Of a DNA stretch of 64,000 bases, positions 1 to 64,000 are shown piece after piece; position 1 is the stretch's first letter; the number at the start of each line of letters is the position of its first letter. A program made the position numbers and the translations under genes. Source of the stretch: Winogradskyella tangerina (GTDB lineage Bacteria > Bacteroidota > Bacteroidia > Flavobacteriales > Flavobacteriaceae); assembly GCF_003260205.1 (NCBI RefSeq), contig NZ_QERF01000004.1, forward strand, positions 1 to 64,000, written 5' to 3'. The notes beneath the pieces are model-generated. The model was not told the origin of the DNA. It saw only the letters and a list, made by a program, of their open reading frames with translations, and did no database searches.

Positions 1-260
1 ACCCGAGGTACTTTACACCTAATGGTGATGGCAACCACGACACATGGAATATAGCAGGCATTGGAAACAGCGCCAAAATTTATATATTTGACCGCTATGG
101 TAAGTTGCTCAAGCAGTTGAGTCCTGGCGGCCCGGGATGGAACGGTACCTATAATGGCAATAGAATGCCAACGGGCGGTTACTGGTTTGTTGTAGAGTAC
201 GACGAACCTACCACAGGTCAACGTAAAGAACTAAGAGCCCATTTTACCTTGAAACGATAA
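1..260 (+). CDS. C-terminal part of a T9SS type B sorting-domain protein (partial)
   Basis: The window opens inside an open frame (third frame) that runs to a TAA at 258-260. The 86 visible residues read PRYFTPNGDGNHDTW, then IYIFDRYGKLLKQL, then a W-x-G-TYNG turn and MPTGGYWFVVEY, ending KR. This is the gliding-motility-associated C-terminal (CHU_C / T9SS type B) domain, which routes large Bacteroidota proteins through the type IX secretion system to the cell surface. The rest of the protein lies upstream of the window, so its activity cannot be told. A hairpin terminator follows 16 bases after the stop. Confidence 0.9.
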   Translation, partial: PRYFTPNGDGNHDTWNIAGIGNSAKIYIFDRYGKLLKQLSPGGPGWNGTYNGNRMPTGGYWFVVEYDEPTTGQRKELRAHFTLKR

Positions 261-276
261 ATAGTTTTGATTAAAT

Positions 277-310
277 AAAAAGCCTGAACATAGTGTTCAG
301 GCTTTATTTT
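277..310. terminator. Bidirectional intrinsic terminator
   Basis: A perfect stem AAAGCCTGAACA / TGTTCAGGCTTT with a 3-base loop sits between two convergent genes, with A-tract on one side and T-tract on the other, so it can end transcripts from both the sorting-domain gene and the minus-strand FadL-like gene. Confidence 0.85.
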
Positions 311-320
311 TTTGTTCGTT

Positions 321-1841
321 TTAGATTCTAAATCCTAATGAAAGGACTATGTCTGTGAATTTTGATTGAAGTAATGCTGAATCTGTGAGACCAACATTAA
401 AAAACTGATAGTTAATATCTCGTTCAGACTGACTAAAAGCCAGGTCCAAATTGAAACTTCCAAAGGTATAACCTAAACCTAATGAATATCCTGTTAAGTC
501 ACCAAAGAATGTATTATCCTGATATGGACTTTCCTCAAAGCGATATCCACCTCTAAAGCTGAGTTGTTTATAGCGATACTCACCACCAAATCTATAAGAT
601 GAAGCAGAAGTAAGCGTATTATTAATTTCACCATTTAATGCCGAAAAGAAGACATCTGAAGTTGGTCTAAACTGTGCGTTCGCATAATCTTTTACTGAAT
701 AGTCGAAACTTAAAAGTCCTGTTCTACCAAAGACATAAGCTAAACTTCCGGTTATTTTACCTGGAGTTTGTAATCGGTAATCAGGAAATATATTAGTAAC
801 ATTAGGATTCACAATTTGATTCACACTCGAACCGTTTTCAAGTCGAGTAGTGGCTAAAAATTGTGATGTCTCTTCAGAAATTCTATACCAAGTAGGAGAG
901 TTGTATGAGAGTCCAACTCTGAATTCTTCTGTAAGTTTTGCTATTCCTCCTAATTGAAATGAGAACCCACTACCTGTAGTTAATAAATTATTGTCAAAAT
1001 TTACATTAGTGACAGTTGAGCTAGCGTTTGAATTAGACTCACTGAAGAATGTAGTTCTTTCAAAATTTATAAAATGCGCATTTAAATTTACACCAAAATA
1101 AAATTTATCATCGTAGTTTGTGGCAAAGTTGAAGGCCATTTTACCATTATAACCTCTACTGGTATATGCAAATGTTTGATCAAAATCTGAACCTGAAATA
1201 TTTCTAATGTATTCCGTATTATCATCTGTGTTTGAAACAGGGTCAATAATAAACCCTTCATATCCTAAGAAAGCTTGCTGATTTCCAAAACCGAAGAAAC
1301 GTCCTATTTCAGAATATGCCTGTGAGATGGTTTCTCCTGGAAATGCAGAAATTTCATCTAGCCGTTGACCATCTGCGAAAGCAAAAAAGTATTCAACTAT
1401 ACTGGTATTGGGATTTACACCACTTGCAATCCAATCATCATCAAAATCAGCAACACGATCAAACGCTGCGCTTAAGGTAAATCGCTTCCAAGGTGAATTA
1501 GGGTTATTATTTGCAAAGACAAAAGCTGCCCCTAGCTGATTGACGTCTACATTAGAATTTGAAGCTGTATTAACACCATTGAAATAGGTGATGTCATCTT
1601 GCTTATCAAAATATCCTAAGGTTAAGGAAGCATGACTTGTATTAAAAATTGCTGATCCAGCCGGATTGATATTCACGGCCGACATATCGCCTCCAAGTGC
1701 TCCGAACGCGCCTCCCATGGCTCTAAATCGCGCTGTTCCTTGTATTTCATCCATGGAATATCGAACGGCATCTGTAACGTCTTGTGCTAATAAAATGGAC
1801 GTACTTAACATGCCTATGCAAAACATAAGTGCTTTTTTCAT
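321..1841 (-). CDS. OmpP1/FadL-family outer membrane transporter
   Basis: 506 aa with a signal peptide (MKKALMFCIGML...LAQ) and the FadL-type opening of the mature protein: ARFRAMGGAFGALGGDMSA followed by NPAGSA, which in this family forms the N-terminal hatch. The rest is alternating amphipathic strands ending in an aromatic-rich strand with terminal LGFRI, as expected for an outer membrane beta-barrel. FadL-type proteins pass hydrophobic compounds such as long-chain fatty acids across the outer membrane; the substrate here is unknown. It lies 35 bases downstream of the lipoprotein gene at 1877-2995 on the same strand, so the two may be co-transcribed. Confidence 0.85.
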   Translation of the reverse strand: MKKALMFCIGMLSTSILLAQDVTDAVRYSMDEIQGTARFRAMGGAFGALGGDMSAVNINPAGSAIFNTSHASLTLGYFDKQDDITYFNGVNTASNSNVDVNQLGAAFVFANNNPNSPWKRFTLSAAFDRVADFDDDWIASGVNPNTSIVEYFFAFADGQRLDEISAFPGETISQAYSEIGRFFGFGNQQAFLGYEGFIIDPVSNTDDNTEYIRNISGSDFDQTFAYTSRGYNGKMAFNFATNYDDKFYFGVNLNAHFINFERTTFFSESNSNASSTVTNVNFDNNLLTTGSGFSFQLGGIAKLTEEFRVGLSYNSPTWYRISEETSQFLATTRLENGSSVNQIVNPNVTNIFPDYRLQTPGKITGSLAYVFGRTGLLSFDYSVKDYANAQFRPTSDVFFSALNGEINNTLTSASSYRFGGEYRYKQLSFRGGYRFEESPYQDNTFFGDLTGYSLGLGYTFGSFNLDLAFSQSERDINYQFFNVGLTDSALLQSKFTDIVLSLGFRI

Positions 1842-1876
1842 AAGTATTTTTATTTGGAAATAAATGAAATATATAA

Positions 1877-2995
1877 TTAACCGCGACCTCTTCCGCCACC
1901 TCTAGATCCACCGCCTCTAGATCCTCCGCTCGAAGATCTTGACGAACCACCTGAACGCATGCTACCTGATGAAGATCTCGATGATCCTCCAGAACGCATA
2001 CTACCAGACGATCTTGATGATCCTCGGCTTGATCTTACTGAACCAGAAGATGGACGTGTACTTCTAGATGATCTAACAGAGCCAGATCGTGATGATCTCG
2101 TTGATGGTCGTGTCACTCTAGAATTCGACCTTGAACTTCTTGTTGTGCCAACACTACTACGAGTAGATCGCGTATTTGAACTTCCAACACGAGTGCTTCT
2201 TGTATTTCGTGTACTTCTAGCCGTTGCGGCTCTTGTTAATCGACTTGTAGAATAATCTCTTCTCGAGAGCGCTGAGTTACTTCTATTTCTTCTATTTAGA
2301 TTACTAGTACTAGCTAAGAGTGTACCTCTTCTACCAGTATTAAAGGCAATATTGTTATTATTTACAGTATTCCATGCCCAGCCATTCCAACCTGGAGGAC
2401 ACCATGCATTCCAACCCCAGCCAGCATTCCAGCCCCAGCCAAAGCCTAAACCAACATCCCAACCGTTATATCCTACGCCGTATCTCCAGCCACCAAGGCC
2501 CCAGCCATTCCAGCCCCAGCCCCAAGGTCGTCCCCAACCCCAGCTGTTCCAGCCCCAACCCCAAGGTCGGGCCCAGCCCCAGCCCCAGCCAGCATTCCAA
2601 CCCCATCCATTATCATAAATGTTAATGGTGACGTTATCATTAGCCTGGCCCCAGCCGCCATAAGGTCCTTGTTGTTCTAGGGTGTCCTGAACTCTTTCAA
2701 CATAATTTCCTTGATAAGAATCTATATCTGTGAAGACTTCACCGTCCTCTTGGATAGCATCAACTTGTGCTGAATTTTCGGCGAAATAATTTTTATAATA
2801 ATTTGTATCATTGGTTGATGTCGTAACATCTTCTTGTTCAACAGCAACTTCTTGTACGTTATCATTTTCTGCTGAATATATTCCATCATTATCATATCCT
2901 ACGTACTGATAAGAACCACACGAAGTTAACAAGGTCGCTAGACCAAGTGCAACAAATAATGGCAATTTTTGGAGTGTAATGGTTTTAAATTGCAT
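1877..2995 (-). CDS. Low-complexity lipoprotein: Trp/Gly-rich core, Arg/Ser/Gly-rich tail
   Basis: 372 aa. The N-terminus is a lipoprotein signal with lipobox LLTSC. Residues about 30-120 are acidic and Asn-rich. Residues about 125-205 are a run of WGW, WGWN and WGRPWG units, and residues about 230-372 are Arg/Ser/Thr-rich (SSRS, RSTR, MRSGGSSRSS) and end in GGGSRGGGRGRG. I recognise no catalytic domain. The design suggests a surface or periplasmic protein with an aromatic, sticky core and a strongly basic tail that could contact polysaccharide, DNA or the envelope. The coding DNA is itself repetitive (about 2390-2610 and 1890-2110), so copy-number change between strains is likely. Orthologues are expected next to proS in related species, but I cannot verify this. 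Confidence 0.7.
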   Translation of the reverse strand: MQFKTITLQKLPLFVALGLATLLTSCGSYQYVGYDNDGIYSAENDNVQEVAVEQEDVTTSTNDTNYYKNYFAENSAQVDAIQEDGEVFTDIDSYQGNYVERVQDTLEQQGPYGGWGQANDNVTINIYDNGWGWNAGWGWGWARPWGWGWNSWGWGRPWGWGWNGWGLGGWRYGVGYNGWDVGLGFGWGWNAGWGWNAWCPPGWNGWAWNTVNNNNIAFNTGRRGTLLASTSNLNRRNRSNSALSRRDYSTSRLTRAATARSTRNTRSTRVGSSNTRSTRSSVGTTRSSRSNSRVTRPSTRSSRSGSVRSSRSTRPSSGSVRSSRGSSRSSGSMRSGGSSRSSSGSMRSGGSSRSSSGGSRGGGSRGGGRGRG

Positions 2996-3095
2996 ATCTA
3001 TTATATTTTATTGTTGAACATAGCAAAAATAGTTAGTTTTGCTGAACTATTTTTTTAATTAATAAAGACACAATTTTTGTGCCAAAAGACTAAAA

Positions 3096-4574
3096 ATGAG
3101 CAAAAATCTTACCAGTAGAGCAGAAGATTATTCAAAATGGTATAATGAGTTGGTGGTAAAAGCCGACTTAGCAGAGAATTCTGCTGTAAGAGGATGTATG
3201 GTAATTAAACCCTATGGATATGCTATTTGGGAGAAAATGCAAGCTGAATTAGACCGAATGTTTAAAGAAACAGGTCATCAGAATGCCTATTTCCCATTAT
3301 TTGTTCCAAAGAGTTTATTTGAAGCTGAAGAGAAAAATGCTGAAGGTTTTGCCAAGGAATGCGCCGTTGTTACTCATTACAGATTACAGAATGACCCAGA
3401 TAATGCAGGAAAACTCAGAGTTGATCCTGAAGCAAAATTAGAAGAGGAATTGGTTGTGAGACCTACAAGTGAAGCTATTATTTGGAATACCTATAAAGGT
3501 TGGATTCAAAGCTATAGAGACCTACCTATATTAGTTAATCAATGGGCTAATGTGGTGCGTTGGGAAATGCGTACACGACTATTCTTACGCACAGCAGAAT
3601 TTCTATGGCAAGAAGGTCATACTGCTCATGCCACTAAGGAGGAAGCTTGGGAAGAGACCAAACTGATCAATAATGTTTATGCTCAGTTTGTTGAGAATTT
3701 TATGGCAATTCCGGTAATTCAAGGTTTGAAAACCGAAAGCGAACGTTTCGCTGGAGCGGAGGAGACTATGTGTATTGAAGCGTTAATGCAAGACGGTAAG
3801 GCTTTGCAAGCAGGAACCTCACATTTTCTTGGTCAGAATTTTGCTAAGGCCTTTGATGTGAAATTCACCAATAAAGAAGGTAAACTCGATTATGTTTGGG
3901 CTACCTCATGGGGCGTTTCTACACGTTTAATGGGAGCGCTCATTATGACGCATAGTGATGATAAAGGATTAGTTTTACCTCCAAATTTAGCACCTTATCA
4001 GGTAGTGATTGTTCCAATATACAGAAACGAAGAACAGTTCGCCGCGGTTAAGCAAGTTGCAGATGAAATTATTGGCGATCTTAGAGAACGAAACATATCT
4101 GTAAAGTTTGATCACAGAGATACGCTTAGACCTGGAGCAAAATTTGCACAACACGAATTGCAAGGTGTACCTTTAAGAATTGCTATTGGGCCAAAAGATC
4201 TTGAAGATAATACAGTTGAATTGGCAAGGCGAGATACTATGACCAAAGAAACGGTTATTTTAGATCGCATCAATGTTGTCGTAGAGGATTTGCTTGAAGA
4301 AATTCAGGAAAGCTTGTTCAATAAAGCTTTAGCCTTTAGAGATTCTCACATTACCGAGGTTGATGATTTTGAAGAATTTAAGAAGGTTTTAGAAACAAAA
4401 ACAGGTTTTATTTCTGCGCACTGGGATGGTACTGCTGAAACAGAGCAAAAAATTAAGGAACTTACAAAAGCTACTATAAGATGTATTCCGATAGATAATA
4501 AGGAAGAGTCTGGCAAATGTGTTTATTCTGGAAATCCTTCAAGCCAACGTGTGCTTTTCGCGAAGGCTTATTAA
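3096..4574 (+). CDS. proS: Prolyl-tRNA synthetase (short, ProS type 3)
   Basis: 492 aa, class II synthetase that charges tRNA-Pro in the cytoplasm. Visible motifs are RPTSE at residues 122-126, the motif 2 stretch [15 protein letters not shown] around 155-169 followed by WQEGHTAH at 171-178, and a C-terminal anticodon-binding domain ([14 protein letters not shown] onwards). The length and the absence of the large editing insertion fit the archaeal/eukaryotic-like short form used by Bacteroidota rather than the long E. coli type. A -7-like TAGTTTTG lies at 3034-3041 with TTG 20 bases upstream. The final tail about [15 protein letters not shown] is typical of the family. Confidence 0.97.
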
Positions 4575-4602
4575 AAAATTTTCAAAAAATATATATTAGT
4601 AG

Positions 4603-4632
4603 TTGCAACATTTAAAAATAGTTGTATTTTTG
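4603..4632 (+). promoter_or_regulatory. Bacteroidota-type promoter for tRNA-Glu / rpsT
   Basis: TTG at 4603-4605 is followed after exactly 19 bases by TATTTTTG at 4625-4632. This matches the flavobacterial sigma consensus (-33 TTG, -7 TANNTTTG). It lies about 50 bases upstream of tRNA-Glu. Confidence 0.7.
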
Positions 4633-4683
4633 CATCCGCAATGGAAACATTGTAGGTTCATTTAAATGTGTAAATAACCAAAT

Positions 4684-4755
4684 GGCCCGTTCGTCTATCG
4701 GCTAGGACGCCAGGTTTTCATCCTGGTAAGAGGGGTTCGATTCCCCTACGGGCTA
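4684..4755 (+). tRNA. tRNA-Glu (anticodon TTC)
   Basis: 72-base cloverleaf. The acceptor arm GGCCCGT pairs with ACGGGCT, the anticodon stem CCAGG/CCTGG holds a 7-base loop TTTTCAT with anticodon TTC, and the T arm GGGG-TTCGATT-CCCC is canonical, with discriminator A at 4755. CCA is not encoded. rpsT starts 24 bases downstream, so tRNA and mRNA may share one transcript. Confidence 0.97.
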
Positions 4756-4779
4756 CAATTTTTAATAAGAAAAAATAAA

Positions 4780-5031
4780 ATGGCAAATCATAAGTCAGCA
4801 TTAAAAAGAATTAGAAGTAGCGAGAAAAGAAGAGTGCTTAACAGATATCAGCACAAGACTACACGTAATGCAATTAAAAAATTACGTGAGACTACTGATG
4901 CGAAAGAAGCTCAAAAATTGTTACCTTCTGTGATCAGTATGATCGATAAGTTAGCTAAGAAGAATGTAATTCATTCTAACAAAGCAGGTAACTTAAAGTC
5001 TCAGTTAACTAAGCACGTTGCTGCATTATAA
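4780..5031 (+). CDS. rpsT: 30S ribosomal protein S20
   Basis: 83 aa, strongly basic. The start MANHKSALKRIRSSEKRR and the ending LAKKNVIHSNKAGNLKSQL are the conserved S20 signature; the protein binds 16S rRNA in the bottom of the small subunit. It directly follows tRNA-Glu and is ended by a strong hairpin terminator 25 bases after the stop. Confidence 0.98.
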   Translation: MANHKSALKRIRSSEKRRVLNRYQHKTTRNAIKKLRETTDAKEAQKLLPSVISMIDKLAKKNVIHSNKAGNLKSQLTKHVAAL

Positions 5032-5055
5032 TTGTAGTAATCGTTAAGATATATG

Positions 5056-5082
5056 AAGTCTTCCTTTTGGAAGACTTTTTTT
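5056..5082 (+). terminator. Intrinsic terminator of rpsT
   Basis: Stem AAGTCTTCC / GGAAGACTT with a TTTT loop followed by a T run, 25 bases after rpsT. Confidence 0.88.
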
Positions 5083-5090
5083 ATGCCATA

Positions 5091-5123
5091 AAAAAAACCT
5101 TGGATACTATGTCCAAGGTTTTT
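5091..5123 (-). terminator. Intrinsic terminator of rho
   Basis: Stem ACCTTGGA / TCCAAGGT (5098-5105 with 5112-5119), with an A-tract at 5091-5097 that reads as a T-tract on the minus strand. It lies 23 bases after the rho stop. Together with the rpsT hairpin it separates the two convergent genes. Confidence 0.8.
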
Positions 5124-5145
5124 CATTTATCTATTTAACGAAGAA

Positions 5146-6762
5146 TTATCCATTCATTGAAATTAAGAATTCTTCATTATTTCTCGTTTGCTTAAAGCGG
5201 TCGTTAATGAATTCCATCGCTTCAACCGGATTCATATCAGCAAGATATTTACGCATTACCCACATTCTTTGAATGGTGTTATCATCTAATAATAGATCGT
5301 CGCGTCTTGTACTTGATGATGTAAGATCGATCGCAGGGAAAATTCTACGGTTAGAAATCTTACGGTCAAGTTGTAGCTCCATATTACCGGTTCCTTTAAA
5401 TTCTTCAAAAATTACTTCATCCATTTTAGAACCAGTTTCGGTTAAGGCTGTAGCAATAATTGTGAGTGACCCACCATTTTCAATATTTCGAGCAGCTCCA
5501 AAGAAACGTTTCGGTCGGTGCAGAGCATTAGCATCTACACCACCACTTAAAATCTTACCTGAGGCTGGTTGTACCGTATTGTAGGCTCTAGCTAAACGTG
5601 TGATCGAATCTAAAAGGATCACAACATCGTGTCCGCATTCTACTAATCGCTTTGCTTTTTCAAGAACAATGTCAGCAATTTTTACGTGCTCATGAGCTTC
5701 CTTATCGAAAGTAGAGGCAATAACTTCGCCACGCACATTACGCTGCATATCGGTAACTTCCTCTGGACGTTCATCAATTAACAAAATCATTTGATATACT
5801 TCAGGGTGGTTTGCTGCAATAGCATTTGCCACATCCTTTAGTAACATGGTCTTACCAGTTTTTGGTTGTGAAACGATCATTCCACGTTGCCCTTTTCCGA
5901 TAGGAGAAAACAAATCCATTATTCTCGTAGAAATGGTACTTTGTCTTTCAGCAATATTGAATTTTTCCTTCGGGAAAAGTGGAGTTAAGTGTTCAAAAGC
6001 AACACGGTCTCTCACCACATTGGGGTCTTGGCCGTTGATCTTACTTACTTTAATTAAAGGGAAATACTTTTCACCTTCTTTTGGTGGTCTTACATGACCA
6101 AGAACGGTATCACCTTTCTTTAGACCGAAAAGTCTAATCTGTGATTGTGAGACATAAATGTCATCTGGTGATGTTAAATAATTATAATCTGAAGATCGTA
6201 AAAATCCATAACCGTCTTGCATAATGTCTAGGACACCTTCACTTTCAATAATGGCATCGAACTCAAAATCTGGTTCGCGATAACGGTTTCTGTTATCCTT
6301 ATTACCATTATTCTTTTGGTTATTATTTCGATTATTATCCTTATTACGATTCTGACGGTTGTCGTTATTCTGATTTGAACGTTTGTTGTCATCAGAACGT
6401 TCGTTAGACGAATTATTATTGTCCTGACGCTTCTGTTTTTGTCTGTCGTTATTAGACTTTTGTTCTTTTGGTTGAGAACCTTCCTTTTGATCTGAAAACT
6501 CAATGGTTTTTTGATCTTTATTTTCTTGAGGACTTCTTTGAACTCTTGCTCTCTTTTGTTGAGGCCTGTTTTGTTTTGCCTCTGGTTTAGCTTCAGTTTC
6601 TGCCTTGGCTTTTAAGGCTTCAGGGTTTGCAGCTTGATGGTCTAAGATCTGATAAACCAAGTCTAATTTCTTCAGACTTCGGTATTTAGGAACGCTTAGT
6701 TGTTTAGCGATATCCTGCAATTCAGGTAGCTTCTTAGCTTTTAACTGTGAAATTTCGAACAT
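5146..6762 (-). CDS. rho: Transcription termination factor Rho with long disordered insert
   Basis: 538 aa. An N-terminal Rho_N helix bundle (residues 1-45) is followed by a long polar, Asn/Gln/Lys/Arg-rich low-complexity insert (about 55-165), then the cold-shock-like RNA-binding domain (about 172-240, with YGFLRS) and the RecA-type ATPase. The Walker A motif is QPKTGKT at 299-305 and Walker B VVILLD ends at D385. Rho is a hexameric helicase that ends untranslated transcripts. The inserted region is absent from E. coli Rho but typical of Bacteroidota, where such tails are linked to extra RNA binding and condensate formation. A leader of about 200 bases precedes it, divergent from the DUF4293 gene. 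Confidence 0.97.
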
Positions 6763-6976
6763 TAGTATGTAGTATATTGTATTATGATTGACATTATTAA
6801 TTCAAGATTTTCTAGATGAAATAAAAAGAAAAAAAGTGAAATTAATTTGGAAGATAGATTTGTGCAACTCAGTCTGTTGCTTCTCTCTACTGCAATAATA
6901 CAACTTTATTTTAAAACAATTTCTATCTTTTTAAAAAATAAACTACTAATTTTGCCAAGCATTTTTAATTGAAGAA

Positions 6977-7387
6977 ATGATACAACGCATACAAACACTA
7001 TATTTAATTTTAGCCGCTGGAATTTCAGGGGGTTTAATCTTCGTATTTTATTTATGGAAGAATAGTGAAGGTGTTGAAGTATTTGCTAGAGATGATTATA
7101 CCTATTTAGGACTGTTTTTAGGATCAGCGTTGTTATCCTTAATTTCAATTTTCAGATTTAAGAATAGAAAGTCCCAATTTATGCTGGGACGACTCAATAT
7201 AATATTGAACTTTATTTTACTAGGATTCTTTGTGTATCAATCTCTAAATTTATCTGGAGGGACGGATGTCCCTGAGAAAGGTATTGGGATGCTTCTTCCT
7301 GTTTTTTCTATTGTGTGTTTAGCCTTAGCTAATAAGGCTATTAAAAAGGATGAAGATCTCGTAAAATCTGTAGATCGGTTACGATGA
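6977..7387 (+). CDS. DUF4293 four-helix membrane protein
   Basis: 136 aa. It starts MIQRIQTLYLIL, the conserved opening of the DUF4293 family, and has four predicted membrane spans (about 7-27, 43-60, 72-90 and 103-120). The family is largely confined to Bacteroidota and commonly lies beside rho, as here; its role is unknown. A -7-like TAATTTTG at 6947-6954 lies 22 bases upstream of the ATG. The gene ends in a strong shared terminator. Confidence 0.85.
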   Translation: MIQRIQTLYLILAAGISGGLIFVFYLWKNSEGVEVFARDDYTYLGLFLGSALLSLISIFRFKNRKSQFMLGRLNIILNFILLGFFVYQSLNLSGGTDVPEKGIGMLLPVFSIVCLALANKAIKKDEDLVKSVDRLR

Positions 7388-7413
7388 ACCTAAAATCTTA
7401 GTAGTATTAGTGC

Positions 7414-7445
7414 GAAAAACCCAGACGCTGCCGTCTGGGTTTTTC
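7414..7445. terminator. Bidirectional intrinsic terminator
   Basis: A 14-bp perfect stem GAAAAACCCAGACG / CGTCTGGGTTTTTC with a CTGC loop lies between the convergent DUF4293 and phosphodiesterase genes. A-tract and T-tract arms let it work in both directions. Confidence 0.9.
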
Positions 7446-7452
7446 ATTTTTA

Positions 7453-7944
7453 TTACCTATCAAATTCAATAATTTCCAAGTCTTTTATTTGCTTGCCGTC
7501 GATCTTAAAACGAAGCATGGTCCTTTTTTTATGGAAACCGTGTTTTCCGATTGCTCCCGGATTCATGTGTATGAGGTCTAATTTTTTATCTGGCATGACT
7601 TTCAAAATATGCGAATGTCCGCAGATAAAAATATCGGGCGGGTTGTTATTTAGTTCTTCTCTAACACGACCGTTGTATTTAGGAGGATAACCGCCGATGT
7701 GGGTAATCCACACATCAATTTCTTCGCATGTAAATCTTTGATGAAGAGGAAATTCGCTTCGCGCTTTACTATCATCAATATTACCATAAACGGCCTTTAA
7801 AGGTTTAAGTGCCTTAATTTGATCTGTGACTTCTAGATCGCCGATATCACCAGCATGCCAAACTTCATCTGCCTGCTTCACATATTTAAGGATGTTATCG
7901 TCAATATAGCTGTGGGTATCAGATAAAAGAAGTATTTTTTGCAT
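7453..7944 (-). CDS. YfcE/MJ0936-family metallophosphodiesterase
   Basis: 163 aa calcineurin-like phosphoesterase. The metal ligands are all visible: D9 and H11 in SDTH, D33 in AGDIGD, N55 in YGNIDD, H82 in THIGG, and H110/H112 in CGHSH. Its compact size and motif order match the YfcE/MJ0936 group of single-domain phosphodiesterases with broad in vitro activity; the physiological substrate is unknown. Divergent from truA. Confidence 0.9.
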   Translation of the reverse strand: MQKILLLSDTHSYIDDNILKYVKQADEVWHAGDIGDLEVTDQIKALKPLKAVYGNIDDSKARSEFPLHQRFTCEEIDVWITHIGGYPPKYNGRVREELNNNPPDIFICGHSHILKVMPDKKLDLIHMNPGAIGKHGFHKKRTMLRFKIDGKQIKDLEIIEFDR

Positions 7945-8017
7945 TAAGATAATATTGTGATTTTAACTGCCGAATCTGTGTATCTTTGTTATTCTAAGCG
8001 CAAAAATAGCTAATCTT

Positions 8018-8767
8018 TTGAGATATTTTTTAAAGTTGGCATACAACGGTAAAGCCTATCATGGTTGGCAAAATCAGCCCAATGCTATTTCTGTTCAGGA
8101 AGTTATAGAAAAAGCATTGAGTACTATTTTGAAAAGTGACATCGCTATCGTTGGTGCGGGTAGAACAGATACTGGTGTTCATGCCTCGCAGATGTTTGCT
8201 CATTTTGAGTATGAAGATAGTTTTAATACCCATGATCTGGTGTACAAGCTCAATTCGTTTCTTCCTAAAGATATCGCTGTGCATTCTATTTTTGAAGTGA
8301 AGGCCGAAGCACATGCTAGATTTGATGCACTTAGCAGAACCTATCATTATAAAATTTCAACTTCTAAGAATGTATTTGATTACGACTATGCTTATCAGGT
8401 TCAGCAATCATTAGATGTTGAGGCAATGAATGAGGCTTGTAAAATCTTATTAACCTATAACGATTTTCAATGCTTTTCTAAAAGTAATACAGATGTAAAG
8501 ACGTATTATTGTGATATTAAAGAGGCGTATTGGACTAAAAGTGAAACGGGTCTTAAATTCACCATTACAGCAAATCGTTTTCTAAGAAATATGGTAAGAG
8601 CAATTGTTGGTACAATGGTTAATATTGGATTGGGAAAACTTCAACCAGATGACCTTCATGGTATCATCGCCTCTAAAGATAGGAGTGAAGCAGGATTTTC
8701 GGTTCCGGCCCATGGGCTATATTTGGTAGAGATCGTTTACCCTGAAGATATTAGAATAGAGCAATAA
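8018..8767 (+). CDS. truA: tRNA pseudouridine(38-40) synthase TruA
   Basis: 249 aa. GAGRTDTGVHA (46-56) carries the catalytic Asp51. The end NFLRNMVR-like stretch (NRFLRNMVRAIVGT) is the second conserved TruA block. The enzyme isomerises uridines 38-40 in the tRNA anticodon arm. The start is a TTG at 8018 (MRYFLKLAYNGKAYHGWQNQ is the expected N-terminus); no in-frame ATG lies close enough. TATCTTTG at 7981-7988 is a -7-like element. Confidence 0.96.
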   Translation: MRYFLKLAYNGKAYHGWQNQPNAISVQEVIEKALSTILKSDIAIVGAGRTDTGVHASQMFAHFEYEDSFNTHDLVYKLNSFLPKDIAVHSIFEVKAEAHARFDALSRTYHYKISTSKNVFDYDYAYQVQQSLDVEAMNEACKILLTYNDFQCFSKSNTDVKTYYCDIKEAYWTKSETGLKFTITANRFLRNMVRAIVGTMVNIGLGKLQPDDLHGIIASKDRSEAGFSVPAHGLYLVEIVYPEDIRIEQ

Positions 8768-8801
8768 CTAGAATTGAATTCCCGTTTTTTGGGATATTAA
8801 T

Positions 8802-10574
8802 ATGGCGAAAGAACAAAAAAAGAAAATATTTGATGTAACGCTTTTTAAGCGATTGCTAGATTATATCAAACCCTATAGGTCAATTTTTGCAATTTCCCTT
8901 ATCTGTGTGGTTGGACTTGCAGTTTTTGGAGCGTTACGTCCCTATGTTCTTAAGGATGCTATAGACGTTAAAATTGCCAATAAAGAATTTGGTGGCTTCG
9001 TCTTATATATAGGAATAATGATGGGATTATTGCTATTAGAAGTAGTATCGCAACTCCTATTTATATATTACGCCAGTTGGCTTGGGCAATCCGTTGTAAA
9101 GGACATAAGGGTTAAACTTTTTAAGCATATTTTGAAGTTTAAAATGACTTATTTCGATAAGTCTTCTGTTGGTGTGCTCATCACACGAGCTGTGACCGAT
9201 ATGGAACGAATTGCCGATATTTTTGGGCAAGGTCTTTTTATGATCTTTAGTGATATCTTGAAAATGTTAGTGGTCGCAGTATTCATGGCATTTATCAATT
9301 TGAAATTGAGTTTGATTGTATTTGCAACCATGCCAATCATTGTGGTAGCTACTAAAATCTTCCAGAAATACATGAAGCGCGCTTTTGAAGATGTAAGAAC
9401 AGAAGTATCTAATCTAAATTCATTTGTTCAGGAACGTGTAACTGGCATGAAAATTTTACAACTTTTTACACGCGAAGCAACCGAATACAAAAAATTTAAA
9501 GCCATAAATGAGCGCCATAAAAAAGGTTGGTTAAAAACGGTATGGTATAACTCTATTTTCTTTCCAGTGGCTGAATTTGTATCGTCCTTAACGATGGCGA
9601 TGGTACTTCTAGCTGGTGGTTTTGATGCAGTTTCAACCAATCCTGGTACAACTTTGGGGCATCTCATTTCGTTCACCATGTTTATTCCGATGTTATTTAG
9701 GCCCTTATATCAGATTGCGAATAAATTCAACACCCTTCAAATGGGAATGGTGGCTGCAGATCGTGTATTTAAAGTTTTGGATACCGATTCTAATATCGAT
9801 GATAATGGTACCATTGAAGCCAATCATTTTAAAGGCGATATAAGTTTTGAGAATGTGAGGTTTTCATATGTTAAGGATGAAGAAGTACTGAAGGGAATTT
9901 CCTTTAATGTTGAAGCAGGTGAGACTGTAGCAATCGTTGGGGCTACTGGTGCAGGAAAGTCTACCATTATCAATCTCCTAAATCGTTTCTATGATATAGA
10001 TTCTGGTCATATTAAAATTGATGGTACAGATATAAAAGAAATGACGTTGAGTTCATTACGAAATCAGATTGCCGTTGTACTTCAAGACGTATTCCTTTTC
10101 GCTGATACCATTTTGAATAATATCACTTTAAATAACGAATATATTACTGAGGAAGACGTTATTACGGCTGCTAAGGCAATTGGTATTCATGATTTTATAT
10201 CTACACTTCCAGGAGGTTATCATTATAACGTAAAAGAGCGAGGTGTGATGCTTTCTTCTGGTCAGCGCCAGTTAATTTCATTCTTAAGGGCTTATGTTAC
10301 CAACCCTAGTATTTTGATATTGGACGAGGCTACATCTTCAGTAGATTCGTATTCAGAACAATTGATTCAGGATGCAACTGATACCATTACTAAGGGTAGG
10401 ACTTCAATTGTGATCGCACACCGATTGGCAACAATCCAGCAAGCTGACAAGATAATAGTTATGGATGCTGGGCAAATAGTAGAAATGGGAACACACAAAT
10501 CTCTTCTTAAGAAGAAAGACGGTTACTACAAAAATTTATACGAGGTTCAGTTCCTTAAAGCTGAGGCGGTTTAA
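8802..10574 (+). CDS. ABC exporter, fused membrane and ATPase domains (MsbA/LmrA-like)
   Basis: 590 aa half-transporter. Six membrane spans occupy residues about 25-320 and the nucleotide-binding domain about 340-580. Walker A is GATGAGKST at 380-388, the signature is LSSGQ at 484-488, Walker B ends in D508-E509 and the H-loop reads IAHRL. It works as a homo- or heterodimer that exports lipids, peptides or drugs; the substrate is not deducible. It follows truA by 34 bases on the same strand. Its stop overlaps the stop of the convergent DUF3667 gene in the tetranucleotide TTAA (10571-10574). Confidence 0.92.
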   Translation: MAKEQKKKIFDVTLFKRLLDYIKPYRSIFAISLICVVGLAVFGALRPYVLKDAIDVKIANKEFGGFVLYIGIMMGLLLLEVVSQLLFIYYASWLGQSVVKDIRVKLFKHILKFKMTYFDKSSVGVLITRAVTDMERIADIFGQGLFMIFSDILKMLVVAVFMAFINLKLSLIVFATMPIIVVATKIFQKYMKRAFEDVRTEVSNLNSFVQERVTGMKILQLFTREATEYKKFKAINERHKKGWLKTVWYNSIFFPVAEFVSSLTMAMVLLAGGFDAVSTNPGTTLGHLISFTMFIPMLFRPLYQIANKFNTLQMGMVAADRVFKVLDTDSNIDDNGTIEANHFKGDISFENVRFSYVKDEEVLKGISFNVEAGETVAIVGATGAGKSTIINLLNRFYDIDSGHIKIDGTDIKEMTLSSLRNQIAVVLQDVFLFADTILNNITLNNEYITEEDVITAAKAIGIHDFISTLPGGYHYNVKERGVMLSSGQRQLISFLRAYVTNPSILILDEATSSVDSYSEQLIQDATDTITKGRTSIVIAHRLATIQQADKIIVMDAGQIVEMGTHKSLLKKKDGYYKNLYEVQFLKAEAV

Positions 10575-11371
10575 AAATTCATGGCTTGTTGCGCTGCTCT
10601 TTGCGCTTCAACCATTTTCTGGAGATCACCATTGAAATACATCACAACCAGCAAGGCAATAGTTAGAATTACGAAGAACACAAATAGCACTGCACCAAAA
10701 AGTATTGTTCTTAATATTATTTCTGAAAGGCTTAATTGATAAATTCGCTTTAAACAATAAGCAGTATACAAGATCATCAACGGAAGTGTTAACATACCGA
10801 CGATGCTGCTCGAAAGGCCAACTACACCCAATAACACAATAATAATGGCACTTATAATTGAGATCTGTGACTGTATGTACAAAAATACCACTAAGAGTTC
10901 TGTATAGTTGAATTGCTTTTTGCCAATGAAGACTATTTTAGCCATTAGAGCATACAATGGCACATAAAGCATTGAAATGATGGATTGATACTCTTGAATG
11001 AAAGCCATCTGTTTCCGCTGCATTTCTTGCTGACCTTCGGCCGCTAGACTAGCAAAATCGAACATTTCAGGGAAGTATTTATTGACAATGATGATATAAA
11101 TTCCTGTTAGTGTTAATGCCAACCCAAATAAACTCACCGGGTTGACATATTTTTTTCGAACACCATTGATATAACTAACGATAACATCTTCAGGCTCCTT
11201 GAAAAGCTGAATGATCGTTCGTAATAACTTGTTATCGTAATTAAAGAACGTTTCACTTAAGTGTTCAAATAGATTTCTGAAAGTGAGTCGTCTACGTATT
11301 ACTCTTCCACCACAGTTGCTGCAATAATCGTCGTGTTCCTTTAATTCGGTATGGCAGTTTTTACAGTTCAT
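10571..11371 (-). CDS. DUF3667 zinc-ribbon membrane protein (copy 2)
   Basis: 266 aa. An N-terminal zinc ribbon (CKNC...CSNC, residues 3-20) is followed by the family motif with KLLRTIIQLFKEPEDVI and about five membrane spans in residues 85-255. It is a clear paralogue of the next gene upstream and is separated from it by 4 bases. The family is found in Bacteroidota with no known function; zinc ribbons on membrane proteins often act in protein or nucleic-acid contacts. Being third in the cdaA operon, it may act in c-di-AMP or envelope homeostasis, which is inference. Confidence 0.82.
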   Translation of the reverse strand: MNCKNCHTELKEHDDYCSNCGGRVIRRRLTFRNLFEHLSETFFNYDNKLLRTIIQLFKEPEDVIVSYINGVRKKYVNPVSLFGLALTLTGIYIIIVNKYFPEMFDFASLAAEGQQEMQRKQMAFIQEYQSIISMLYVPLYALMAKIVFIGKKQFNYTELLVVFLYIQSQISIISAIIIVLLGVVGLSSSIVGMLTLPLMILYTAYCLKRIYQLSLSEIILRTILFGAVLFVFFVILTIALLVVMYFNGDLQKMVEAQRAAQQAMNF

Positions 11372-11375
11372 TTAT

Positions 11376-12158
11376 TTATTGTAATCGCATTAAGAAAGGA
11401 ATTAAAGTAATGATAATCATCACTACAAAATAGAATATACCATAGATCACTACGATTAACATCCATTTCGCGAAGGCATCCCAAAATCCATCATTAAAAA
11501 CACGTTTTAACACAAAGCCTAAGTATATGAATGTGGGTAGTGTAATCACTAAAGATACTATGAAAAAATTCAAATTAAACAACATGAAAACGATACTTAG
11601 AATCGCGGTAACAATGATCACTTGAGAAGAATAGTAAATATTTAGAACAATATGCTCCGTGAAGTTAAGTCGCCTATCGCCAATTATGTAGTAGGTTAAC
11701 CATGTGGACAGCACCGAAATAGGTAAAGTGGCTATGTAGACGAACCCTTGATATTGCATATAATCTGCTAAACTAAAACTGCTAAACGGATTATTTTCAT
11801 TACCAGGAGCATTCTGAAGTGTATTCATCATTTCATTGCTGAGTTCAAGTTGTTCCTTAAAGAAAGTTAACATCAAAAAAGCTTGAAAACCAGCAAGGGT
11901 TAAGGAAACAGCAAAATACTGAAGCACGTCAATATACTTTCGTCTCGTGCCATTAATATAGCCTCCAATGACATCTTCTGGTTTTACACATAAGGCTACG
12001 AATGTTCGTAGCAATTTATTATCTATAGATAAAAATTGTTCGTTAACCTGATGTATAAGAACCTTAGGCTCCAATCGATTGCGTATAACTTTTGCACCGC
12101 AATTATCACAGTAATTCTGGTTTTCAGATAGTGGATGATTACAGTTCTTACAATGCAT
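11376..12158 (-). CDS. DUF3667 zinc-ribbon membrane protein (copy 1)
   Basis: 260 aa. Zinc ribbon CKNC...CDNC at residues 3-20, then NKLLRTFVALCVKPEDVIGGYINGTRRKY-like family block, then about five hydrophobic spans. The ATG overlaps the cdaA stop in the sequence TAATG, so translation is probably coupled to cdaA. It is a tandem paralogue of the downstream gene: the block KLLRT...PEDVI..YING.RKKY is shared while the membrane parts have diverged. Function unknown. Confidence 0.82.
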   Translation of the reverse strand: MHCKNCNHPLSENQNYCDNCGAKVIRNRLEPKVLIHQVNEQFLSIDNKLLRTFVALCVKPEDVIGGYINGTRRKYIDVLQYFAVSLTLAGFQAFLMLTFFKEQLELSNEMMNTLQNAPGNENNPFSSFSLADYMQYQGFVYIATLPISVLSTWLTYYIIGDRRLNFTEHIVLNIYYSSQVIIVTAILSIVFMLFNLNFFIVSLVITLPTFIYLGFVLKRVFNDGFWDAFAKWMLIVVIYGIFYFVVMIIITLIPFLMRLQ

Positions 12159-12940
12159 TAGGTTAGATCGTCTTTTATTTTTTTAGTAAGATCGTCGGTA
12201 TCCTTAAACATTACAAACTCGCCATTTTTGAGATAAGAAATTTGACCGGTTTCTTCGCTAACTACGATAGCGATGGCGTCTGTTTTTTCGGTAATACCTA
12301 CTGCTGCTCTGTGTCGCAGACCAAAGCGCTCAGGAATATTCTTTTCATTATTTACAGGAAGAATAACCCGAGTGGCTTTCACAATATTATTATCAATAAT
12401 AATGGCACCATCATGCAATGGACTATTCTTAAAAAAAATGCTTTCAATTATTGGTTGAGATACTAGTATATTCATAGCATCACCTGTATTGATTAAAAAA
12501 TCGAGGTTATTATTGCGCTCAATCACGATTAAAGCACCAGTATTTGAAGCTCCCATTTTTGTACACGCTTTAATGATGGCATCGACATCTGTGGTTGCTT
12601 GGTCGTCGTTTTTAAGGAATTTGAAATTTTTAAAAATGCCTTTTTTCCCACCAATATTTGTCGAGCCTACTAGTAGAAGAAATTTCCGTATCTCAGGCTG
12701 AAAGACGACAATTAAGGCTATAATTCCCACCTTCATAAAACCATCAAAAATGCTGTAAAGCATTTGCATTTGAAGATAATCGGTAAGGCGCCATGCAAAA
12801 TAAATAATGAGAATCCCAATAAAGATATTGATAGCAACAGTACCTCTTACAAGCTTGTAAATGTAATACAGAAGAATAGCGACGAGGAATACATCAACAA
12901 AATCGATAAATCTAAAATCCCAAAGTTGTAAATCGTCCAA
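12158..12940 (-). CDS. cdaA: Diadenylate cyclase (c-di-AMP synthase), CdaA type
   Basis: 260 aa. Three N-terminal membrane helices (about 15-35, 37-55 and 68-85) precede the DAC domain. The catalytic motifs DGA (177-179) and RHR (209-211) are intact, so it should convert two ATP to cyclic di-AMP at the inner membrane face. c-di-AMP controls osmotic and potassium homeostasis and cell-wall physiology in other bacteria. It is followed by the two DUF3667 genes and lies downstream of folP and a lipoprotein gene on the same strand; a folP-cdaA neighbourhood is common in this phylum. Confidence 0.94.
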   Translation of the reverse strand: MDDLQLWDFRFIDFVDVFLVAILLYYIYKLVRGTVAINIFIGILIIYFAWRLTDYLQMQMLYSIFDGFMKVGIIALIVVFQPEIRKFLLLVGSTNIGGKKGIFKNFKFLKNDDQATTDVDAIIKACTKMGASNTGALIVIERNNNLDFLINTGDAMNILVSQPIIESIFFKNSPLHDGAIIIDNNIVKATRVILPVNNEKNIPERFGLRHRAAVGITEKTDAIAIVVSEETGQISYLKNGEFVMFKDTDDLTKKIKDDLT

Positions 12941-12973
12941 GGTTAGCGCTTTTTGCTAATTTAAGAATTTAAG

Positions 12974-13663
12974 TTAAAAAATGATTTCATCTTTACTAAA
13001 TTCAACTTCTGGACCGAAGAATTTGTTAAGGTCATTTTTTAAACCAATATATTTTTGAAAGTTATATCTTCGAGTAAAAACTAATTGAATTAGGATATTC
13101 TTTCTTTTAAATTGATCTAGATATTTATTTGTGAATAATGAGTCAATTTTAATAACATCTTCTTTAAATTGACTGCTTTTAGAATCTTGCCATAGAGCGA
13201 CATAATCTTCAGAAATAAAATGTACTAAAACTGGCTTAATTTTATTATCTGATAAATCATACTTTTCTGCAAAACTTAAATCGGTTAAGTAATTCACCTC
13301 CGTAAACTCCAAAAACCCCAAATTCCCAATACTTGTATCATTACAGGTAAAGTAGTTTTTGGCATTTTCATTGGTGTGCATGGATTTTTTCTTGCGTTTA
13401 TCCAACAGATATTGAATATGTGGTATGGCCTGTCTCAGTGTAAGACGCTTATCCACATTCACTGCCCAATTGGTAGTACTAATAAGGTTTTTACGGTTGA
13501 AAAGTGTAGAATCGGGTTGGGATTCATCGTAAAAAATGTAGGCAGGTGAAACATCTAGAAGTTCAGTGATTTCTGCATTTTCAATTTCAGGAAGTTGCAA
13601 TACGCGTTCGTTGTTACAATTCAATAACAATAGAAGTAGGAGCAGGGAAGGGATTTTTCTCAT
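12974..13663 (-). CDS. Putative lipoprotein of unknown function
   Basis: 229 aa. A hydrophobic leader of eight consecutive Leu ends in a lipobox-like LLNC. The body contains FYDESQPDSTLF, CNDTSIGNLGFLEFTEVNYLTDL and a C-terminal FTRRYNFQKYIGLKNDLNKFFGPE. I recognise no domain. Its ATG directly abuts the folP stop (no intervening base), so it is almost certainly translated from the folP mRNA. Position between folP and cdaA suggests a conserved operon slot, but no function follows from that. Confidence 0.7.
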   Translation of the reverse strand: MRKIPSLLLLLLLLNCNNERVLQLPEIENAEITELLDVSPAYIFYDESQPDSTLFNRKNLISTTNWAVNVDKRLTLRQAIPHIQYLLDKRKKKSMHTNENAKNYFTCNDTSIGNLGFLEFTEVNYLTDLSFAEKYDLSDNKIKPVLVHFISEDYVALWQDSKSSQFKEDVIKIDSLFTNKYLDQFKRKNILIQLVFTRRYNFQKYIGLKNDLNKFFGPEVEFSKDEIIF

Positions 13664-14491
13664 CTAGTTGGCATGTAATTTATTAAACAAAGTCACGCAT
13701 TCCACAGCCTCTTTCACATCGTGAACTCTTAAAATATTTGCACCTTTTTGAAGGGCTACCATATGGAGCGCCGTAGTGCCATTCAAAGCATTTTTAGAGT
13801 CAGTATTCAAAGTTTTATAGATCATAGATTTTCTTGATAAGCCTGCCAAAATGGGCTTATCAGCCATTTGAAGTAATTCCATTTTGTTTAATAGCTCATA
13901 ATTTTGTTCAAGGGTTTTAGCAAAGCCAAATCCAGGATCGATAATAATATCATTGACCTTCGCTTCGTGGGCTTTTGAGATACGTTGAGCAAAATAAGAG
14001 TTAAGGTCTTTTACGATGTCATCATATTGGGTTTGTTGTTGCATCGTTTTCGGATTACCACGCATATGCATCATAATATAGGGCACACCCATTTGTCCGA
14101 CCGTACTGATCATGTTATCATCAAGTTGACCACCAGAAATATCATTGATCAGTGCTGCACCTGCGGATATACTTTTTTTGGCGACCTCACTTCTAAAGGT
14201 ATCAACAGAAATTAAGGTTTCTGGAAAGTGTTTCAGAATTAATTCGATTACAGGTATAACACGTCTAAGCTCCTCGTCTTCACTAACAAAATCAGCCCCA
14301 GGTCTAGAACTATATCCGCCAATATCAATAAAAGTAGCGCCTTCAGAAAGCATGGTTTCAACCTGTTTCAGAATTGAAGATTCGTCTTTGTATTGTCCGC
14401 CATCATGGAAAGAATCTGGTGTAACATTAAGAATACCCATCACTTTAGGCGATGACAGATCAATCAATTGGCCTTTGCAATTTATGGTCAT
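13664..14491 (-). CDS. folP: Dihydropteroate synthase
   Basis: 275 aa. The family signatures GILNVTPDSFHDGG (19-32) and FIDIGGYSSRPG are present, followed by a TIM-barrel with DPGFGFAKT and the terminal RVHDV motif. It joins p-aminobenzoate to dihydropterin pyrophosphate in folate synthesis in the cytosol. First gene of the minus-strand cluster folP, lipoprotein, cdaA, DUF3667 x2, and divergent from the DUF1599 gene 96 bases away. Confidence 0.96.
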   Translation of the reverse strand: MTINCKGQLIDLSSPKVMGILNVTPDSFHDGGQYKDESSILKQVETMLSEGATFIDIGGYSSRPGADFVSEDEELRRVIPVIELILKHFPETLISVDTFRSEVAKKSISAGAALINDISGGQLDDNMISTVGQMGVPYIMMHMRGNPKTMQQQTQYDDIVKDLNSYFAQRISKAHEAKVNDIIIDPGFGFAKTLEQNYELLNKMELLQMADKPILAGLSRKSMIYKTLNTDSKNALNGTTALHMVALQKGANILRVHDVKEAVECVTLFNKLHAN

Positions 14492-14587
14492 AAAACTTAT
14501 TAAAAAGGGCTGCTAAAAACTTTAAACCCCAAACTTTGAACTTCTAACTTATTTATGCGAAATTTACGCAAAATATAATAGTTTTAA

Positions 14588-15130
14588 ATGCAAGATACCT
14601 CAAAACAATACGATGCCGTAATTGCAAAATGCAGAGCACTTTTTGTAAATAAAATGAGCGATTATGGCAGTGCCTGGCGCATATTACGTTTACCATCTTT
14701 AACTGATCAGATTTTTATTAAGGCGCAGCGCATTAGAAGCTTGCAGCAAAATTCAGTTAGAAAAGTCGATGAAGGTGAAGTTAGTGAGTTTATTGGTATC
14801 ATAAACTATTGCGTAATGGCGCTTATTCAGTTAGAAAAAGGCGTTGTAGAACAGCCAGATCTTAATACTGACGAGGCTACAGAACTTTATGATGAAAAAG
14901 TTTCGGTGACCAAACAACTAATGCTAGATAAGAATCACGATTACGGCGAAGCTTGGCGCGATATGCGTGTGAGTTCCTTAACAGATTTAATTTTACAGAA
15001 ATTACTTCGCGTAAAGCAGATTGAAGACAATGCCGGAAAAACCATCGTGAGCGAAGGCATTGATGCCAACTATCAGGATATGATTAATTATGCTGTTTTT
15101 GCAATGATCCATTTAAACGAAGCGGAATAA
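14588..15130 (+). CDS. DUF1599 protein with two tandem copies of the domain
   Basis: 180 aa made of an internal duplication. Copy 1 (residues about 8-85) has MSDYGSAWRILRLPSLTDQIFIKAQRI and INYCVMALIQLEKG. Copy 2 (about 100-180) has NHDYGEAWRDMRVSSLTDLILQKLLRV and INYAVFAMIHLNEAE. Both keep the DYG-AWR and SLTD cores. The family is typical of Bacteroidota and lies here between folP and a DoxX-like gene; a link to nucleotide modification has been proposed for the domain, but its role here is not known. Confidence 0.85.
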   Translation: MQDTSKQYDAVIAKCRALFVNKMSDYGSAWRILRLPSLTDQIFIKAQRIRSLQQNSVRKVDEGEVSEFIGIINYCVMALIQLEKGVVEQPDLNTDEATELYDEKVSVTKQLMLDKNHDYGEAWRDMRVSSLTDLILQKLLRVKQIEDNAGKTIVSEGIDANYQDMINYAVFAMIHLNEAE

Positions 15131-15138
15131 TTTATAAT

Positions 15139-16233
15139 ATGAAGTATTTAATACAGATAAGTAGAATTTTTGTAGGTGTTTTATTTATTATTTCAGGATT
15201 TATAAAACTGAATGATCCACTTGGCTTTTCCTACAAATTACAAGAGTATTTTGGCGCAGATGTTTTAAACATGGAATATCTCATTCCATATGCCTTACTA
15301 ATATCCGTTTTTGTAGTAGTGTTTGAAGTGATCTTGGGTGTTTTCCTCTTAATAGGTTACAAACCAAAATTTACAGTCTACAGCCTATTAGCAATGATTG
15401 TATTCTTCACCTTTCTAACATTTTATTCTGCGTATTTCGATAAAGTAAAGGATTGTGGTTGTTTTGGTGATGCTTTGAAGCTAACGCCATGGGAAAGTTT
15501 TACTAAGGATGTTATTCTCTTAGTCTTGATTTTAATTTTAGTTTATGGTCTTAAACACATCAAGCCAATCTTTTCAAAATTACCGACTACTGTCATAGCT
15601 TTGATGAGTTTTATACTTTCACTTTGGTTTGGTTATCATGTTCTTATGCACTTACCTTCTATTGATTTTAGAGCTTATGCCATTGGTAAAAATATTCAGG
15701 AGCAAAGATTAATACCTGAAGATGCTGCTAAACCCATACTAGAGTATACCTGGACTTTCAATGTGAATGGCGAAGAACAAGAATTTGTAACTAATGGAAG
15801 CTACCCAACTGTTGATGGTGAGTACGTAGGTGTTGAGACTAAAACTATTGATGAAGGCTATATTCCACCAATTCAGGATTTTTCAATCGAATCTGATGAC
15901 GAAGACCTTACAAACTTCTTTTTAGAAAAGGAGAAGTTGGTCATTATCACGATGTATAACATCACTACTTCAGAAGCGGATGGTGTTTCAAAATTGAAAG
16001 ATTTCTCAGATGAGGCCATTAAAAAGGGCTACACCGTCATTGGTTTAACCTCTTCCGGAAATGAGGCTAGAGAAAAAGTGACACAAGATCATCGATTGAA
16101 TTTCGATTTTTATCTGTGTGATGAAAAAGTGATTAAAACAATGGTGCGTGCAAATCCTGGTGTTATAATATTAGACAAAGGAACCGTACTTAACAAAGCC
16201 CATTGGAATGATTTTGAAGATATAGAACTGTGA
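15139..16233 (+). CDS. DoxX/MauE-like membrane protein (BT_3928 type)
   Basis: 364 aa. The first four spans (about 5-25, 47-72, 80-100 and 122-140) form a DoxX/MauE-like unit, with DCGCFGDALKLTPWESF in a loop (vicinal-type Cys pair CGC). A fifth span follows at about 150-168. The remaining soluble part (about 190-364) includes a thioredoxin-like segment with LVIITMYNI and GYTVIGLTSSG but no CxxC. MauE-like proteins supply reducing power or help disulfide formation. It follows the DUF1599 gene by 8 bases, so the two are one operon. Confidence 0.8.
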   Translation: MKYLIQISRIFVGVLFIISGFIKLNDPLGFSYKLQEYFGADVLNMEYLIPYALLISVFVVVFEVILGVFLLIGYKPKFTVYSLLAMIVFFTFLTFYSAYFDKVKDCGCFGDALKLTPWESFTKDVILLVLILILVYGLKHIKPIFSKLPTTVIALMSFILSLWFGYHVLMHLPSIDFRAYAIGKNIQEQRLIPEDAAKPILEYTWTFNVNGEEQEFVTNGSYPTVDGEYVGVETKTIDEGYIPPIQDFSIESDDEDLTNFFLEKEKLVIITMYNITTSEADGVSKLKDFSDEAIKKGYTVIGLTSSGNEAREKVTQDHRLNFDFYLCDEKVIKTMVRANPGVIILDKGTVLNKAHWNDFEDIEL

Positions 16234-16242
16234 TTTAGTATA

Positions 16243-16310
16243 CAGTCGCAGTGTTCAGTCGCAGTGATCAGTCACAGTGACCAGTCGAAGTGTTCAGTCG
16301 CAGTAAACAG
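16243..16310. repeat. Tandem repeat, 13-bp unit, 5.2 copies
   Basis: The unit CAGTCGCAGTGTT recurs head to tail with one to three changes per copy: 16243-16255, 16256-16268, 16269-16281, 16282-16294, 16295-16307, then a partial CAG. It lies in the intergenic gap between the DoxX-like and permease genes. Confidence 0.9.
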
Positions 16311-16360
16311 ATGGAATTAGTGATTCTGTTTTAATAAAATTAAATACTTAAAACTATCAG

Positions 16361-17437
16361 TTGTTACGTTATTTAATAAATAAACTTTTCTACGCATTTA
16401 TCACCTTATTGGGTGTTGTTACTGTGATTTTTTTCTTGTTTACCATACTTCCTGGTGATCCGGCGAAAATGATGCTCGGTCAAAACCAAACTGCGGAACA
16501 AGTTGAGGTAGTTAAGAAAAAGTATGGATTTGATAAGCCTATTGGAACACAGTATTTATACTATCTCAATGATTTGTCACCTGTTTCATTTCATTCAAAT
16601 CACTTTGGTGATTACACCTTCTTGGCTCCAAATAAATACAATGCGAAAGAACTTATAAGTATCGGCACTACCACAATGGTAATTAAGACACCTTATCTAA
16701 GAGAGTCGTTTACTAAACAAGGTAAAAAGGTTACTGAGGTCATCAGTGAAACTATTCCTAACACCTTTGTTCTTGCAGTTTCAGCAATAATAATCGCAAT
16801 TATTCTTGGACTGATCCTAGGAATTATATCAGCCTTATATAAAGATACATGGCTCGATAAATTGATACAGGTATTAAGTACATTAGGCATGAGTGTGCCG
16901 TCATTTTTCAGTGCAATTTTATTTGCCTGGCTTTTTGGTTTCGTACTTCATGAATTTACCAATTTAGAGATGACCGGAAGTCTTTATGAGCTCGATGATT
17001 TTGGTGAAAAAATGACCATCAAATGGAAAAATCTCATTCTTCCATCAATTGTTTTAGGGATACGACCTTTGGCTGTAGTTATTCAATTAATGCGTAATTC
17101 GCTCTTGGAGGTTATGAGCCAAGATTATATAAGAACGGCTAGAGCGAAGGGCTTGTCTGAATTTCAAGTCATTAAAAATCACGCAGTGAAGAATGCCTTA
17201 AATCCAGTTGTGACCGCAATTTCTGGGTGGTTTGCGTCGATGTTAGCAGGTGCCGTATTTGTAGAATATATCTTCGGTTGGAATGGTCTGGGAAAAGAAA
17301 TTGTAAATGCCTTAAATACTCTAGATCTTCCTGTAATAATGGGAGCCGTATTAGTAATTGCTATTGTCTTTATCACAATCAATATTTTGGTTGATATCAT
17401 TTATGCATGGTTAGATCCACGAGTTAAATTAGCATAG
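16361..17437 (+). CDS. DppB-like ABC transporter permease
   Basis: 358 aa. The N-terminal span and FTILPGDPAKMMLGQNQT are typical of the dipeptide/oligopeptide/nickel permease B family, followed by a BPD_transp_1 domain with the EAA-type loop DYIRTARAKGLSEFQVIKNHA. A longer than usual periplasmic loop (about residues 60-115) separates spans 1 and 2. Start is a TTG at 16361. No partner permease, ATPase or binding protein is encoded nearby, so it must assemble with subunits encoded elsewhere. Substrate probably peptides, by family. Confidence 0.88.
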   Translation: MLRYLINKLFYAFITLLGVVTVIFFLFTILPGDPAKMMLGQNQTAEQVEVVKKKYGFDKPIGTQYLYYLNDLSPVSFHSNHFGDYTFLAPNKYNAKELISIGTTTMVIKTPYLRESFTKQGKKVTEVISETIPNTFVLAVSAIIIAIILGLILGIISALYKDTWLDKLIQVLSTLGMSVPSFFSAILFAWLFGFVLHEFTNLEMTGSLYELDDFGEKMTIKWKNLILPSIVLGIRPLAVVIQLMRNSLLEVMSQDYIRTARAKGLSEFQVIKNHAVKNALNPVVTAISGWFASMLAGAVFVEYIFGWNGLGKEIVNALNTLDLPVIMGAVLVIAIVFITINILVDIIYAWLDPRVKLA

Positions 17438-17520
17438 TTATTTCCTGTTCGGAATTAGTCTCCCTTCTTTATTAAAGTCTTATTTTTGTATTCCAATTAA
17501 AGAACTCAATACATATTATT

Positions 17521-18270
17521 ATGAGAAAACATATCGTTGCAGGAAACTGGAAAATGAATAACGGTCTTATTCAAACGGAAACATTAATTGCTGAATTAAA
17601 AAAGCAGGAGAAAACTTCAGATGCTGAGGTTATGATTGCACCGACATTTACCAATTTGTGGCACGCTTTTCAGTCGACTAAGCAAAGCAGCATTGAGGTC
17701 GTTGCTCAGAATATGCATTTTGCAAAGAATGGGGCTTATACGGGTGAGATAAGTGCAGGAATGCTTAAAAGTATTGGGATTCAGACGGTAATTCTCGGGC
17801 ATAGTGAACGTCGCGCATATTTTAATGAAACAGACGAGTCTCTTGCTCAAAAAGTGGATACAGCTATCGAAAATGATATGCGGGTTATCTTCTGTTTTGG
17901 AGAGGAACTTTCAGACAGGAAAGCTGGAAATGAAGAAGCTGTGGTTGAAAACCAGATCAAAAATGCGCTATTTCATTTAGGTGCAGATGCATTTAAAAAT
18001 ATTGTTTTAGCCTACGAACCTGTTTGGGCCATAGGAACTGGTGAGACTGCAACGCCAGAACAAGCTCAGGATATGCATGCTTTCATTAGAAAAACCCTCG
18101 CTGGGAAATATGGTAATGATGTAGGAGATTCAGTATCGATATTATACGGTGGGAGCGTAAAACCTAATAACGCCAAAGAAATTTTTTCAAAGCCAGATGT
18201 TGATGGAGGTTTAATTGGAGGAGCTTCGCTTAAGGCCGAAGACTTTTTTGCCATAGTGAATGCTTTCTAA
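17521..18270 (+). CDS. tpiA: Triosephosphate isomerase
   Basis: 249 aa TIM barrel. N9/K11 (GNWKMN), catalytic H94 (GHSERR) and catalytic E166 (AYEPVWAIGTG) are all present, as is the phosphate-binding YGGSV loop. It interconverts dihydroxyacetone phosphate and glyceraldehyde 3-phosphate. A -7-like TATTTTTG at 17481-17488 lies 32 bases before the ATG. prmA begins at the very next base after the stop. Confidence 0.98.
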   Translation: MRKHIVAGNWKMNNGLIQTETLIAELKKQEKTSDAEVMIAPTFTNLWHAFQSTKQSSIEVVAQNMHFAKNGAYTGEISAGMLKSIGIQTVILGHSERRAYFNETDESLAQKVDTAIENDMRVIFCFGEELSDRKAGNEEAVVENQIKNALFHLGADAFKNIVLAYEPVWAIGTGETATPEQAQDMHAFIRKTLAGKYGNDVGDSVSILYGGSVKPNNAKEIFSKPDVDGGLIGGASLKAEDFFAIVNAF

Positions 18271-19110
18271 GTGACCCATCCAATTTACATAGGATATGAT
18301 TTTAAGGTAGAACCGCTTCAACCTGCAACAGAGATTCTTATTGCAGAATTAGGAGAAGCCGGTTTTGAAAGTTTTGTTGAGAATAATGAAGGCTTAACTG
18401 CCTATATTCAGAAATGCGATTGGAATGCTTTTATCCTTGAAGATATTCATATTCTCAGCTCAGAAGACTTCACGATTACTTTTGAATTCAACGAAATTGA
18501 GCAGACCAATTGGAATGAAGAGTGGGAGAAGAATTTCAAACCCATTGTGGTAGACGATATGGTGACTGTAAGAGCGCCTTTTCATGAAAAGCCAAACACG
18601 AAATATGATATCATTATTGAACCAAAAATGAGTTTTGGTACTGGGCATCATGAAACAACACACATGATGATTCAGCATATTCTTCGCAATGATTTTGAAA
18701 ACAAGTCGGTTTTAGATATGGGTTGCGGAACTGGGGTTCTAGCAATTTTTGCTGAAAAGCGAGGTGCTAGTCGGTTAGATGCCGTTGATATTGACAATTG
18801 GTGCTACATTAATAGCCTTGAAAATGCACAACGAAATGCCTGTCAGCATATTAAAGTATTTGAAGGTGATGTTAATCAGATTAAAGGTAGAAGTTACGAT
18901 ATTATTATAGCCAATATTAATAGAAATATACTATTAGCAGATATTCCGGAATATGCAAAATGTCTAACTTCTGAAGGTATTCTTTTTTTAAGTGGATTTT
19001 ACCAAGAAGATATCGATACTATCAAAGATAAATGCGCTGATAATCAACTAGATTTGGTTGAAAAAATTGAAAAAAACAACTGGGTTGCTCTAAAATTCAA
19101 TATTAAATAA
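18271..19110 (+). CDS. prmA: Ribosomal protein L11 methyltransferase
   Basis: 279 aa, SAM-dependent. Motif I is LDMGCGTGVLAI (about 148-159) and the catalytic-face motif ANINRNIL corresponds to post-motif II. PrmA methylates lysines and the N-terminus of L11. The GTG start immediately follows the tpiA stop, so the two are coupled. GTG as start is supported by the family-like N-terminus (IYIGYDFKVEPLQPATEIL). Confidence 0.95.
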   Translation: MTHPIYIGYDFKVEPLQPATEILIAELGEAGFESFVENNEGLTAYIQKCDWNAFILEDIHILSSEDFTITFEFNEIEQTNWNEEWEKNFKPIVVDDMVTVRAPFHEKPNTKYDIIIEPKMSFGTGHHETTHMMIQHILRNDFENKSVLDMGCGTGVLAIFAEKRGASRLDAVDIDNWCYINSLENAQRNACQHIKVFEGDVNQIKGRSYDIIIANINRNILLADIPEYAKCLTSEGILFLSGFYQEDIDTIKDKCADNQLDLVEKIEKNNWVALKFNIK

Positions 19111-19352
19111 TTTTCAATTTTTTATTAAAAAGTTTAAACAAAACGCAATACTTTAATAAAAATTAACACTTTTAATAAAATATTTGCGGTTTTTCCGTAA
19201 TTCTTTTTCTTTTTAATTTTCTAATTTTAGGTCAAATAATATTATTTGCTTGTAGATTTTTAGGTAAACAATTCCCTTTATGTTTACACAGAATTCCTAC
19301 ACCCTTGTTTACGTAAGCGATTCAAACAAATCATTAATTTAATACATTAAAA

Positions 19353-20387
19353 ATGAAAAGAATAATAAAGTATTGGGCTTTGGCCATATCTGCTTTTGCA
19401 CTTGTTTTTACGGCTTGTCAGAAAGACGAAGTTTCTGAAGACATTACAAATTCAGAGGATATTATTATTAACATGAACAACCTAGAAAACCGAACATTGG
19501 TAACTGATAGTGATTTACTAGATGCAATTAGATCTTTAGATATTGATGTCGGATTAGTATCAAAAGGGGCTTTCCATTTACCGGATGGCACCATTGAAGA
19601 CCGTATTTATATCGGGAGCGATATCACTTTCACACAAGAAGAACTCGATTTATTACTCAATGGAGGTAGCGGTCTAGATCGCCAATACAGTACGTTTAAC
19701 CTAGTTGAGGGTGCAAATTTAAATATTGATATTCTTGGTTATACAGGTGGAAGTCAGGCACTATCAAGTAAAGCACAAACGGCTTTACAATGGGCTGTAA
19801 ATAATTTCAATAATTTGAATACAACCCTTCAGTTCAACTTAACCTTTGGTACCAACTATCAGGCTGCTGATATGGTAGTCTACGACAATACCGTAAATAA
19901 TCCAAGTGGTACTGGTGGTGTGGCAGGTTTTCCAACTTCTGATGGGAGACCAAACAAATTTGTACAGATCTATGGTATTGAGCAGTTTTCGACTAATGTG
20001 AATGAGCATGTTATTACGCATGAGATTGGGCACTCCATAGGATTCCGTCATTCGGACTGGTTTGATCGTTTAAGTTGTCCGCCACAGGCACAAGGTAACG
20101 AAGGATCAGGTTCTGATGGTGCTGTACATATACCTGGTACACCGACAGGAAGAGATGTGACATCCGTTATGCAAGCTTGTTTTTCAACGAGTGAGGACGG
20201 AGAATTTAATGGTAATGATATCATTGCTTTAGAATATATGTATCCCGTAACACCAACCGGACCATGCGACGGCGTGTCTGAATGGCAAAGCGGTGTAAGC
20301 TACAGTATTGGTGATCGAGTGACTTACTTCGGAAATCTTTACGAGCGTGTTTCTGGAGGTTGGACACTTATAGGACCATGTAACTAG
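19353..20387 (+). CDS. M57-family HEIGH metalloprotease, lipoprotein, with C-terminal chitin-binding-like module
   Basis: 344 aa. Lipoprotein signal with lipobox VFTAC. The zinc-binding motif HEIGHSIGFRH places ligands at H223, H227 and H233 with E224 catalytic, matching Peptidase_M57 (dual-action HEIGH proteases). Residues about 305-344 (WQSGVSYSIGDRVTYFGNLYE) resemble a small CBM5/12-type carbohydrate-binding fold. It was probably inserted between prmA and clpS, which are often direct neighbours in this group. Likely surface-exposed and degradative; substrate unknown. Confidence 0.88.
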   Translation: MKRIIKYWALAISAFALVFTACQKDEVSEDITNSEDIIINMNNLENRTLVTDSDLLDAIRSLDIDVGLVSKGAFHLPDGTIEDRIYIGSDITFTQEELDLLLNGGSGLDRQYSTFNLVEGANLNIDILGYTGGSQALSSKAQTALQWAVNNFNNLNTTLQFNLTFGTNYQAADMVVYDNTVNNPSGTGGVAGFPTSDGRPNKFVQIYGIEQFSTNVNEHVITHEIGHSIGFRHSDWFDRLSCPPQAQGNEGSGSDGAVHIPGTPTGRDVTSVMQACFSTSEDGEFNGNDIIALEYMYPVTPTGPCDGVSEWQSGVSYSIGDRVTYFGNLYERVSGGWTLIGPCN

Positions 20388-20550
20388 TGGCATAAAAAGA
20401 TTAGCTTAGTAATTAGTTATCTTGTGCAAATGGGTTACTTTCAAAATAAGTGGCTCATTTGCTTTTATAGTGGAACATTCAACTAAATATTAACCATTTA
20501 TATTATTAGTGACAATTATTCCTTAAATTAGCTTAAATCACTTTTGAGCT

Positions 20551-20826
20551 ATGAAATTTCAAGAAAAAGAACAAGAAGAGCTATTACTGAAAGAGGATGT
20601 CCTGAAACAGAACGAGATCGTTTTATTTAATGATGATGTCAATACCTTCGATCATGTTATTGACACCTTAATCTATGCCTGTGACCATACTCCTGAACAA
20701 GCCGAGCAGTGTTCAATCATTGTTCACTATAAAGGAAAATGTACGGTGAAAACAGGATCGTATGAAGATTTAAAACCGCGGTGTTCTAAGCTGCTTCAGG
20801 CAGGACTAAGCGCAGAAATCGTATAA
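20551..20826 (+). CDS. clpS: ClpS, adaptor of the ClpAP-type protease
   Basis: 91 aa. The core NDDVNTFDHVIDTLIYACDHTPEQAEQC is the ClpS signature (the NDD-x-x-TFD substrate pocket). It delivers N-degron proteins to the Clp ATPase. Monocistronic here, ended by a hairpin terminator that begins in the stop region. Confidence 0.95.
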   Translation: MKFQEKEQEELLLKEDVLKQNEIVLFNDDVNTFDHVIDTLIYACDHTPEQAEQCSIIVHYKGKCTVKTGSYEDLKPRCSKLLQAGLSAEIV

Positions 20827-20853
20827 AAAAATCCCACCGAAGTGGGATTTTTT
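20825..20853. terminator. Bidirectional intrinsic terminator (clpS / persulfide operon)
   Basis: Stem AAAAAAATCCCAC / GTGGGATTTTTTT with a CGAA loop between the convergent clpS and HMA-protein genes. Confidence 0.9.
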
Positions 20854-21121
20854 ATTTTGTCATTCTACCTATGGCACAACTCACAAAGGACTTGGCCTTT
20901 TTAGGAAGTGGGTTAGATTCTCCAACCATGGGATAACCAAGATCTGATAATTTCTTTTTAACAGATTCAAATTCAGTTTCAGAGTTGTAACTAAAATTGA
21001 CTTCATCAGTGTCGTTGTTGACTTCGACCTTCGATATTCCTATGAGTTTGGAGAGTTGCGTAACAATAGTGTTAGCACAACCACCGCACTTCAAATTTTG
21101 TATTTTTAATGTACTTTCCAT
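20852..21121 (-). CDS. Small heavy-metal-associated (HMA) domain protein
   Basis: 89 aa when started at the ATG 21119-21121, two bases after the stop of the MBL-rhodanese gene (an upstream in-frame start would overlap it). The HMA fold carries KCGGCANT, the CxxC metal- or thiol-binding motif, and a Cys near the C-terminus (FVSCAIGR). Family members carry copper or other soft metals. At the end of a sulfur operon it could bind copper or take part in persulfide/thiol transfer; the latter is inference. Confidence 0.85.
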   Translation of the reverse strand: MESTLKIQNLKCGGCANTIVTQLSKLIGISKVEVNNDTDEVNFSYNSETEFESVKKKLSDLGYPMVGESNPLPKKAKSFVSCAIGRMTK

Positions 21122-21123
21122 TA

Positions 21124-22530
21124 TTATAGTGTTGATGGACAAACGAAATCTGTTGTCGGAAGATCAGTCTTTTTAATGGCTCCAAATCCTCCAGCAATAT
21201 CAATAAGGTGATTAAAGCCTCGTGCTTTGAGGATCGAAGCTGCAATAACCGAACGATAACCGCCAGCACAATGGATATAATAAGTTTTATCTTTCGAGAT
21301 TTCGTTCATATTGTCGTTAATATAATCTAAGGGTAAATGCTGAGCTTGTTCTAAATGCATGCTACTGTATTCACCATCTTTTCTAACATCGAGAACATTT
21401 ATTTCTGAAGCTTTTGCTCTAGACGCGAATTCTTCTGCAGAAATAGACTCTAATGTATCGACGTCTCTGCCTGAAGCAGCCCAAGCTTCTATTCCGCCTT
21501 CAAGGAATCCCAAGGTGTTATCGTAACCAACACGCGATAATCGCGTTACTGCCTCTGCGGATTTTCCTTCAGGTACAACCAAGATTATAGGCTGTTTTAT
21601 ATCTGTGATCAATGCTCCGACCCAAGGAGCGAATTGACCATTTAATCCAATAAAAATAGAATTCGGGATATGACCCTTAACATAATCTGATTGCGTTCTA
21701 ACATCTAGAACTAATGCCGATTCATGATTGGCAAGTGCTTCAAATTCTTCTGGACTCAAAGGTGTATCACCAGTGCTTAAGATAGAATCAAATGTGTCGT
21801 ATCCCATCTTATTCATCATGGCATTTTTCGCAAAATATTGAGGTGGTGGTGCAATACCATCAAGTACCTCAGTTACAAATTCATCTTTGGTCATATTTGC
21901 GCGCAAGGCATAATTGGTCTGTTTTTGTTCACCTAAAACCCCAACGGTTTCTTTACTCAAATTTTTTCCACAGGCCGAACCTGCACCGTGTGCCGGATAA
22001 ACAATAACATCATCTGTAAGTGGCATAATTTTAGTACGAAGCGAATCGTACAACATGCCAGCTAAATCCTCTTTGGTTAAATGCGATTTAATGGCTAGAT
22101 CTGGTCTTCCTACGTCACCTAAGAATAAGGTGTCACCTGAAAAAATTGCATGGTCTTTGCCATTTTCATCCTTCAAAAGGTAAGTCACTGATTCTAATGT
22201 ATGACCTGGTGTGTGTAACACTTTAAAGGTAAGCTTACCAAGTTTTAATTCTTCGCCATCTTTTGCTGAATGAATGTCGTATTCAGTAGATGCTCCTGGT
22301 CCAAATACTATGGTTGCTCCGGTCTTTTTCGCAAGATCCACGTGTCCAGAAACAAAATCAGCATGAAAATGTGTTTCGAGTATATATTTAATTTTGGCAT
22401 TATTTGCATTAGCCTTATCAATGTATTGTTGAGTTTCGCGTAAAGGGTCAATTATAGCAACTTCACCTTCAGACTCGATATAGTAAGCTCCTTGAGCTAA
22501 ACATCCTGTATATAATTGTTCAATTTTCAT
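21124..22530 (-). CDS. MBL-fold persulfide dioxygenase-like / double rhodanese fusion
   Basis: 468 aa. The metallo-beta-lactamase domain (1-235) has H54-x-H56-x-D58, H110 and D133 and the GRPDL loop typical of ETHE1-like persulfide dioxygenases. Two rhodanese domains follow. The first (about 262-355) has VPEGKSA where the active-site Cys loop should be, so it is catalytically dead. The second (about 365-455) has HCAGGYRS with active C421. It probably oxidises glutathione- or low-molecular-weight persulfide to sulfite and moves sulfane sulfur. A CRP-like palindrome lies 45 bases upstream of its ATG. Confidence 0.92.
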   Translation of the reverse strand: MKIEQLYTGCLAQGAYYIESEGEVAIIDPLRETQQYIDKANANNAKIKYILETHFHADFVSGHVDLAKKTGATIVFGPGASTEYDIHSAKDGEELKLGKLTFKVLHTPGHTLESVTYLLKDENGKDHAIFSGDTLFLGDVGRPDLAIKSHLTKEDLAGMLYDSLRTKIMPLTDDVIVYPAHGAGSACGKNLSKETVGVLGEQKQTNYALRANMTKDEFVTEVLDGIAPPPQYFAKNAMMNKMGYDTFDSILSTGDTPLSPEEFEALANHESALVLDVRTQSDYVKGHIPNSIFIGLNGQFAPWVGALITDIKQPIILVVPEGKSAEAVTRLSRVGYDNTLGFLEGGIEAWAASGRDVDTLESISAEEFASRAKASEINVLDVRKDGEYSSMHLEQAQHLPLDYINDNMNEISKDKTYYIHCAGGYRSVIAASILKARGFNHLIDIAGGFGAIKKTDLPTTDFVCPSTL

Positions 22531-22574
22531 AATTCAATAATGTTATACAAATTTACAAAAGTTCGATATTAGAA

Positions 22575-22592
22575 ATGTGATAATAGTCACAT
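22575..22592. promoter_or_regulatory. CRP/FNR-type operator upstream of the persulfide dioxygenase gene
   Basis: ATGTGA-TAATAG-TCACAT, a perfect 6+6 inverted repeat with a 6-base spacer, matches the TGTGA-N6-TCACA geometry of Crp/Fnr family sites. A Crp/Fnr regulator is encoded three genes upstream on the same strand, making it the obvious candidate ligand. Confidence 0.65.
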
Positions 22593-22647
22593 AGTCTTTA
22601 AAAACAGTTGCTTACAATTCAGCTAAACTGAGGTTGTAAAGAACGTA

Positions 22648-23064
22648 TTAATGTGGCAATTTATCTTTTAAAACGCCGTAAAGATAGGTTCCCAGAATTG
22701 CGGCTGCAATGACAATTATCATTGAAATTGTTCCGGTTCCAACTAAAATATACATTGGTCCAGGGCATGCGCCACAGAGTGCCCAACCAAGTCCAAAAAT
22801 TGTTCCACCAATAATATACCTCGACAGGCCTTTTGCTTTTAGTGGAACTTTAATAGAATTGCCTTCTATAGTTTTTATGTTGAACTGTTTCGCGATCAAT
22901 AAAAACAATACTCCCGATACTACTGCGGTTCCTATAATGCCGTACATATGAAAAGATTGGAACTTAAACATTTCAAAAATGCGATACCATGAAACAGCCT
23001 CTGATTTTACTAGAACAATTCCGAAGAAAATGCCAACTAAAAAGAATTTAATATACTTTCCCAT
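22648..23064 (-). CDS. YeeE/YedE-type sulfur transport protein, half 2 (DUF6691-like)
   Basis: 138 aa, four spans. It contains the conserved WALCGACPGPMYILVGTG with two Cys, as in the second half of YeeE/YedE thiosulfate transporters. One base separates it from the upstream half. The pair would form a thiosulfate or sulfide-related importer, supplying or removing sulfur species handled by the MBL-rhodanese enzyme downstream. Confidence 0.88.
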   Translation of the reverse strand: MGKYIKFFLVGIFFGIVLVKSEAVSWYRIFEMFKFQSFHMYGIIGTAVVSGVLFLLIAKQFNIKTIEGNSIKVPLKAKGLSRYIIGGTIFGLGWALCGACPGPMYILVGTGTISMIIVIAAAILGTYLYGVLKDKLPH

Positions 23065-23065
23065 G

Positions 23066-23623
23066 TTAAAATAGTATTGGATAAATTAAATGAATCATTA
23101 ATAACCCGCCTAAGAAAAATCCAATCACGGCGATCAAAGAAGGTAATTGTAAGCTACTCAATCCTGTGATGGCATGGCCAGATGTACAACCTCCGGCATA
23201 ACGTGTTCCGAAACCAACTAGAAGCCCTCCGATAATAAGAATGCTTAGTCCTTTTAAGGTGAAAACATTTTCCCAACTGAAAAGTTCAGGTGGTAAAAGA
23301 CTGTCTCCAGCGTTTGTAAATCCGAGATTATTCAAATCGCTTATGGTGTTTTCACTTAGGTCGATATCTATTGGATTAGACAAATAAAAGTGAGCTATAA
23401 ATCCACCAACAATAGCGCCGAGTACCACCACGAGATTCCAACGTTGCGCTTTCCAATCGAACTTAAAGAACTCTACTTTTTTACCAGCACCACCGATGGC
23501 ACATAGCGTTCTGAGATTTGATGACATTCCGAAAGTTCTTCCAAAGTAAAGTAGAAGAAACATCACTATAGCTATTAATGGCCCTGAAACGTACCACGGC
23601 CATGGTTCTAAGATGTATTCCAT
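23066..23623 (-). CDS. YeeE/YedE-type sulfur transport protein, half 1
   Basis: 185 aa, about five spans. GGCTSGHAITGLS is the characteristic YeeE/YedE Cys motif, and TLCAIGGAGKKVEFFKFD sits in a cytoplasmic loop. The split into a 185-aa and a 138-aa protein replaces the single-chain transporter of other phyla. Lies between the Crp/Fnr gene and half 2 on the same strand. Confidence 0.88.
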   Translation of the reverse strand: MEYILEPWPWYVSGPLIAIVMFLLLYFGRTFGMSSNLRTLCAIGGAGKKVEFFKFDWKAQRWNLVVVLGAIVGGFIAHFYLSNPIDIDLSENTISDLNNLGFTNAGDSLLPPELFSWENVFTLKGLSILIIGGLLVGFGTRYAGGCTSGHAITGLSSLQLPSLIAVIGFFLGGLLMIHLIYPILF

Positions 23624-23665
23624 ATTAAATTTTTATGCAAAAATAGAACTCTTTGTAGGAGTCTT

Positions 23666-23682
23666 TGTGACAAAAGTTACTA
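23666..23682. promoter_or_regulatory. Degenerate CRP-like site before the YeeE/YedE genes
   Basis: TGTGA-CAAAAG-TTACTA has one perfect half-site and one poor one, in the same 5-N6-5 geometry as the palindrome at 22575. It lies 43 bases upstream of the first YeeE/YedE start and overlaps the stop codon of the regulator. Weak on its own; listed because the regulator is adjacent. Confidence 0.35.
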
Positions 23683-24315
23683 AAACTCTATTATTGAAAT
23701 TCTATTTCTTCCTAGTTTGATCTTATTTTCTTTTTCTAACTGTTTCAGTAATCGAGAGATGACAACTCGCGATGTATGGAGATCTTCGGCGATTTCCTGA
23801 TGGGTTATTTCCAAGTCTGTTGAAGCAGTAAGTTTTACTTTATCAGTTAAATACTTGAATAACCGTTCGTCCATTTTCATAAAGGCCAAGGTATCGATGG
23901 TCTCTAGCATTTCATCAAATCGAATCTGATAGCTTTGTAATATGAAATTTCTCCAACTTTCATTAGTATGAAACCACTGGCGCATTTTATCAATAGGTAT
24001 CATGAGCAGAGTAACATCGTCATCTGCAATTGCTCTAATTTTACTTTGTGATTTGGCCATGCAGCATGTTAATGACATGGCACAAGTATCCCCAGATTCT
24101 AGAACATAAAGTAAGAGTTCGTCACCATGATCGTCCTCGCGTAATACTTTTATATTGCCTTCAATTAAAAGAGGGATAAAATGAAGCTCTTGACCAATAT
24201 CTATGATGATGTCTTGTTTTTTGAAAGATTTGACAGAAGCCACCTCGGCAATACTGTCAATAATTTCGGAGTCGAATAAGTATTGGTAGGGTTGGAGTAG
24301 TTCTTTTTTATCCAT
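23680..24315 (-). CDS. Crp/Fnr-family transcriptional regulator
   Basis: 211 aa. Cyclic-nucleotide-binding-like beta-roll (about 20-115), dimerisation helix, and a C-terminal helix-turn-helix with THQEIAEDLHTSRVVISRLLKQLE (about 171-194), typical of the family. The sensor half has three Cys, C78, C84 and C85 (DTCAMSLTCCMA), which would suit thiol or persulfide sensing. Position at the head of the sulfur operon and the two palindromes in that operon make it the likely local regulator; activator or repressor is not known. Confidence 0.92.
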   Translation of the reverse strand: MDKKELLQPYQYLFDSEIIDSIAEVASVKSFKKQDIIIDIGQELHFIPLLIEGNIKVLREDDHGDELLLYVLESGDTCAMSLTCCMAKSQSKIRAIADDDVTLLMIPIDKMRQWFHTNESWRNFILQSYQIRFDEMLETIDTLAFMKMDERLFKYLTDKVKLTASTDLEITHQEIAEDLHTSRVVISRLLKQLEKENKIKLGRNRISIIEF

Positions 24316-24378
24316 AATTCAAAAATAGCAATTACAATTTTTGAAATAAATAGTTTGGTTGTTTTTTAATAATTGTCT

Positions 24379-24386
24379 TATATTTG
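24379..24386 (+). promoter_or_regulatory. -7 promoter element of tRNA-Arg
   Basis: TATATTTG matches TANNTTTG and ends 16 bases before the tRNA. TTG triplets lie 17 and 21 bases upstream; neither is at the ideal 19. Confidence 0.5.
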
Positions 24387-24401
24387 CAGCCACTTTAAAA
24401 C

Positions 24402-24475
24402 GGCCTCGTGGCGCAACTGAATAGCGCATCTGATTACGGCTCAGAAGGTTGCAGGTTTGAATCCTGCCGAGGTCA
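24402..24475 (+). tRNA. tRNA-Arg (anticodon ACG)
   Basis: 74-base cloverleaf. Acceptor GGCCTCG pairs with CGAGGTC, the D arm is GCGC/GCGC, the anticodon stem TCTGA/TCAGA holds the loop TTACGGC with anticodon ACG (A34 read as inosine), and the T arm is GCAGG-TTTGAAT-CCTGC. Discriminator A at 24475, no encoded CCA. Confidence 0.97.
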
Positions 24476-24495
24476 CGAAAAAATAATTCAATAAG

Positions 24496-24527
24496 AAAAA
24501 ACGCCAAGCTTGCTTGAGCGTTTTTTT
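24496..24527 (+). terminator. Intrinsic terminator of tRNA-Arg
   Basis: AAAAAACGC-CAAGC pairs with GCTTG-A-GCGTTTTTT (one bulged A), followed by T7, 20 bases after the tRNA. The 203 bases from here to the next gene show only AT-rich DNA with no clear element. Confidence 0.75.
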
Positions 24528-24730
24528 GTTTGAATTATTTTCAAAGCGGAGCTTTGTCACAGTTTCCGTTCTACTTGTTTAGTGGTTTTCTTCCCGTCTA
24601 TCAGAGTTTTTGAAAATTCACCGAGAATTTTTAATAAATAACATATGTAATTTTTAATTCGTAAAATTTTGTTCTATTTTGTAGTATAAATCCCATATCT
24701 CCACAGCTTTATCTCCATTAATTTTTAAAA

Positions 24731-26773
24731 ATGAGACTCGCTATTAACTCAACAATCATTTTTAAACCACTGCTATTGCCATTTTTAATGCTGTTTGCTA
24801 TTGGTTTAAACGCACAAATTAATTCTTATCCTTTTCTTGAAGATTTTGAATCCGGAGCCGCTGGGTGGACAGTTGTTCAAGGTCCAAATACATTTCAAGG
24901 GCTAAACACAACGTGGGAACTGGGAGAACCCACTTTATTTTTTACACCGACGTCTGGAGTCAACGCCTGGGTTACAAATTTGGACGGAATTACTCAAAGT
25001 GGTGAGTTCGGATGGGTGCAAAGCCCCGTATTCGATCTTACAGGTTTAGCAACACCTTATTTGCAATTCAATATTTATGTAAATACGCCTGCTAATGACT
25101 TAGCGTATGTTATAATTTCTACTGATGGTGGCGTGAATTGGCAAACTTTAGGGAGTTTTAATGATGAGGTCAATTGGTATGATTGTAATTACTCTACTCC
25201 ATCTTGGTGCGATATGTCTGATTGGCAAACAGCTGCATATTCATTAGACAGCTTTATTGATGAGACAAATGTTGTATTCGGAATTGTCTTTAAAGACGAA
25301 ACGCCCGGTAGTTCATTATCTGGTTTTGCATTTGATGATTTCCGAATAGCAGACACCTATTGTTTTGCAGGTGATGAAGAAGATTACTTTAATGATGATC
25401 CTGATAGCAATTGGCTACAATGCATAGAAAATGGTGAAAATATTCAACTAAATACGGCCGTAGATAATTTTTTATTAAGCACAGGTAGAACACCAAATTT
25501 TACTACTAGGCGTTGGCAATTTTTAAGTGGACCGTTTGGTCCGAGAGGTCCAAAAGTAATCAACTTATCTGCTGATGATGAGGATGACGATGATGCCGAT
25601 TTTCCAAATACAGGTTCTGGTCTGGGTGAGTTGTTTACCTTCAATTATATAGTAGATAGTGGAACATGTGAGGATAGCGTAGAAATTAATATTTGTATGA
25701 ATCCCGATTTAAATGGAAGCATCGAGGAGGAAGTAATTTATATATGTCCAGGCGAGTCCGTTACGAGTTTTGATGAAATGTTTAATGTGTTTGTGATGGA
25801 CCAAATTAGAGATTTAGATGGCTTTTGGAGTGATGCTTACTATTACGGAATCGATTTTCCGATTACTACTACGAGTTTTTATACTTATTTTGACAGTACA
25901 GCGAATGAATTAGATTTAATGATCGATGAAATAGGTTGTAGCAGTGAATCAATAGATATATCTTTTGCTAATGCGCAAAACACCAATGACGGAACCTACG
26001 ATTATTACGAGGTTGATATAATGATCAATACCACCGATATGGGTAGTAGTTTTAAGCTAGGTGATGGTAAAGTATTTATTCGGTATAACGATGCAGCTTT
26101 CGGAAAGTATGTAGATGCTTATGAACAAATTGAAGTCACAGCTCCAGATGGATATATATTAGGTCAGGGTACTGATTCAGATGCAAATGCTAAAATTTAT
26201 ACCAATCCTCAGGTTTTTGACAATATTAATGATGCAGATATTAGTCGATTTTCGATAAGATTCAAGCAAGATTACAGTACGAATACATTTTCAGATGATA
26301 ATGTTACCAATACCTTAGAGAAGTTGTGTCATATTAAAATTAGATATTCTGATATAAATGAGAATCCATCCCTCGAATTTGAAAGTGGTGGTATTTATGA
26401 CAATAAATTTACTACAGCCACAGTTTGTGGTTTATTAAATGGTGGTTCAGAAATTACTAATTGTCTTCCAGAATTAAGAACCTTGATCATTAACGATTCA
26501 TTTAATAGTACTGGGGCAACTTTGTCTTCAGAAAGTATTAATAATATTCAACGCTATTCGCTATATCCAAACCCTTCAAACGGTATTGTGAATATTTCTG
26601 GAGATATTAATCAACTAGATCAAATACAAATCTATTCTCTAACTGGAGCTTTAGTGAATAGGGTAGATTCAGACTTAGACCGTATAGATATTTCAGATTT
26701 ACCATCAGGCGTATATTTCTTTAAACTGATGAGTGCTAATATATCTAAAACCTTTAAGGTTATAAATCAATAG
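24731..26773 (+). CDS. Secreted multidomain protein with T9SS type A sorting tail
   Basis: 680 aa with a Sec signal peptide ending LNAQ. Residues about 28-210 are a MAM/jelly-roll-like module as found after secreted peptidases (FLEDFESGAAGW, FAFDDFRIAD). The middle has a Cys-containing region (about 215-400) and a beta-rich module with KIRYSD. The C-terminus, YPNPSNGIVNISGD to SGVYFFKL, is a T9SS type A sorting domain. No protease active site is visible, so it is likely an adhesin or cell-surface binding protein. The TPR-CHAT gene starts 12 bases after its stop, which suggests co-transcription. Confidence 0.82.
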   Translation: MRLAINSTIIFKPLLLPFLMLFAIGLNAQINSYPFLEDFESGAAGWTVVQGPNTFQGLNTTWELGEPTLFFTPTSGVNAWVTNLDGITQSGEFGWVQSPVFDLTGLATPYLQFNIYVNTPANDLAYVIISTDGGVNWQTLGSFNDEVNWYDCNYSTPSWCDMSDWQTAAYSLDSFIDETNVVFGIVFKDETPGSSLSGFAFDDFRIADTYCFAGDEEDYFNDDPDSNWLQCIENGENIQLNTAVDNFLLSTGRTPNFTTRRWQFLSGPFGPRGPKVINLSADDEDDDDADFPNTGSGLGELFTFNYIVDSGTCEDSVEINICMNPDLNGSIEEEVIYICPGESVTSFDEMFNVFVMDQIRDLDGFWSDAYYYGIDFPITTTSFYTYFDSTANELDLMIDEIGCSSESIDISFANAQNTNDGTYDYYEVDIMINTTDMGSSFKLGDGKVFIRYNDAAFGKYVDAYEQIEVTAPDGYILGQGTDSDANAKIYTNPQVFDNINDADISRFSIRFKQDYSTNTFSDDNVTNTLEKLCHIKIRYSDINENPSLEFESGGIYDNKFTTATVCGLLNGGSEITNCLPELRTLIINDSFNSTGATLSSESINNIQRYSLYPNPSNGIVNISGDINQLDQIQIYSLTGALVNRVDSDLDRIDISDLPSGVYFFKLMSANISKTFKVINQ

Positions 26774-26785
26774 TTCGGTTTAGTT

Positions 26786-29700
26786 TTGAAAGGGTTCAGG
26801 CATTCGTTTTGCAGATTTGCTACAATCTGTTTTTTACTTTTGATGGCTTTAGCATGCTCATCTGGGCAACCTAGTCTTAATTCAAACTCTTGGAAAAGAC
26901 ATTATAAATACGCTCAAATTCAACTAGATAGCAATCGAACAGAACTAGCATTAAAGCATATGGAAAGAGCCTATTCCATATTGAATGCTTCTAATTCATC
27001 AAATAATAATCTTTGCGAAATTGCAGAAACCTTGGCCAAGACTTACGTTAAAACCAAGGAGAGAAAAAATGCCGCTAAGTATTTTGAACGCGCCATTGCC
27101 TGTCTCGACTTCAATCAACTAAATTCGGATGAGCATTATTCCAATTTATTGTATTTACAGGGTTTGAATTATAGGAGTATGGGCGATTATGAAAATGCGA
27201 TTCAGACCTTCAAAAAGCGCCTGAGAGTTTTAGAAAATTCTGTTGGAAAAGAAAATGATGATTATACCAAAACACTGAACGCCTTATCAATTTCACTTCG
27301 AAGAGATGGAAAGCTTTCTGAGGCTATAGAATACAACAAAAAGGCCATTGATATTGTAAAGACTATTTATGGCGAAAGCAGTACTGAGTATCTCAAAAAG
27401 CTCAATAGCCTGAGTATAATTTATTGGCGATTAGGTAGATACAAGGAAGGTTTCGATATTCAGAATGACTTATTAGAACACTATCCAGCACATGTTAGAG
27501 ATACGAGTTTCAATTATGCGAGTGCTCTTTTTACAATGTCCTTACTCTATAACGGCACAAATCAATATCAGGAAGAAATTAAGATGTTGAATCAGTTTAA
27601 AGATATTTTAAATAAGAATCCCAATTACCACAAATTTTTAATTAATGCGAATAATAATTTGGCGGTGGCCTATGATAACTTAGGGAATTATGAAAAATCA
27701 ATTCAAATTATTACGGAGGTTCTCAACAATACATCACCTGAAGAAATAGAATACCCAAAGCGACTTCAAAATTTGGCCTATTATCAGACTGAAATGGGAG
27801 ATTATGATAACGCATTACTCAATTATAATAAGGCCATTAAAGCTTACGAAAACCTCAATAAATCACAAAGTTCAGACTTCGCACAATTAATCGATGCTAA
27901 AGGTCAAATGCATCTTAAAAAGGGAGAATTCGTAGAAGCTGAACAACTATTTTTGAAGGCCTTAGAGCTGATGGATCAATTAGATGATATTAATCAAAGT
28001 CATTCTGAATACGGATTTTATTTAAACAACTACGCCCGATCTTTACTGGCCTTAGAACGATACGATGATGCAATAAATACGCTGAAAAGAGGGATAAAAC
28101 TATCGGAGGATAATTCAGTTCTGGACCCTATAAGATATTACAGAAAGCAACAAGATCTTGCAGAGGCCTACCTTAAAACCGGAAAATACGACGACGCATT
28201 ACAACTTCTAAAAAAATTTGAAAATGATATTGCCAATCGCCTTGGTAAAGACCATCAAGATTATGGTACTTATTTAAAGCAATTGGGTAAAGCCCAATTG
28301 TTGAATTCAAATCCGAGAAAGGCCTTAGAATACCTTAAAGAGCACAATACTATAACTATAAAACAAATAGACAAGATATTTAAGTTTCGGACAGAAAAAG
28401 AAAACAAGGAATTTATTAAAACACTGAAACCAGATTTTGATGAATTACAGGCATTGGCCCTCAACAATAGTGCATTAAGTGACGAGCTTATTGAAATTAA
28501 CCTGAACAACCAATTGCTATTAAAAAATTTATTACTCTCTCAATCTAAACAGATCATTGACGAATTATTAAAAACCTCTGATGCAGCTACAATTAGTAAG
28601 GTTTTAGCCTACAAGCAGCTTAGATCTGAAGTTTCAGGGATGATCAGTTCAGGTAAATCGAATAGCAGTCGACAGCTCGATAGTCTTAATGAAGAGCTTA
28701 ATAAAAGAGAGGCTGAATTGACCGCTATTTATTCAAAAGTAAACTCAAATAATAGCACCTTAGAAAATGACTGGAAATCATTAAAAAACCAGCTAAAACC
28801 TGAAGATATAGCCATTGAATTTTCGAGTTTTAAATCTTCAAAAAAAGAGGATCGAGGAGACACATATTACGTAGCATATCTTTATAAAAAAGATTGGGAA
28901 CGACCTAAAATGATAAGCCTCTTCAAAGAGCAAGAATTACTTGCTTCAATAAAAAATAAATCACCGAACGAACTCTACAAAACACGAGGGTCAAAAGGGA
29001 AAAGAATTACAGATTTCGAAAATATATTTACACTTGTTTGGAAACCATTGGAGTCCGAGTTAGAAAATGTTAATACTATTTATTTTTCACCAAGCGGAAT
29101 TCTAAATCAAATTCCTTTTGCAGCTTTGTCTACTGATGAAGGTAATAGGCTTATCGACCAATATAAGCTCATAAGATTGAGTAATACCGGAAAACTAAAA
29201 GAGCGCCAAAACTTCAACCTTCCAAACAATATTTATGTTTACGGTGGAATTGATTATAACTATGTTTCGACCGATAAAGAGCAAGAGGTATCACAATCTA
29301 ATATTGCCAATTTAGAAAGTTTCAAGGCTAGCAAATCAAGTAATAAGAAAGGAGATTTCTGGGAATTTTTACCTGGGTCGTTGACGGAGGTATCAGACTT
29401 GGCAAAGGATTTTGATAAAAAAGGTATTAATTATAAAAAAGTAGTAGGGGAGGAAGCCACTGAATCTGATTTTAAAAGTCTCGACGGAAATAGTCCGAAG
29501 GTAATTCATATTGCGACCCACGGATTCTTTTATGAGAATTTTGAAAAAACAAATGAAATCGCCTTGAATGGAGCAGAATTAAATCCTTATACCTATTCTG
29601 AAGATCCACTACTACGATCTGGATTAATATTTGCTGGCGGCAATTATGCTTGGAAAAATGGCTTTAATCCTTATGCAAAAGAAGATGGTATATTAACAGC

Positions 29701-30019
29701 CTTAGAAATTTCTAATCTCGATCTATCTAATACAGATCTGGTGGTTTTAAGTGCCTGCGAAACCGGTTTGGGAGATATAGATGGTAGTGAGGGTGTTTAT
29801 GGCCTTCAACGCGCATTTAAAATGGCCGGAGTAGATCTTATTATTATGAGTCTTTGGGAAGTGCCAGATACTGAAACTTCAGAATTTATGGCATTATTCT
29901 ATCAGTTTTGGGCAGACGGAATGGAGGTAAGAACAGCGTTTAGAAAGACCCAGCAGGCCATGGCACGCCGTTATGCAAAGCATCCGGAAAAATGGGCAGC
30001 TTTTGTTTTGTTTGAATAA
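26786..30019 (+). CDS. Lipoprotein TPR-CHAT protease
   Basis: 1077 aa. TTG start at 26786, the only start that gives the lipoprotein signal (LLLMALAC, C24). Residues about 40-540 are tandem tetratricopeptide repeats (for example GDYENAIQTFKKRL, GKLSEAIEYNKKAI), then a coiled region, and a CHAT (caspase-HetF-associated) protease domain at about 750-1077. Catalytic H912 (HIATHGF) and C991 (LSACETGLG) are intact. TPRs usually hold a partner or substrate and CHAT cleaves it, as in TPR-CHAT of type III-E CRISPR, but this protein is exported and membrane-anchored. A TRGSKG motif (R734) sits just before the CHAT core. Related to the CHAT gene at 42013. Confidence 0.93.
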   Translation: MKGFRHSFCRFATICFLLLMALACSSGQPSLNSNSWKRHYKYAQIQLDSNRTELALKHMERAYSILNASNSSNNNLCEIAETLAKTYVKTKERKNAAKYFERAIACLDFNQLNSDEHYSNLLYLQGLNYRSMGDYENAIQTFKKRLRVLENSVGKENDDYTKTLNALSISLRRDGKLSEAIEYNKKAIDIVKTIYGESSTEYLKKLNSLSIIYWRLGRYKEGFDIQNDLLEHYPAHVRDTSFNYASALFTMSLLYNGTNQYQEEIKMLNQFKDILNKNPNYHKFLINANNNLAVAYDNLGNYEKSIQIITEVLNNTSPEEIEYPKRLQNLAYYQTEMGDYDNALLNYNKAIKAYENLNKSQSSDFAQLIDAKGQMHLKKGEFVEAEQLFLKALELMDQLDDINQSHSEYGFYLNNYARSLLALERYDDAINTLKRGIKLSEDNSVLDPIRYYRKQQDLAEAYLKTGKYDDALQLLKKFENDIANRLGKDHQDYGTYLKQLGKAQLLNSNPRKALEYLKEHNTITIKQIDKIFKFRTEKENKEFIKTLKPDFDELQALALNNSALSDELIEINLNNQLLLKNLLLSQSKQIIDELLKTSDAATISKVLAYKQLRSEVSGMISSGKSNSSRQLDSLNEELNKREAELTAIYSKVNSNNSTLENDWKSLKNQLKPEDIAIEFSSFKSSKKEDRGDTYYVAYLYKKDWERPKMISLFKEQELLASIKNKSPNELYKTRGSKGKRITDFENIFTLVWKPLESELENVNTIYFSPSGILNQIPFAALSTDEGNRLIDQYKLIRLSNTGKLKERQNFNLPNNIYVYGGIDYNYVSTDKEQEVSQSNIANLESFKASKSSNKKGDFWEFLPGSLTEVSDLAKDFDKKGINYKKVVGEEATESDFKSLDGNSPKVIHIATHGFFYENFEKTNEIALNGAELNPYTYSEDPLLRSGLIFAGGNYAWKNGFNPYAKEDGILTALEISNLDLSNTDLVVLSACETGLGDIDGSEGVYGLQRAFKMAGVDLIIMSLWEVPDTETSEFMALFYQFWADGMEVRTAFRKTQQAMARRYAKHPEKWAAFVLFE

Positions 30020-30035
30020 GTAATTACCAGATTAA

Positions 30036-30488
30036 TTAGGATCTACTCTTACCCGTAATATCATCAACGTTTATCAGAAAGACGATCGGAATTTCCATAT
30101 TATAAATTTTACTTGAAAATTCACTGATGTAATCGAGATCTCTACGTTCTTTTCTAAGAACGATGTCTTTTATACCTAAAGAGAATTCGTGTAAATAAAG
30201 TTTAGCCGGTCCACCATCAATCTCATGATATTGCCCATGGGCTAAAACCGACTGCCATTTATTGTTTGTGTAGATTTCAGCAACGGCCAAAGAAATATTG
30301 GGTTGTTTTCGCATCGCATCAATTTTATGGCCATTCCCCGAATAACATATGATATAGCGTTCCTTCTCATTATAAAAATAAGTAATTGGAATGGTATAAG
30401 GGCGTTTGTTACTTATATACGACAAATAGCCGATATAGTTGTTTTTTAGTACTTCGGAGCACCTCTGAAAATCTAAACTTTTTATCAT
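30036..30488 (-). CDS. Pyridoxamine 5'-phosphate oxidase-like flavin-binding protein
   Basis: 150 aa split-barrel protein of the Pyridox_ox_2 / NimA-like group: RCSEVLKNNYIGYLSYISNKRPYTIPITYFY, then HKIDAMRKQPNISLAV and WQSVLAHGQYHEI. The family binds FMN or heme and includes nitroimidazole resistance proteins. Here it is divergent from a universal stress protein gene across an intergenic region with a 9-bp inverted repeat. Likely stress-related; substrate unknown. Its convergent neighbour is the CHAT gene, 16 bases away. Confidence 0.82.
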   Translation of the reverse strand: MIKSLDFQRCSEVLKNNYIGYLSYISNKRPYTIPITYFYNEKERYIICYSGNGHKIDAMRKQPNISLAVAEIYTNNKWQSVLAHGQYHEIDGGPAKLYLHEFSLGIKDIVLRKERRDLDYISEFSSKIYNMEIPIVFLINVDDITGKSRS

Positions 30489-30506
30489 AACTCAGGTATT
30501 TAAGTT

Positions 30507-30535
30507 AAAAGATACCAACTAAAAGCGTATCTTTT
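30507..30535. promoter_or_regulatory. Inverted repeat between divergent stress genes
   Basis: AAAAGATAC (30507-30515) and GTATCTTTT (30527-30535) are exact reverse complements with an 11-base spacer, 19 bases upstream of the flavin-protein start and 110 bases upstream of the stress-protein start. No T-tract, so an operator is more likely than a terminator. A second weak palindrome, TGACAATTATCA, is at 30584-30595. Confidence 0.45.
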
Positions 30536-30645
30536 AATGATATAAATCAGCTTTGGCTAGATATTATTACATTTATAAGGTGCTGACAATTATCATAAGC
30601 TTTTAATAATTCTTTTTTTAATTTCATAGAAAGAAGAAATGAATA

Positions 30646-31485
30646 ATGAAACGAATACTTCTACTTACCGATTTTTCAGAGAATTCAATAAATGCAATGA
30701 ACTACGCATTGAAATTATTCTATAACGACTTCTGTGATTTTCATGTCCTAAACGTACAGAATTCATTGAGTTACACATCAGATGATCTTATGGCAAGTCG
30801 AGCCGGTGAAAGTCTTTATGAAGTTTTAATCTTAGAGAACAAAACAAAGCTTGACAGGATTGTTGAGCAACTCAAACTTAATGCTAACGAAAGGTTGCAC
30901 ACTTTTAAGGCTGTTGTAGATTACGACTTATTTATTGATGCCGTTAACCAAAATATCGAAAAGGAAAATATTGAGTACGTCGTTATGGGCACCAATGGAG
31001 CGTCCAACTTAAGAGAAGCTATAATGGGCAGTAATGCCTTAAAGATTTTACGATACGTCGATTGTAACACTTTGGTGGTTCCGGAAGGATATAAATTTAG
31101 AAAGCCAGAAAATATTGTCTTGGCTTTAGATACCGATGACTACGCCGATCATAAAACGGTAGTTGATATTATGGAACTCATTACTAAATTGGGTGCATTT
31201 ATCAATGTGGTTAGGTTTGTCTCGACAGAGAATAATATTCAATCCAAGATTAATCTCGATAAAGAGTTATTGCTAGAACTTATCAACGAGAACAAGTTTA
31301 CCTATAAGACAGTTACTAATGTGCCTCTATCGAATGTTTTAGTCGATGAAGACCTTTCAAAAAATGCAGATATGATTACACTAGTTGGTCAGTTTAAAGG
31401 GTTTTTCGAACGGCTATTTAGTGATTCGAGTAAAACGAAAATCAGTAAGAACTTAATACTGCCCTTAATGATCTTTCATCATTAA
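30646..31485 (+). CDS. Universal stress protein, two Usp domains
   Basis: 279 aa. The first Usp domain has RILLLTDFSENSINAMNYALKL and VVMGTNGASNLREAIMGSNALKIL (the G-2X-G-9X-G-type nucleotide-binding region is only partly kept). A second, more diverged domain starts at about 160 with NIVLALDTDDY. Tandem Usp proteins are common in Bacteroidota and respond to redox and envelope stress. Directly precedes the lipoprotein-CHASE2-caspase operon by 106 bases. Confidence 0.88.
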   Translation: MKRILLLTDFSENSINAMNYALKLFYNDFCDFHVLNVQNSLSYTSDDLMASRAGESLYEVLILENKTKLDRIVEQLKLNANERLHTFKAVVDYDLFIDAVNQNIEKENIEYVVMGTNGASNLREAIMGSNALKILRYVDCNTLVVPEGYKFRKPENIVLALDTDDYADHKTVVDIMELITKLGAFINVVRFVSTENNIQSKINLDKELLLELINENKFTYKTVTNVPLSNVLVDEDLSKNADMITLVGQFKGFFERLFSDSSKTKISKNLILPLMIFHH

Positions 31486-31591
31486 TTCAACCTGTTTAAA
31501 GGCATTTAGAACGACTTTTTTGTTAGTAGTATTTAATTTTCAGCATTGGTTAAAATTAAATTTATAAATTACAAATCCTAACGTACATCAT

Positions 31592-32491
31592 ATGAAAAAA
31601 GTAGTTCCACTGTTTTTAGTCTTTCTCTTGTGTTCTTGTAAAGTTCATCAAAGGTCTAACATCCAATCTAACGAAGAGTTTGTTGTAGAAATGAAACGTC
31701 CTGATACTAGAGGTGGTCTTATTGAGACTGTCCTTCAAGGGGTCTTTTTTGGAGCTCAGTATTTGGCAGATAAAACTTCAGAATCATTGGTTAGCACATA
31801 TTCGCAATCGCTCTCAATAAATAACTATTATAATACTGATTTAGGTGAGGTTGAGAAAACCTATAAAGAAATTCATATTAAAAAGTATTCTAAGCCAAGC
31901 AGTCCAGAAAAAAAGGCACAAATGGAATCTTTTGTAAAAAATGATTTTAGTGCCTTGCCAAAATCTAGAGGTAATACGGCTGCGTTAAATGTTGAAGACG
32001 TCATTAGATTAGAAGAAGATGATATGCTTAATTTTTTTGCTGTTGTTGAAATAATAAGTGATCCTCAGAATCCTGGTATTTCCAGATTAAGCTTCAAAGA
32101 ATTGAGAATTTTCTTTTCAAAAACGAAGGTGTATACAGATGAAGACTTAAATGCTAAGATTTCTATTTCAATTGAAGGGCAGTGGAGAGGTGATGATGGT
32201 ACGCCTCTAAGTGCTACCTTAATCGAACAAGAGTATGATTTCAAAAATCTGAAATATGGCGCAGGTAACTTAATTGAAAAACCAATTCTTTCGCCTTGGT
32301 ATTATGATATTCCAATAACTACGCAATTGGAGGACAATGACAATTATGGAGTTGTAAAAGTTAATGTTCGACTCGAAGAATACGAAGGGAATAAGAGCAA
32401 GTATATCAATAAATTGCCGAGTATGCTTAGTGATAATAAGGACGCCATCATTTCGGATGGAGCAAGCGCAATAGAAAAAATTTCAAACTAA
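31592..32491 (+). CDS. Lipoprotein of the caspase operon, unknown function
   Basis: 299 aa. Short leader with FLLCSCK (C14 or C16 lipidated). I recognise no domain; the predicted secondary structure is mixed with a beta-rich C-terminal half (SISIEGQWRGDDGT, IPITTQLEDNDNYGVVKVNVRL). A TRGG motif (R40-G41) lies close to the lipid anchor. First gene of a four-gene operon: its TAA is followed at once by the TTG start of the CHASE2 gene. Likely an anchored partner of the sensor or caspase. Confidence 0.75.
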   Translation: MKKVVPLFLVFLLCSCKVHQRSNIQSNEEFVVEMKRPDTRGGLIETVLQGVFFGAQYLADKTSESLVSTYSQSLSINNYYNTDLGEVEKTYKEIHIKKYSKPSSPEKKAQMESFVKNDFSALPKSRGNTAALNVEDVIRLEEDDMLNFFAVVEIISDPQNPGISRLSFKELRIFFSKTKVYTDEDLNAKISISIEGQWRGDDGTPLSATLIEQEYDFKNLKYGAGNLIEKPILSPWYYDIPITTQLEDNDNYGVVKVNVRLEEYEGNKSKYINKLPSMLSDNKDAIISDGASAIEKISN

Positions 32492-33661
32492 TTGAATAAG
32501 AAGCCTGTCAATAAGATCTTGTATCGCGATGCATTTCTGTGCACAGTTATGACCTTTTTAGTTGCTGGGTTCTTATACTATGCTTTTGTGAATCTATCTG
32601 TTTTAGATCCGTTTGAAAAGGCTTTCAAGGATTTCAAGTTTACAGATATTTTTTATTCCAAACGAATTAATAAAACACAGCGAAACGATAAGATCATTCT
32701 GGTTAACATAAAGCATGCAGATCGCTTTCAGCTCGCAGAACTGATTAATAAGATCAATTCGTTCGAGCCAAGTGCGATAGGCTTAGACATTATTTTTCAG
32801 GAAAGAAGATTAGAGTTTACAGACTCCATACTTCAAGCTGCGCTGTCGTCAAATAAGAAGATAGTTACTGCTTATTACCATGAGAAAGATTCTATCGTTA
32901 ATAACCACAGTTATTTTCAAATTAAAGGCGAAACGAAAGGTTATATTAATTTAAATCTTGAAGGTCAAAATTCTGTGATACGAGATTTTCTTGGTGTAAA
33001 AGAGCAAAATGATCAAGAATTCGCATTTGCCACCCAATTGGCTTTAAAAGCAGGCTTCATAGACGAAGACTATGCCCTAAAAGAATTAACAAAGCCTATT
33101 CCAATTAATTATATTGGGAACAAAGATGTTTTCCTAAATTTTGAAATTGAAGAAGTATTAAATTCTGAACAGATTCCTGCATTTAAAAATGCTGTAATTA
33201 TCCTCGGTTATTTAGGCGAAGGCGATGAAAAATATGATATTGAAGATAAACACTTTACACCTTTGAATGCTGAATGGGTCGGTAGAGCAGTACCCGATAC
33301 ATTTGGTGTAGTGATACATGCCAATATACTCAATATGCTATCTAAACAGAGTTTAATTTATCGCGTCTCTAAGTTTACTACCTATTTGTTGGCGTTTATC
33401 ATTTGCTTCTTTACCATATTTTTCTCCATGAAGCTTTATGTAAAAAATAGTTTTGTGTTTGACGTATCAGAAAAGATCATTCAATTGCTTATTTCTGTGC
33501 TTTTACTGTATTTGGCTTTATTGTTGTTACAGGCTAATATATATCTTAGTGTGGTGCCGATTATATTACTGCCTATTCTAGGCGTGGAGATGATAGATTA
33601 CTATGAGCACCTGGTAAAATATTTAAACAATAAATTCAATTGGGAAAGTCATTTATTATAA
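32492..33661 (+). CDS. CHASE2-domain membrane sensor without output domain
   Basis: 389 aa. One N-terminal span (about 14-35), an extracytoplasmic CHASE2 domain (about 45-285, with IILVNIKHADR, AIGLDIIFQE, VIHANILNML), then three C-terminal spans (about 297-318, 332-350 and 352-372). In known CHASE2 proteins a cyclase, kinase or phosphatase follows the spans; here only a 15-residue tail does. It starts with TTG directly after the previous stop (TAATTG), so translation is coupled. It may sense an envelope signal and pass it to the periplasmic caspase or to the small protein encoded next. Confidence 0.85.
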   Translation: MNKKPVNKILYRDAFLCTVMTFLVAGFLYYAFVNLSVLDPFEKAFKDFKFTDIFYSKRINKTQRNDKIILVNIKHADRFQLAELINKINSFEPSAIGLDIIFQERRLEFTDSILQAALSSNKKIVTAYYHEKDSIVNNHSYFQIKGETKGYINLNLEGQNSVIRDFLGVKEQNDQEFAFATQLALKAGFIDEDYALKELTKPIPINYIGNKDVFLNFEIEEVLNSEQIPAFKNAVIILGYLGEGDEKYDIEDKHFTPLNAEWVGRAVPDTFGVVIHANILNMLSKQSLIYRVSKFTTYLLAFIICFFTIFFSMKLYVKNSFVFDVSEKIIQLLISVLLLYLALLLLQANIYLSVVPIILLPILGVEMIDYYEHLVKYLNNKFNWESHLL

Positions 33662-34416
33662 TACTATTCTGCTTTTTAGGACTTGGTTTACAAGCTCAAG
33701 ATAGTCTATGTGTGTTTAAGACATCACCCGGCGTTATTGGTAAATTAAACGGTAAAAAAAGGCCTTTGCAAAAAGGAGACTTTTTAAATGATAAAAGTGC
33801 CGTCTATGTTACCGCGCCTTCAGATATTACACTAATCAATGCTGAGGGTGATGCATTTAATATTAAAAATGTCGGAACTTATTCTTACCCAAATCTATTG
33901 AAATATAAGGCTATTGAGGATCAAAAATCACTGACTTCAAAATATTTTAAACTTATCTGGGATGAACTTCTAAAGCGCGATTCTGGTAAAACAATAATCG
34001 GTGGTGTATTTAGAGGTGATGTTCTAATGGAATTCCCAGGAGATAGTACTAAAACTGCAAGTTCTAAACTCAAATTTAGCTGGCAAATTGAAAGTGATAC
34101 TACGCAATATTTTGTGTTTATTAAAGATGTGGCGAACGATGCTATTCACAAATTTGCTACTAATGGAAATGAACTTGTCTTATATAAGGACAATCCAATT
34201 TTTGCCGAAAGTGACACATTTGAATGGGCAGTTTCGACTTCAGAATTCCCCAACCTAAAAAACATTCCGTTTTATACATTTTCTTTAATTGAACGTTCAG
34301 AATACGAAGAACTCAAGTCAAGTTATTCAGATTTGATAACTGATCTTAGGGCACTTGGTTTATCAGATTCTGAGGTAGAGGATACCCTTTGCCAAACCTA
34401 CGGTTTTTGTAAATAG
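33640..34416 (+). CDS. Exported protein of the caspase operon, FecR-like N-terminal part (tentative)
   Basis: 258 aa. TTG start at 33640, inside the end of the CHASE2 gene (22-base overlap); a signal peptide follows (IIILFCFLGLGLQAQ). Residues about 35-75 (GKLNGKKRPLQKGDFLNDKSA, DITLINAEGDAF) look like the beta-strand pattern of FecR-type domains, which often accompany CHASE2 genes. The C-terminal part is alpha-helical and holds three Cys overall (C25 region and CQTYGFC at the end). No enzyme motif seen. Function unknown. Confidence 0.65.
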   Translation: MGKSFIIILFCFLGLGLQAQDSLCVFKTSPGVIGKLNGKKRPLQKGDFLNDKSAVYVTAPSDITLINAEGDAFNIKNVGTYSYPNLLKYKAIEDQKSLTSKYFKLIWDELLKRDSGKTIIGGVFRGDVLMEFPGDSTKTASSKLKFSWQIESDTTQYFVFIKDVANDAIHKFATNGNELVLYKDNPIFAESDTFEWAVSTSEFPNLKNIPFYTFSLIERSEYEELKSSYSDLITDLRALGLSDSEVEDTLCQTYGFCK

Positions 34417-34424
34417 CTACAATA

Positions 34425-37400
34425 ATGTCAAGATATATTACTGTATTTTTTTTAATTCTATTTTACGCTTCAAAAGCGACAGCTCAAGACAATTTTTTAG
34501 AACTGCCAGAGCAAATTTATGTTTCGGTACTAAGTGATGATAATAAGACTCTCGCTGTTGCTTCCAAGAGGTCTGTGTATTTACTTAATATCGAAAAAAT
34601 GACTTTGGAGAATACCATTAATGTCATTAAGGATCGAAAGAGCCACTCGGCTATTCATAATATACAGTTCCGAAAGGAGGATAACTTTCTGGTGGTTAAG
34701 ACTTTTGAACTTGAAGAGTTCGACTCACGTTATGAAAATGAAGATCTTTCAAAGGATATTAACTACATCTATGATCTCAGAAATAATTCATTAGTTGATA
34801 CCTATTCGGCCTTGACTTTCAAATCCGGAAAAATTACCGCATTTAATGAACTTAAGAAAGATATATTTTACGGGGATAACGACAATAGTTTCTTAGAATT
34901 AAAGGAAAATATGTCGTTATACATCAATGATACCTTATTAAATAAGGAACAGTATGATGAATGGGTTGAGTTTATACAATTCATGAAAAACTCGGAAAGT
35001 GCGAGTATAAGAAATGATGAAGGCATAGCCATTGAAGTCAGAGGTAAGATCAGGCACCTTAAAACATTCAACAATGATCAAAAGTTAGCCATCGTTTATT
35101 TTGATAGCATTATCGATGATCAAAATCATTACAAACTCGAAATTCGAAATACTTCAACCTTAAGTTTGATAGCTGAAAAAGACTATAAAACACCTCGAAT
35201 TATTAGTGAAATCGAATTTGCTGAGGATGATCAGTATTTTGTTTTATTTGAAGATAAAATATCGCCAGATTACTACAAGAAGCAGTCTAAGACTTCTAAA
35301 TTCTGGGAGAATTTCCGGCCAGATGTAAAAGTAACTTTTTTAAGCTCGAAGGATCTGAGTAAACCAGACGCGATTGTTGATGTCGATAAAGAAGATTTCA
35401 TTGTTGATAACGGAACGTTCTGGGTTATTGAAGATGACAACATCGCCAATTATCAATATGAAACAAACAAAGTCTTAAGCAACATCTATACTTTAGATTT
35501 TGAGTTTCACAGAACCAGAGGATTCTATAAAATTAATGAAAATGAATGCCTTATAATTGGAAGTGCCAAAGACAAACAAGAGAAAGATTACATTACCAAA
35601 AATGGAGTGATCAAATATTCCCTTCAGGACACAAAACTATATAATCAAATCGCCGCAGTTAAAAGCGTTGACACACTTTACAATACCTTTTCACCATTTC
35701 TTCAAAATAATGATTTTAAGGGAGATGAAATTCAATTTAGTGGTGATAATTCTGTGTTTATGGCGTCGACGAACTCTCAAGATGAATTTCAATTGTGGTC
35801 ATTAAAAGCACGTAAAAAATTACACGATATAGATCTAAAAATTAGTTCGAAAGCACATCTCGATGCAAATGGAGAAGCGGTTTTAATTTTTTCAAGACCC
35901 GATAATATGATAAATGGGTTTTTATTACGAAAATTAGATATAACTACAGGTGAAATTACAAGTTCGGAGCACACTATTTCAGATGGTAAAAATCCCATGT
36001 TTGCCGATTTTTATCACAACTATGAAGGATCAAAATGGATAGGAATAGATGAGCATACGGTTTGGTTGGTCGACACAGAATCATTGACTTTTGAAAAGAT
36101 CTGGGATGATAAATTTGAGTCAGGATATGTGTATGATTACAATCTTGTTTATGCCGATGAAAAAACTGTTTATTTCAAAGGAACGGCCTACAGTAGAATT
36201 GCCAAAAGAAAAATACAAGGTGTTTGGGCCTACGATATTGCCACCAATACCATTGAAAAATTCGATATATATACAGATAAGCGTAATGTGTTTCGCTATG
36301 GAAATAGGCTATTATCTTATGATGAACAAGGGCATTATATTCATAATTTGAAGACTTCTGAAATTGAACACCAATCCAATGTAAATCCTGCACATATTTA
36401 TAATGTGATCAATCACAAAAACACTTCGTATTTACTGTTAGGAGATGGTCAGCAATATTCTCAAGACCTGAAGGTACTCGAGTTGGATAACAATACCAAC
36501 GATGAGAAAAACGATTTTATATTAAAGATTCGCTATCAGGATTATTCGAGTTTTAAACACTTTTTTGCAATTGAGGAAGGACTTGTGTATATGGATAATG
36601 AATGGAATATGCAGCTTTACAGTCCAGAATTGCAATACACAAGCAAATGGAAACAAAATTCAAAAGCAAAACATTTTGGAACAATTAACATAGATCCGAC
36701 TGGTAGTTTGATATTTGATGGTAACTATACACTCAATCTAAAAAGTCTCGAATTTCAAGAAATTGAGCTTAACCCAAATATCCATGACGCCGCTGGGTTC
36801 TTCTTATCACCTTACGATAGTCAGTCGCAGCTCATGTTCGTAAGATCGTATGGATTTAGTGATAATAATGGTAATGCCTATGTACAATGTAAATTGGTGA
36901 AGAATAATGGTACAAAGGATATTCTTTGGACAAGCAATAAAATAACAGATAAAGATATTGTTAGCTTCACCAATGTATTGGTCTCAAAGAATAAAAAGTT
37001 CGCGATCCTGTATAAAGATTCTTATCTCAATCATTATTATGTTCTCGATATTGAAAAGCAAGAACTCTCAAAACGCAAGTTGCCATTCAAAGAGCGTTTT
37101 CTGAGTGATCGGTGTTTTATAATGGGCGATTCCAAACTGTATGTATACGATCCTGGAGCCATGTCTGATATCGATTCAAAATCGAAAACCTATGTTTATG
37201 ACATAGCTACGGGCAAACTCGTTACAACTCTTAAGGAAATTCAGATTACAGATGAATTTTCTGGCGGCCAATTACTATACATTAATTGGGAAACTGGCTA
37301 CAATGCCTTTTATCTTGGTCGTTTGAAGGCTAATAAATTGAAAGAAGATTTTGATTATAATTCTTATAGTATAGGAAATAGTAGTTTTTACGATGCGCCT

Positions 37401-38972
37401 CGGAATCAGATCATCAGTTCCTTAACTACACAGCTTTTCTTCTGGAAAATGGACGAAAAATCACCTTATAAAACCATAGATTTTGGTGGTGATATCAATA
37501 GTACTCTAGCATTAAAGGATAAATTATATGTGCTTCTTTGGAACAATAGTGTAAAGGTTTTAGACCTCAATGAACAAAAGGAAGTCCTTACCATACAATT
37601 ATTAGAGCGCAATAATATTATTAAACCCGTATTTCTAACTCCCGAAGGATACTTTAAAGCTGCCAAAGAAAATATTAGAAATTATCATTTTGTAAAAGGA
37701 AAAGATGCCTTCTCAATCTTGAATTATGAGCTATTTTTAAATCGTCCTGATATAATTTTATCACGACTTGAGTTTGCCAATAAGAAAGTTGTTAAGGTCT
37801 ATAAGGACGCCTATTTAAAACGTCTTAAACGCAATAATTTAACTGAGGATATTGATTACTTTAGTTTGAAACGACCAAGTATTGAATTACTGAATAAAAC
37901 CGATATTAAGGTTGTAACCAGTGACAGAAAACTGTCATTATCGATTAAAAAATCTGAAGACGTTAGTCAACTAATGGTTTACATGAATGGCGTTCCGGTG
38001 TATGAAGATACAAGTGCAGAATCACAGGTCGTATTTACTGTGGAATTAACAAGCGGAATTAACAAGATTACAATTATCGGTTCTGATAAGAATAGTATAG
38101 AAAGTGATCCTATCACTCTTGAAATCACAAATACTTCGGAACAGCTGCCACCAAATATTTATTATGTCGGAGTAGGTGTATCGCAGTATGAAGATACTTC
38201 AATGAATTTAAGATTTGCCGATATTGACGTGCGAAGTATTTCTGAAGTTATGGCTGAAAAATTTGAAGGACGAATTCAGATAGATACGCTCAACAATAAG
38301 AATGCTACTAAAACTGAGATTTTATCATTAAAAGAGAAGCTAAAATCAACAAGCATTAATGATATTGTTATTATTTCTTTCTCCGGACATGGATTAGTCG
38401 ATGACAACCAAGATTTTTATTTCGCTACTCACGATGTAGACTTCGACAACCCAAGTGAAAAAGGATTGTCTTATGAAAACATCCAGTATTTACTAGACGA
38501 TATCCCTGCACGAAAGAAAATTCTATTAATCGATGCTTGTCATAGTGGTGAACTAGATGATTCCGACATAACCGAACCTGTTGCCACTGATAGAAACGTC
38601 AAAGGCTATCGTCCTGAAGGCGCCAAAGGATCCAAGGGATCTAGAATAAGATCTGTAGGAGGTGCCGACAGTTTCGAGTTGATGCAAACCTTATTCTATG
38701 ATCTCGATCGCGGTAATGGTGCCTTCATAATCTCAGCCGCTGGCGGTAAAGAATTTGCTTTTGAAAGTGATGATTGGGGCAATGGTGTATTCACCTATAG
38801 TTTTATTAATGCCATAAATGAACTGAGTAGAACAGGCTATCCGCACGACGGTAAAATAAACATTTCAGAATTGAAGAATTACATCTATAAAAGTGTATCT
38901 CGTTTAACCAATAACCAACAAAAACCTACCTCGAGAGCCGAAAATTTGGAATGGGATTGGGTTTTGGAATAA
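34425..38972 (+). CDS. Giant exported caspase (peptidase C14) with beta-propeller N-terminus
   Basis: 1515 aa with a signal peptide ending ATAQ. Residues about 25-1130 are WD40/PQQ-like propeller repeats (for example LYVLLWNNSVKVLDLNEQKEVL), followed by a short beta-sandwich (about 1180-1270) and a C14 caspase domain (about 1275-1515). Catalytic His is H1322 (SFSGHGL) and catalytic Cys is C1372 (LIDACHSG). A basic Gly/Lys/Ser linker, AKGSKGSR (K1401-R1407), sits between the large and small subunit regions, where caspases are processed. Propellers would recognise a partner or damage signal. Last gene of its operon; stops 9 bases from the end of the opposing operon. Confidence 0.92.
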   Translation: MSRYITVFFLILFYASKATAQDNFLELPEQIYVSVLSDDNKTLAVASKRSVYLLNIEKMTLENTINVIKDRKSHSAIHNIQFRKEDNFLVVKTFELEEFDSRYENEDLSKDINYIYDLRNNSLVDTYSALTFKSGKITAFNELKKDIFYGDNDNSFLELKENMSLYINDTLLNKEQYDEWVEFIQFMKNSESASIRNDEGIAIEVRGKIRHLKTFNNDQKLAIVYFDSIIDDQNHYKLEIRNTSTLSLIAEKDYKTPRIISEIEFAEDDQYFVLFEDKISPDYYKKQSKTSKFWENFRPDVKVTFLSSKDLSKPDAIVDVDKEDFIVDNGTFWVIEDDNIANYQYETNKVLSNIYTLDFEFHRTRGFYKINENECLIIGSAKDKQEKDYITKNGVIKYSLQDTKLYNQIAAVKSVDTLYNTFSPFLQNNDFKGDEIQFSGDNSVFMASTNSQDEFQLWSLKARKKLHDIDLKISSKAHLDANGEAVLIFSRPDNMINGFLLRKLDITTGEITSSEHTISDGKNPMFADFYHNYEGSKWIGIDEHTVWLVDTESLTFEKIWDDKFESGYVYDYNLVYADEKTVYFKGTAYSRIAKRKIQGVWAYDIATNTIEKFDIYTDKRNVFRYGNRLLSYDEQGHYIHNLKTSEIEHQSNVNPAHIYNVINHKNTSYLLLGDGQQYSQDLKVLELDNNTNDEKNDFILKIRYQDYSSFKHFFAIEEGLVYMDNEWNMQLYSPELQYTSKWKQNSKAKHFGTINIDPTGSLIFDGNYTLNLKSLEFQEIELNPNIHDAAGFFLSPYDSQSQLMFVRSYGFSDNNGNAYVQCKLVKNNGTKDILWTSNKITDKDIVSFTNVLVSKNKKFAILYKDSYLNHYYVLDIEKQELSKRKLPFKERFLSDRCFIMGDSKLYVYDPGAMSDIDSKSKTYVYDIATGKLVTTLKEIQITDEFSGGQLLYINWETGYNAFYLGRLKANKLKEDFDYNSYSIGNSSFYDAPRNQIISSLTTQLFFWKMDEKSPYKTIDFGGDINSTLALKDKLYVLLWNNSVKVLDLNEQKEVLTIQLLERNNIIKPVFLTPEGYFKAAKENIRNYHFVKGKDAFSILNYELFLNRPDIILSRLEFANKKVVKVYKDAYLKRLKRNNLTEDIDYFSLKRPSIELLNKTDIKVVTSDRKLSLSIKKSEDVSQLMVYMNGVPVYEDTSAESQVVFTVELTSGINKITIIGSDKNSIESDPITLEITNTSEQLPPNIYYVGVGVSQYEDTSMNLRFADIDVRSISEVMAEKFEGRIQIDTLNNKNATKTEILSLKEKLKSTSINDIVIISFSGHGLVDDNQDFYFATHDVDFDNPSEKGLSYENIQYLLDDIPARKKILLIDACHSGELDDSDITEPVATDRNVKGYRPEGAKGSKGSRIRSVGGADSFELMQTLFYDLDRGNGAFIISAAGGKEFAFESDDWGNGVFTYSFINAINELSRTGYPHDGKINISELKNYIYKSVSRLTNNQQKPTSRAENLEWDWVLE

Positions 38973-38981
38973 GGTAACGAC

Positions 38982-41966
38982 CTAGTTCAGAATAAACTTC
39001 TCAATCGTATTTGCACTATACATCTCCTTCAGTTTATTCGATCTAAATAGCGTTTGATCTACCTTTCGTCGCATGGCATCACTTTGACTATTATTCCCTT
39101 TAAAATTGAAATAAACTGATGCTAAAAGATAATCCGTGGTACGTTCTATTTGGGTAAGTAAGTTGTAATAATAATCGGTGTTTTCGATGTTGCCAAGATC
39201 AATGCTAGCTTTAGTGAGGATTTTAAGCAAATCGGCGTTTTGCGTTTTACTATTCTCCTTGCTAATCATTGGCAATGCAATCTTAGCTGCCTCTTCAGGA
39301 TTTGCATTTAAGTACAGAAATTGAGCATAAACGATTCCCGTTTTTGCAGTTTTATCGATATCAAAGGCGAGTTTATAAAGTTTTTCGGTATCGCTTTTTG
39401 TTCCAAATTTTAGTTTATCCTTTGCAGTATTGAGAAGATATTCAACAATTTCAGTTGTCACTTTATTATCCACTGAAAATTCAGAGGCGCTTAATAAACT
39501 AGATTCTGCACCTTCCAACTGATTGGTTTCTACTTGGCTGTATCCTAAGTTTTTATTGCCTTTAACAAAGGAAGCATCTATTGAATTTGCCTTTTCATAA
39601 GCACTTATGGCTTCAGAATAATTCTTCGTGTTAAAGTGGGTCTGACCCAGTAAATACCAGAGGTCTGGTGTATTAGGCAACTTTTCTATTGCACTGGTTA
39701 AGAAGGAAATAGAACGTTCTGATTTACCTTCTGAATTATACAAATTCACTAAAGCGCTATAGGCTTTACCATAAGTTTCACTGTATTCGAGTGCTTTTAA
39801 ATATTGACGTTCGGCTTCCGCTGTTTTTCCTAATTTGAAATTGAGAAAATTACCATAATTATAATAAGCTTCAGGATTATTACTATTTTTTGAAATGCCA
39901 CTTTCGAAGGCTTCAATGGCTAATAAAGGCTTTCTCAACTGCGACTTAAGCCAACCCAGACCAGCATAGGCTGTAACATGATAAGGATTTAATTTTATGG
40001 CCTTGGAATACAGGGAGTCGGCTACTCTTAATCGCGATAATCGCTTGTATTTCTGACTAATAAATTCTGCATATTCAAAATATACAATTGCCGATTCTGG
40101 ATTAGATTCAATGGCAGTGAGCAATAGTTTTTCGGCCGCTTCATCAGGAATATTATTGGTTTGAATATATTTCAATAAACCTGATGATTTTAATTTGGTA
40201 GAATCTGTTTGAAATGCCTTGGAATACCATTCTTGTGCAGCTTTTGAATTACCCTTCAATGCTTGAAGGTCGCTCATTTTTTGAAGCGCTACTATGTTAT
40301 TCGGATTCTCAGCAATAGCTTTTTTAAAGTAAGTCTCTGCAAGCTGATATTTACCCTTCATAACACTAATCTCACCCAGTTTTAAATTCGCATTTAAACC
40401 CTCATTTCCTAAAGAATTGTTGAGGTGATTCTCGGCCTCCTCAAAGCGGTATTGATCGATAAAACTATTACTAATATTAATATCTGGGCTTTCCCATGAT
40501 TTGATCAAAGACTTGGCCTTATTGAAATGATAAAAGGCGCTGTCATAAATCTTTTGATTATTGAAGATTAACCCTAAGGCATTATGAATATAAGCAGCAC
40601 GTGGCTCTAGCTTTAGAGCTTTATTTAGTTGTCGTTTTGCACGTTCAAATTTTGAATAGTTATTACTTCTAATAATCGCATAACTCTCTAGTAATAATTG
40701 ACTGGCTTGGATACGGTCTGAAAGAAAATTATCCTCACCCATAAGTTCTAAACAAATTTCAAGATGCTTCGATTGTTTAATAAATTCACGACTTGGTGGA
40801 AGTACAGATGAGCCTTCAATATATAAGTTTATAAGTCCCTGAGCTTCATTAGATAAAACGGTTAATAAGGAACTTTGCATTTTAGTTTTTAGACCTTCAG
40901 GTATTGATGTGTCTTCTAGTGTTGCCTTATAAATCTCATAAGCGCTTGAAGATTTGCCGTAATAAGATTTACGATCAAGGGCCGATTTAAATTTTGAAAT
41001 TAGACTACCGTAAGTTTTGTCTTCTAAGGCTGTTGTTTTAATACTCCTTGATGCCAAAGCGATGGTCTCGTCGATAGTTGATGCAATGTCTTCGAAGTTA
41101 ATGACAGCAGAATTTGAACTGACCTTTTTCAAAATGGCTCTGTCATTCTTAGTTCGAACAACAGGAATTTGCGACCGATTGAATTTTTCAGTCACAACTT
41201 TGTTAACATTATCGTATAAATAATCACCAAGCTCTCTGTATGTTATTGATGCATCATTATTGATATCGGCGTTATTAGCAAGACCTTTTATGAGATAATA
41301 GGTGAAGTAACCATGCTTTACGTCGCTACCTTCATGCGATAATTCATTTTCACCGCAGCTCAATATTTTTGTTGAATTCTGAAACATGGCCTGAATAGTA
41401 CCCATATTGGTTTGTGCACTTTTTTCAGACGTAAAACCAGAGCGACAAGCATCTAAGATCAAAATGACTCTAACACCTTTTTTTGAAAGATTTTTAATGA
41501 TGGTATTTATTCTATCCAAAGGAATAGTCCCACCCGAATAATACTCTTGCTTTGCGCTGGCATCTGCAGCCAACAAAAACCCTTCTTGCTCTCCAAAGTC
41601 ATCAACTACATCGCCATGACCGGCAAAATAGATATAGAGGATATCGCCTTCTGCACTGGCATTGAATTGTTTTTTTAATTCGAGGGTAACATTAAGTGCA
41701 ACGGCATCTTTATTTATGAGCAGACTAATATTTTCATCTTTTAAGCCTTCAATATCTTTTAAGTAATTCTTAAAAAGAGCCGCATCATTGTCGGCATAAT
41801 TTAATTTCAAGTCATCCGAATTGTAGTCCGAAACGCCAACGATTACCGCTCTTTTAGTTCCTGTTACAGTGGAGCTTACCGCATTGGGTTTTGAGCCTCT
41901 AGTCTCATCCTGAGACCAACAAAAACCTATGGTAAAGATTAATAAATATGTAAAAATGTGTTTCAT
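38982..41966 (-). CDS. Exported caspase with long C-terminal TPR array
   Basis: 994 aa from the ATG at 41964-41966, which gives a clean signal peptide (MKHIFTYLLIFTIGFCWSQ); a longer frame from a TTG at 42020 has a hydrophilic extension and is less likely. Caspase domain about 35-270 with H117 (YFAGHGD) and C174 (LDACRSG). Residues about 430-980 are TPRs (for example GKYQLAETYFKKAIAENP, NYSEAISAYEKANSID). A TRGSKP motif (R23) follows directly after the signal peptide. Last gene of the seven-gene minus-strand operon, 46 bases after the CHAT gene. Confidence 0.92.
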   Translation of the reverse strand: MKHIFTYLLIFTIGFCWSQDETRGSKPNAVSSTVTGTKRAVIVGVSDYNSDDLKLNYADNDAALFKNYLKDIEGLKDENISLLINKDAVALNVTLELKKQFNASAEGDILYIYFAGHGDVVDDFGEQEGFLLAADASAKQEYYSGGTIPLDRINTIIKNLSKKGVRVILILDACRSGFTSEKSAQTNMGTIQAMFQNSTKILSCGENELSHEGSDVKHGYFTYYLIKGLANNADINNDASITYRELGDYLYDNVNKVVTEKFNRSQIPVVRTKNDRAILKKVSSNSAVINFEDIASTIDETIALASRSIKTTALEDKTYGSLISKFKSALDRKSYYGKSSSAYEIYKATLEDTSIPEGLKTKMQSSLLTVLSNEAQGLINLYIEGSSVLPPSREFIKQSKHLEICLELMGEDNFLSDRIQASQLLLESYAIIRSNNYSKFERAKRQLNKALKLEPRAAYIHNALGLIFNNQKIYDSAFYHFNKAKSLIKSWESPDINISNSFIDQYRFEEAENHLNNSLGNEGLNANLKLGEISVMKGKYQLAETYFKKAIAENPNNIVALQKMSDLQALKGNSKAAQEWYSKAFQTDSTKLKSSGLLKYIQTNNIPDEAAEKLLLTAIESNPESAIVYFEYAEFISQKYKRLSRLRVADSLYSKAIKLNPYHVTAYAGLGWLKSQLRKPLLAIEAFESGISKNSNNPEAYYNYGNFLNFKLGKTAEAERQYLKALEYSETYGKAYSALVNLYNSEGKSERSISFLTSAIEKLPNTPDLWYLLGQTHFNTKNYSEAISAYEKANSIDASFVKGNKNLGYSQVETNQLEGAESSLLSASEFSVDNKVTTEIVEYLLNTAKDKLKFGTKSDTEKLYKLAFDIDKTAKTGIVYAQFLYLNANPEEAAKIALPMISKENSKTQNADLLKILTKASIDLGNIENTDYYYNLLTQIERTTDYLLASVYFNFKGNNSQSDAMRRKVDQTLFRSNKLKEMYSANTIEKFILN

Positions 41967-42012
41967 TAGGGACATTTTCAATGTTACCAAATTACAATTT
42001 TTCTTTCGGTGG

Positions 42013-44088
42013 CTACTCAATTAATACAAAGGCAGCCCATTTTTCTGGGTTGTTCGGATAAGATTTAAGCATTTTTCTTTGAGTTTCTATAAAGGCTTCG
42101 CGAACTGTATTATTATTTAACCACAACTCATAGAAACTGGTCATAAATTCTGCAGTTTCGATATCTGGCACCTCCCAAAGACTCATTATGATCATTTGAA
42201 CACCAGCCATTTTAAAAGCGCGCTGTAGTCCATAAACGCCTTCATTACCTTTGATATCTCCTAACCCGGTTTCACATGCACTTAATACCACTAATTTTGT
42301 GTTAGAAAGATCTAGGTTCGAAATTTCTAGGGCTGTCAGAATTCCGTCATTTCTTTCGTATGGATTGCTTCCAAATTGCCACGCGTAATTGGCATGTGCC
42401 AATAGTAATCCCGAACGTAATAATGGATTCTTGGCTTTCTTAAATTCTACAGTATTTGCACCATTGTCCTTATTGTTATCAAAAAAGAAACCATGAGTTG
42501 CTATATGCAAAACGTTAGGACTTTTACCATTCAGCGATTTGAAAACAGTTTCTGTTGCGTCATCACCAACAAGTTGATCAGATGTCTTAAAATTAGAACT
42601 AAATAAGTCATTGATATTGTTAATCTCAGTGGCTGAGCCTTCAAGATATTCCCAAGATTTAATCAATTGTTGGTCATTCAAATTATCTTGAGACATTAAA
42701 ACTTCAGATAACGATGGTTGATTACTGAAAAGTTTTGTTTTGCCTTCAACATCAAAATCATAATTAATCCCGCCGACAAAAAGCGCATCTTCAGATTCAG
42801 GATTGTTGCGTTTCAAAGTTATAACCTTAGAATTACTCACTTGCTCAAGGTCGTATAACTCGATGAGTCGTTCGTTTTTTTCATTGGTTAATGCAGCAAA
42901 GGCAACTTGATGTAAAATACCGTCAGGAGAAAAGTAGATTTTAGAAACACCTTTTAATTCTTCTTCCAATGGCGAAAGAATTAAATTGTAAATTTCTTTT
43001 GCATAACTAGAGGCATTCACTAAACGGCCTTTTGAACCTCTTGCTTTATATAGATTTGCTGAGGAATTTTGACTTAAGATGGTTTTAATTTCTTTCTCTT
43101 CAAAAAGTGGTATTATCTTCGGGTATCTCCAGTTTTTCTTGAAAAGTTGCGCTACATAAATAGTGTTATCTGTCCATTCGCCATCGTACCGTCTAAAATG
43201 GGTGAATTCTATAGAGATCTCATCCTCCAACAGCGCTGTTCTTCTCCAATTGATAGGTCTTTTGCGCTCATCTTTAAAATGAAACTGATAAATGGTTACT
43301 AATTCAGACTCAAGACCGCCTAAGCGATCTCTACGAAGTTCAAAGTCTTCAACACGTTGCGATTCCGGGAGGCTGAGCTGAAGGGCAATGAATTCTTTTT
43401 CGTTAATGTAGGCGTTTATTTTCTGATTAATATTGGCATTGTTTATAGATCTTAGTTTTCCGAGGATGTCTTTTGAGGTATTTAACAAAGCACCTTTAGT
43501 TAACAGCGTATTATTTACAAGCAGCGTATTGAATACACCGTACTTGTAATTGTATTTGTACGCAAAAGAGTGAAACAAATTAAAATAGGGAAGAATGTTT
43601 TCGTTGATAAAACGCTCTTTTTCATCATTATAGCGTTCGCTCAAGGCTTCTTCTGCATGTGCGAAAAGTGATTGGTTGATTTTGGTAAACGTTTGAATAA
43701 TTTCTCTGGGGTTATCAGTATCGTTATAGAATGCTATAAGATTGACTAAGGATTCTTCAAAGGATTTACGTTCAAATTCTAAATCATCTTGCCTTACTTT
43801 ATTTAGTTCGATATTAGTTTTTAGTTCATTTTGTGTGTCCTTGGTATACCTGTAATAAAAGTTGAGTTTAAATAAAATGGTTTTAAGATTGTGGTTAGAA
43901 TCTTTAAAATTCTCGTAAGCGAAAGCTTTAAGATCTTCACCTTCAATAATGGCCTGCATTACCTTTCCTTCTTTAGCAAGTTTATTGATCTCTTCGATTT
44001 TGGTGTCAAAATATTGCTGAGGTTGGTCCTTAGATTGTGAAAAGGATTGCAAAGTGATAAGAATAATAAATGAAGCAAGAAATTTCAT
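42013..44088 (-). CDS. Exported CHAT-domain protease (691 aa)
   Basis: 691 aa, signal peptide ending SFSQ. A helical N-terminal half (about 25-280) with degenerate TPR-like repeats is followed by the CHAT domain (about 365-691). Catalytic H532 (HIATHGFF) and C605 (LSACETGLG). An ARGSKG motif (R350) lies at the same place, just before the CHAT core, as TRGSKG in the 26786 gene; the two CHAT domains are closely similar (NPLLRSGLLLAHANYAW versus DPLLRSGLIFAGGNYAW). Recent duplication within the region is likely. Confidence 0.92.
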   Translation of the reverse strand: MKFLASFIILITLQSFSQSKDQPQQYFDTKIEEINKLAKEGKVMQAIIEGEDLKAFAYENFKDSNHNLKTILFKLNFYYRYTKDTQNELKTNIELNKVRQDDLEFERKSFEESLVNLIAFYNDTDNPREIIQTFTKINQSLFAHAEEALSERYNDEKERFINENILPYFNLFHSFAYKYNYKYGVFNTLLVNNTLLTKGALLNTSKDILGKLRSINNANINQKINAYINEKEFIALQLSLPESQRVEDFELRRDRLGGLESELVTIYQFHFKDERKRPINWRRTALLEDEISIEFTHFRRYDGEWTDNTIYVAQLFKKNWRYPKIIPLFEEKEIKTILSQNSSANLYKARGSKGRLVNASSYAKEIYNLILSPLEEELKGVSKIYFSPDGILHQVAFAALTNEKNERLIELYDLEQVSNSKVITLKRNNPESEDALFVGGINYDFDVEGKTKLFSNQPSLSEVLMSQDNLNDQQLIKSWEYLEGSATEINNINDLFSSNFKTSDQLVGDDATETVFKSLNGKSPNVLHIATHGFFFDNNKDNGANTVEFKKAKNPLLRSGLLLAHANYAWQFGSNPYERNDGILTALEISNLDLSNTKLVVLSACETGLGDIKGNEGVYGLQRAFKMAGVQMIIMSLWEVPDIETAEFMTSFYELWLNNNTVREAFIETQRKMLKSYPNNPEKWAAFVLIE

Positions 44089-44116
44089 AGTGAAAGTGTG
44101 AATTTTCAGAATTTAT

Positions 44117-45418
44117 CTAATATGGAACACCAAAAATTGAGAATGCTGCCCAATGTTTAGGATCATCATTGATTTCATTTTTATATTTTAGAATGGCCGT
44201 TCTTAGCGCTTCATGAGGCATTAAGGATTTGGCAATTTTAAGTTCGTTAAAAAAGAAATTCATTAAAGTCGCTGTTTCAGAATCACTTATATTCCATAAA
44301 CTCATTAAAACATGATTAGCACCAGCAATTTGGAAGGAACGCGCAAGCCCAATTATTCCACCTTCATGAGATTTTCCAAGCCCTGTTTGACAAGCACTTA
44401 ATACTACAAGATCTGCGTTAAGCATGCAGTCGTGACGTAAATTCATGATTTCACTCAAGGTGAGGTATGGTGAACTATCATCAGATTCGGCCAATACTAA
44501 AAAACTATTTTCCATTGGGTTTTCTGAATTTGAAATCCCATGCGTTGCAAAATATAAAAGGTCATAATCACAAATGGCGTCAATCACATTTTTCTTTGTA
44601 GCGTTCTCTCCACTAAGTAATGTGTAACTATCAACTTCTAAATTGCTAGTAATGCCTTTTACTTCTATTTCTGCTCCAGGTAAATCTGGAAATTCCCAAA
44701 TGCTATCATTTGGGTATTTTGGATTACTCGTGAAAAGCGCATTTTCCCATTTGTATTTCATTTTTTTAGAAAAATAGTCAGACTGATTTACCTTATTCGA
44801 AACCATCAATTCAAATAAACTAGGCGCTATGGAATAGCTCATTAGATCAACTAAGTAGCTATCATTAATTTTGAAAGCATAAAAGGGTAAAATTGAAATA
44901 TTCAAGGTCGGAACAATAATGATATGTTCGTAAGTAAGCAGCTCAAACTTCTCAGGAAACAGCAATTGATTGACAAATTTATAACTGCGCCTTAACTTCT
45001 TATTTGGAACAGATTTAGCCACTGCGCCTCTTAATTTGGGAGAGCTATTTCCATTCGAATTTGAGAAATACAAGTTGCTATTATTGATGTGTTCAATTAG
45101 TGATTCTTTGTCAACCAGAGTTGAAGTATACTGACGATTTTCACTTTGATCGAATAAGTTGATTTTTAAGGAATCATTTTCATAACTATAAACCAATAGA
45201 GCTGTTTTTTTTTCATAGTGATCAATACACCAACTGAGATAATCTTCACTTACCTCACCTGACGTAACCCATTCTTCGGGAGCTCCTCTTTTCATGTAAA
45301 GGTCCTTAAGATTTTCTTTATGAAGTTCAATAAGGTTTATGTCATTTTGCGCATATGAAGTGGCGCAAAAAGTCAGTAAGAGATAAGTAATACAGTATCC
45401 TAGTCGCTTTGAAATCAT
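44117..45418 (-). CDS. Exported compact CHAT-domain protease (433 aa)
   Basis: 433 aa, signal peptide ending SYAQ. Almost the whole mature protein is a CHAT domain with H293 (YFATHGI) and C343 (LSACQTGLG); there is no TPR region. The position of the RGSKG motif of the other CHAT proteins is taken by KLRGAVAK (R130). It is the most diverged of the three CHAT proteins. Lies 28 bases before the next CHAT gene and 19 bases after the caspase gene. Confidence 0.9.
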   Translation of the reverse strand: MISKRLGYCITYLLLTFCATSYAQNDINLIELHKENLKDLYMKRGAPEEWVTSGEVSEDYLSWCIDHYEKKTALLVYSYENDSLKINLFDQSENRQYTSTLVDKESLIEHINNSNLYFSNSNGNSSPKLRGAVAKSVPNKKLRRSYKFVNQLLFPEKFELLTYEHIIIVPTLNISILPFYAFKINDSYLVDLMSYSIAPSLFELMVSNKVNQSDYFSKKMKYKWENALFTSNPKYPNDSIWEFPDLPGAEIEVKGITSNLEVDSYTLLSGENATKKNVIDAICDYDLLYFATHGISNSENPMENSFLVLAESDDSSPYLTLSEIMNLRHDCMLNADLVVLSACQTGLGKSHEGGIIGLARSFQIAGANHVLMSLWNISDSETATLMNFFFNELKIAKSLMPHEALRTAILKYKNEINDDPKHWAAFSIFGVPY

Positions 45419-45437
45419 TAAATGATGCTTTATTATT

Positions 45438-47444
45438 CTAGTCTTTACTTCTCACAATCTCATAGACAAATTCTGTACTAAATCCGTCAATTTTACCAGT
45501 TCGTTTATTTCCCTTATTCCCTCTGCTTCCACGAGTTTGAGTATAAGTTTCACCAATAAAATCTTCTAATGGATTATTGCCTCCTGCACTGCGCGTAGAA
45601 ACCGGACCTCTAGTTTGAACGGTCGGCCTGAAATTAATAGGTTTAGACGTTGCGAATCCTTTCAAAATAAGTGTTTCATAAGGATCTCCAAATTGGAAAA
45701 AACAATTATCAAATCGCATTGTTTTACCAGGAGGAATGCGACGTTCGTTATCTGTTAATGTGCAATCGTCATTCGGCATAAAAGGTGCTATTTCGCCCTT
45801 TGAATTTATTTCAATTATGCTAAAATAAAGAGGTTGCTGACTTTTATTTGTAACTTCTAAAAACACAACATCATCTTCTGTATTTACTTTGAAAATACCA
45901 TCGCTATCAATAAATGCATCATCCTCTAAAAACTCGATATCGTCAATCTCAGCATCATATCTAGCAGGGATTAATCTAAATTCGAATTCGTAATCAAAGT
46001 TTTTTAGACTGAGATCCTTCAAATAAATACCCTGAGCATAATTAAAAAGTTTGTTTACAATGTCCTTGAAGTTGTAATCACCATCAATCTTCGTTTGCTT
46101 GTAGATGGTTTCATCACTTTTATTTTGGATATCTTGCCCGCTAACCGTCAGGATTGAAAGTGTACTATTCGACTCCTCAATGATGAGATCGGCATCTAAA
46201 GCATCTTGTACAATACTACCTATTTTCTTTTCACTTAAGAATTTTTCAAGTTCGCGATTTATAGATTTTGAAGACACTGATTTATCCAAATAAAGATTAA
46301 GTTGAATATCTCCGTATGAAGGTTCATCAACAAAAACCCAAAATTCTTTCTCGTTTGTTGAGTTTAATGGTGCCTCTAGTTTTATTATGGCTTCATTGAA
46401 ATAGGCTTTTGTAATTTTACCAGTGGTGATGACGTCTTCATCATTAACCTTTGTTGTTCCAGATGGCAAGATCTTAACCGTTGTTTCTGCAAAAAGGTGT
46501 TGTAATTTGCCAGCATTGATCTTTATGATATCAGCTCTAGATACTTTTGACACAGGGAAATAAGGTTGTTGTTTAACGTATTCGCCACCAAATAATTTAT
46601 AATCTAAATCACCTTCTGCAGTAGGTGTCTGATTTGGTGAAATTACATTCATGTTTGCCGAAATTGATGAGAACAACTTCCTGTAAGTAACGTCAGAACC
46701 TAAGTCTGACATGGCTTTAGAAAATGCAAAACTTAGCGAACCATAACCTTCATATTCATAGTTAAGTTCATCTGCTGAGGCACCAGATAGCATCACAAAA
46801 GGTGCTGCTTCTGGTCCGGCCTTTGTAGGTTCTAAGAGTCCGCTACCTGCCTTGTTTTTTTCTTTATTTGGTGTCCATCCTGGAGGTGCAAATGTAGCCT
46901 CCCCACCGCGAGCTTTCCCGCCACGTGTAGCAGAACCAGAATGACAACTATCTAATAGTATCAGTAATTGTCCGGTTTTACCCAAAGCATTCCTGAAATT
47001 GGCAATAATATTTCCAAGTTCATCATCTCTAATATGATTTTCACCTTTGTAGTTTGATGTATATCTAACTAGGGCATCATAGGGTACAATGGACTCGTCT
47101 TTATCATCAATTTCTTCACCATTATCATCGAAGATCTGTTGTCCATGACCAGAATAATGGATGACTACAATATCTCCAGGTTTAATTTTAGATTGTAGAT
47201 CATTGATAGCTGCTAAAATACCGACTCGTGTGGCTTCAGCGTTTTTTAAGACTATGATGTTCTCTTCTTTAAATTTTTGATCTAACAACGTATTCTTTAT
47301 TAGCGGTACATCATTTACAGAACTTATAGAGGACCAACCTGTACGTGCTGGATATTCACCAACAGCCACAATAAGCGCATATTTTTCGGCCATAGCATTG
47401 AGGCTGAAGGCCATCATAAGTGTAAGAAGTATAAATTTCTTCAT
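45438..47444 (-). CDS. Exported caspase (metacaspase-like, 668 aa) with C-terminal domain
   Basis: 668 aa from the ATG at 47442-47444 (a TTG six codons upstream is the alternative). Signal peptide ends AMAE. The C14 domain (about 22-285) has H100 (HYSGHGQ) and C167 (LLDSCHSG), close to metacaspases. The linker after the Cys carries TRGGKARGG (R174, R179), the spot where metacaspases are cut. C-terminal region (about 290-600) is beta-rich with a DUF4384-like tail (VFLEVTNKSQQPLYFSIIEI, PPGKTMRF). The tail has TRGSRG (R638). Likely self-processing protease. Confidence 0.92.
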   Translation of the reverse strand: MKKFILLTLMMAFSLNAMAEKYALIVAVGEYPARTGWSSISSVNDVPLIKNTLLDQKFKEENIIVLKNAEATRVGILAAINDLQSKIKPGDIVVIHYSGHGQQIFDDNGEEIDDKDESIVPYDALVRYTSNYKGENHIRDDELGNIIANFRNALGKTGQLLILLDSCHSGSATRGGKARGGEATFAPPGWTPNKEKNKAGSGLLEPTKAGPEAAPFVMLSGASADELNYEYEGYGSLSFAFSKAMSDLGSDVTYRKLFSSISANMNVISPNQTPTAEGDLDYKLFGGEYVKQQPYFPVSKVSRADIIKINAGKLQHLFAETTVKILPSGTTKVNDEDVITTGKITKAYFNEAIIKLEAPLNSTNEKEFWVFVDEPSYGDIQLNLYLDKSVSSKSINRELEKFLSEKKIGSIVQDALDADLIIEESNSTLSILTVSGQDIQNKSDETIYKQTKIDGDYNFKDIVNKLFNYAQGIYLKDLSLKNFDYEFEFRLIPARYDAEIDDIEFLEDDAFIDSDGIFKVNTEDDVVFLEVTNKSQQPLYFSIIEINSKGEIAPFMPNDDCTLTDNERRIPPGKTMRFDNCFFQFGDPYETLILKGFATSKPINFRPTVQTRGPVSTRSAGGNNPLEDFIGETYTQTRGSRGNKGNKRTGKIDGFSTEFVYEIVRSKD

Positions 47445-47462
47445 AATAAAATATTTTAGCAA

Positions 47463-48887
47463 TTAGTTTAAGTCGAACAGACTAAATGAGATACCGAAAT
47501 AATAGCCGAAATCATAGACGTTTCTTGTAAAATCATCGACGTTATCAAAACCTGTAGTATCGCCAACGGATAAACCATTTGTAAGTTGTTTTACAGGTCC
47601 ATAGGCTAAACCGCCCGACAGTGATAGTCGGCTTTTACTGCCAAAGAAAATTGAAGGTCCAAAAAGGAAATTCACACCGTCAATACTATCATTGGTAGAA
47701 ATTGGTATGGAGAGCCCAAAACTTCCACCGATATTAAAGTTTTCACCCATAAATGGATAGAAATTGATCATGGTACTTAGGTTTGGCACGAAGAAATCAT
47801 TTTTGTCTGCACCAATCACACCACTATCTAAAAAGTATTTGTTAGAGTTTGAGCCAAAATTATTTAAGGTCATGGCTACGCTGGTATTGATCTTAAAACC
47901 ACCTTTAGATCTTAACTTAATATGCCTCGTTTTTAGGGTTGTATTAGTATCATCCACATCTCTATCATTAGAAAAATCACTTTGCATGAATTTCAATTCA
48001 ATATCTACTTTATCTGCTGATAATTCATAGTCATAAGTCTGCTCGAAATTAGAAGCTTCTAAGGTTGTGTAGAGTGCACGTAACTCCTGCAAACTTTCAA
48101 GACTTCTGTTTGTAGATTGTGAGAGGTTAGCCATAAGACGTTGCAGATCTGCTAAAGCAATGTTTCTCGACACCAATTCGCCACGAGATACTTCTTCATC
48201 TTCCATAGATGTTTCTAATTCGTTAGACATGGCATTGATGTTATTTTCTAATTGAGATCGACTATCCTTTATAGATTTTTCTACTCTTGCCAAATAGACG
48301 TAAAAGTTGTATTTAGCACTTGGCAAACGCACATCTTGTTCAGCGTCGGCCGTCTCAACTAAATTTTTCATTATAGTCTCTTTGTCTAAATTAGGATTGA
48401 GAAGATTTGATAACAATGTTGTTTTTAGTGCTGAAACATTGGTCATAGTATTATTTAAATCTTCAAAATTAGTTGTCGCGGATGCACTTCCTCTCGAGCC
48501 ACTTTCAGAACTAAAGATCTTTGTATCGGGTAAATTTGATGTATTCAGATTTATATCATCATCCGTAAAAGATTTAATTCCGCCTAGTAAAGAACTAAAG
48601 TTAAATCCTTGTCCGGCTGAAACTAGATCTTCTTCTACAACATCTGTTTGTACTTGAACTGCAAAAGGATTTACATTCTGAAGTTTTAGTTCTACCAAGC
48701 TATTTCGTTTTATTCGAGAATCGTTTAGCGTATCTGAAACGTTTCCGTTTTTATCTAACTTTAAGTATTTAACTTCCTCGGTTTGGTAGTCGTAGGTAAC
48801 TCTATAGCGGTCTTGTCCAAATACAGTCATTGAGCAAAGAAGTGCTATCAAGAGTGTGTAAATTGATTTAAAGTAGTTTGTTTTCAT
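47463..48887 (-). CDS. Exported coiled-coil plus outer membrane beta-barrel-like protein
   Basis: 474 aa, signal peptide ending VFGQ. N-terminal beta region (26-95), a Gly/Ser linker with GSRGSAS (R132), a helical coiled-coil segment (about 175-275) and a C-terminal part (about 290-474) of alternating strands ending FGISFSLFDLN, as in an outer membrane barrel. No enzyme motif. In an operon of proteases it may be the membrane target, a scaffold or a pore. It lies between the alpha/beta hydrolase and the caspase, 18 bases before the latter. Confidence 0.75.
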   Translation of the reverse strand: MKTNYFKSIYTLLIALLCSMTVFGQDRYRVTYDYQTEEVKYLKLDKNGNVSDTLNDSRIKRNSLVELKLQNVNPFAVQVQTDVVEEDLVSAGQGFNFSSLLGGIKSFTDDDINLNTSNLPDTKIFSSESGSRGSASATTNFEDLNNTMTNVSALKTTLLSNLLNPNLDKETIMKNLVETADAEQDVRLPSAKYNFYVYLARVEKSIKDSRSQLENNINAMSNELETSMEDEEVSRGELVSRNIALADLQRLMANLSQSTNRSLESLQELRALYTTLEASNFEQTYDYELSADKVDIELKFMQSDFSNDRDVDDTNTTLKTRHIKLRSKGGFKINTSVAMTLNNFGSNSNKYFLDSGVIGADKNDFFVPNLSTMINFYPFMGENFNIGGSFGLSIPISTNDSIDGVNFLFGPSIFFGSKSRLSLSGGLAYGPVKQLTNGLSVGDTTGFDNVDDFTRNVYDFGYYFGISFSLFDLN

Positions 48888-48908
48888 AATTAAAAATTTA
48901 AAATGAAC

Positions 48909-50342
48909 TTACTGTTTTATTTTCCAGTAAATGTTGTCTTTTAGTTTTGCCATATACAATCGTTTTCTATCGAGGGCGCGTTGCCCAGATTGTATAATAT
49001 CAAAGATGTCGGCAATAATGGAATTGGTGTCTGCAAAATAGGAATGACTTAGAAAACTTGTGTCGATACCTGTGGCATCAATAGTTTCTACGCCTTTTAC
49101 AATTACCATTTTATCTCCAGCATCTCCGGCTCTGTCATTTCCATGAAGCATTTTAGAGGCCTTTAGGGCCAAATCATCGGAAGAGACATATAATGTTATT
49201 GGTTTTTTTGTTTTGGAGACCATTTGAGGCGCAATTTCATTTTTAAAAACATCTGCATCAATATCTGGTGCAGCTAAAATGATCTCTTTAATTTTTGAAC
49301 GAAGCTCTGGTTGATCTTCCAATACCTCAATAAGAGCTCTGGTTAAACCTCTATTGCCCATACTATGGGCAACGAGATAAATTTGCTCTGCTTTACATTT
49401 TGAAAGATAATCTTGTAAAAATCGTTTGATATTTTTACGTGACCATTCAATATTCTCTTCGTCTTTACCATATCTGAATGTTGAAGCTTGTGAAGGCCAG
49501 CTGTAGAATACCGCTTTCCCATCAAACTTTAGGTCGTAAGATATTTGAGCGGTGCGTTTGGCCGCCTCACTGAAGGAAGTATTGTAACCGTGAACAAATA
49601 AAAAGGTACTTTTCTTTTCAGATTTTTGAATGTCATTAGCCAAGCGATCAAAAAAGTATTTCTTCTCCAAGAGTGAAATTTTTTGAAGCATTACATGCTT
49701 AGAAGGGTCTTCAGAAAATTCAAATTTCCATATTGAAGGACTTTCAATTTCACCAATTCTATGGTCGTGAGGAATGCTCACTTCAACAATACCATATTTT
49801 ATAGAAGAGCGTTTGTTTCCGAAGGCCTCATTTAAATCTTTTGAATTTGTGTAATTCCGATCGGTTCCGAAAAAAACAGGAAGTTTTACAAAATCGGGTT
49901 CTTTGCCTTTACCTCTATCAATAGCATCAGGATCTACATAGAATAGGCATATTCTATAATTTTGCTCAACAGTAGTGCCGTTGACAATATAAGTGATCCA
50001 AAGTTTAAAATCACCCTGATTTTTAAAACCGTTATTGGCCAGTAACCAGAAACGAAATTCAAATCGATTAAAGCTTTCTAGTGATTCAAATGTGCGGTTC
50101 TTATAATTGGCCTCAATCTGAATTTTTAAACTATCTAGCTGAACTAATGAATCAACTTTCGCAAGCTTAAAATTGGAATAATCACTTCTATTGGTAAGGC
50201 AAGAATCGTTCTGTGTGATATTACGATCTAATAATTCTAAGTAATTATTATTCTGACTAAAAATACCAGAAGGAAGGATGCAAATACATATCACCATCAG
50301 GCATCTGTAAAAGCTTTTATGTGCATCTATTTTAGGGTACAT
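48909..50342 (-). CDS. Exported DUF900-type alpha/beta hydrolase
   Basis: 477 aa. Hydrophobic export signal (MVICICILPSGIFSQ). Residues about 155-420 are the DUF900 alpha/beta hydrolase: PVFFGTDRNY, oxyanion motif FVHGYNT (249-255), nucleophile S327 in AHSMGN, and an acid in APDID (D360) or SSDD. The family is esterase/lipase-like. With an N-terminal region of about 120 aa of unknown fold. Trypsins and alpha/beta hydrolases are recurring effectors in caspase-linked bacterial conflict systems; here it would act in the envelope. 48 bases after the trypsin-ankyrin gene. Confidence 0.88.
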   Translation of the reverse strand: MYPKIDAHKSFYRCLMVICICILPSGIFSQNNNYLELLDRNITQNDSCLTNRSDYSNFKLAKVDSLVQLDSLKIQIEANYKNRTFESLESFNRFEFRFWLLANNGFKNQGDFKLWITYIVNGTTVEQNYRICLFYVDPDAIDRGKGKEPDFVKLPVFFGTDRNYTNSKDLNEAFGNKRSSIKYGIVEVSIPHDHRIGEIESPSIWKFEFSEDPSKHVMLQKISLLEKKYFFDRLANDIQKSEKKSTFLFVHGYNTSFSEAAKRTAQISYDLKFDGKAVFYSWPSQASTFRYGKDEENIEWSRKNIKRFLQDYLSKCKAEQIYLVAHSMGNRGLTRALIEVLEDQPELRSKIKEIILAAPDIDADVFKNEIAPQMVSKTKKPITLYVSSDDLALKASKMLHGNDRAGDAGDKMVIVKGVETIDATGIDTSFLSHSYFADTNSIIADIFDIIQSGQRALDRKRLYMAKLKDNIYWKIKQ

Positions 50343-50390
50343 TTTGATGACAATGATTAATAGCTATAAATTTTTATCAGATTAATTTGA

Positions 50391-51926
50391 TTATAATCTT
50401 CCTTTGCGTGCTTTTTTCAAATACTTCGCTAAAGACTTATGTCCTGCGCGTTTAGCAACTTTCTCAGGTCGTCTTTTGTCTTTATTTTTGGCCTTGGCGC
50501 TAACACCTTGCTCAATTAATATTCTAACCATTTCAAAATCACCATTCTTCGCAGCTAAGTGCAAAAGATTGTCATTTCTCGATGTTTTTACTTTTGAATC
50601 GGCTCCATAATCAATGAGTGTCAACACAACATCGTTCTGACCATTTTTAACCGCCTCCTGCAAAGCTGTGTGTTGATAGTTTAAACCGGCATCAGCAAGT
50701 ATCTCATTTTCTAACAATAGCTTTAATGCATCAAGGTTTTTATTACTGATTGACAGATCAATTAATTCTCTAGCGTAGTCATCAGAAAGTGTTTTAGCTG
50801 TGGTTTCTAAAATTCCTTCAAGTGCATAAAGATTGTTAACCGAAATCGCCAAGGTTTCGAGTCTGCCGTTCGATTTCGCATGATCGTGATTATAGATCCA
50901 ATTATAGGCATTCCATGTGTCGAATCGGTCCGAAAGATTATTGATCACTGCATAATGCAAATTTTCATAAACAGCCATGATTAATGCAAAACCCGGTACT
51001 GACGTTATTTTATGAGCTTGGCAACCCGCAGTATATCTTACTGAATTCCACTGTACTGTTTTTATACATTCACAGTCTGAATCGTAATAATAATCTCCAG
51101 TTAAACTCCAATCGTCATCGTAGGTTACGGCACCTCTTACTAAAATTCCTTCTAAAAAACCGTTCTCATCAAAAACTGGTCCACCAGAATTTCCTGGGAA
51201 AGAGTCTATGTCACTCTTAAACCAATTACTAGGTGAAATATCTACAACAACTGCATTGGTGGAGAACTTTAGCGGTAATCCCTTAGGAGATCCTATTGTA
51301 TTTATTGCGCCACCGTTTAACACAGAACCGCTCGTTCTGAAGCGATATGGTGTTCGGTCTGATTTCCGTTTTAATTTTAATACCGCATAGTCGTCTTCTG
51401 TTTCGTCGTCGAGTTTTGAAGTAATAATACTTTCTACCTCATAAATATTGTCTTCGCTAAAGTTTAGTTTTCTATTATTAATGAACTTCAGGTCACTCGT
51501 ATAATCAAAAACCCAAACTATACCTTCTGCTTCTTCCATCGAATTGATGCAATGACCAGCTGTAACCAAAATATCTGGTGCTATCAAAAACCCCGTACAG
51601 GATCCTATTGCTGGTTGATCTAAAAATCTAACATCATCTGAAATTTTGATGTCCCTGCCGTATTTATTTTGAATTTTTTCTCGCAAGGACCAGGAGTAGA
51701 ATTCTTCATTGAATATGTTGTTTCTAGAAACCATTACGGCGGTGGCACGAGCAAAGTCTTGAAAGCCTTCTGCATCTTTGACCTCCACACGATCATCATC
51801 TCCAAATACACCTCTAGTTACTTTTGTACCTGGTTCGGCAAAAGGGTACTCGATGATTCTTTGGTCTTGTGCGCTGAGCGAAATGAAACAAATTAATAAG
51901 AAAAGAGTTGAGGATAAATTCTTCAT
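50391..51926 (-). CDS. Exported trypsin-like serine protease with ankyrin repeats
   Basis: 511 aa from the ATG at 51924-51926 (MKNLSSTLFLLICFISLSAQ is a signal peptide; a longer start adds seven residues). The protease domain (about 95-345) has the full triad: H125 (TAGHC), D179 (DDYAVL) and S247 (GNSGGP). Residues about 355-511 are ankyrin repeats (DVVLTLIDYGADSKVKTSRNDN, LLHLAAKNG). Between signal peptide and protease lies a propeptide-like segment with VTRGVFG (R38-G39), a plausible activation site. First gene of the seven-gene minus-strand operon; ankyrins could bind a substrate or keep it inactive. Confidence 0.92.
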   Translation of the reverse strand: MKNLSSTLFLLICFISLSAQDQRIIEYPFAEPGTKVTRGVFGDDDRVEVKDAEGFQDFARATAVMVSRNNIFNEEFYSWSLREKIQNKYGRDIKISDDVRFLDQPAIGSCTGFLIAPDILVTAGHCINSMEEAEGIVWVFDYTSDLKFINNRKLNFSEDNIYEVESIITSKLDDETEDDYAVLKLKRKSDRTPYRFRTSGSVLNGGAINTIGSPKGLPLKFSTNAVVVDISPSNWFKSDIDSFPGNSGGPVFDENGFLEGILVRGAVTYDDDWSLTGDYYYDSDCECIKTVQWNSVRYTAGCQAHKITSVPGFALIMAVYENLHYAVINNLSDRFDTWNAYNWIYNHDHAKSNGRLETLAISVNNLYALEGILETTAKTLSDDYARELIDLSISNKNLDALKLLLENEILADAGLNYQHTALQEAVKNGQNDVVLTLIDYGADSKVKTSRNDNLLHLAAKNGDFEMVRILIEQGVSAKAKNKDKRRPEKVAKRAGHKSLAKYLKKARKGRL

Positions 51927-52071
51927 AATAGTCATAATTAATAGCAAGTTAAAGTTATATTATTTTATGATTTTAACAAGTAATATGCCAAAATGATAAA
52001 TTATAAATTCAGACTTTGAAGAATTATTATATTTTTTAGGGTGCTTATTATTGCATTTTTAGCCCTGATTA

Positions 52072-52224
52072 CTAGTCAATTGCACGTTTTGTTACATATG
52101 CACGCCAGCCAATAATGGCAAGCTGAATTTTGGAGGCTTTACTCAGATCTAATTGCCTTTTAGTATAACTCGGAAGGACAGTTTTGTTGATTTTTGCAAT
52201 AATCTTAAAGAAGTTGGTCTTCAT
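52072..52224 (-). CDS. Small basic protein (50 aa), flavobacterial type
   Basis: ATG at 52222-52224 to TAG at 52072-52074 gives MKTNFFKIIAKINKTVLPSY, then a basic helical stretch with KASKIQLAIIGWRAY and a terminal VTKRAID. The codons are normal and the protein is highly basic. I recall similar 50-residue proteins in other Flavobacteriaceae, often named SsrA-binding by automatic annotation although they are far too short for SmpB; treat that name with doubt. Divergent from nothing close; it reads toward the trypsin-ankyrin gene with 146 bases between. Confidence 0.8.
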   Translation of the reverse strand: MKTNFFKIIAKINKTVLPSYTKRQLDLSKASKIQLAIIGWRAYVTKRAID

Positions 52225-52820
52225 GTTTTATTGTATGCTAAACATAAAGTCAAATTTTTTGATTGATATTGGGTAGAAACAAAAATAGTAAAACTTACTC
52301 TAGAATTAAGTTTTACTTTTTTTGATTGTTGGTTTGGTTGGTTTAAATTTTAGAATATTGAAAAAATAACATCAATAATCAATTTTGCTAAAGTCATCAT
52401 AATTTTTTTGGTTTAGAGGTTAATAAAATGTTTTAATTTCTTGATTGAGTTTTCAATATATATCGAGGACAAATAATCTTCCAAACGTTTTAATAAAAAT
52501 CGACGAAATTGCATTTAAAAATGTAAGTAAAAAAATTAAAAAGGTTATAATAAAATGTGACTTGCCTTCAATCAAATTACAAAATATAATATATAATTGC
52601 TATTATGATTTCAAAAGTATAGTTTTGTAGGGGCTTTTTGGATGATATTTTCAAAACGTAGAGGGATTTCATCTTTAAAATGCCCAATTTTGGCCATTTC
52701 GTCTTTTTTGAAAGCTGACCACCTGATATTTATCATAGAATTTCCCACTATTTTTTTGTAATTAATTTTGTCTTAATCTTTCATGAGTTTTTTACAATTA
52801 TATTTGTGGAAAATGTAACC
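52225..52820. other. Long AT-rich intergenic region
   Basis: About 600 bases without a convincing gene. It holds a hairpin (52287-52317), two runs of low-complexity T/A, and promoter-like elements for the endonuclease gene: TATATTTG at 52799-52806 (ideal -7). A 61-codon frame at 52445-52630 starts with TTG and looks random. Confidence 0.6.
52287..52323 (+). terminator. Orphan terminator-like hairpin
   Basis: An 11-bp perfect stem AGTAAAACTTA / TAAGTTTTACT with a 9-base loop is followed by T7. No plus-strand gene lies directly upstream, so it could end a small RNA or a transcript antisense to the 50-aa gene. Confidence 0.45.
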
Positions 52821-54776
52821 ATGAAAAGAATTTTTCCCATCCTTCTTTTTTTGATGTCCTATTGTGGTTGGTCACAAGTTTTGGTCATCAATGAATTCGA
52901 TCCTGATTCACCTAGTACAGATACTGCTGAATTTATTGAGATAAAATCTCAAACACCGAATTTTTCAACTAATGGATATATTCTGGTTTTTTTTAATGGT
53001 TCAACCAATGGGGAAGATTCTAGTTATTTAACCATTGACTTAATGGGTTTAGAAACTGATAACAATGGTTTATTAGTTATTGGTGGCGCAGAGGTTGTTC
53101 CTTTTCCGCAGTTGATTATATCAGAAAATTCTATACAGAATGGCGCAGATGCTGTTGGCATATATCAAGCCAACGCCAGTGATTTTCCTGGTGGTACTTT
53201 AGCCACACAAACAAATCTCATCGACGCCATGGTATACGGAACCAATGATACTGAAGACACTGTTCTTTTAGGTTTATTAGGTGAAACGACTCAGTATAAC
53301 GATAATGGAACCAATTCTAATCCGAGGTCCATTCAACGCTTTGTAGATGCTATGGATAACGAATCTTATTCAACGGCAACTCCAACACCACGCCGCGAGA
53401 ATGATGGCTCAGGGATAGCCATAAATCCTATTTCTATTTCGGTTGGAGCTACACAATTTGATGAAGGAGGTTCATTCGATATTACATTTACTTCTGAAGT
53501 GAATGCGTCTTCAGATATCAATTTTACAGTAAGTTTGGATAATTTTGGTTTCAATTCGATGGATTATTCCGGTTCTGTTTCTCTAACTATTCCTAATGGA
53601 CAGAATTCGACAAGTACAACTATAACTTTAACAGACGATGCAGAGGATGAAGGCGACGAGGTCATGGTAATTCGATTTTTAGATTTGATTGAACCAATAG
53701 TTCCTTCAAACAATAATGTTGAGGTTAGAGTAGTAGACAATGATTTTACAGTAGCTCCTTGGGGAACACCAGTAAACCCCACAGTTGGAAATGTGCAAAG
53801 TACGCAGCCAAACGGTTATTACGATTCTTTGGATGGTCTTTCTGATTTGGCTTTAAGACAAGCTTTGCAAGACATTATTGCCGACCCAAATACGGTAAGA
53901 GCTCAAACCTATGCTGATGTCATTGATATTATACTCGAAGCCGATCAAAATCCTGGAAACAGCAACCAGGTATGGTTAGTCTATACAGAGCAGGGTAGAG
54001 CTAAGTTAGATCTTCAAACAGGCAGTAGTAATGTTGGAAAATGGAATAGAGAGCACACTTATCCGCGCTCGCGTGGTGGGTTTAATGATATTGATAGCGA
54101 TGATATCGCCGATGGAATAGACGTTTTTTGGACTACCGAAGCAGATTCTCTTCGTCATGGAAATTCCGACGCTCATGCCCTAAGAGCAGCCGATGCTGCC
54201 GAAAATAGTGCAAGAGGTAATCAACACTATGGACAGTATACTGGGCCAAGCGGTACCTTGGGTAGTTTTAGAGGTGATGTTGCGCGTAGCGTTCTTTACA
54301 TGGAAATTAGGTATAACGGATTGGAGGTTGTTAACGGATTTCCTAATTCTACAGGGCAACTAGGCGATTTGGCTACACTATTAGATTGGCACAGGAATGA
54401 TCCTCCCGACGATTTTGAAATGAATAGAAATAATATCGTTTACACATGGCAACTAAATAGAAACCCATTCATAGATCAGCCTCTTTTGGTAGAGTATATA
54501 TGGGGAAATAATGTGGGTGAGGTGTGGAGCCAGTCTTTAAGTATAGACGATTTTGAGCAGTCAGAAATTACTATTTATCCTAATCCTACTGATGGTAGAA
54601 TTTATCTTGAAGGGGATAAAACTGAATCTATGGAGGTGTACTCCCTGGAGGGAAAATTACTAAATAGGTTTACTGAGTTTGAAAACTATATTGATCTAAA
54701 CCTAAGTTCGGGATTATATATTCTTAAGCTCTTAAATGGCGATAAATCAATAGTTAAAAAATTGATTGTAAACTAA
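52821..54776 (+). CDS. Secreted endonuclease I with lamin-tail-like, Calx-beta and T9SS type A domains
   Basis: 651 aa from the ATG at 52821 (a GTG 15 bases earlier overlaps the -7 element TATATTTG, so it is not the start). Signal peptide ends CGWSQ. Order: lamin-tail-like domain (about 20-185, VLVINEFDPDS), Calx-beta-like domain (about 205-315), endonuclease I domain (about 330-565) with catalytic His H412 in WNREHTYPRS and DAHALRAAD, then a T9SS type A tail (IYPNPTDGRIYLEGD). It should cut extracellular DNA at the surface, for nutrient use or defence. Stands alone and is followed by a shared terminator. Confidence 0.9.
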   Translation: MKRIFPILLFLMSYCGWSQVLVINEFDPDSPSTDTAEFIEIKSQTPNFSTNGYILVFFNGSTNGEDSSYLTIDLMGLETDNNGLLVIGGAEVVPFPQLIISENSIQNGADAVGIYQANASDFPGGTLATQTNLIDAMVYGTNDTEDTVLLGLLGETTQYNDNGTNSNPRSIQRFVDAMDNESYSTATPTPRRENDGSGIAINPISISVGATQFDEGGSFDITFTSEVNASSDINFTVSLDNFGFNSMDYSGSVSLTIPNGQNSTSTTITLTDDAEDEGDEVMVIRFLDLIEPIVPSNNNVEVRVVDNDFTVAPWGTPVNPTVGNVQSTQPNGYYDSLDGLSDLALRQALQDIIADPNTVRAQTYADVIDIILEADQNPGNSNQVWLVYTEQGRAKLDLQTGSSNVGKWNREHTYPRSRGGFNDIDSDDIADGIDVFWTTEADSLRHGNSDAHALRAADAAENSARGNQHYGQYTGPSGTLGSFRGDVARSVLYMEIRYNGLEVVNGFPNSTGQLGDLATLLDWHRNDPPDDFEMNRNNIVYTWQLNRNPFIDQPLLVEYIWGNNVGEVWSQSLSIDDFEQSEITIYPNPTDGRIYLEGDKTESMEVYSLEGKLLNRFTEFENYIDLNLSSGLYILKLLNGDKSIVKKLIVN

Positions 54777-54794
54777 GGTTAAGATTAAAGTATA

Positions 54795-54829
54795 AAAAAG
54801 CCAAACTCATTTATGAAGTTTGGCTTTTT
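54795..54829. terminator. Bidirectional intrinsic terminator
   Basis: AAAAAGCCAAACT pairs with AGTTTGGCTTTTT around an 8-9-base loop between the convergent endonuclease and M56 genes. Confidence 0.88.
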
Positions 54830-54857
54830 CCGTTTAATTGATTGATGAAATTATAGA

Positions 54858-56813
54858 CTAGTCTTTTTTCTTTTTTAGTTTAATGATTATAACACCGTTT
54901 TTACCTTTGTCACCATATTTTTCTCTTGCGCTTTCGTCTTTAAGCACCGTCATAGAATCAATTAGTTTAGGGTCTAAGCTCTGGAAATAATCTTTTTTTA
55001 CCTCTTTACCATCAACGATAAATAAAGGATCTTTCCCATTAAGTCCAGAAATGTAAACGTTGTTTTTATTCTTCCCGTTGCTAATAGTTATTAGTTCGTT
55101 TTGATCATTGTCGTCAGAGATCCAAACATTAGCTTTTTCTCCTTCGATGATAACGTCTTCTGAAGCATCAACATCAATGCGCTTACCATTTACAATTACG
55201 ATCTCTTTATCGTTATCATTTTCCTCTTCTACAATAATCTCAACTACGTTGTTGTCATCACCCGAGATCACTTCAACGTTTTTAGCTCGTCTGACGGTTT
55301 TTACCTTTCCCTTTTTACCATTTTTTCTGATTACGATTTTAGATTCATGCTCGTGTTCAACATCTTCATCGTGGTCCTCATGAACTTCTGTCATTACCAC
55401 CACGTTATTACCTGAACCTGCCTTCTTAATGGTGAAAGTACCTTCATCTGTAGTTTCATAAACATAAGTATTATTTCCATGCTTTGCATGCCCACCACCT
55501 ATAGAAATACTTTCATTTTCCATATCGTAAACGATTTTTAATGGACTTATAGCATTTTCTGAATTAACGTTGTAATTGGCATTTGAATTTTTTGATTTTG
55601 CATCAATTTTGATCGCTGTGATTTCGCCACTTTTGTTACGTTTTACACCTTTGAATTTAACTGTAAGACCTTCCTTTTTAAGATCTGCTTTGATCTTATC
55701 GAGCTCAGCATCAGTAGTGTTTTTATCAATTATTGTGATTGAGATATCACCATCTGCTTTTGAAACGGGTTGAGTTACCGGCTTCGTATTCGTAATTGAT
55801 GTACTTGAAGCTTTAGCGATATTTTCAGGTTCTGTTGATTTATTTTCAACTTTAAGATCAATAGTTTCATCAGAATCCAAGGAATTGTACAAATCGTTTA
55901 ACTGATCAGTAGCTTCTTTTTGCGGTGTATCGGCAAATTCCTTTGGTTGTTCTTTTTCTATGAAGATTTCCTTCGTGTTAAAGCTCATTAGGAAAAGTGC
56001 CAGAATGGGTAATACTAAACTGTACTTCCAAATATTAACTTTTTTAGATTTCGATTTGTGTAACATAATTATTCTTTTTTTGATTTGTGAATTATAAAAA
56101 TTGTTGGTGATTAAAAATTTGTGTTGAGGTACACTCGACTTCAATAAAATCAATTGATAGCTTTTTTCGCAATTTGAAAATTCTTGTGCTTTTTTATCGG
56201 CTATAAATTCAAGATTCTGTTTTACTTCGCGCTTATAAAGCCAAATTAAAGGATTAAACCACATTAAAACACAGGCTAATTGCGTTAGAATAATATCTAT
56301 AGAATGCAATTCGCTAGCATGGGCTTTTTCATGATTTAGAATATGTTCTAACTCTTCACTCGAATAGTTGTTAGGGTTATAAACGATCCAATTAAAAAAT
56401 GAAAAAGGTGGTATCTCATTCTCGGTTTCAATAAAGGTGTAAGAACCACTTTTGAAGAATTGGTGTCTGTTAAACAATACCTTCAAAGAAGCAAGTTCAA
56501 TGCATAATTTTCCTAAGAAAAAAATCAAACCAATCGCATAGATTATACCTGCTAATTGCAACCAGTCTATTGCCATTGCATTAGACTGTGCTTGCGGATC
56601 TTGAGTAATAGTATAAATGTTCGACGTTTCGATAATAGTTGGTGTGTACTCAATATATATAGGTATTACGATGAGTGGTGTTAAAACTGCAACTAACAAT
56701 CCGATTAGTAAATACCCACGATTTGTTTGAAAAAAAGTTTCACGCTGTAAAAACAGTTTATATAGTATATAAAATATAGCTATGACGGCTGATGCTTTTA
56801 ATAAGTATTCCAT
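54858..56813 (-). CDS. M56 (BlaR1/MecR1-type) metalloprotease sensor with TonB-plug-like tail
   Basis: 651 aa. Four N-terminal spans (about 3-22, 35-55, 85-108 and a fourth near 265-283) flank the zinc protease motif HEKAH (H161, E162, H165), typical of BlaR1/MecR1 signal transducers. The C-terminal periplasmic part (about 290-651) is not a penicillin-binding sensor but a charged, coil-rich stretch with repeats of NN-VVEI and ending in a TonB-receptor plug-like module (DPLFIVDGKEV, LIDSMTVLKDESA, GVIIIKLKK). Stop-to-start gap to blaI upstream is 2 bases, so they are co-transcribed. Signal is unknown. Confidence 0.92.
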   Translation of the reverse strand: MEYLLKASAVIAIFYILYKLFLQRETFFQTNRGYLLIGLLVAVLTPLIVIPIYIEYTPTIIETSNIYTITQDPQAQSNAMAIDWLQLAGIIYAIGLIFFLGKLCIELASLKVLFNRHQFFKSGSYTFIETENEIPPFSFFNWIVYNPNNYSSEELEHILNHEKAHASELHSIDIILTQLACVLMWFNPLIWLYKREVKQNLEFIADKKAQEFSNCEKSYQLILLKSSVPQHKFLITNNFYNSQIKKRIIMLHKSKSKKVNIWKYSLVLPILALFLMSFNTKEIFIEKEQPKEFADTPQKEATDQLNDLYNSLDSDETIDLKVENKSTEPENIAKASSTSITNTKPVTQPVSKADGDISITIIDKNTTDAELDKIKADLKKEGLTVKFKGVKRNKSGEITAIKIDAKSKNSNANYNVNSENAISPLKIVYDMENESISIGGGHAKHGNNTYVYETTDEGTFTIKKAGSGNNVVVMTEVHEDHDEDVEHEHESKIVIRKNGKKGKVKTVRRAKNVEVISGDDNNVVEIIVEEENDNDKEIVIVNGKRIDVDASEDVIIEGEKANVWISDDNDQNELITISNGKNKNNVYISGLNGKDPLFIVDGKEVKKDYFQSLDPKLIDSMTVLKDESAREKYGDKGKNGVIIIKLKKKKD

Positions 56814-56815
56814 AG

Positions 56816-57175
56816 TTATTTTTTATTTTCAATTAGTGAAATAATCTCTTTGAGTTCGTCGATGCTGATTTTTTCTTCCTTAGCAAAAAAGGAGACCACA
56901 TTTTTATAGGAGTTATTAAAATAATTCTCAATGGCAGTCGTCATAAAACGTTTTTTGTAATCTTCCTTTGAAACGATAGGATAGTACTGATGGGTCTTCC
57001 CAAATGCATTGTAACTCACATAACCCTTTTCTTCTAAATTCCGAATGATGGTCGATAAAGTATTGTAATGTGGCTTTTCAGTTTTGATTTCTGCCAATAC
57101 ATCCTTTACGAAAGCTTTTTCTAGCTTCCATAGAATATGCATTATTTCTTCTTCTTTATTTGTTAACTTCTGCAT
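56816..57175 (-). CDS. BlaI/MecI/CopY-family repressor
   Basis: 119 aa winged-helix repressor: LTNKEEEIMHILWKLEKAFVKDVL (first helix-turn-helix), HYNTLSTIIRNLEEKGYVSYNAFGKTHQYYPIV (recognition helix and wing), and a dimerisation/cleavage helix. The partner M56 protease would cleave or release it upon signal. Three tandem palindromes lie upstream and cover its own promoter, so autoregulation is very likely. Confidence 0.94.
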   Translation of the reverse strand: MQKLTNKEEEIMHILWKLEKAFVKDVLAEIKTEKPHYNTLSTIIRNLEEKGYVSYNAFGKTHQYYPIVSKEDYKKRFMTTAIENYFNNSYKNVVSFFAKEEKISIDELKEIISLIENKK

Positions 57176-57208
57176 TTTGATATTAAATTTATTATCCGGA
57201 ATTCAAAT

Positions 57209-57268
57209 ATAACTAAATTTATAGTTATAAAACTAAAATAGTAGTTATTTAACGAAAATTTTAGTTTT
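57209..57268. promoter_or_regulatory. Three tandem 20-bp palindromic operators of the BlaI-type repressor
   Basis: ATAACTA-AATTTA-TAGTTAT (57209-57228, perfect), AAAACTA-AAATAG-TAGTTAT (57229-57248, one mismatch) and TTAACGA-AAATTT-TAGTTTT (57249-57268, weaker) follow each other in exact 20-base register. The ACTA/TAGT core resembles known BlaI/MecI boxes. On the minus strand a -7 element TATATTTG (57204-57211) overlaps the first box. Confidence 0.75.
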
Positions 57269-57338
57269 TCGTTGCTTTAAAAAGGAAGTGTTATCTTCGC
57301 CGTTTAATGAAAAAGAGGATTAAATTTTTGTTTAAAAG

Positions 57339-58289
57339 ATGAGCATATTTCTTGTTCTTGTTGGTTTAGCGGCACTTGTTGTAGGTGGTGATTTTTTAGT
57401 GAGAGCATCGGTCGGACTCTCTTTCAAACTAAAAATCTCAAAGTTGGTCATTGGAATGACCGTGGTGTCATTTGCAACATCAGCACCCGAATTGTTGGTG
57501 AGTTTACAGGCTGCTTTCGACGGTGTTACAGATATTGCTCTCGGAAATGTAATTGGGTCTAACATAGCTAATATTGGGTTGGTTCTAGGAATTACAGCTA
57601 TTATTTCTCCTTTAGTAGTAGATAAAGATTTCTACAAGTTAAATTGGCCAATGATGATGTTGGTCTCTTTCGCTCTTTATTTCTTTTTGAAAAATGATCA
57701 GGTATTATCAGCAATTGAAGGAGCAATCTTATTTGTTGCTTTAATGTTATTTCTATTTATACTTATTAGAAGTTCAAGAAAAACGATTAAGGCTAATTTA
57801 GAAGAGGTTGACGATACTTTAGCGGTGGTGTCAAATTTTAAGATCGTTGCCTGGCTATTAATAGGTGCTGCAGGATTGTATTTTGGGTCGGAGTGGTTAG
57901 TGGATGGCGCTAAAGAATTGGCCAAAACGGTCGGTGTTAGCGATTATGCTATTTCCGTGACGGTAATTGCTATTGGTACAAGTGTGCCAGAATTAGCGGC
58001 TTCAGTTATTGCTGCATTGAAAAAGGAAAAAGCTATTTCGCTCGGTAATCTCATAGGCTCTAATATTTTTAATATTGCTTCAGTGCTTGGTTTAACCGCT
58101 ATTGTTAAACCTATTGAGGTTAATCCAAACACACCTGAAATATTATCAACGAATATTTTTTGGATGATCGCCTTTGCAGCTGTTTTGGTACCATTAATTT
58201 TAATTCCGAAGCGATTCCAAATAAATAGATTGAAAGGATTCTTGCTATTCGGAGCCTATCTCGTTTTTATCGTATTAGCTTTAAAATAA
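57339..58289 (+). CDS. Calcium/sodium antiporter (YrbG-like CaCA family)
   Basis: 316 aa, about ten spans in two inverted repeats. The two alpha-repeat signatures are GNVIGSNIANIGLVLG (about 68-83) and GNLIGSNIFNIASVLG (about 232-247), with GMTVVSFATSAPELLVS in repeat 1 and AIGTSVPELAASV in repeat 2. It exchanges cytoplasmic cation (Ca or similar) for sodium at the inner membrane. Divergent from the blaI gene. Confidence 0.95.
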   Translation: MSIFLVLVGLAALVVGGDFLVRASVGLSFKLKISKLVIGMTVVSFATSAPELLVSLQAAFDGVTDIALGNVIGSNIANIGLVLGITAIISPLVVDKDFYKLNWPMMMLVSFALYFFLKNDQVLSAIEGAILFVALMLFLFILIRSSRKTIKANLEEVDDTLAVVSNFKIVAWLLIGAAGLYFGSEWLVDGAKELAKTVGVSDYAISVTVIAIGTSVPELAASVIAALKKEKAISLGNLIGSNIFNIASVLGLTAIVKPIEVNPNTPEILSTNIFWMIAFAAVLVPLILIPKRFQINRLKGFLLFGAYLVFIVLALK

Positions 58290-58290
58290 A

Positions 58291-58312
58291 AAAGTCCGCA
58301 ATTGCGGACTTT
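58291..58312. terminator. Bidirectional intrinsic terminator
   Basis: Perfect 22-bp palindrome AAAGTCCGCAATTGCGGACTTT between the convergent antiporter and glutamine synthetase genes. Confidence 0.85.
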
Positions 58313-58334
58313 CTATCTTAACATTTATTGCAAA

Positions 58335-59351
58335 TTATACATTTGCACTTTTTACAGTCTTAACAATTCTTCCTGCAACCTTATATGGGTCTGCATTAGA
58401 AGCAGGACGACGATCTTCTAACCATCCTTTCCATCCTTTTTCAACAGTAATAATAGGAATACGTATCGAAGCACCTCTATCTGAAACTCCATAGCTAAAT
58501 TCGTCTATAGATTGTGTTTCGTGATCACCTGTTAAACGTTGGTCGTTAAACTCACCGTAAACAGCAATATGTTCTTTAACTACTGGTCTGAAGGCTTCAC
58601 AGATCTTTTCATATATTTCTTTGCTACCCGCTGTTCTTAATGTAGTATTAGAGAAGTTGGCGTGCATACCAGATCCATTCCAGTCCATATCTTTACCTAG
58701 TGGTTTTGGATGGTATTCTATATAGTAACCATACTCTTCTGTTAAACGGTCTAACATGTAACGTGCAACCCAAATTTCATCCCCAGCTTTTTTAGCTCCT
58801 TTAGCAAATAATTGGAATTCCCACTGACCAGAAGCAACCTCTTGATTAATACCTTCAAAATTAAGTCCGGCTGCAATACAGTAATCAGCATGGCGCTCAA
58901 CGAGCTCTCTACCATGAGTATTACGTCCACCTACAGAACAATAATACATTCCTTGTGGTGCAGGGTAACCACCAACAGGGAAACCAAGTGGTAATTGTGT
59001 TTTTCTGTCCATTATAAAGTACTCCTGTTCAAAACCAAACCAGAAATCGTTATCATCATCATCGATTGTAGCTCGTCCGTTAGATTCGTGTGGTGTTCCA
59101 TCGGCATTTAAAACTTCAGTCATTACTAAATAACCATCCTTTCTAGCAGGATCTGGATAGATCGCTACAGGCTTCAATAAACAATCTGAAGAACCTCCTA
59201 ATGCTTGTCGGGTAGAAGATCCATCAAAAGACCAAATCGGACAATCTTCTAATTTACCACTAAAATTCTCCTCAATTTTAGTTTTACTTCTCATGTTTTG
59301 AGTTGGCTTATAACCATCCAGCCATATGTACTCTAATTTAGATTTACTCAT
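58335..59351 (-). CDS. glnA: Glutamine synthetase, GSII (eukaryotic-like) type
   Basis: 338 aa, short beta-Grasp GS. Start chosen at the second of two adjacent ATGs (59349-59351), giving MSKSKLEYIWLDGYKP. Visible are SFDGSST (active-site loop entry), FGFEQEYF (metal/ATP site), EGINQEVASGQWEFQL, NGSGMHANFS and DRGASIRIP. It makes glutamine from glutamate, ammonium and ATP. Pairing with a GSIII on the opposite strand is typical of several Flavobacteriaceae. The intergenic region has four GGTCAA half-sites. Confidence 0.95.
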   Translation of the reverse strand: MSKSKLEYIWLDGYKPTQNMRSKTKIEENFSGKLEDCPIWSFDGSSTRQALGGSSDCLLKPVAIYPDPARKDGYLVMTEVLNADGTPHESNGRATIDDDDNDFWFGFEQEYFIMDRKTQLPLGFPVGGYPAPQGMYYCSVGGRNTHGRELVERHADYCIAAGLNFEGINQEVASGQWEFQLFAKGAKKAGDEIWVARYMLDRLTEEYGYYIEYHPKPLGKDMDWNGSGMHANFSNTTLRTAGSKEIYEKICEAFRPVVKEHIAVYGEFNDQRLTGDHETQSIDEFSYGVSDRGASIRIPIITVEKGWKGWLEDRRPASNADPYKVAGRIVKTVKSANV

Positions 59352-59368
59352 CATTATATAATTTATAA

Positions 59369-59409
59369 TTTGACCATGCAAAGATTACCTTTTTTTTTAA
59401 TTGGTCAAA
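59369..59409. promoter_or_regulatory. Inverted repeat flanking the GSII promoter
   Basis: TTTGACCA (59369-59376) and TGGTCAAA (59402-59409) are perfect reverse complements 25 bases apart. On the minus strand the outer half overlaps a TTTG -33-like element and the inner half lies just beyond a TAATCTTTG -7-like element, so a bound protein could bracket the promoter. Confidence 0.45.
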
Positions 59410-59469
59410 AAATAGAGGGTGTTTTAGATGAAATGTTATTAATAATTGTTAATAACCCTATTTTTTGCA

Positions 59470-59510
59470 GGGTCAACTAGTCAAAATTAATAATTTCGTA
59501 TTTTTGACCC
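59470..59510. promoter_or_regulatory. Inverted repeat flanking the GSIII promoter
   Basis: GGGTCAA (59470-59476) and TTGACCC (59504-59510) are reverse complements 27 bases apart. The second half overlaps the -7 element TATTTTTG (59499-59506), 15 bases upstream of the GSIII ATG. Same GGTCAA core and similar spacing as the repeat near GSII. Confidence 0.45.
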
Positions 59511-59524
59511 AAAATTTTATCAAT

Positions 59525-61711
59525 ATGTCAACATTAAGATTTCATGCTGTAAAAGAATCCTTAAATCGGAGGCCATTAACCGTCGATGAGACCAAAAGAC
59601 GGTCAGAAGTTTTTGGTTCAAATGTTTTCAATGAAACAACAATGCGCCAGTACTTAACTAAGGACGCCCTAAAAAGTATCATGGAAGCCATTGATAAAGG
59701 ATCTAAAATTGATAGGGTTTTAGCAGATCATATTTCTACTGCGATGAAAGAATGGGCTATTTCTAAAGGAGCCACACATTATACGCACTGGTTTCAACCG
59801 TTAACTGGAGCTACCGCAGAAAAGCATGATGCATTTTTTGAAACTATTGGAGACGGATTGGCTATTGAAAAGTTTGGAGGAAGCCAATTGGTGCAGCAGG
59901 AGCCAGATGCTTCAAGTTTTCCGCATGGTGGTATTCGAAATACTTTTGAGGCTCGAGGGTATACCGCATGGGATCCAACCTCACCAGCTTTTATTTATGG
60001 AACTACCTTATGTATTCCTACAGTTTTTGTTTCCTACACAGGCGAAGCCTTAGATTATAAAACACCATTATTAAGAGCATTGCATGCCGTTGATAAAGCT
60101 GCTGTTGCTGTATGTAAATACTTTGATAAAAACGTTAGAAAAGTCAACGCATCTTTAGGATGGGAGCAAGAATACTTTCTAATAGACAATGCTTTGGCAA
60201 CATCAAGACCAGACATCGTTCTAACAGGAAGAACCTTATTGGGTCATTCTCCTGCGAAGGGGCAACAACTAGATGATCATTATTTTGGCACCATTCCAGC
60301 GAGAGCTATGGCCTACATGCGTGATCTCGAGAACGAATGTATGTTGTTAGGTATTCCTGTTAAAACACGCCATAATGAAGTTGCACCAAATCAGTTTGAA
60401 TTAGCCCCAATTTTCGAAGAGGCCAATTTAGCGGTAGATCACAATTCTTTATTAATGGATGTGATGCAGAAGGTAGCACAACGTCATAATTTTAAAGTAT
60501 TAATGCATGAAAAACCATTTGCTGGCGTAAATGGATCAGGTAAACATAATAATTGGAGTCTAAGTACCGATACAGGAATTAATTTATTATCTCCTGGTAA
60601 AACGCCAATGAGCAATCTTCAATTTCTTACCTTCTTTATCAATACGATTAAGGCAGTACAGACCTATGAAGAATTACTTAGAGCGGCAATCGCCTCAGAA
60701 AGTAATGATCATCGACTAGGCGCTAACGAAGCTCCACCTGCGATAATTTCTGTATTTATTGGTGCCCAGTTAACAAAAGTACTGGAAGAATTAGAATCAG
60801 TGACTAAAGGTAAGCTGTCACCACAGGAAAAAACAGATCTTAAACTTAATGTTGTCGGTAAAATTCCTGAAATTCTACTCGACAATACAGACCGAAATAG
60901 AACTTCTCCTTTCGCATTTACAGGTAATAAGTTTGAATTTAGAGCTGTAGGATCAAAGGCAAATTGTGCTAATCCCATGACTGTATTAAATACCATTGTT
61001 GCCAAGCAACTTATTGATTTTAAAGCTGAGGTTGATGTTTTGATCGATGAAAAATCCATGAAAAAGGATGATGCCATATTCAATATATTAAGAGAATATA
61101 TTAAAACGTCAAAGGCTATTTTGTTTGAAGGGAATGGATACAGTGAAGCTTGGGAAAAGGAAGCTAAAAAACGAGGTTTAAGTAACAATAAAACAACTCC
61201 AGAAGCTTTGAAAGTGAAGGTGTCTAAAGAAACTATTGCCCTTTTTGAAAACCTTGGAGTTATGAATCCGGTAGAGGTACAGGCACGTTATGAAATTGAA
61301 ATGGAAGAATATATTCTCCATGTACAGATTGAAAGCAGAGTTATTGGTGATATTGCCCGAAATCATGTGGTACCAACTGCCGTGAGATATCAAAATATTT
61401 TAATTGAAAATGTTACTGGTTTAAAAGCAATATATGGTGATAAATTCAAGGATCTTGCGCAAGAACAACTCGAATTGATCGAACAGATTTCTAAACACAT
61501 AGAGGCGATTAATTCATTGGTGACCAAGATGATCGACGTTCGGAAAAAATTGAACAAAGAAAACAATTTAGAGAAGAAAGCCAATGGTTACTGTAAAAAG
61601 GTAAAACCGTTTTTTGAGGAGATCAGATATCACAGTGATAAGTTAGAATTAATGATTGATGATGAGCTCTGGCCATTGACCAAATACAGAGAACTTTTGT
61701 TTACCAGATAG
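59525..61711 (+). CDS. glnN: Glutamine synthetase type III
   Basis: 728 aa from the ATG at 59525 (MSTLRFHAVKESLNRRP), which follows the -7 element TATTTTTG. The extra N-terminal codons of the open frame overlap the promoter and are not used. GSIII signatures include THYTHWFQPLTGATAEKHDAFF, GWEQEYFLID, NEVAPNQFELAPIFEEANLAVDHN and the loop with NGSGKHNNWSLST. It is the large dodecameric class found in Bacteroidota. Two nonhomologous GS classes side by side suggest regulation by nitrogen source. Confidence 0.96.
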   Translation: MSTLRFHAVKESLNRRPLTVDETKRRSEVFGSNVFNETTMRQYLTKDALKSIMEAIDKGSKIDRVLADHISTAMKEWAISKGATHYTHWFQPLTGATAEKHDAFFETIGDGLAIEKFGGSQLVQQEPDASSFPHGGIRNTFEARGYTAWDPTSPAFIYGTTLCIPTVFVSYTGEALDYKTPLLRALHAVDKAAVAVCKYFDKNVRKVNASLGWEQEYFLIDNALATSRPDIVLTGRTLLGHSPAKGQQLDDHYFGTIPARAMAYMRDLENECMLLGIPVKTRHNEVAPNQFELAPIFEEANLAVDHNSLLMDVMQKVAQRHNFKVLMHEKPFAGVNGSGKHNNWSLSTDTGINLLSPGKTPMSNLQFLTFFINTIKAVQTYEELLRAAIASESNDHRLGANEAPPAIISVFIGAQLTKVLEELESVTKGKLSPQEKTDLKLNVVGKIPEILLDNTDRNRTSPFAFTGNKFEFRAVGSKANCANPMTVLNTIVAKQLIDFKAEVDVLIDEKSMKKDDAIFNILREYIKTSKAILFEGNGYSEAWEKEAKKRGLSNNKTTPEALKVKVSKETIALFENLGVMNPVEVQARYEIEMEEYILHVQIESRVIGDIARNHVVPTAVRYQNILIENVTGLKAIYGDKFKDLAQEQLELIEQISKHIEAINSLVTKMIDVRKKLNKENNLEKKANGYCKKVKPFFEEIRYHSDKLELMIDDELWPLTKYRELLFTR

Positions 61712-61752
61712 GTGTTTTGGTTTAACAAAGTGCTTTTAAAACTGGTATTAAA

Positions 61753-61770
61753 CTACGTAATTCTACGTAG
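61753..61770. promoter_or_regulatory. Palindrome CTACGTA-N4-TACGTAG upstream of small secreted peptide
   Basis: A perfect 7+7 inverted repeat with a 4-base spacer lies 42 bases after the glnN stop and about 157 bases before the small peptide. It has no T-tract, so it is more likely an operator than a terminator. Confidence 0.4.
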
Positions 61771-61926
61771 AAAATAATTTTTAAAAATATTTTTCGTGTC
61801 GTTTGTCGATGACTATTGTCGCGTTATCGAAAACCCTGTTAATTAAACCAAAAAAACCAGTCTTGGCGGACTTCACAACAGGTTTATTTAGTATGTTTGT
61901 AGTGCTATTAATCAATATTTGTAAAA

Positions 61927-62064
61927 ATGAAGAAGTTACTATTAAGTGTAGCTATTCTTGTGGGTGCGACTCTAATTCTTTCTCAAGACAATTCCGAAGA
62001 CATAAAAGATGTTGTTAAGGATGAGGTTGTGAATATACAGCCCGAGCTACAGACGGAATCCTAA
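61927..62064 (+). CDS. Small secreted or anchored peptide (45 aa)
   Basis: ATG at 61927, TAA at 62062-62064: MKKLLLSVAILVGATLILSQ followed by the acidic tail DNSEDIKDVVKDEVVNIQPE. The first 20 residues are a clean signal peptide, leaving 25 acidic residues. A TATGTTTG promoter-like element (61892-61899) lies upstream and a very strong terminator downstream, so it is an independently transcribed unit. Function unknown. Confidence 0.72.
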   Translation: MKKLLLSVAILVGATLILSQDNSEDIKDVVKDEVVNIQPELQTES

Positions 62065-62106
62065 ATTTAAGTAAAACATAATCAAGCCGATAGGCTAGTT
62101 AAAATA

Positions 62107-62145
62107 AATAGGATAAAGCTAAAATTTTAGCTTTATCCTATTTTT
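62107..62145 (+). terminator. Strong terminator, 36-bp perfect palindrome
   Basis: The two 18-base arms, 62107-62124 (AATAGGATAAAGCT...) and 62125-62142, are exact reverse complements, and the downstream arm runs into a T run. It lies 43 bases after the small-peptide stop. Confidence 0.85.
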
Positions 62146-62246
62146 ATTACCGTTAATCCTATATTTTAAAGGAATTCAAATTTTATTTAGCTTATTTGCT
62201 CAACTCCAAATCTATATGATATAAGCTTACAACTAATTTATGTAAA

Positions 62247-62915
62247 ATGTTTACTATTGCTAAGAACCATTTACTACTTATAGTTTTAGCCGTTTTTTGT
62301 TTTGTCGGGCATGCACAAGACGAAGAAGTTATCCAAGAGGATAATTCATTTCCCTTTTATAAAATTGAGTTCTATAATCTGCGAGGCACAAATGTCATTG
62401 ATGGGGGTGTCGGGTTAGCTTTGATAAATAGCGATTATCCAGATCCTGAAATAGATATGCATTTAAGAATAGGATTTAAACACTATTTTACTGAATCCTT
62501 GAATGTTAATCTTTCCTTCAATAGATATAATTTGGCATTCAACGAGACTTTTCATCAGGGTTTTATGTCTTTCGATTTTAATTTAGAATATTTAATTCTT
62601 CCTTGTGATGAATTGTCACCATTTATTTACGCCGGTTATGGCTATAATACCACGACCGATTTTGAAAACTCTCAACCAAAAGTGCAGGCTGGTTTAGGTG
62701 TAGAATATTTGTTGTTCGACAAAGTAGGGGTTAAATTGTATGGAGAATTCAATTATGCACTTTCAAATGAAATGGAAGGGCTGATCGTACCAGATAATGA
62801 TGAATACTTCATCAGAGCTGGCATAGGAATCAACTACTACTTTGGCGGCGAAAAAAGAAAGAACCGCTTGATGGAGAATATCGAAACAGTAATAAATTCT
62901 AATTTGCTCGAATAA
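62247..62915 (+). CDS. Outer membrane beta-barrel protein
   Basis: 222 aa. Signal peptide ending GHAQ, then an acidic linker, then alternating amphipathic strands with FIYAGYGYNTTTD and QAGLGVEYLLFDKVGVKLYGEFNYAL, as in small OmpA/porin-like barrels; the last strand is AGIGINYYFGG followed by a basic helical tail. No enzymatic motif. Related small barrel proteins accompany curli-type genes in Flavobacteriaceae, but no csg gene is adjacent here, so function is open. Confidence 0.7.
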   Translation: MFTIAKNHLLLIVLAVFCFVGHAQDEEVIQEDNSFPFYKIEFYNLRGTNVIDGGVGLALINSDYPDPEIDMHLRIGFKHYFTESLNVNLSFNRYNLAFNETFHQGFMSFDFNLEYLILPCDELSPFIYAGYGYNTTTDFENSQPKVQAGLGVEYLLFDKVGVKLYGEFNYALSNEMEGLIVPDNDEYFIRAGIGINYYFGGEKRKNRLMENIETVINSNLLE

Positions 62916-62963
62916 TTCATTACTATTCTTAATTTTGCAAAACCAATATCATAATAAATAATA

Positions 62964-64000
62964 ATGAGTAATTCGGTTAGCAAAAGATATGCCCAGAGAG
63001 GCGTTTCTGCCTCAAAGGAAGATGTTCATAATGCCATTAAAAATATTGACAAAGGCCTATTTCCCAAGGCTTTTTGTAAAATCGTTCCCGACTACTTAAC
63101 AAATGATGATCAGTATTGCCTTATAATGCATGCCGATGGTGCTGGCACAAAGTCATCTCTTGCCTATATGTATTGGAAAGAAACAGGCGATCTTTCTGTC
63201 TGGAAAGGTATTGCCCAAGATGCCTTAATTATGAATATTGACGACTTGCTATGTGTCGGTGCTACGGATAACATAATGCTATCTTCTACGATAGGTAGAA
63301 ATAAGAATCTAATTCCAGGCGAAGTGATCTCTGCTATTATTAACGGTACAGAAGAATTAATCGAAGATCTAAAGAAATTTGGAGTTACGGTGCATTCTAC
63401 CGGTGGAGAAACTGCCGATGTTGGTGATCTGGTTCGTACGATCATAGTCGATTCTACAGTGACAGCCCGCATGAAACGTACCGACGTTATTGATAATGTG
63501 AATATATCTGAAGGTGATGTAATTGTTGGTTTGGCTTCCTTCGGAAAAGCAAGCTATGAAACGGAATATAATGGCGGAATGGGCAGTAACGGATTAACCT
63601 CTGCTAGGCACGATGTCTTCTCCAAGTATTTGGCTAGCACATATCCTGAAAGTTTTGATGCATCTGTTCCTGAAGATTTAGTGTACTCAGGACAAGTAAA
63701 GCTCACAGACCCTGTAGAAAATTCTCCTTTAGATGCAGGGAAGTTGGTATTGTCGCCGACTAGAACTTATGCACCAATCATTAAGGCGATATTGAACAAG
63801 TACAATAGCGATGCCATTCATGGGATGATTCATTGTAGTGGCGGTGCTCAAACCAAAATCCTTCACTTTATCGAAAACTTACATGTCATTAAGGATAACA
63901 TGTTTGAAATTCCACCGTTATTTAAGCTTATTCAAGAGCAATCTAAGACCGATTGGAAGGAAATGTATCAGGTATTCAACTGTGGTCACAGAATGGAGCT
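62964..64000 (+). CDS. purM: Phosphoribosylaminoimidazole synthetase (AIR synthase), partial
   Basis: The frame opens at ATG 62964 (MSNSVSKRYAQRGVSASKED) and runs off the window with 345 complete codons. The AIR-synthase fold is clear: DGAGTKSSLAY, a GDVIVGLASFGK glycine-rich turn, MGSNGLTSAR and IHGMIHCSGGAQTK. It is the PurM-like protein of Bacteroidota, which converts FGAM to AIR in purine synthesis; it is more diverged than E. coli PurM, so assignment to the exact step carries some doubt. TAATTTTG (62930-62937) is a -7-like element. Confidence 0.85.
   Translation, partial: MSNSVSKRYAQRGVSASKEDVHNAIKNIDKGLFPKAFCKIVPDYLTNDDQYCLIMHADGAGTKSSLAYMYWKETGDLSVWKGIAQDALIMNIDDLLCVGATDNIMLSSTIGRNKNLIPGEVISAIINGTEELIEDLKKFGVTVHSTGGETADVGDLVRTIIVDSTVTARMKRTDVIDNVNISEGDVIVGLASFGKASYETEYNGGMGSNGLTSARHDVFSKYLASTYPESFDASVPEDLVYSGQVKLTDPVENSPLDAGKLVLSPTRTYAPIIKAILNKYNSDAIHGMIHCSGGAQTKILHFIENLHVIKDNMFEIPPLFKLIQEQSKTDWKEMYQVFNCGHRME

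Follow-up and report, generated by a model that had tools for sequence, protein, structure and literature searches.

The 64,000-nucleotide window of Winogradskyella tangerina DNA analysed here (contig NZ_QERF01000004.1) encodes a metacaspase, denoted MCA, with a conserved Arg-Gly (RG) dipeptide in the linker between its p20 and p10 regions, and RG recurs at conserved places in several of the proteins encoded nearby. Our best overall explanation, to which we give an even chance, is that MCA is exported, is matured at R179 and cuts partners that carry [R/K]G, including a trypsin-like protease with ankyrin repeats (TrypAnk). The wider proposal of an envelope caspase cascade, in which one Arg-Gly mark would let the exported metacaspase fire the whole co-inherited set of exported effectors, is more tentative.

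In the proposed order of events, MCA would be exported, probably Arg-specific and synthesised as a zymogen, and it would mature, most likely in trans, by cleavage after R179 (A-R/G-G) in the p20-p10 linker. The [R/K]-G bond would be the shared cutting mark of a co-inherited protein set, with sites in the linker of a giant caspase, at the N-terminus of a caspase-TPR protein, in the propeptide of TrypAnk, in a variable loop of a 474-aa protein and, twice, in a lipoprotein. Cleavage of TrypAnk after R41 would free G42 at the place where V8-type proteases gain their S1 pocket, and the metacaspase would thereby switch on this serine protease. Sequences, conservation, register and co-occurrence are observed; the cutting of RG, the part of MCA in it, the order of the steps, the extracytoplasmic setting and any role in cell death or defence are inferred.

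Metacaspase and its linker

The sequence-only reading had placed a metacaspase-like protein at positions 45,438-47,444. The protein does lie there, but on the minus strand, which is the coding one, frame 1 of the plus strand being full of stops. With the ATG at 47,444, the residue numbers of that reading (C167, R174 and R179) hold and FVMLSGAS occupies residues 216-223; the double Arg-Gly linker that it described, TRGGKARGG after LLDSCHSG, is present. The caspase domain of MCA (PF00656, E 2.2e-17, above the Pfam cut-off) corresponds to peptidase family C14, and a Pfam match to DUF4384 in the C-terminal region is below its cut-off. The N-terminus, judged by eye, resembles a signal peptide, and MCA is probably exported.

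The predicted model of MCA (mean pLDDT 83.6) had Arabidopsis metacaspase 9 (AtMC9, 8a53) as its best structural match (Z 24.1, rmsd 3.5, 238 aligned residues); further matches included Geobacter GSU0716 (Z 23.8) and MALT1 (Z about 22), over a span of approximately residues 16-288. A p10 region follows p20, with model residues 18-288 aligned to AtMC9; in the comparison with Yca1, the second aligned stretch is weak (6.9 bits). In an alignment of 64 rows (63 of 76 references plus the window protein, with L030 omitted for an X), D45 and D165 are invariant, as is the catalytic dyad (Table 1). The S1 residues of TbMCA2 include Asp95 and Asp211, and its calcium ligands are Asp173, Asp189, Asp190 and Asp220 (PMC4357240). 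D45 and D165 match Asp95 and Asp211, the acidic S1 residues of metacaspases (C14B), by motif and published numbering rather than by overlay, and are likely the S1 acids of MCA.

Of 102 relatives, 80 were retained. Removal of 13 duplicates from 100 family rows left 87, of which 83 have an aligned Cys and yield 80 distinct linkers; this count covers proteins with the C-terminal region, with remote relatives such as L110-L115 outside it. Natural knock-outs, that is, catalytically dead MCA paralogues, were sought among the 87 rows and none was found: the four rows without an aligned Cys lack the domain at that place, and one of these has a caspase domain at its own C-terminus.

Auto-processing at R174 or R179 had been suggested from the sequence. 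A linker cut is plausible, given the metacaspase fold, the invariant D45 and D165, the low-confidence linker and the RG conserved at a sliding distance; the two arginines are, however, not equal candidates. Arginine occupies Cys+7 (R174 in MCA) in 78 of the 80 linkers and lysine in the other two, with Gly as the next residue in 76. This Arg is fixed and is kept in relatives without the second RG: the remote L110, L114 and L115 have Arg at the Cys+7 position and no second RG nearby. R174 follows D165 by nine residues, as Asp220 follows Asp211 in TbMCA2. Because of this equal spacing, which is not an overlay, R174 (Lys in 2 of 80) probably occupies the place of one of the four Asp ligands of the calcium site, and it is probably structural.

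The second RG behaves differently. An RG beyond Cys+8 is present in 79 of the 80 distinct linkers, whereas shuffling each linker (500 rounds) gave 17.9 on average and 31 at most; at least two such RG are present in 29 of 80. Its position slides (Cys+13 in 37 linkers, Cys+12 in 29, up to Cys+22), while Gly stays: beyond Cys+8, Gly follows 108 of 144 Arg, compared with only 22 KG for 322 Lys, and GR occurs 6 times. R179 thus suits a recognised bond, and we consider its processing probable. RGGKARGG is common to the MCA of the window, all six full-length orthologues of the same genus and the L012 fragment; the eighth row of that alignment, 35% identical, reads RGLAKTRG. The remainder of the linker (about 182-215) is variable, and pLDDT is below 50 at residues 170-174 and 200-202 of the model. 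The sole exception to the second RG, a tandem second copy of MCA (L028:8894-10924), has AHGG and keeps the catalytic dyad, which counts against the cascade. Two further RG sites in the C-terminal region of MCA, R612 and R638, were absent from the earlier observation; RG occurs within the last 90 residues in 74 of 82 MCA rows, versus 3 of 83 for a 90-residue core stretch.

The executioner caspases 3 and 7 resemble MCA in fold (Z about 20) and are cut by another protease 12 residues after the catalytic Cys (C163/D175 and C186/D198), the same distance as candidate R179; they differ in their Asp specificity, in forming dimers and in belonging to animal cells. Cleavage in trans is favoured because R179 lies only 12 residues from the catalytic Cys of MCA, and a partner protease, instead of MCA itself, could make this cut.

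Among metacaspases, the type II enzymes 9 and 4 of Arabidopsis share the fold of MCA (Z 24.1 and 23.3), and type II enzymes are described as being cut in the p20-p10 linker (PMC5756287). MCA differs from them in its signal peptide, its C-terminal region and the Arg at the calcium-ligand place of TbMCA2, and its linker of about 45 residues (171-215) is shorter than the 66 residues given as the criterion for bacterial type II (PMC6426788). The segment from Cys to p10, with Cys and CHSG included, measures 47-67 residues (median 50) in the 80 linkers and 49 in MCA. A 2017 review states that cleavage between p20 and p10 never occurs in type I metacaspases (PMC5756287); a 2022 study of the type I enzyme CgMCA-I of Candida glabrata describes a cleaved linker, with cuts after R307, K263 and R54, and judges cis cleavage hardly compatible with them (PMC9622860). 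CgMCA-I is like MCA in its order of p20, short linker and p10, with the R307 and K263 cuts around the linker, but is calcium-dependent and is cut in the linker 25 and 69 residues after Cys238, compared with 12 in MCA (PMC9622860). The orthocaspase MaOC1 of Microcystis, likewise a prokaryotic C14 peptidase, autoprocesses in E. coli and is described as lacking the p10 region that MCA has (PMC5756287). MCA was not classed as a calcium-dependent enzyme of type I or II.

Gene cluster and its Arg-Gly sites

Seven genes, for TrypAnk, a DUF900 hydrolase, the 474-aa protein, MCA, two CHAT proteins and the caspase-TPR protein, are tightly packed on the minus strand, and the opposite strand carries those for the lipoprotein, a CHASE2 protein, a 258-aa protein and the giant caspase (Table 1). 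The CHASE2-domain protein (window 32,492-33,661), encoded between the lipoprotein and the giant caspase, is a possible sensor for the cluster; the product of window 24,731-26,773, near the cluster, carries a sorting domain for type IX secretion. The 474-aa protein may be outer-membrane-like.

Table 1. Positions in the window of the metacaspase, its neighbours and their candidate sites.
Feature	Position	Strand	Remark
C14 metacaspase (MCA)	45438..47462, ATG at 47444	-	probably exported; caspase domain ~20-288
Catalytic His100, MCA	47145..47147	-	invariant 64/64
Catalytic Cys167, MCA	46944..46946	-	invariant 64/64
p20-p10 linker, MCA, residues 171-215	46800..46934	-	
Arg174, Cys+7, MCA	46923..46925	-	probably structural; R 78 / K 2 of 80 linkers
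Arg179, MCA	46908..46910	-	favoured processing site R179-G180; sliding RG beyond Cys+8, 79/80 linkers
Arg612 of C-terminal RG, MCA	45609..45611	-	edge of low-confidence segment 613-622
Arg638 of C-terminal RG, MCA	45531..45533	-	at least 90% conserved in 64 rows; 635-650 pLDDT <50
474-aa protein directly upstream of MCA	47463..48887	-	no family above cut-off
R132-G133, 474-aa protein	48489..48494	-	indel-rich stretch; 28/28
DUF900 alpha/beta hydrolase	48909..50342	-	Pfam
TrypAnk, trypsin-like protease with ankyrin repeats	50391..51947	-	probably exported; His128, Asp182, Ser250
R41-G42, TrypAnk	51810..51815	-	predicted zymogen activation site; 24/24
CHAT-domain protein, 433 aa	44117..45418	-	Pfam
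CHAT-domain protein, 691 aa	42013..44088	-	Pfam
Caspase-TPR protein	38982..42020	-	probably exported; Pfam
R-G soon after signal peptide, caspase-TPR	41895..41900	-	9/10
Giant protein with C-terminal caspase domain	34425..38972	+	Pfam
K1401-R1407 linker stretch with KG sites, giant caspase	38625..38645	+	[KR]G 19/19 distinct linkers
Lipoprotein	31592..32491	+	lipobox judged by eye; two conserved RG, R40-G41 and R126-G127

Across 78 loci (77 with MCA), the 474-aa protein was present in 29, TrypAnk in 21, CHAT proteins in 24 and another caspase in 32; the 474-aa gene lies within 250 bp of the MCA gene on the same strand in 28 loci. Among 59 other Winogradskyella genomes, MCA was detected in seven and TrypAnk in the same seven (in one of them as a remnant), neither being found in the other 52; the caspase-TPR protein was found in six of the seven and in none of the 52 (thresholds 1e-10, 1e-15 and 1e-12). 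Beyond Winogradskyella, MCA was seen without TrypAnk in G065 and, weakly, in G087, which counts against the cascade. A TrypAnk remnant, a 115-aa open frame, accompanies a full-length metacaspase in the Winogradskyella locus L124 (genome G025).

A second trypsin family of nine members occurs about 200 bp or less from MCA in eight loci (L047, L053, L057, L067, L087, L098, L099 and L101), so that MCA is paired with two trypsin families; Trypsin_2 was detected in all four members scanned and a PDZ match in one of these four. Other variants include genes for sigma-factor-like and anti-sigma-like proteins, identified by reading the sequences, in four Saprospiraceae loci (L077, L081, L085 and L089), which also encode a family of about 510 aa with [SA]RG and weak Pfam matches to M48 in two of three scanned; a protein that resembles the C-terminal region of MCA and itself ends in a caspase domain (L025:12021-14102); and an extra 582-aa cluster member with a caspase domain (L018:11365-13110).

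The basic linker K1401-R1407 that the sequence-only reading had pointed out in the giant caspase is present and conserved in kind. Its 19 distinct linkers, all with [KR]G, contain 24 such dipeptides, compared with a shuffled mean of 9.1 and maximum of 19; where the end motif was missing, a fixed length of 55 residues was taken as the linker, which raises the chance of a [KR]G, and the shuffles were of the same length. The same reading had described the caspase-TPR protein as lacking such a linker and as possibly single-chain. The first part stands: no RG occurs in the 45 residues from the DxC motif in any of the eight relatives checked, one of which, L038, has a KG. The second needs qualification, as the conserved N-terminal RG may mean N-terminal trimming. 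R132 and G133 of the 474-aa protein belong to its 16 invariant columns (28 rows, identity down to 18%), and a second site, R235, has RG in 23 of 28. In the lipoprotein, the RG of R40 is present in 11 of 11 rows, as is an RG near R126; in 10 of the 11 rows the second Arg shares one alignment column. DUF900 has two RG, and the one beside the nucleophile motif (SMGNRG) is probably part of the architecture.

The enrichment is specific to one order of the two residues. Cluster ORFs contain 4.51 RG per 1000 residues versus 2.14 in others, the corresponding values for GR being 1.50 and 2.39; with MCA left out, the 173 partner ORFs contain 358 RG and 159 GR, and 643 other ORFs of the same loci contain 489 and 550, counts that come from related sequences, so that the Fisher value on them serves as description. 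In a scan for isolated dipeptides, RG was flagged in 4 of the 10 cluster families, compared with 1 of the 12 others, and no other dipeptide was flagged in more than one cluster family. TrypAnk, caspase-TPR and the lipoprotein received no RG flag, which counts against the cascade. The one flagged non-cluster family is the second trypsin family, located within about 200 bp of MCA in 8 of 9 loci; its RG was rejected as the same mark, as Phe or Tyr precedes it and it is missing in L099.

Homologues of the partners without MCA are few and distant and make a weak control for RG. Among 395 genomes, TrypAnk homologues were found in two besides its own, with core-only matches and no RG in either ORF, and the lipoprotein was found in its own genome only. 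Homologues of the 474-aa protein were found in 12 of the 395 besides its own, mostly as C-terminal matches, and 11 of these 12 genomes lack an MCA match; RG occurs somewhere in 5 of the 12 homologues, and [STPA]RG in just one of them, at residue 3.

On balance we favour RG as a cut mark shared by MCA and its partners. Its conservation can also be that of a turn or binding motif, and RG might then be no cut site at all, with R174 and R179 structural (an internal cation replacing calcium, or a turn) and the neighbours' RG serving for binding or turns. The nearly invariant R174, at the place of the calcium ligand Asp220 of TbMCA2 by numbering (PMC4357240), fits this, as does the description of basic residues as not mandatory at the CgMCA-I sites (PMC9622860). 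We nevertheless regard a purely structural role as improbable: the second linker RG slides from Cys+12 to Cys+22, several unlike proteins carry RG in stretches that are indel-rich or of low confidence, and RG is enriched and GR is not.

Activation of TrypAnk

The TrypAnk triad (His128, Asp182 and Ser250) is invariant in 21 rows (20 of 23 references plus the window protein), and the protein has a chymotrypsin fold. The motif RGxxGxDxRxE, which begins at R41, is likewise invariant in 21 of 21. The protease profile of TrypAnk matches the glutamyl endopeptidase BIGEP (1p3c, E 4e-7), with the N-terminus outside this local alignment. Aligned by eye, the chain start of 1p3c, VVIGDDGR, corresponds to GVFGDDDR directly after R41 of TrypAnk, which puts G42 at residue 1; a weak extra alignment with 7uxg (2.4 bits) pairs the GxDDR stretch as well. 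The same register is observed in the overlay of the model on Esp (6pym; Z 18.5), which starts with residue 43 on 68 and hence places G42 on Val67, with which mature Esp begins (PMC3795244). In the model, pLDDT is below 50 for residues 20-44.

In the V8-type group, the S1 pocket is described as forming only after removal of the propeptide, mostly by another protease, which cuts the bond before residue 1 (PMC5508998). From sequence and model, a cut after R41 is predicted to create residue 1 at the bond whose cleavage activates V8-type proteases. TrypAnk shares the fold and, in these alignments, the residue-1 register with Esp and BIGEP and differs from them in its Gly at residue 1, its ankyrin repeats and its best structural rows, those of PR3 and elastase (Z at most 19.7). 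Two of these points weigh on the prediction: V8 with Gly as residue 1 is reported to be about 100-fold less active (PMC5508998), which counts against the cascade, and most structural rows, of chymotrypsin type, pair residue 47 with 17 or 2, making D46, not G42, the first residue. A profile of the TrypAnk N-terminus searched against the PDB retrieved 11 rows, mostly antibody chains, with no serine protease among them.

The invariant D244 of TrypAnk aligns with an Asp of trypsin 3i78, which we take to be the S1 Asp189 by numbering. Because of this alignment, TrypAnk may itself be Arg-specific, cutting itself and others.

Cutting protease, related systems and meaning

That the metacaspase is the cutter is, in our estimate, an evenly balanced proposition. 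The roles might be reversed, with a trypsin-like partner (TrypAnk, or another trypsin elsewhere) as the Arg-specific enzyme that activates itself and MCA at RG, and MCA acting downstream. The invariant D244 and the trypsin-like partner in 30 of 78 loci agree with such an order, as does the verdict on CgMCA-I that its linker sites are hardly compatible with cis cleavage (PMC9622860). A genome-wide search (E 1e-10; both positive controls found) detected no TrypAnk, however, in any of 18 metacaspase genomes, which were chosen for a TrypAnk-less locus and three of which (L047, L053 and L057) carry the second trypsin family near MCA. All 18 keep the linker RG, which argues against a need for TrypAnk and favours the metacaspase or another protease; we consider the reversed order unlikely. 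Trimming of RG as housekeeping maturation by an unrelated general envelope Arg protease is very unlikely: [STPA]RG does occur within residues 19-70 in 13 of the 251 non-cluster ORFs that a crude signal-peptide rule marks as exported-looking, but the partners have it in 35 of 128, and in Winogradskyella TrypAnk and caspase-TPR accompany the metacaspase.

Cleavage of RG by MCA would have parallels in bacterial systems where a protease activates a linked proenzyme, as described for the canu caspase-nuclease and the Hachiman and AVAST trypsin-nuclease pairs (PMC12799240). Those pairs activate nucleases in antiphage defence (PMC12799240), whereas the partners here look exported, and Pfam detected no nuclease domain in 14 window proteins, three of which are without any family above cut-off. 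For EACC1 and related caspase conflict systems, proteolysis by a constant caspase domain has been put forward as the activating step (PMC8195603); the NCBIfam model caspase_w_EACC1 scores 30 bits on MCA, below its cut-off of 140. Assignment to a known anti-phage system is not supported: in PADLOC, three of the nine proteins matched a generic caspase model, TrypAnk gave weak hits to protease and ankyrin models, and there was one TPR hit. The cluster could conceivably have a role in cell death or defence.

No description of a metacaspase-trypsin-CHAT cluster was found in the open-access literature, among the matches listed. To our knowledge, the natural substrates of bacterial metacaspases are poorly known, and a conserved shared cut mark names candidate substrates and the exact bonds from sequence alone. 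The analysis narrows the earlier reading of the linker to R179 and extends it to a predicted Arg-Gly cascade among exported proteins. The shared Arg-Gly marks suggest a protease activation cascade in the bacterial envelope; if true, this would be a zymogen cascade of the caspase type operating there, including the activation of a serine protease by a caspase.
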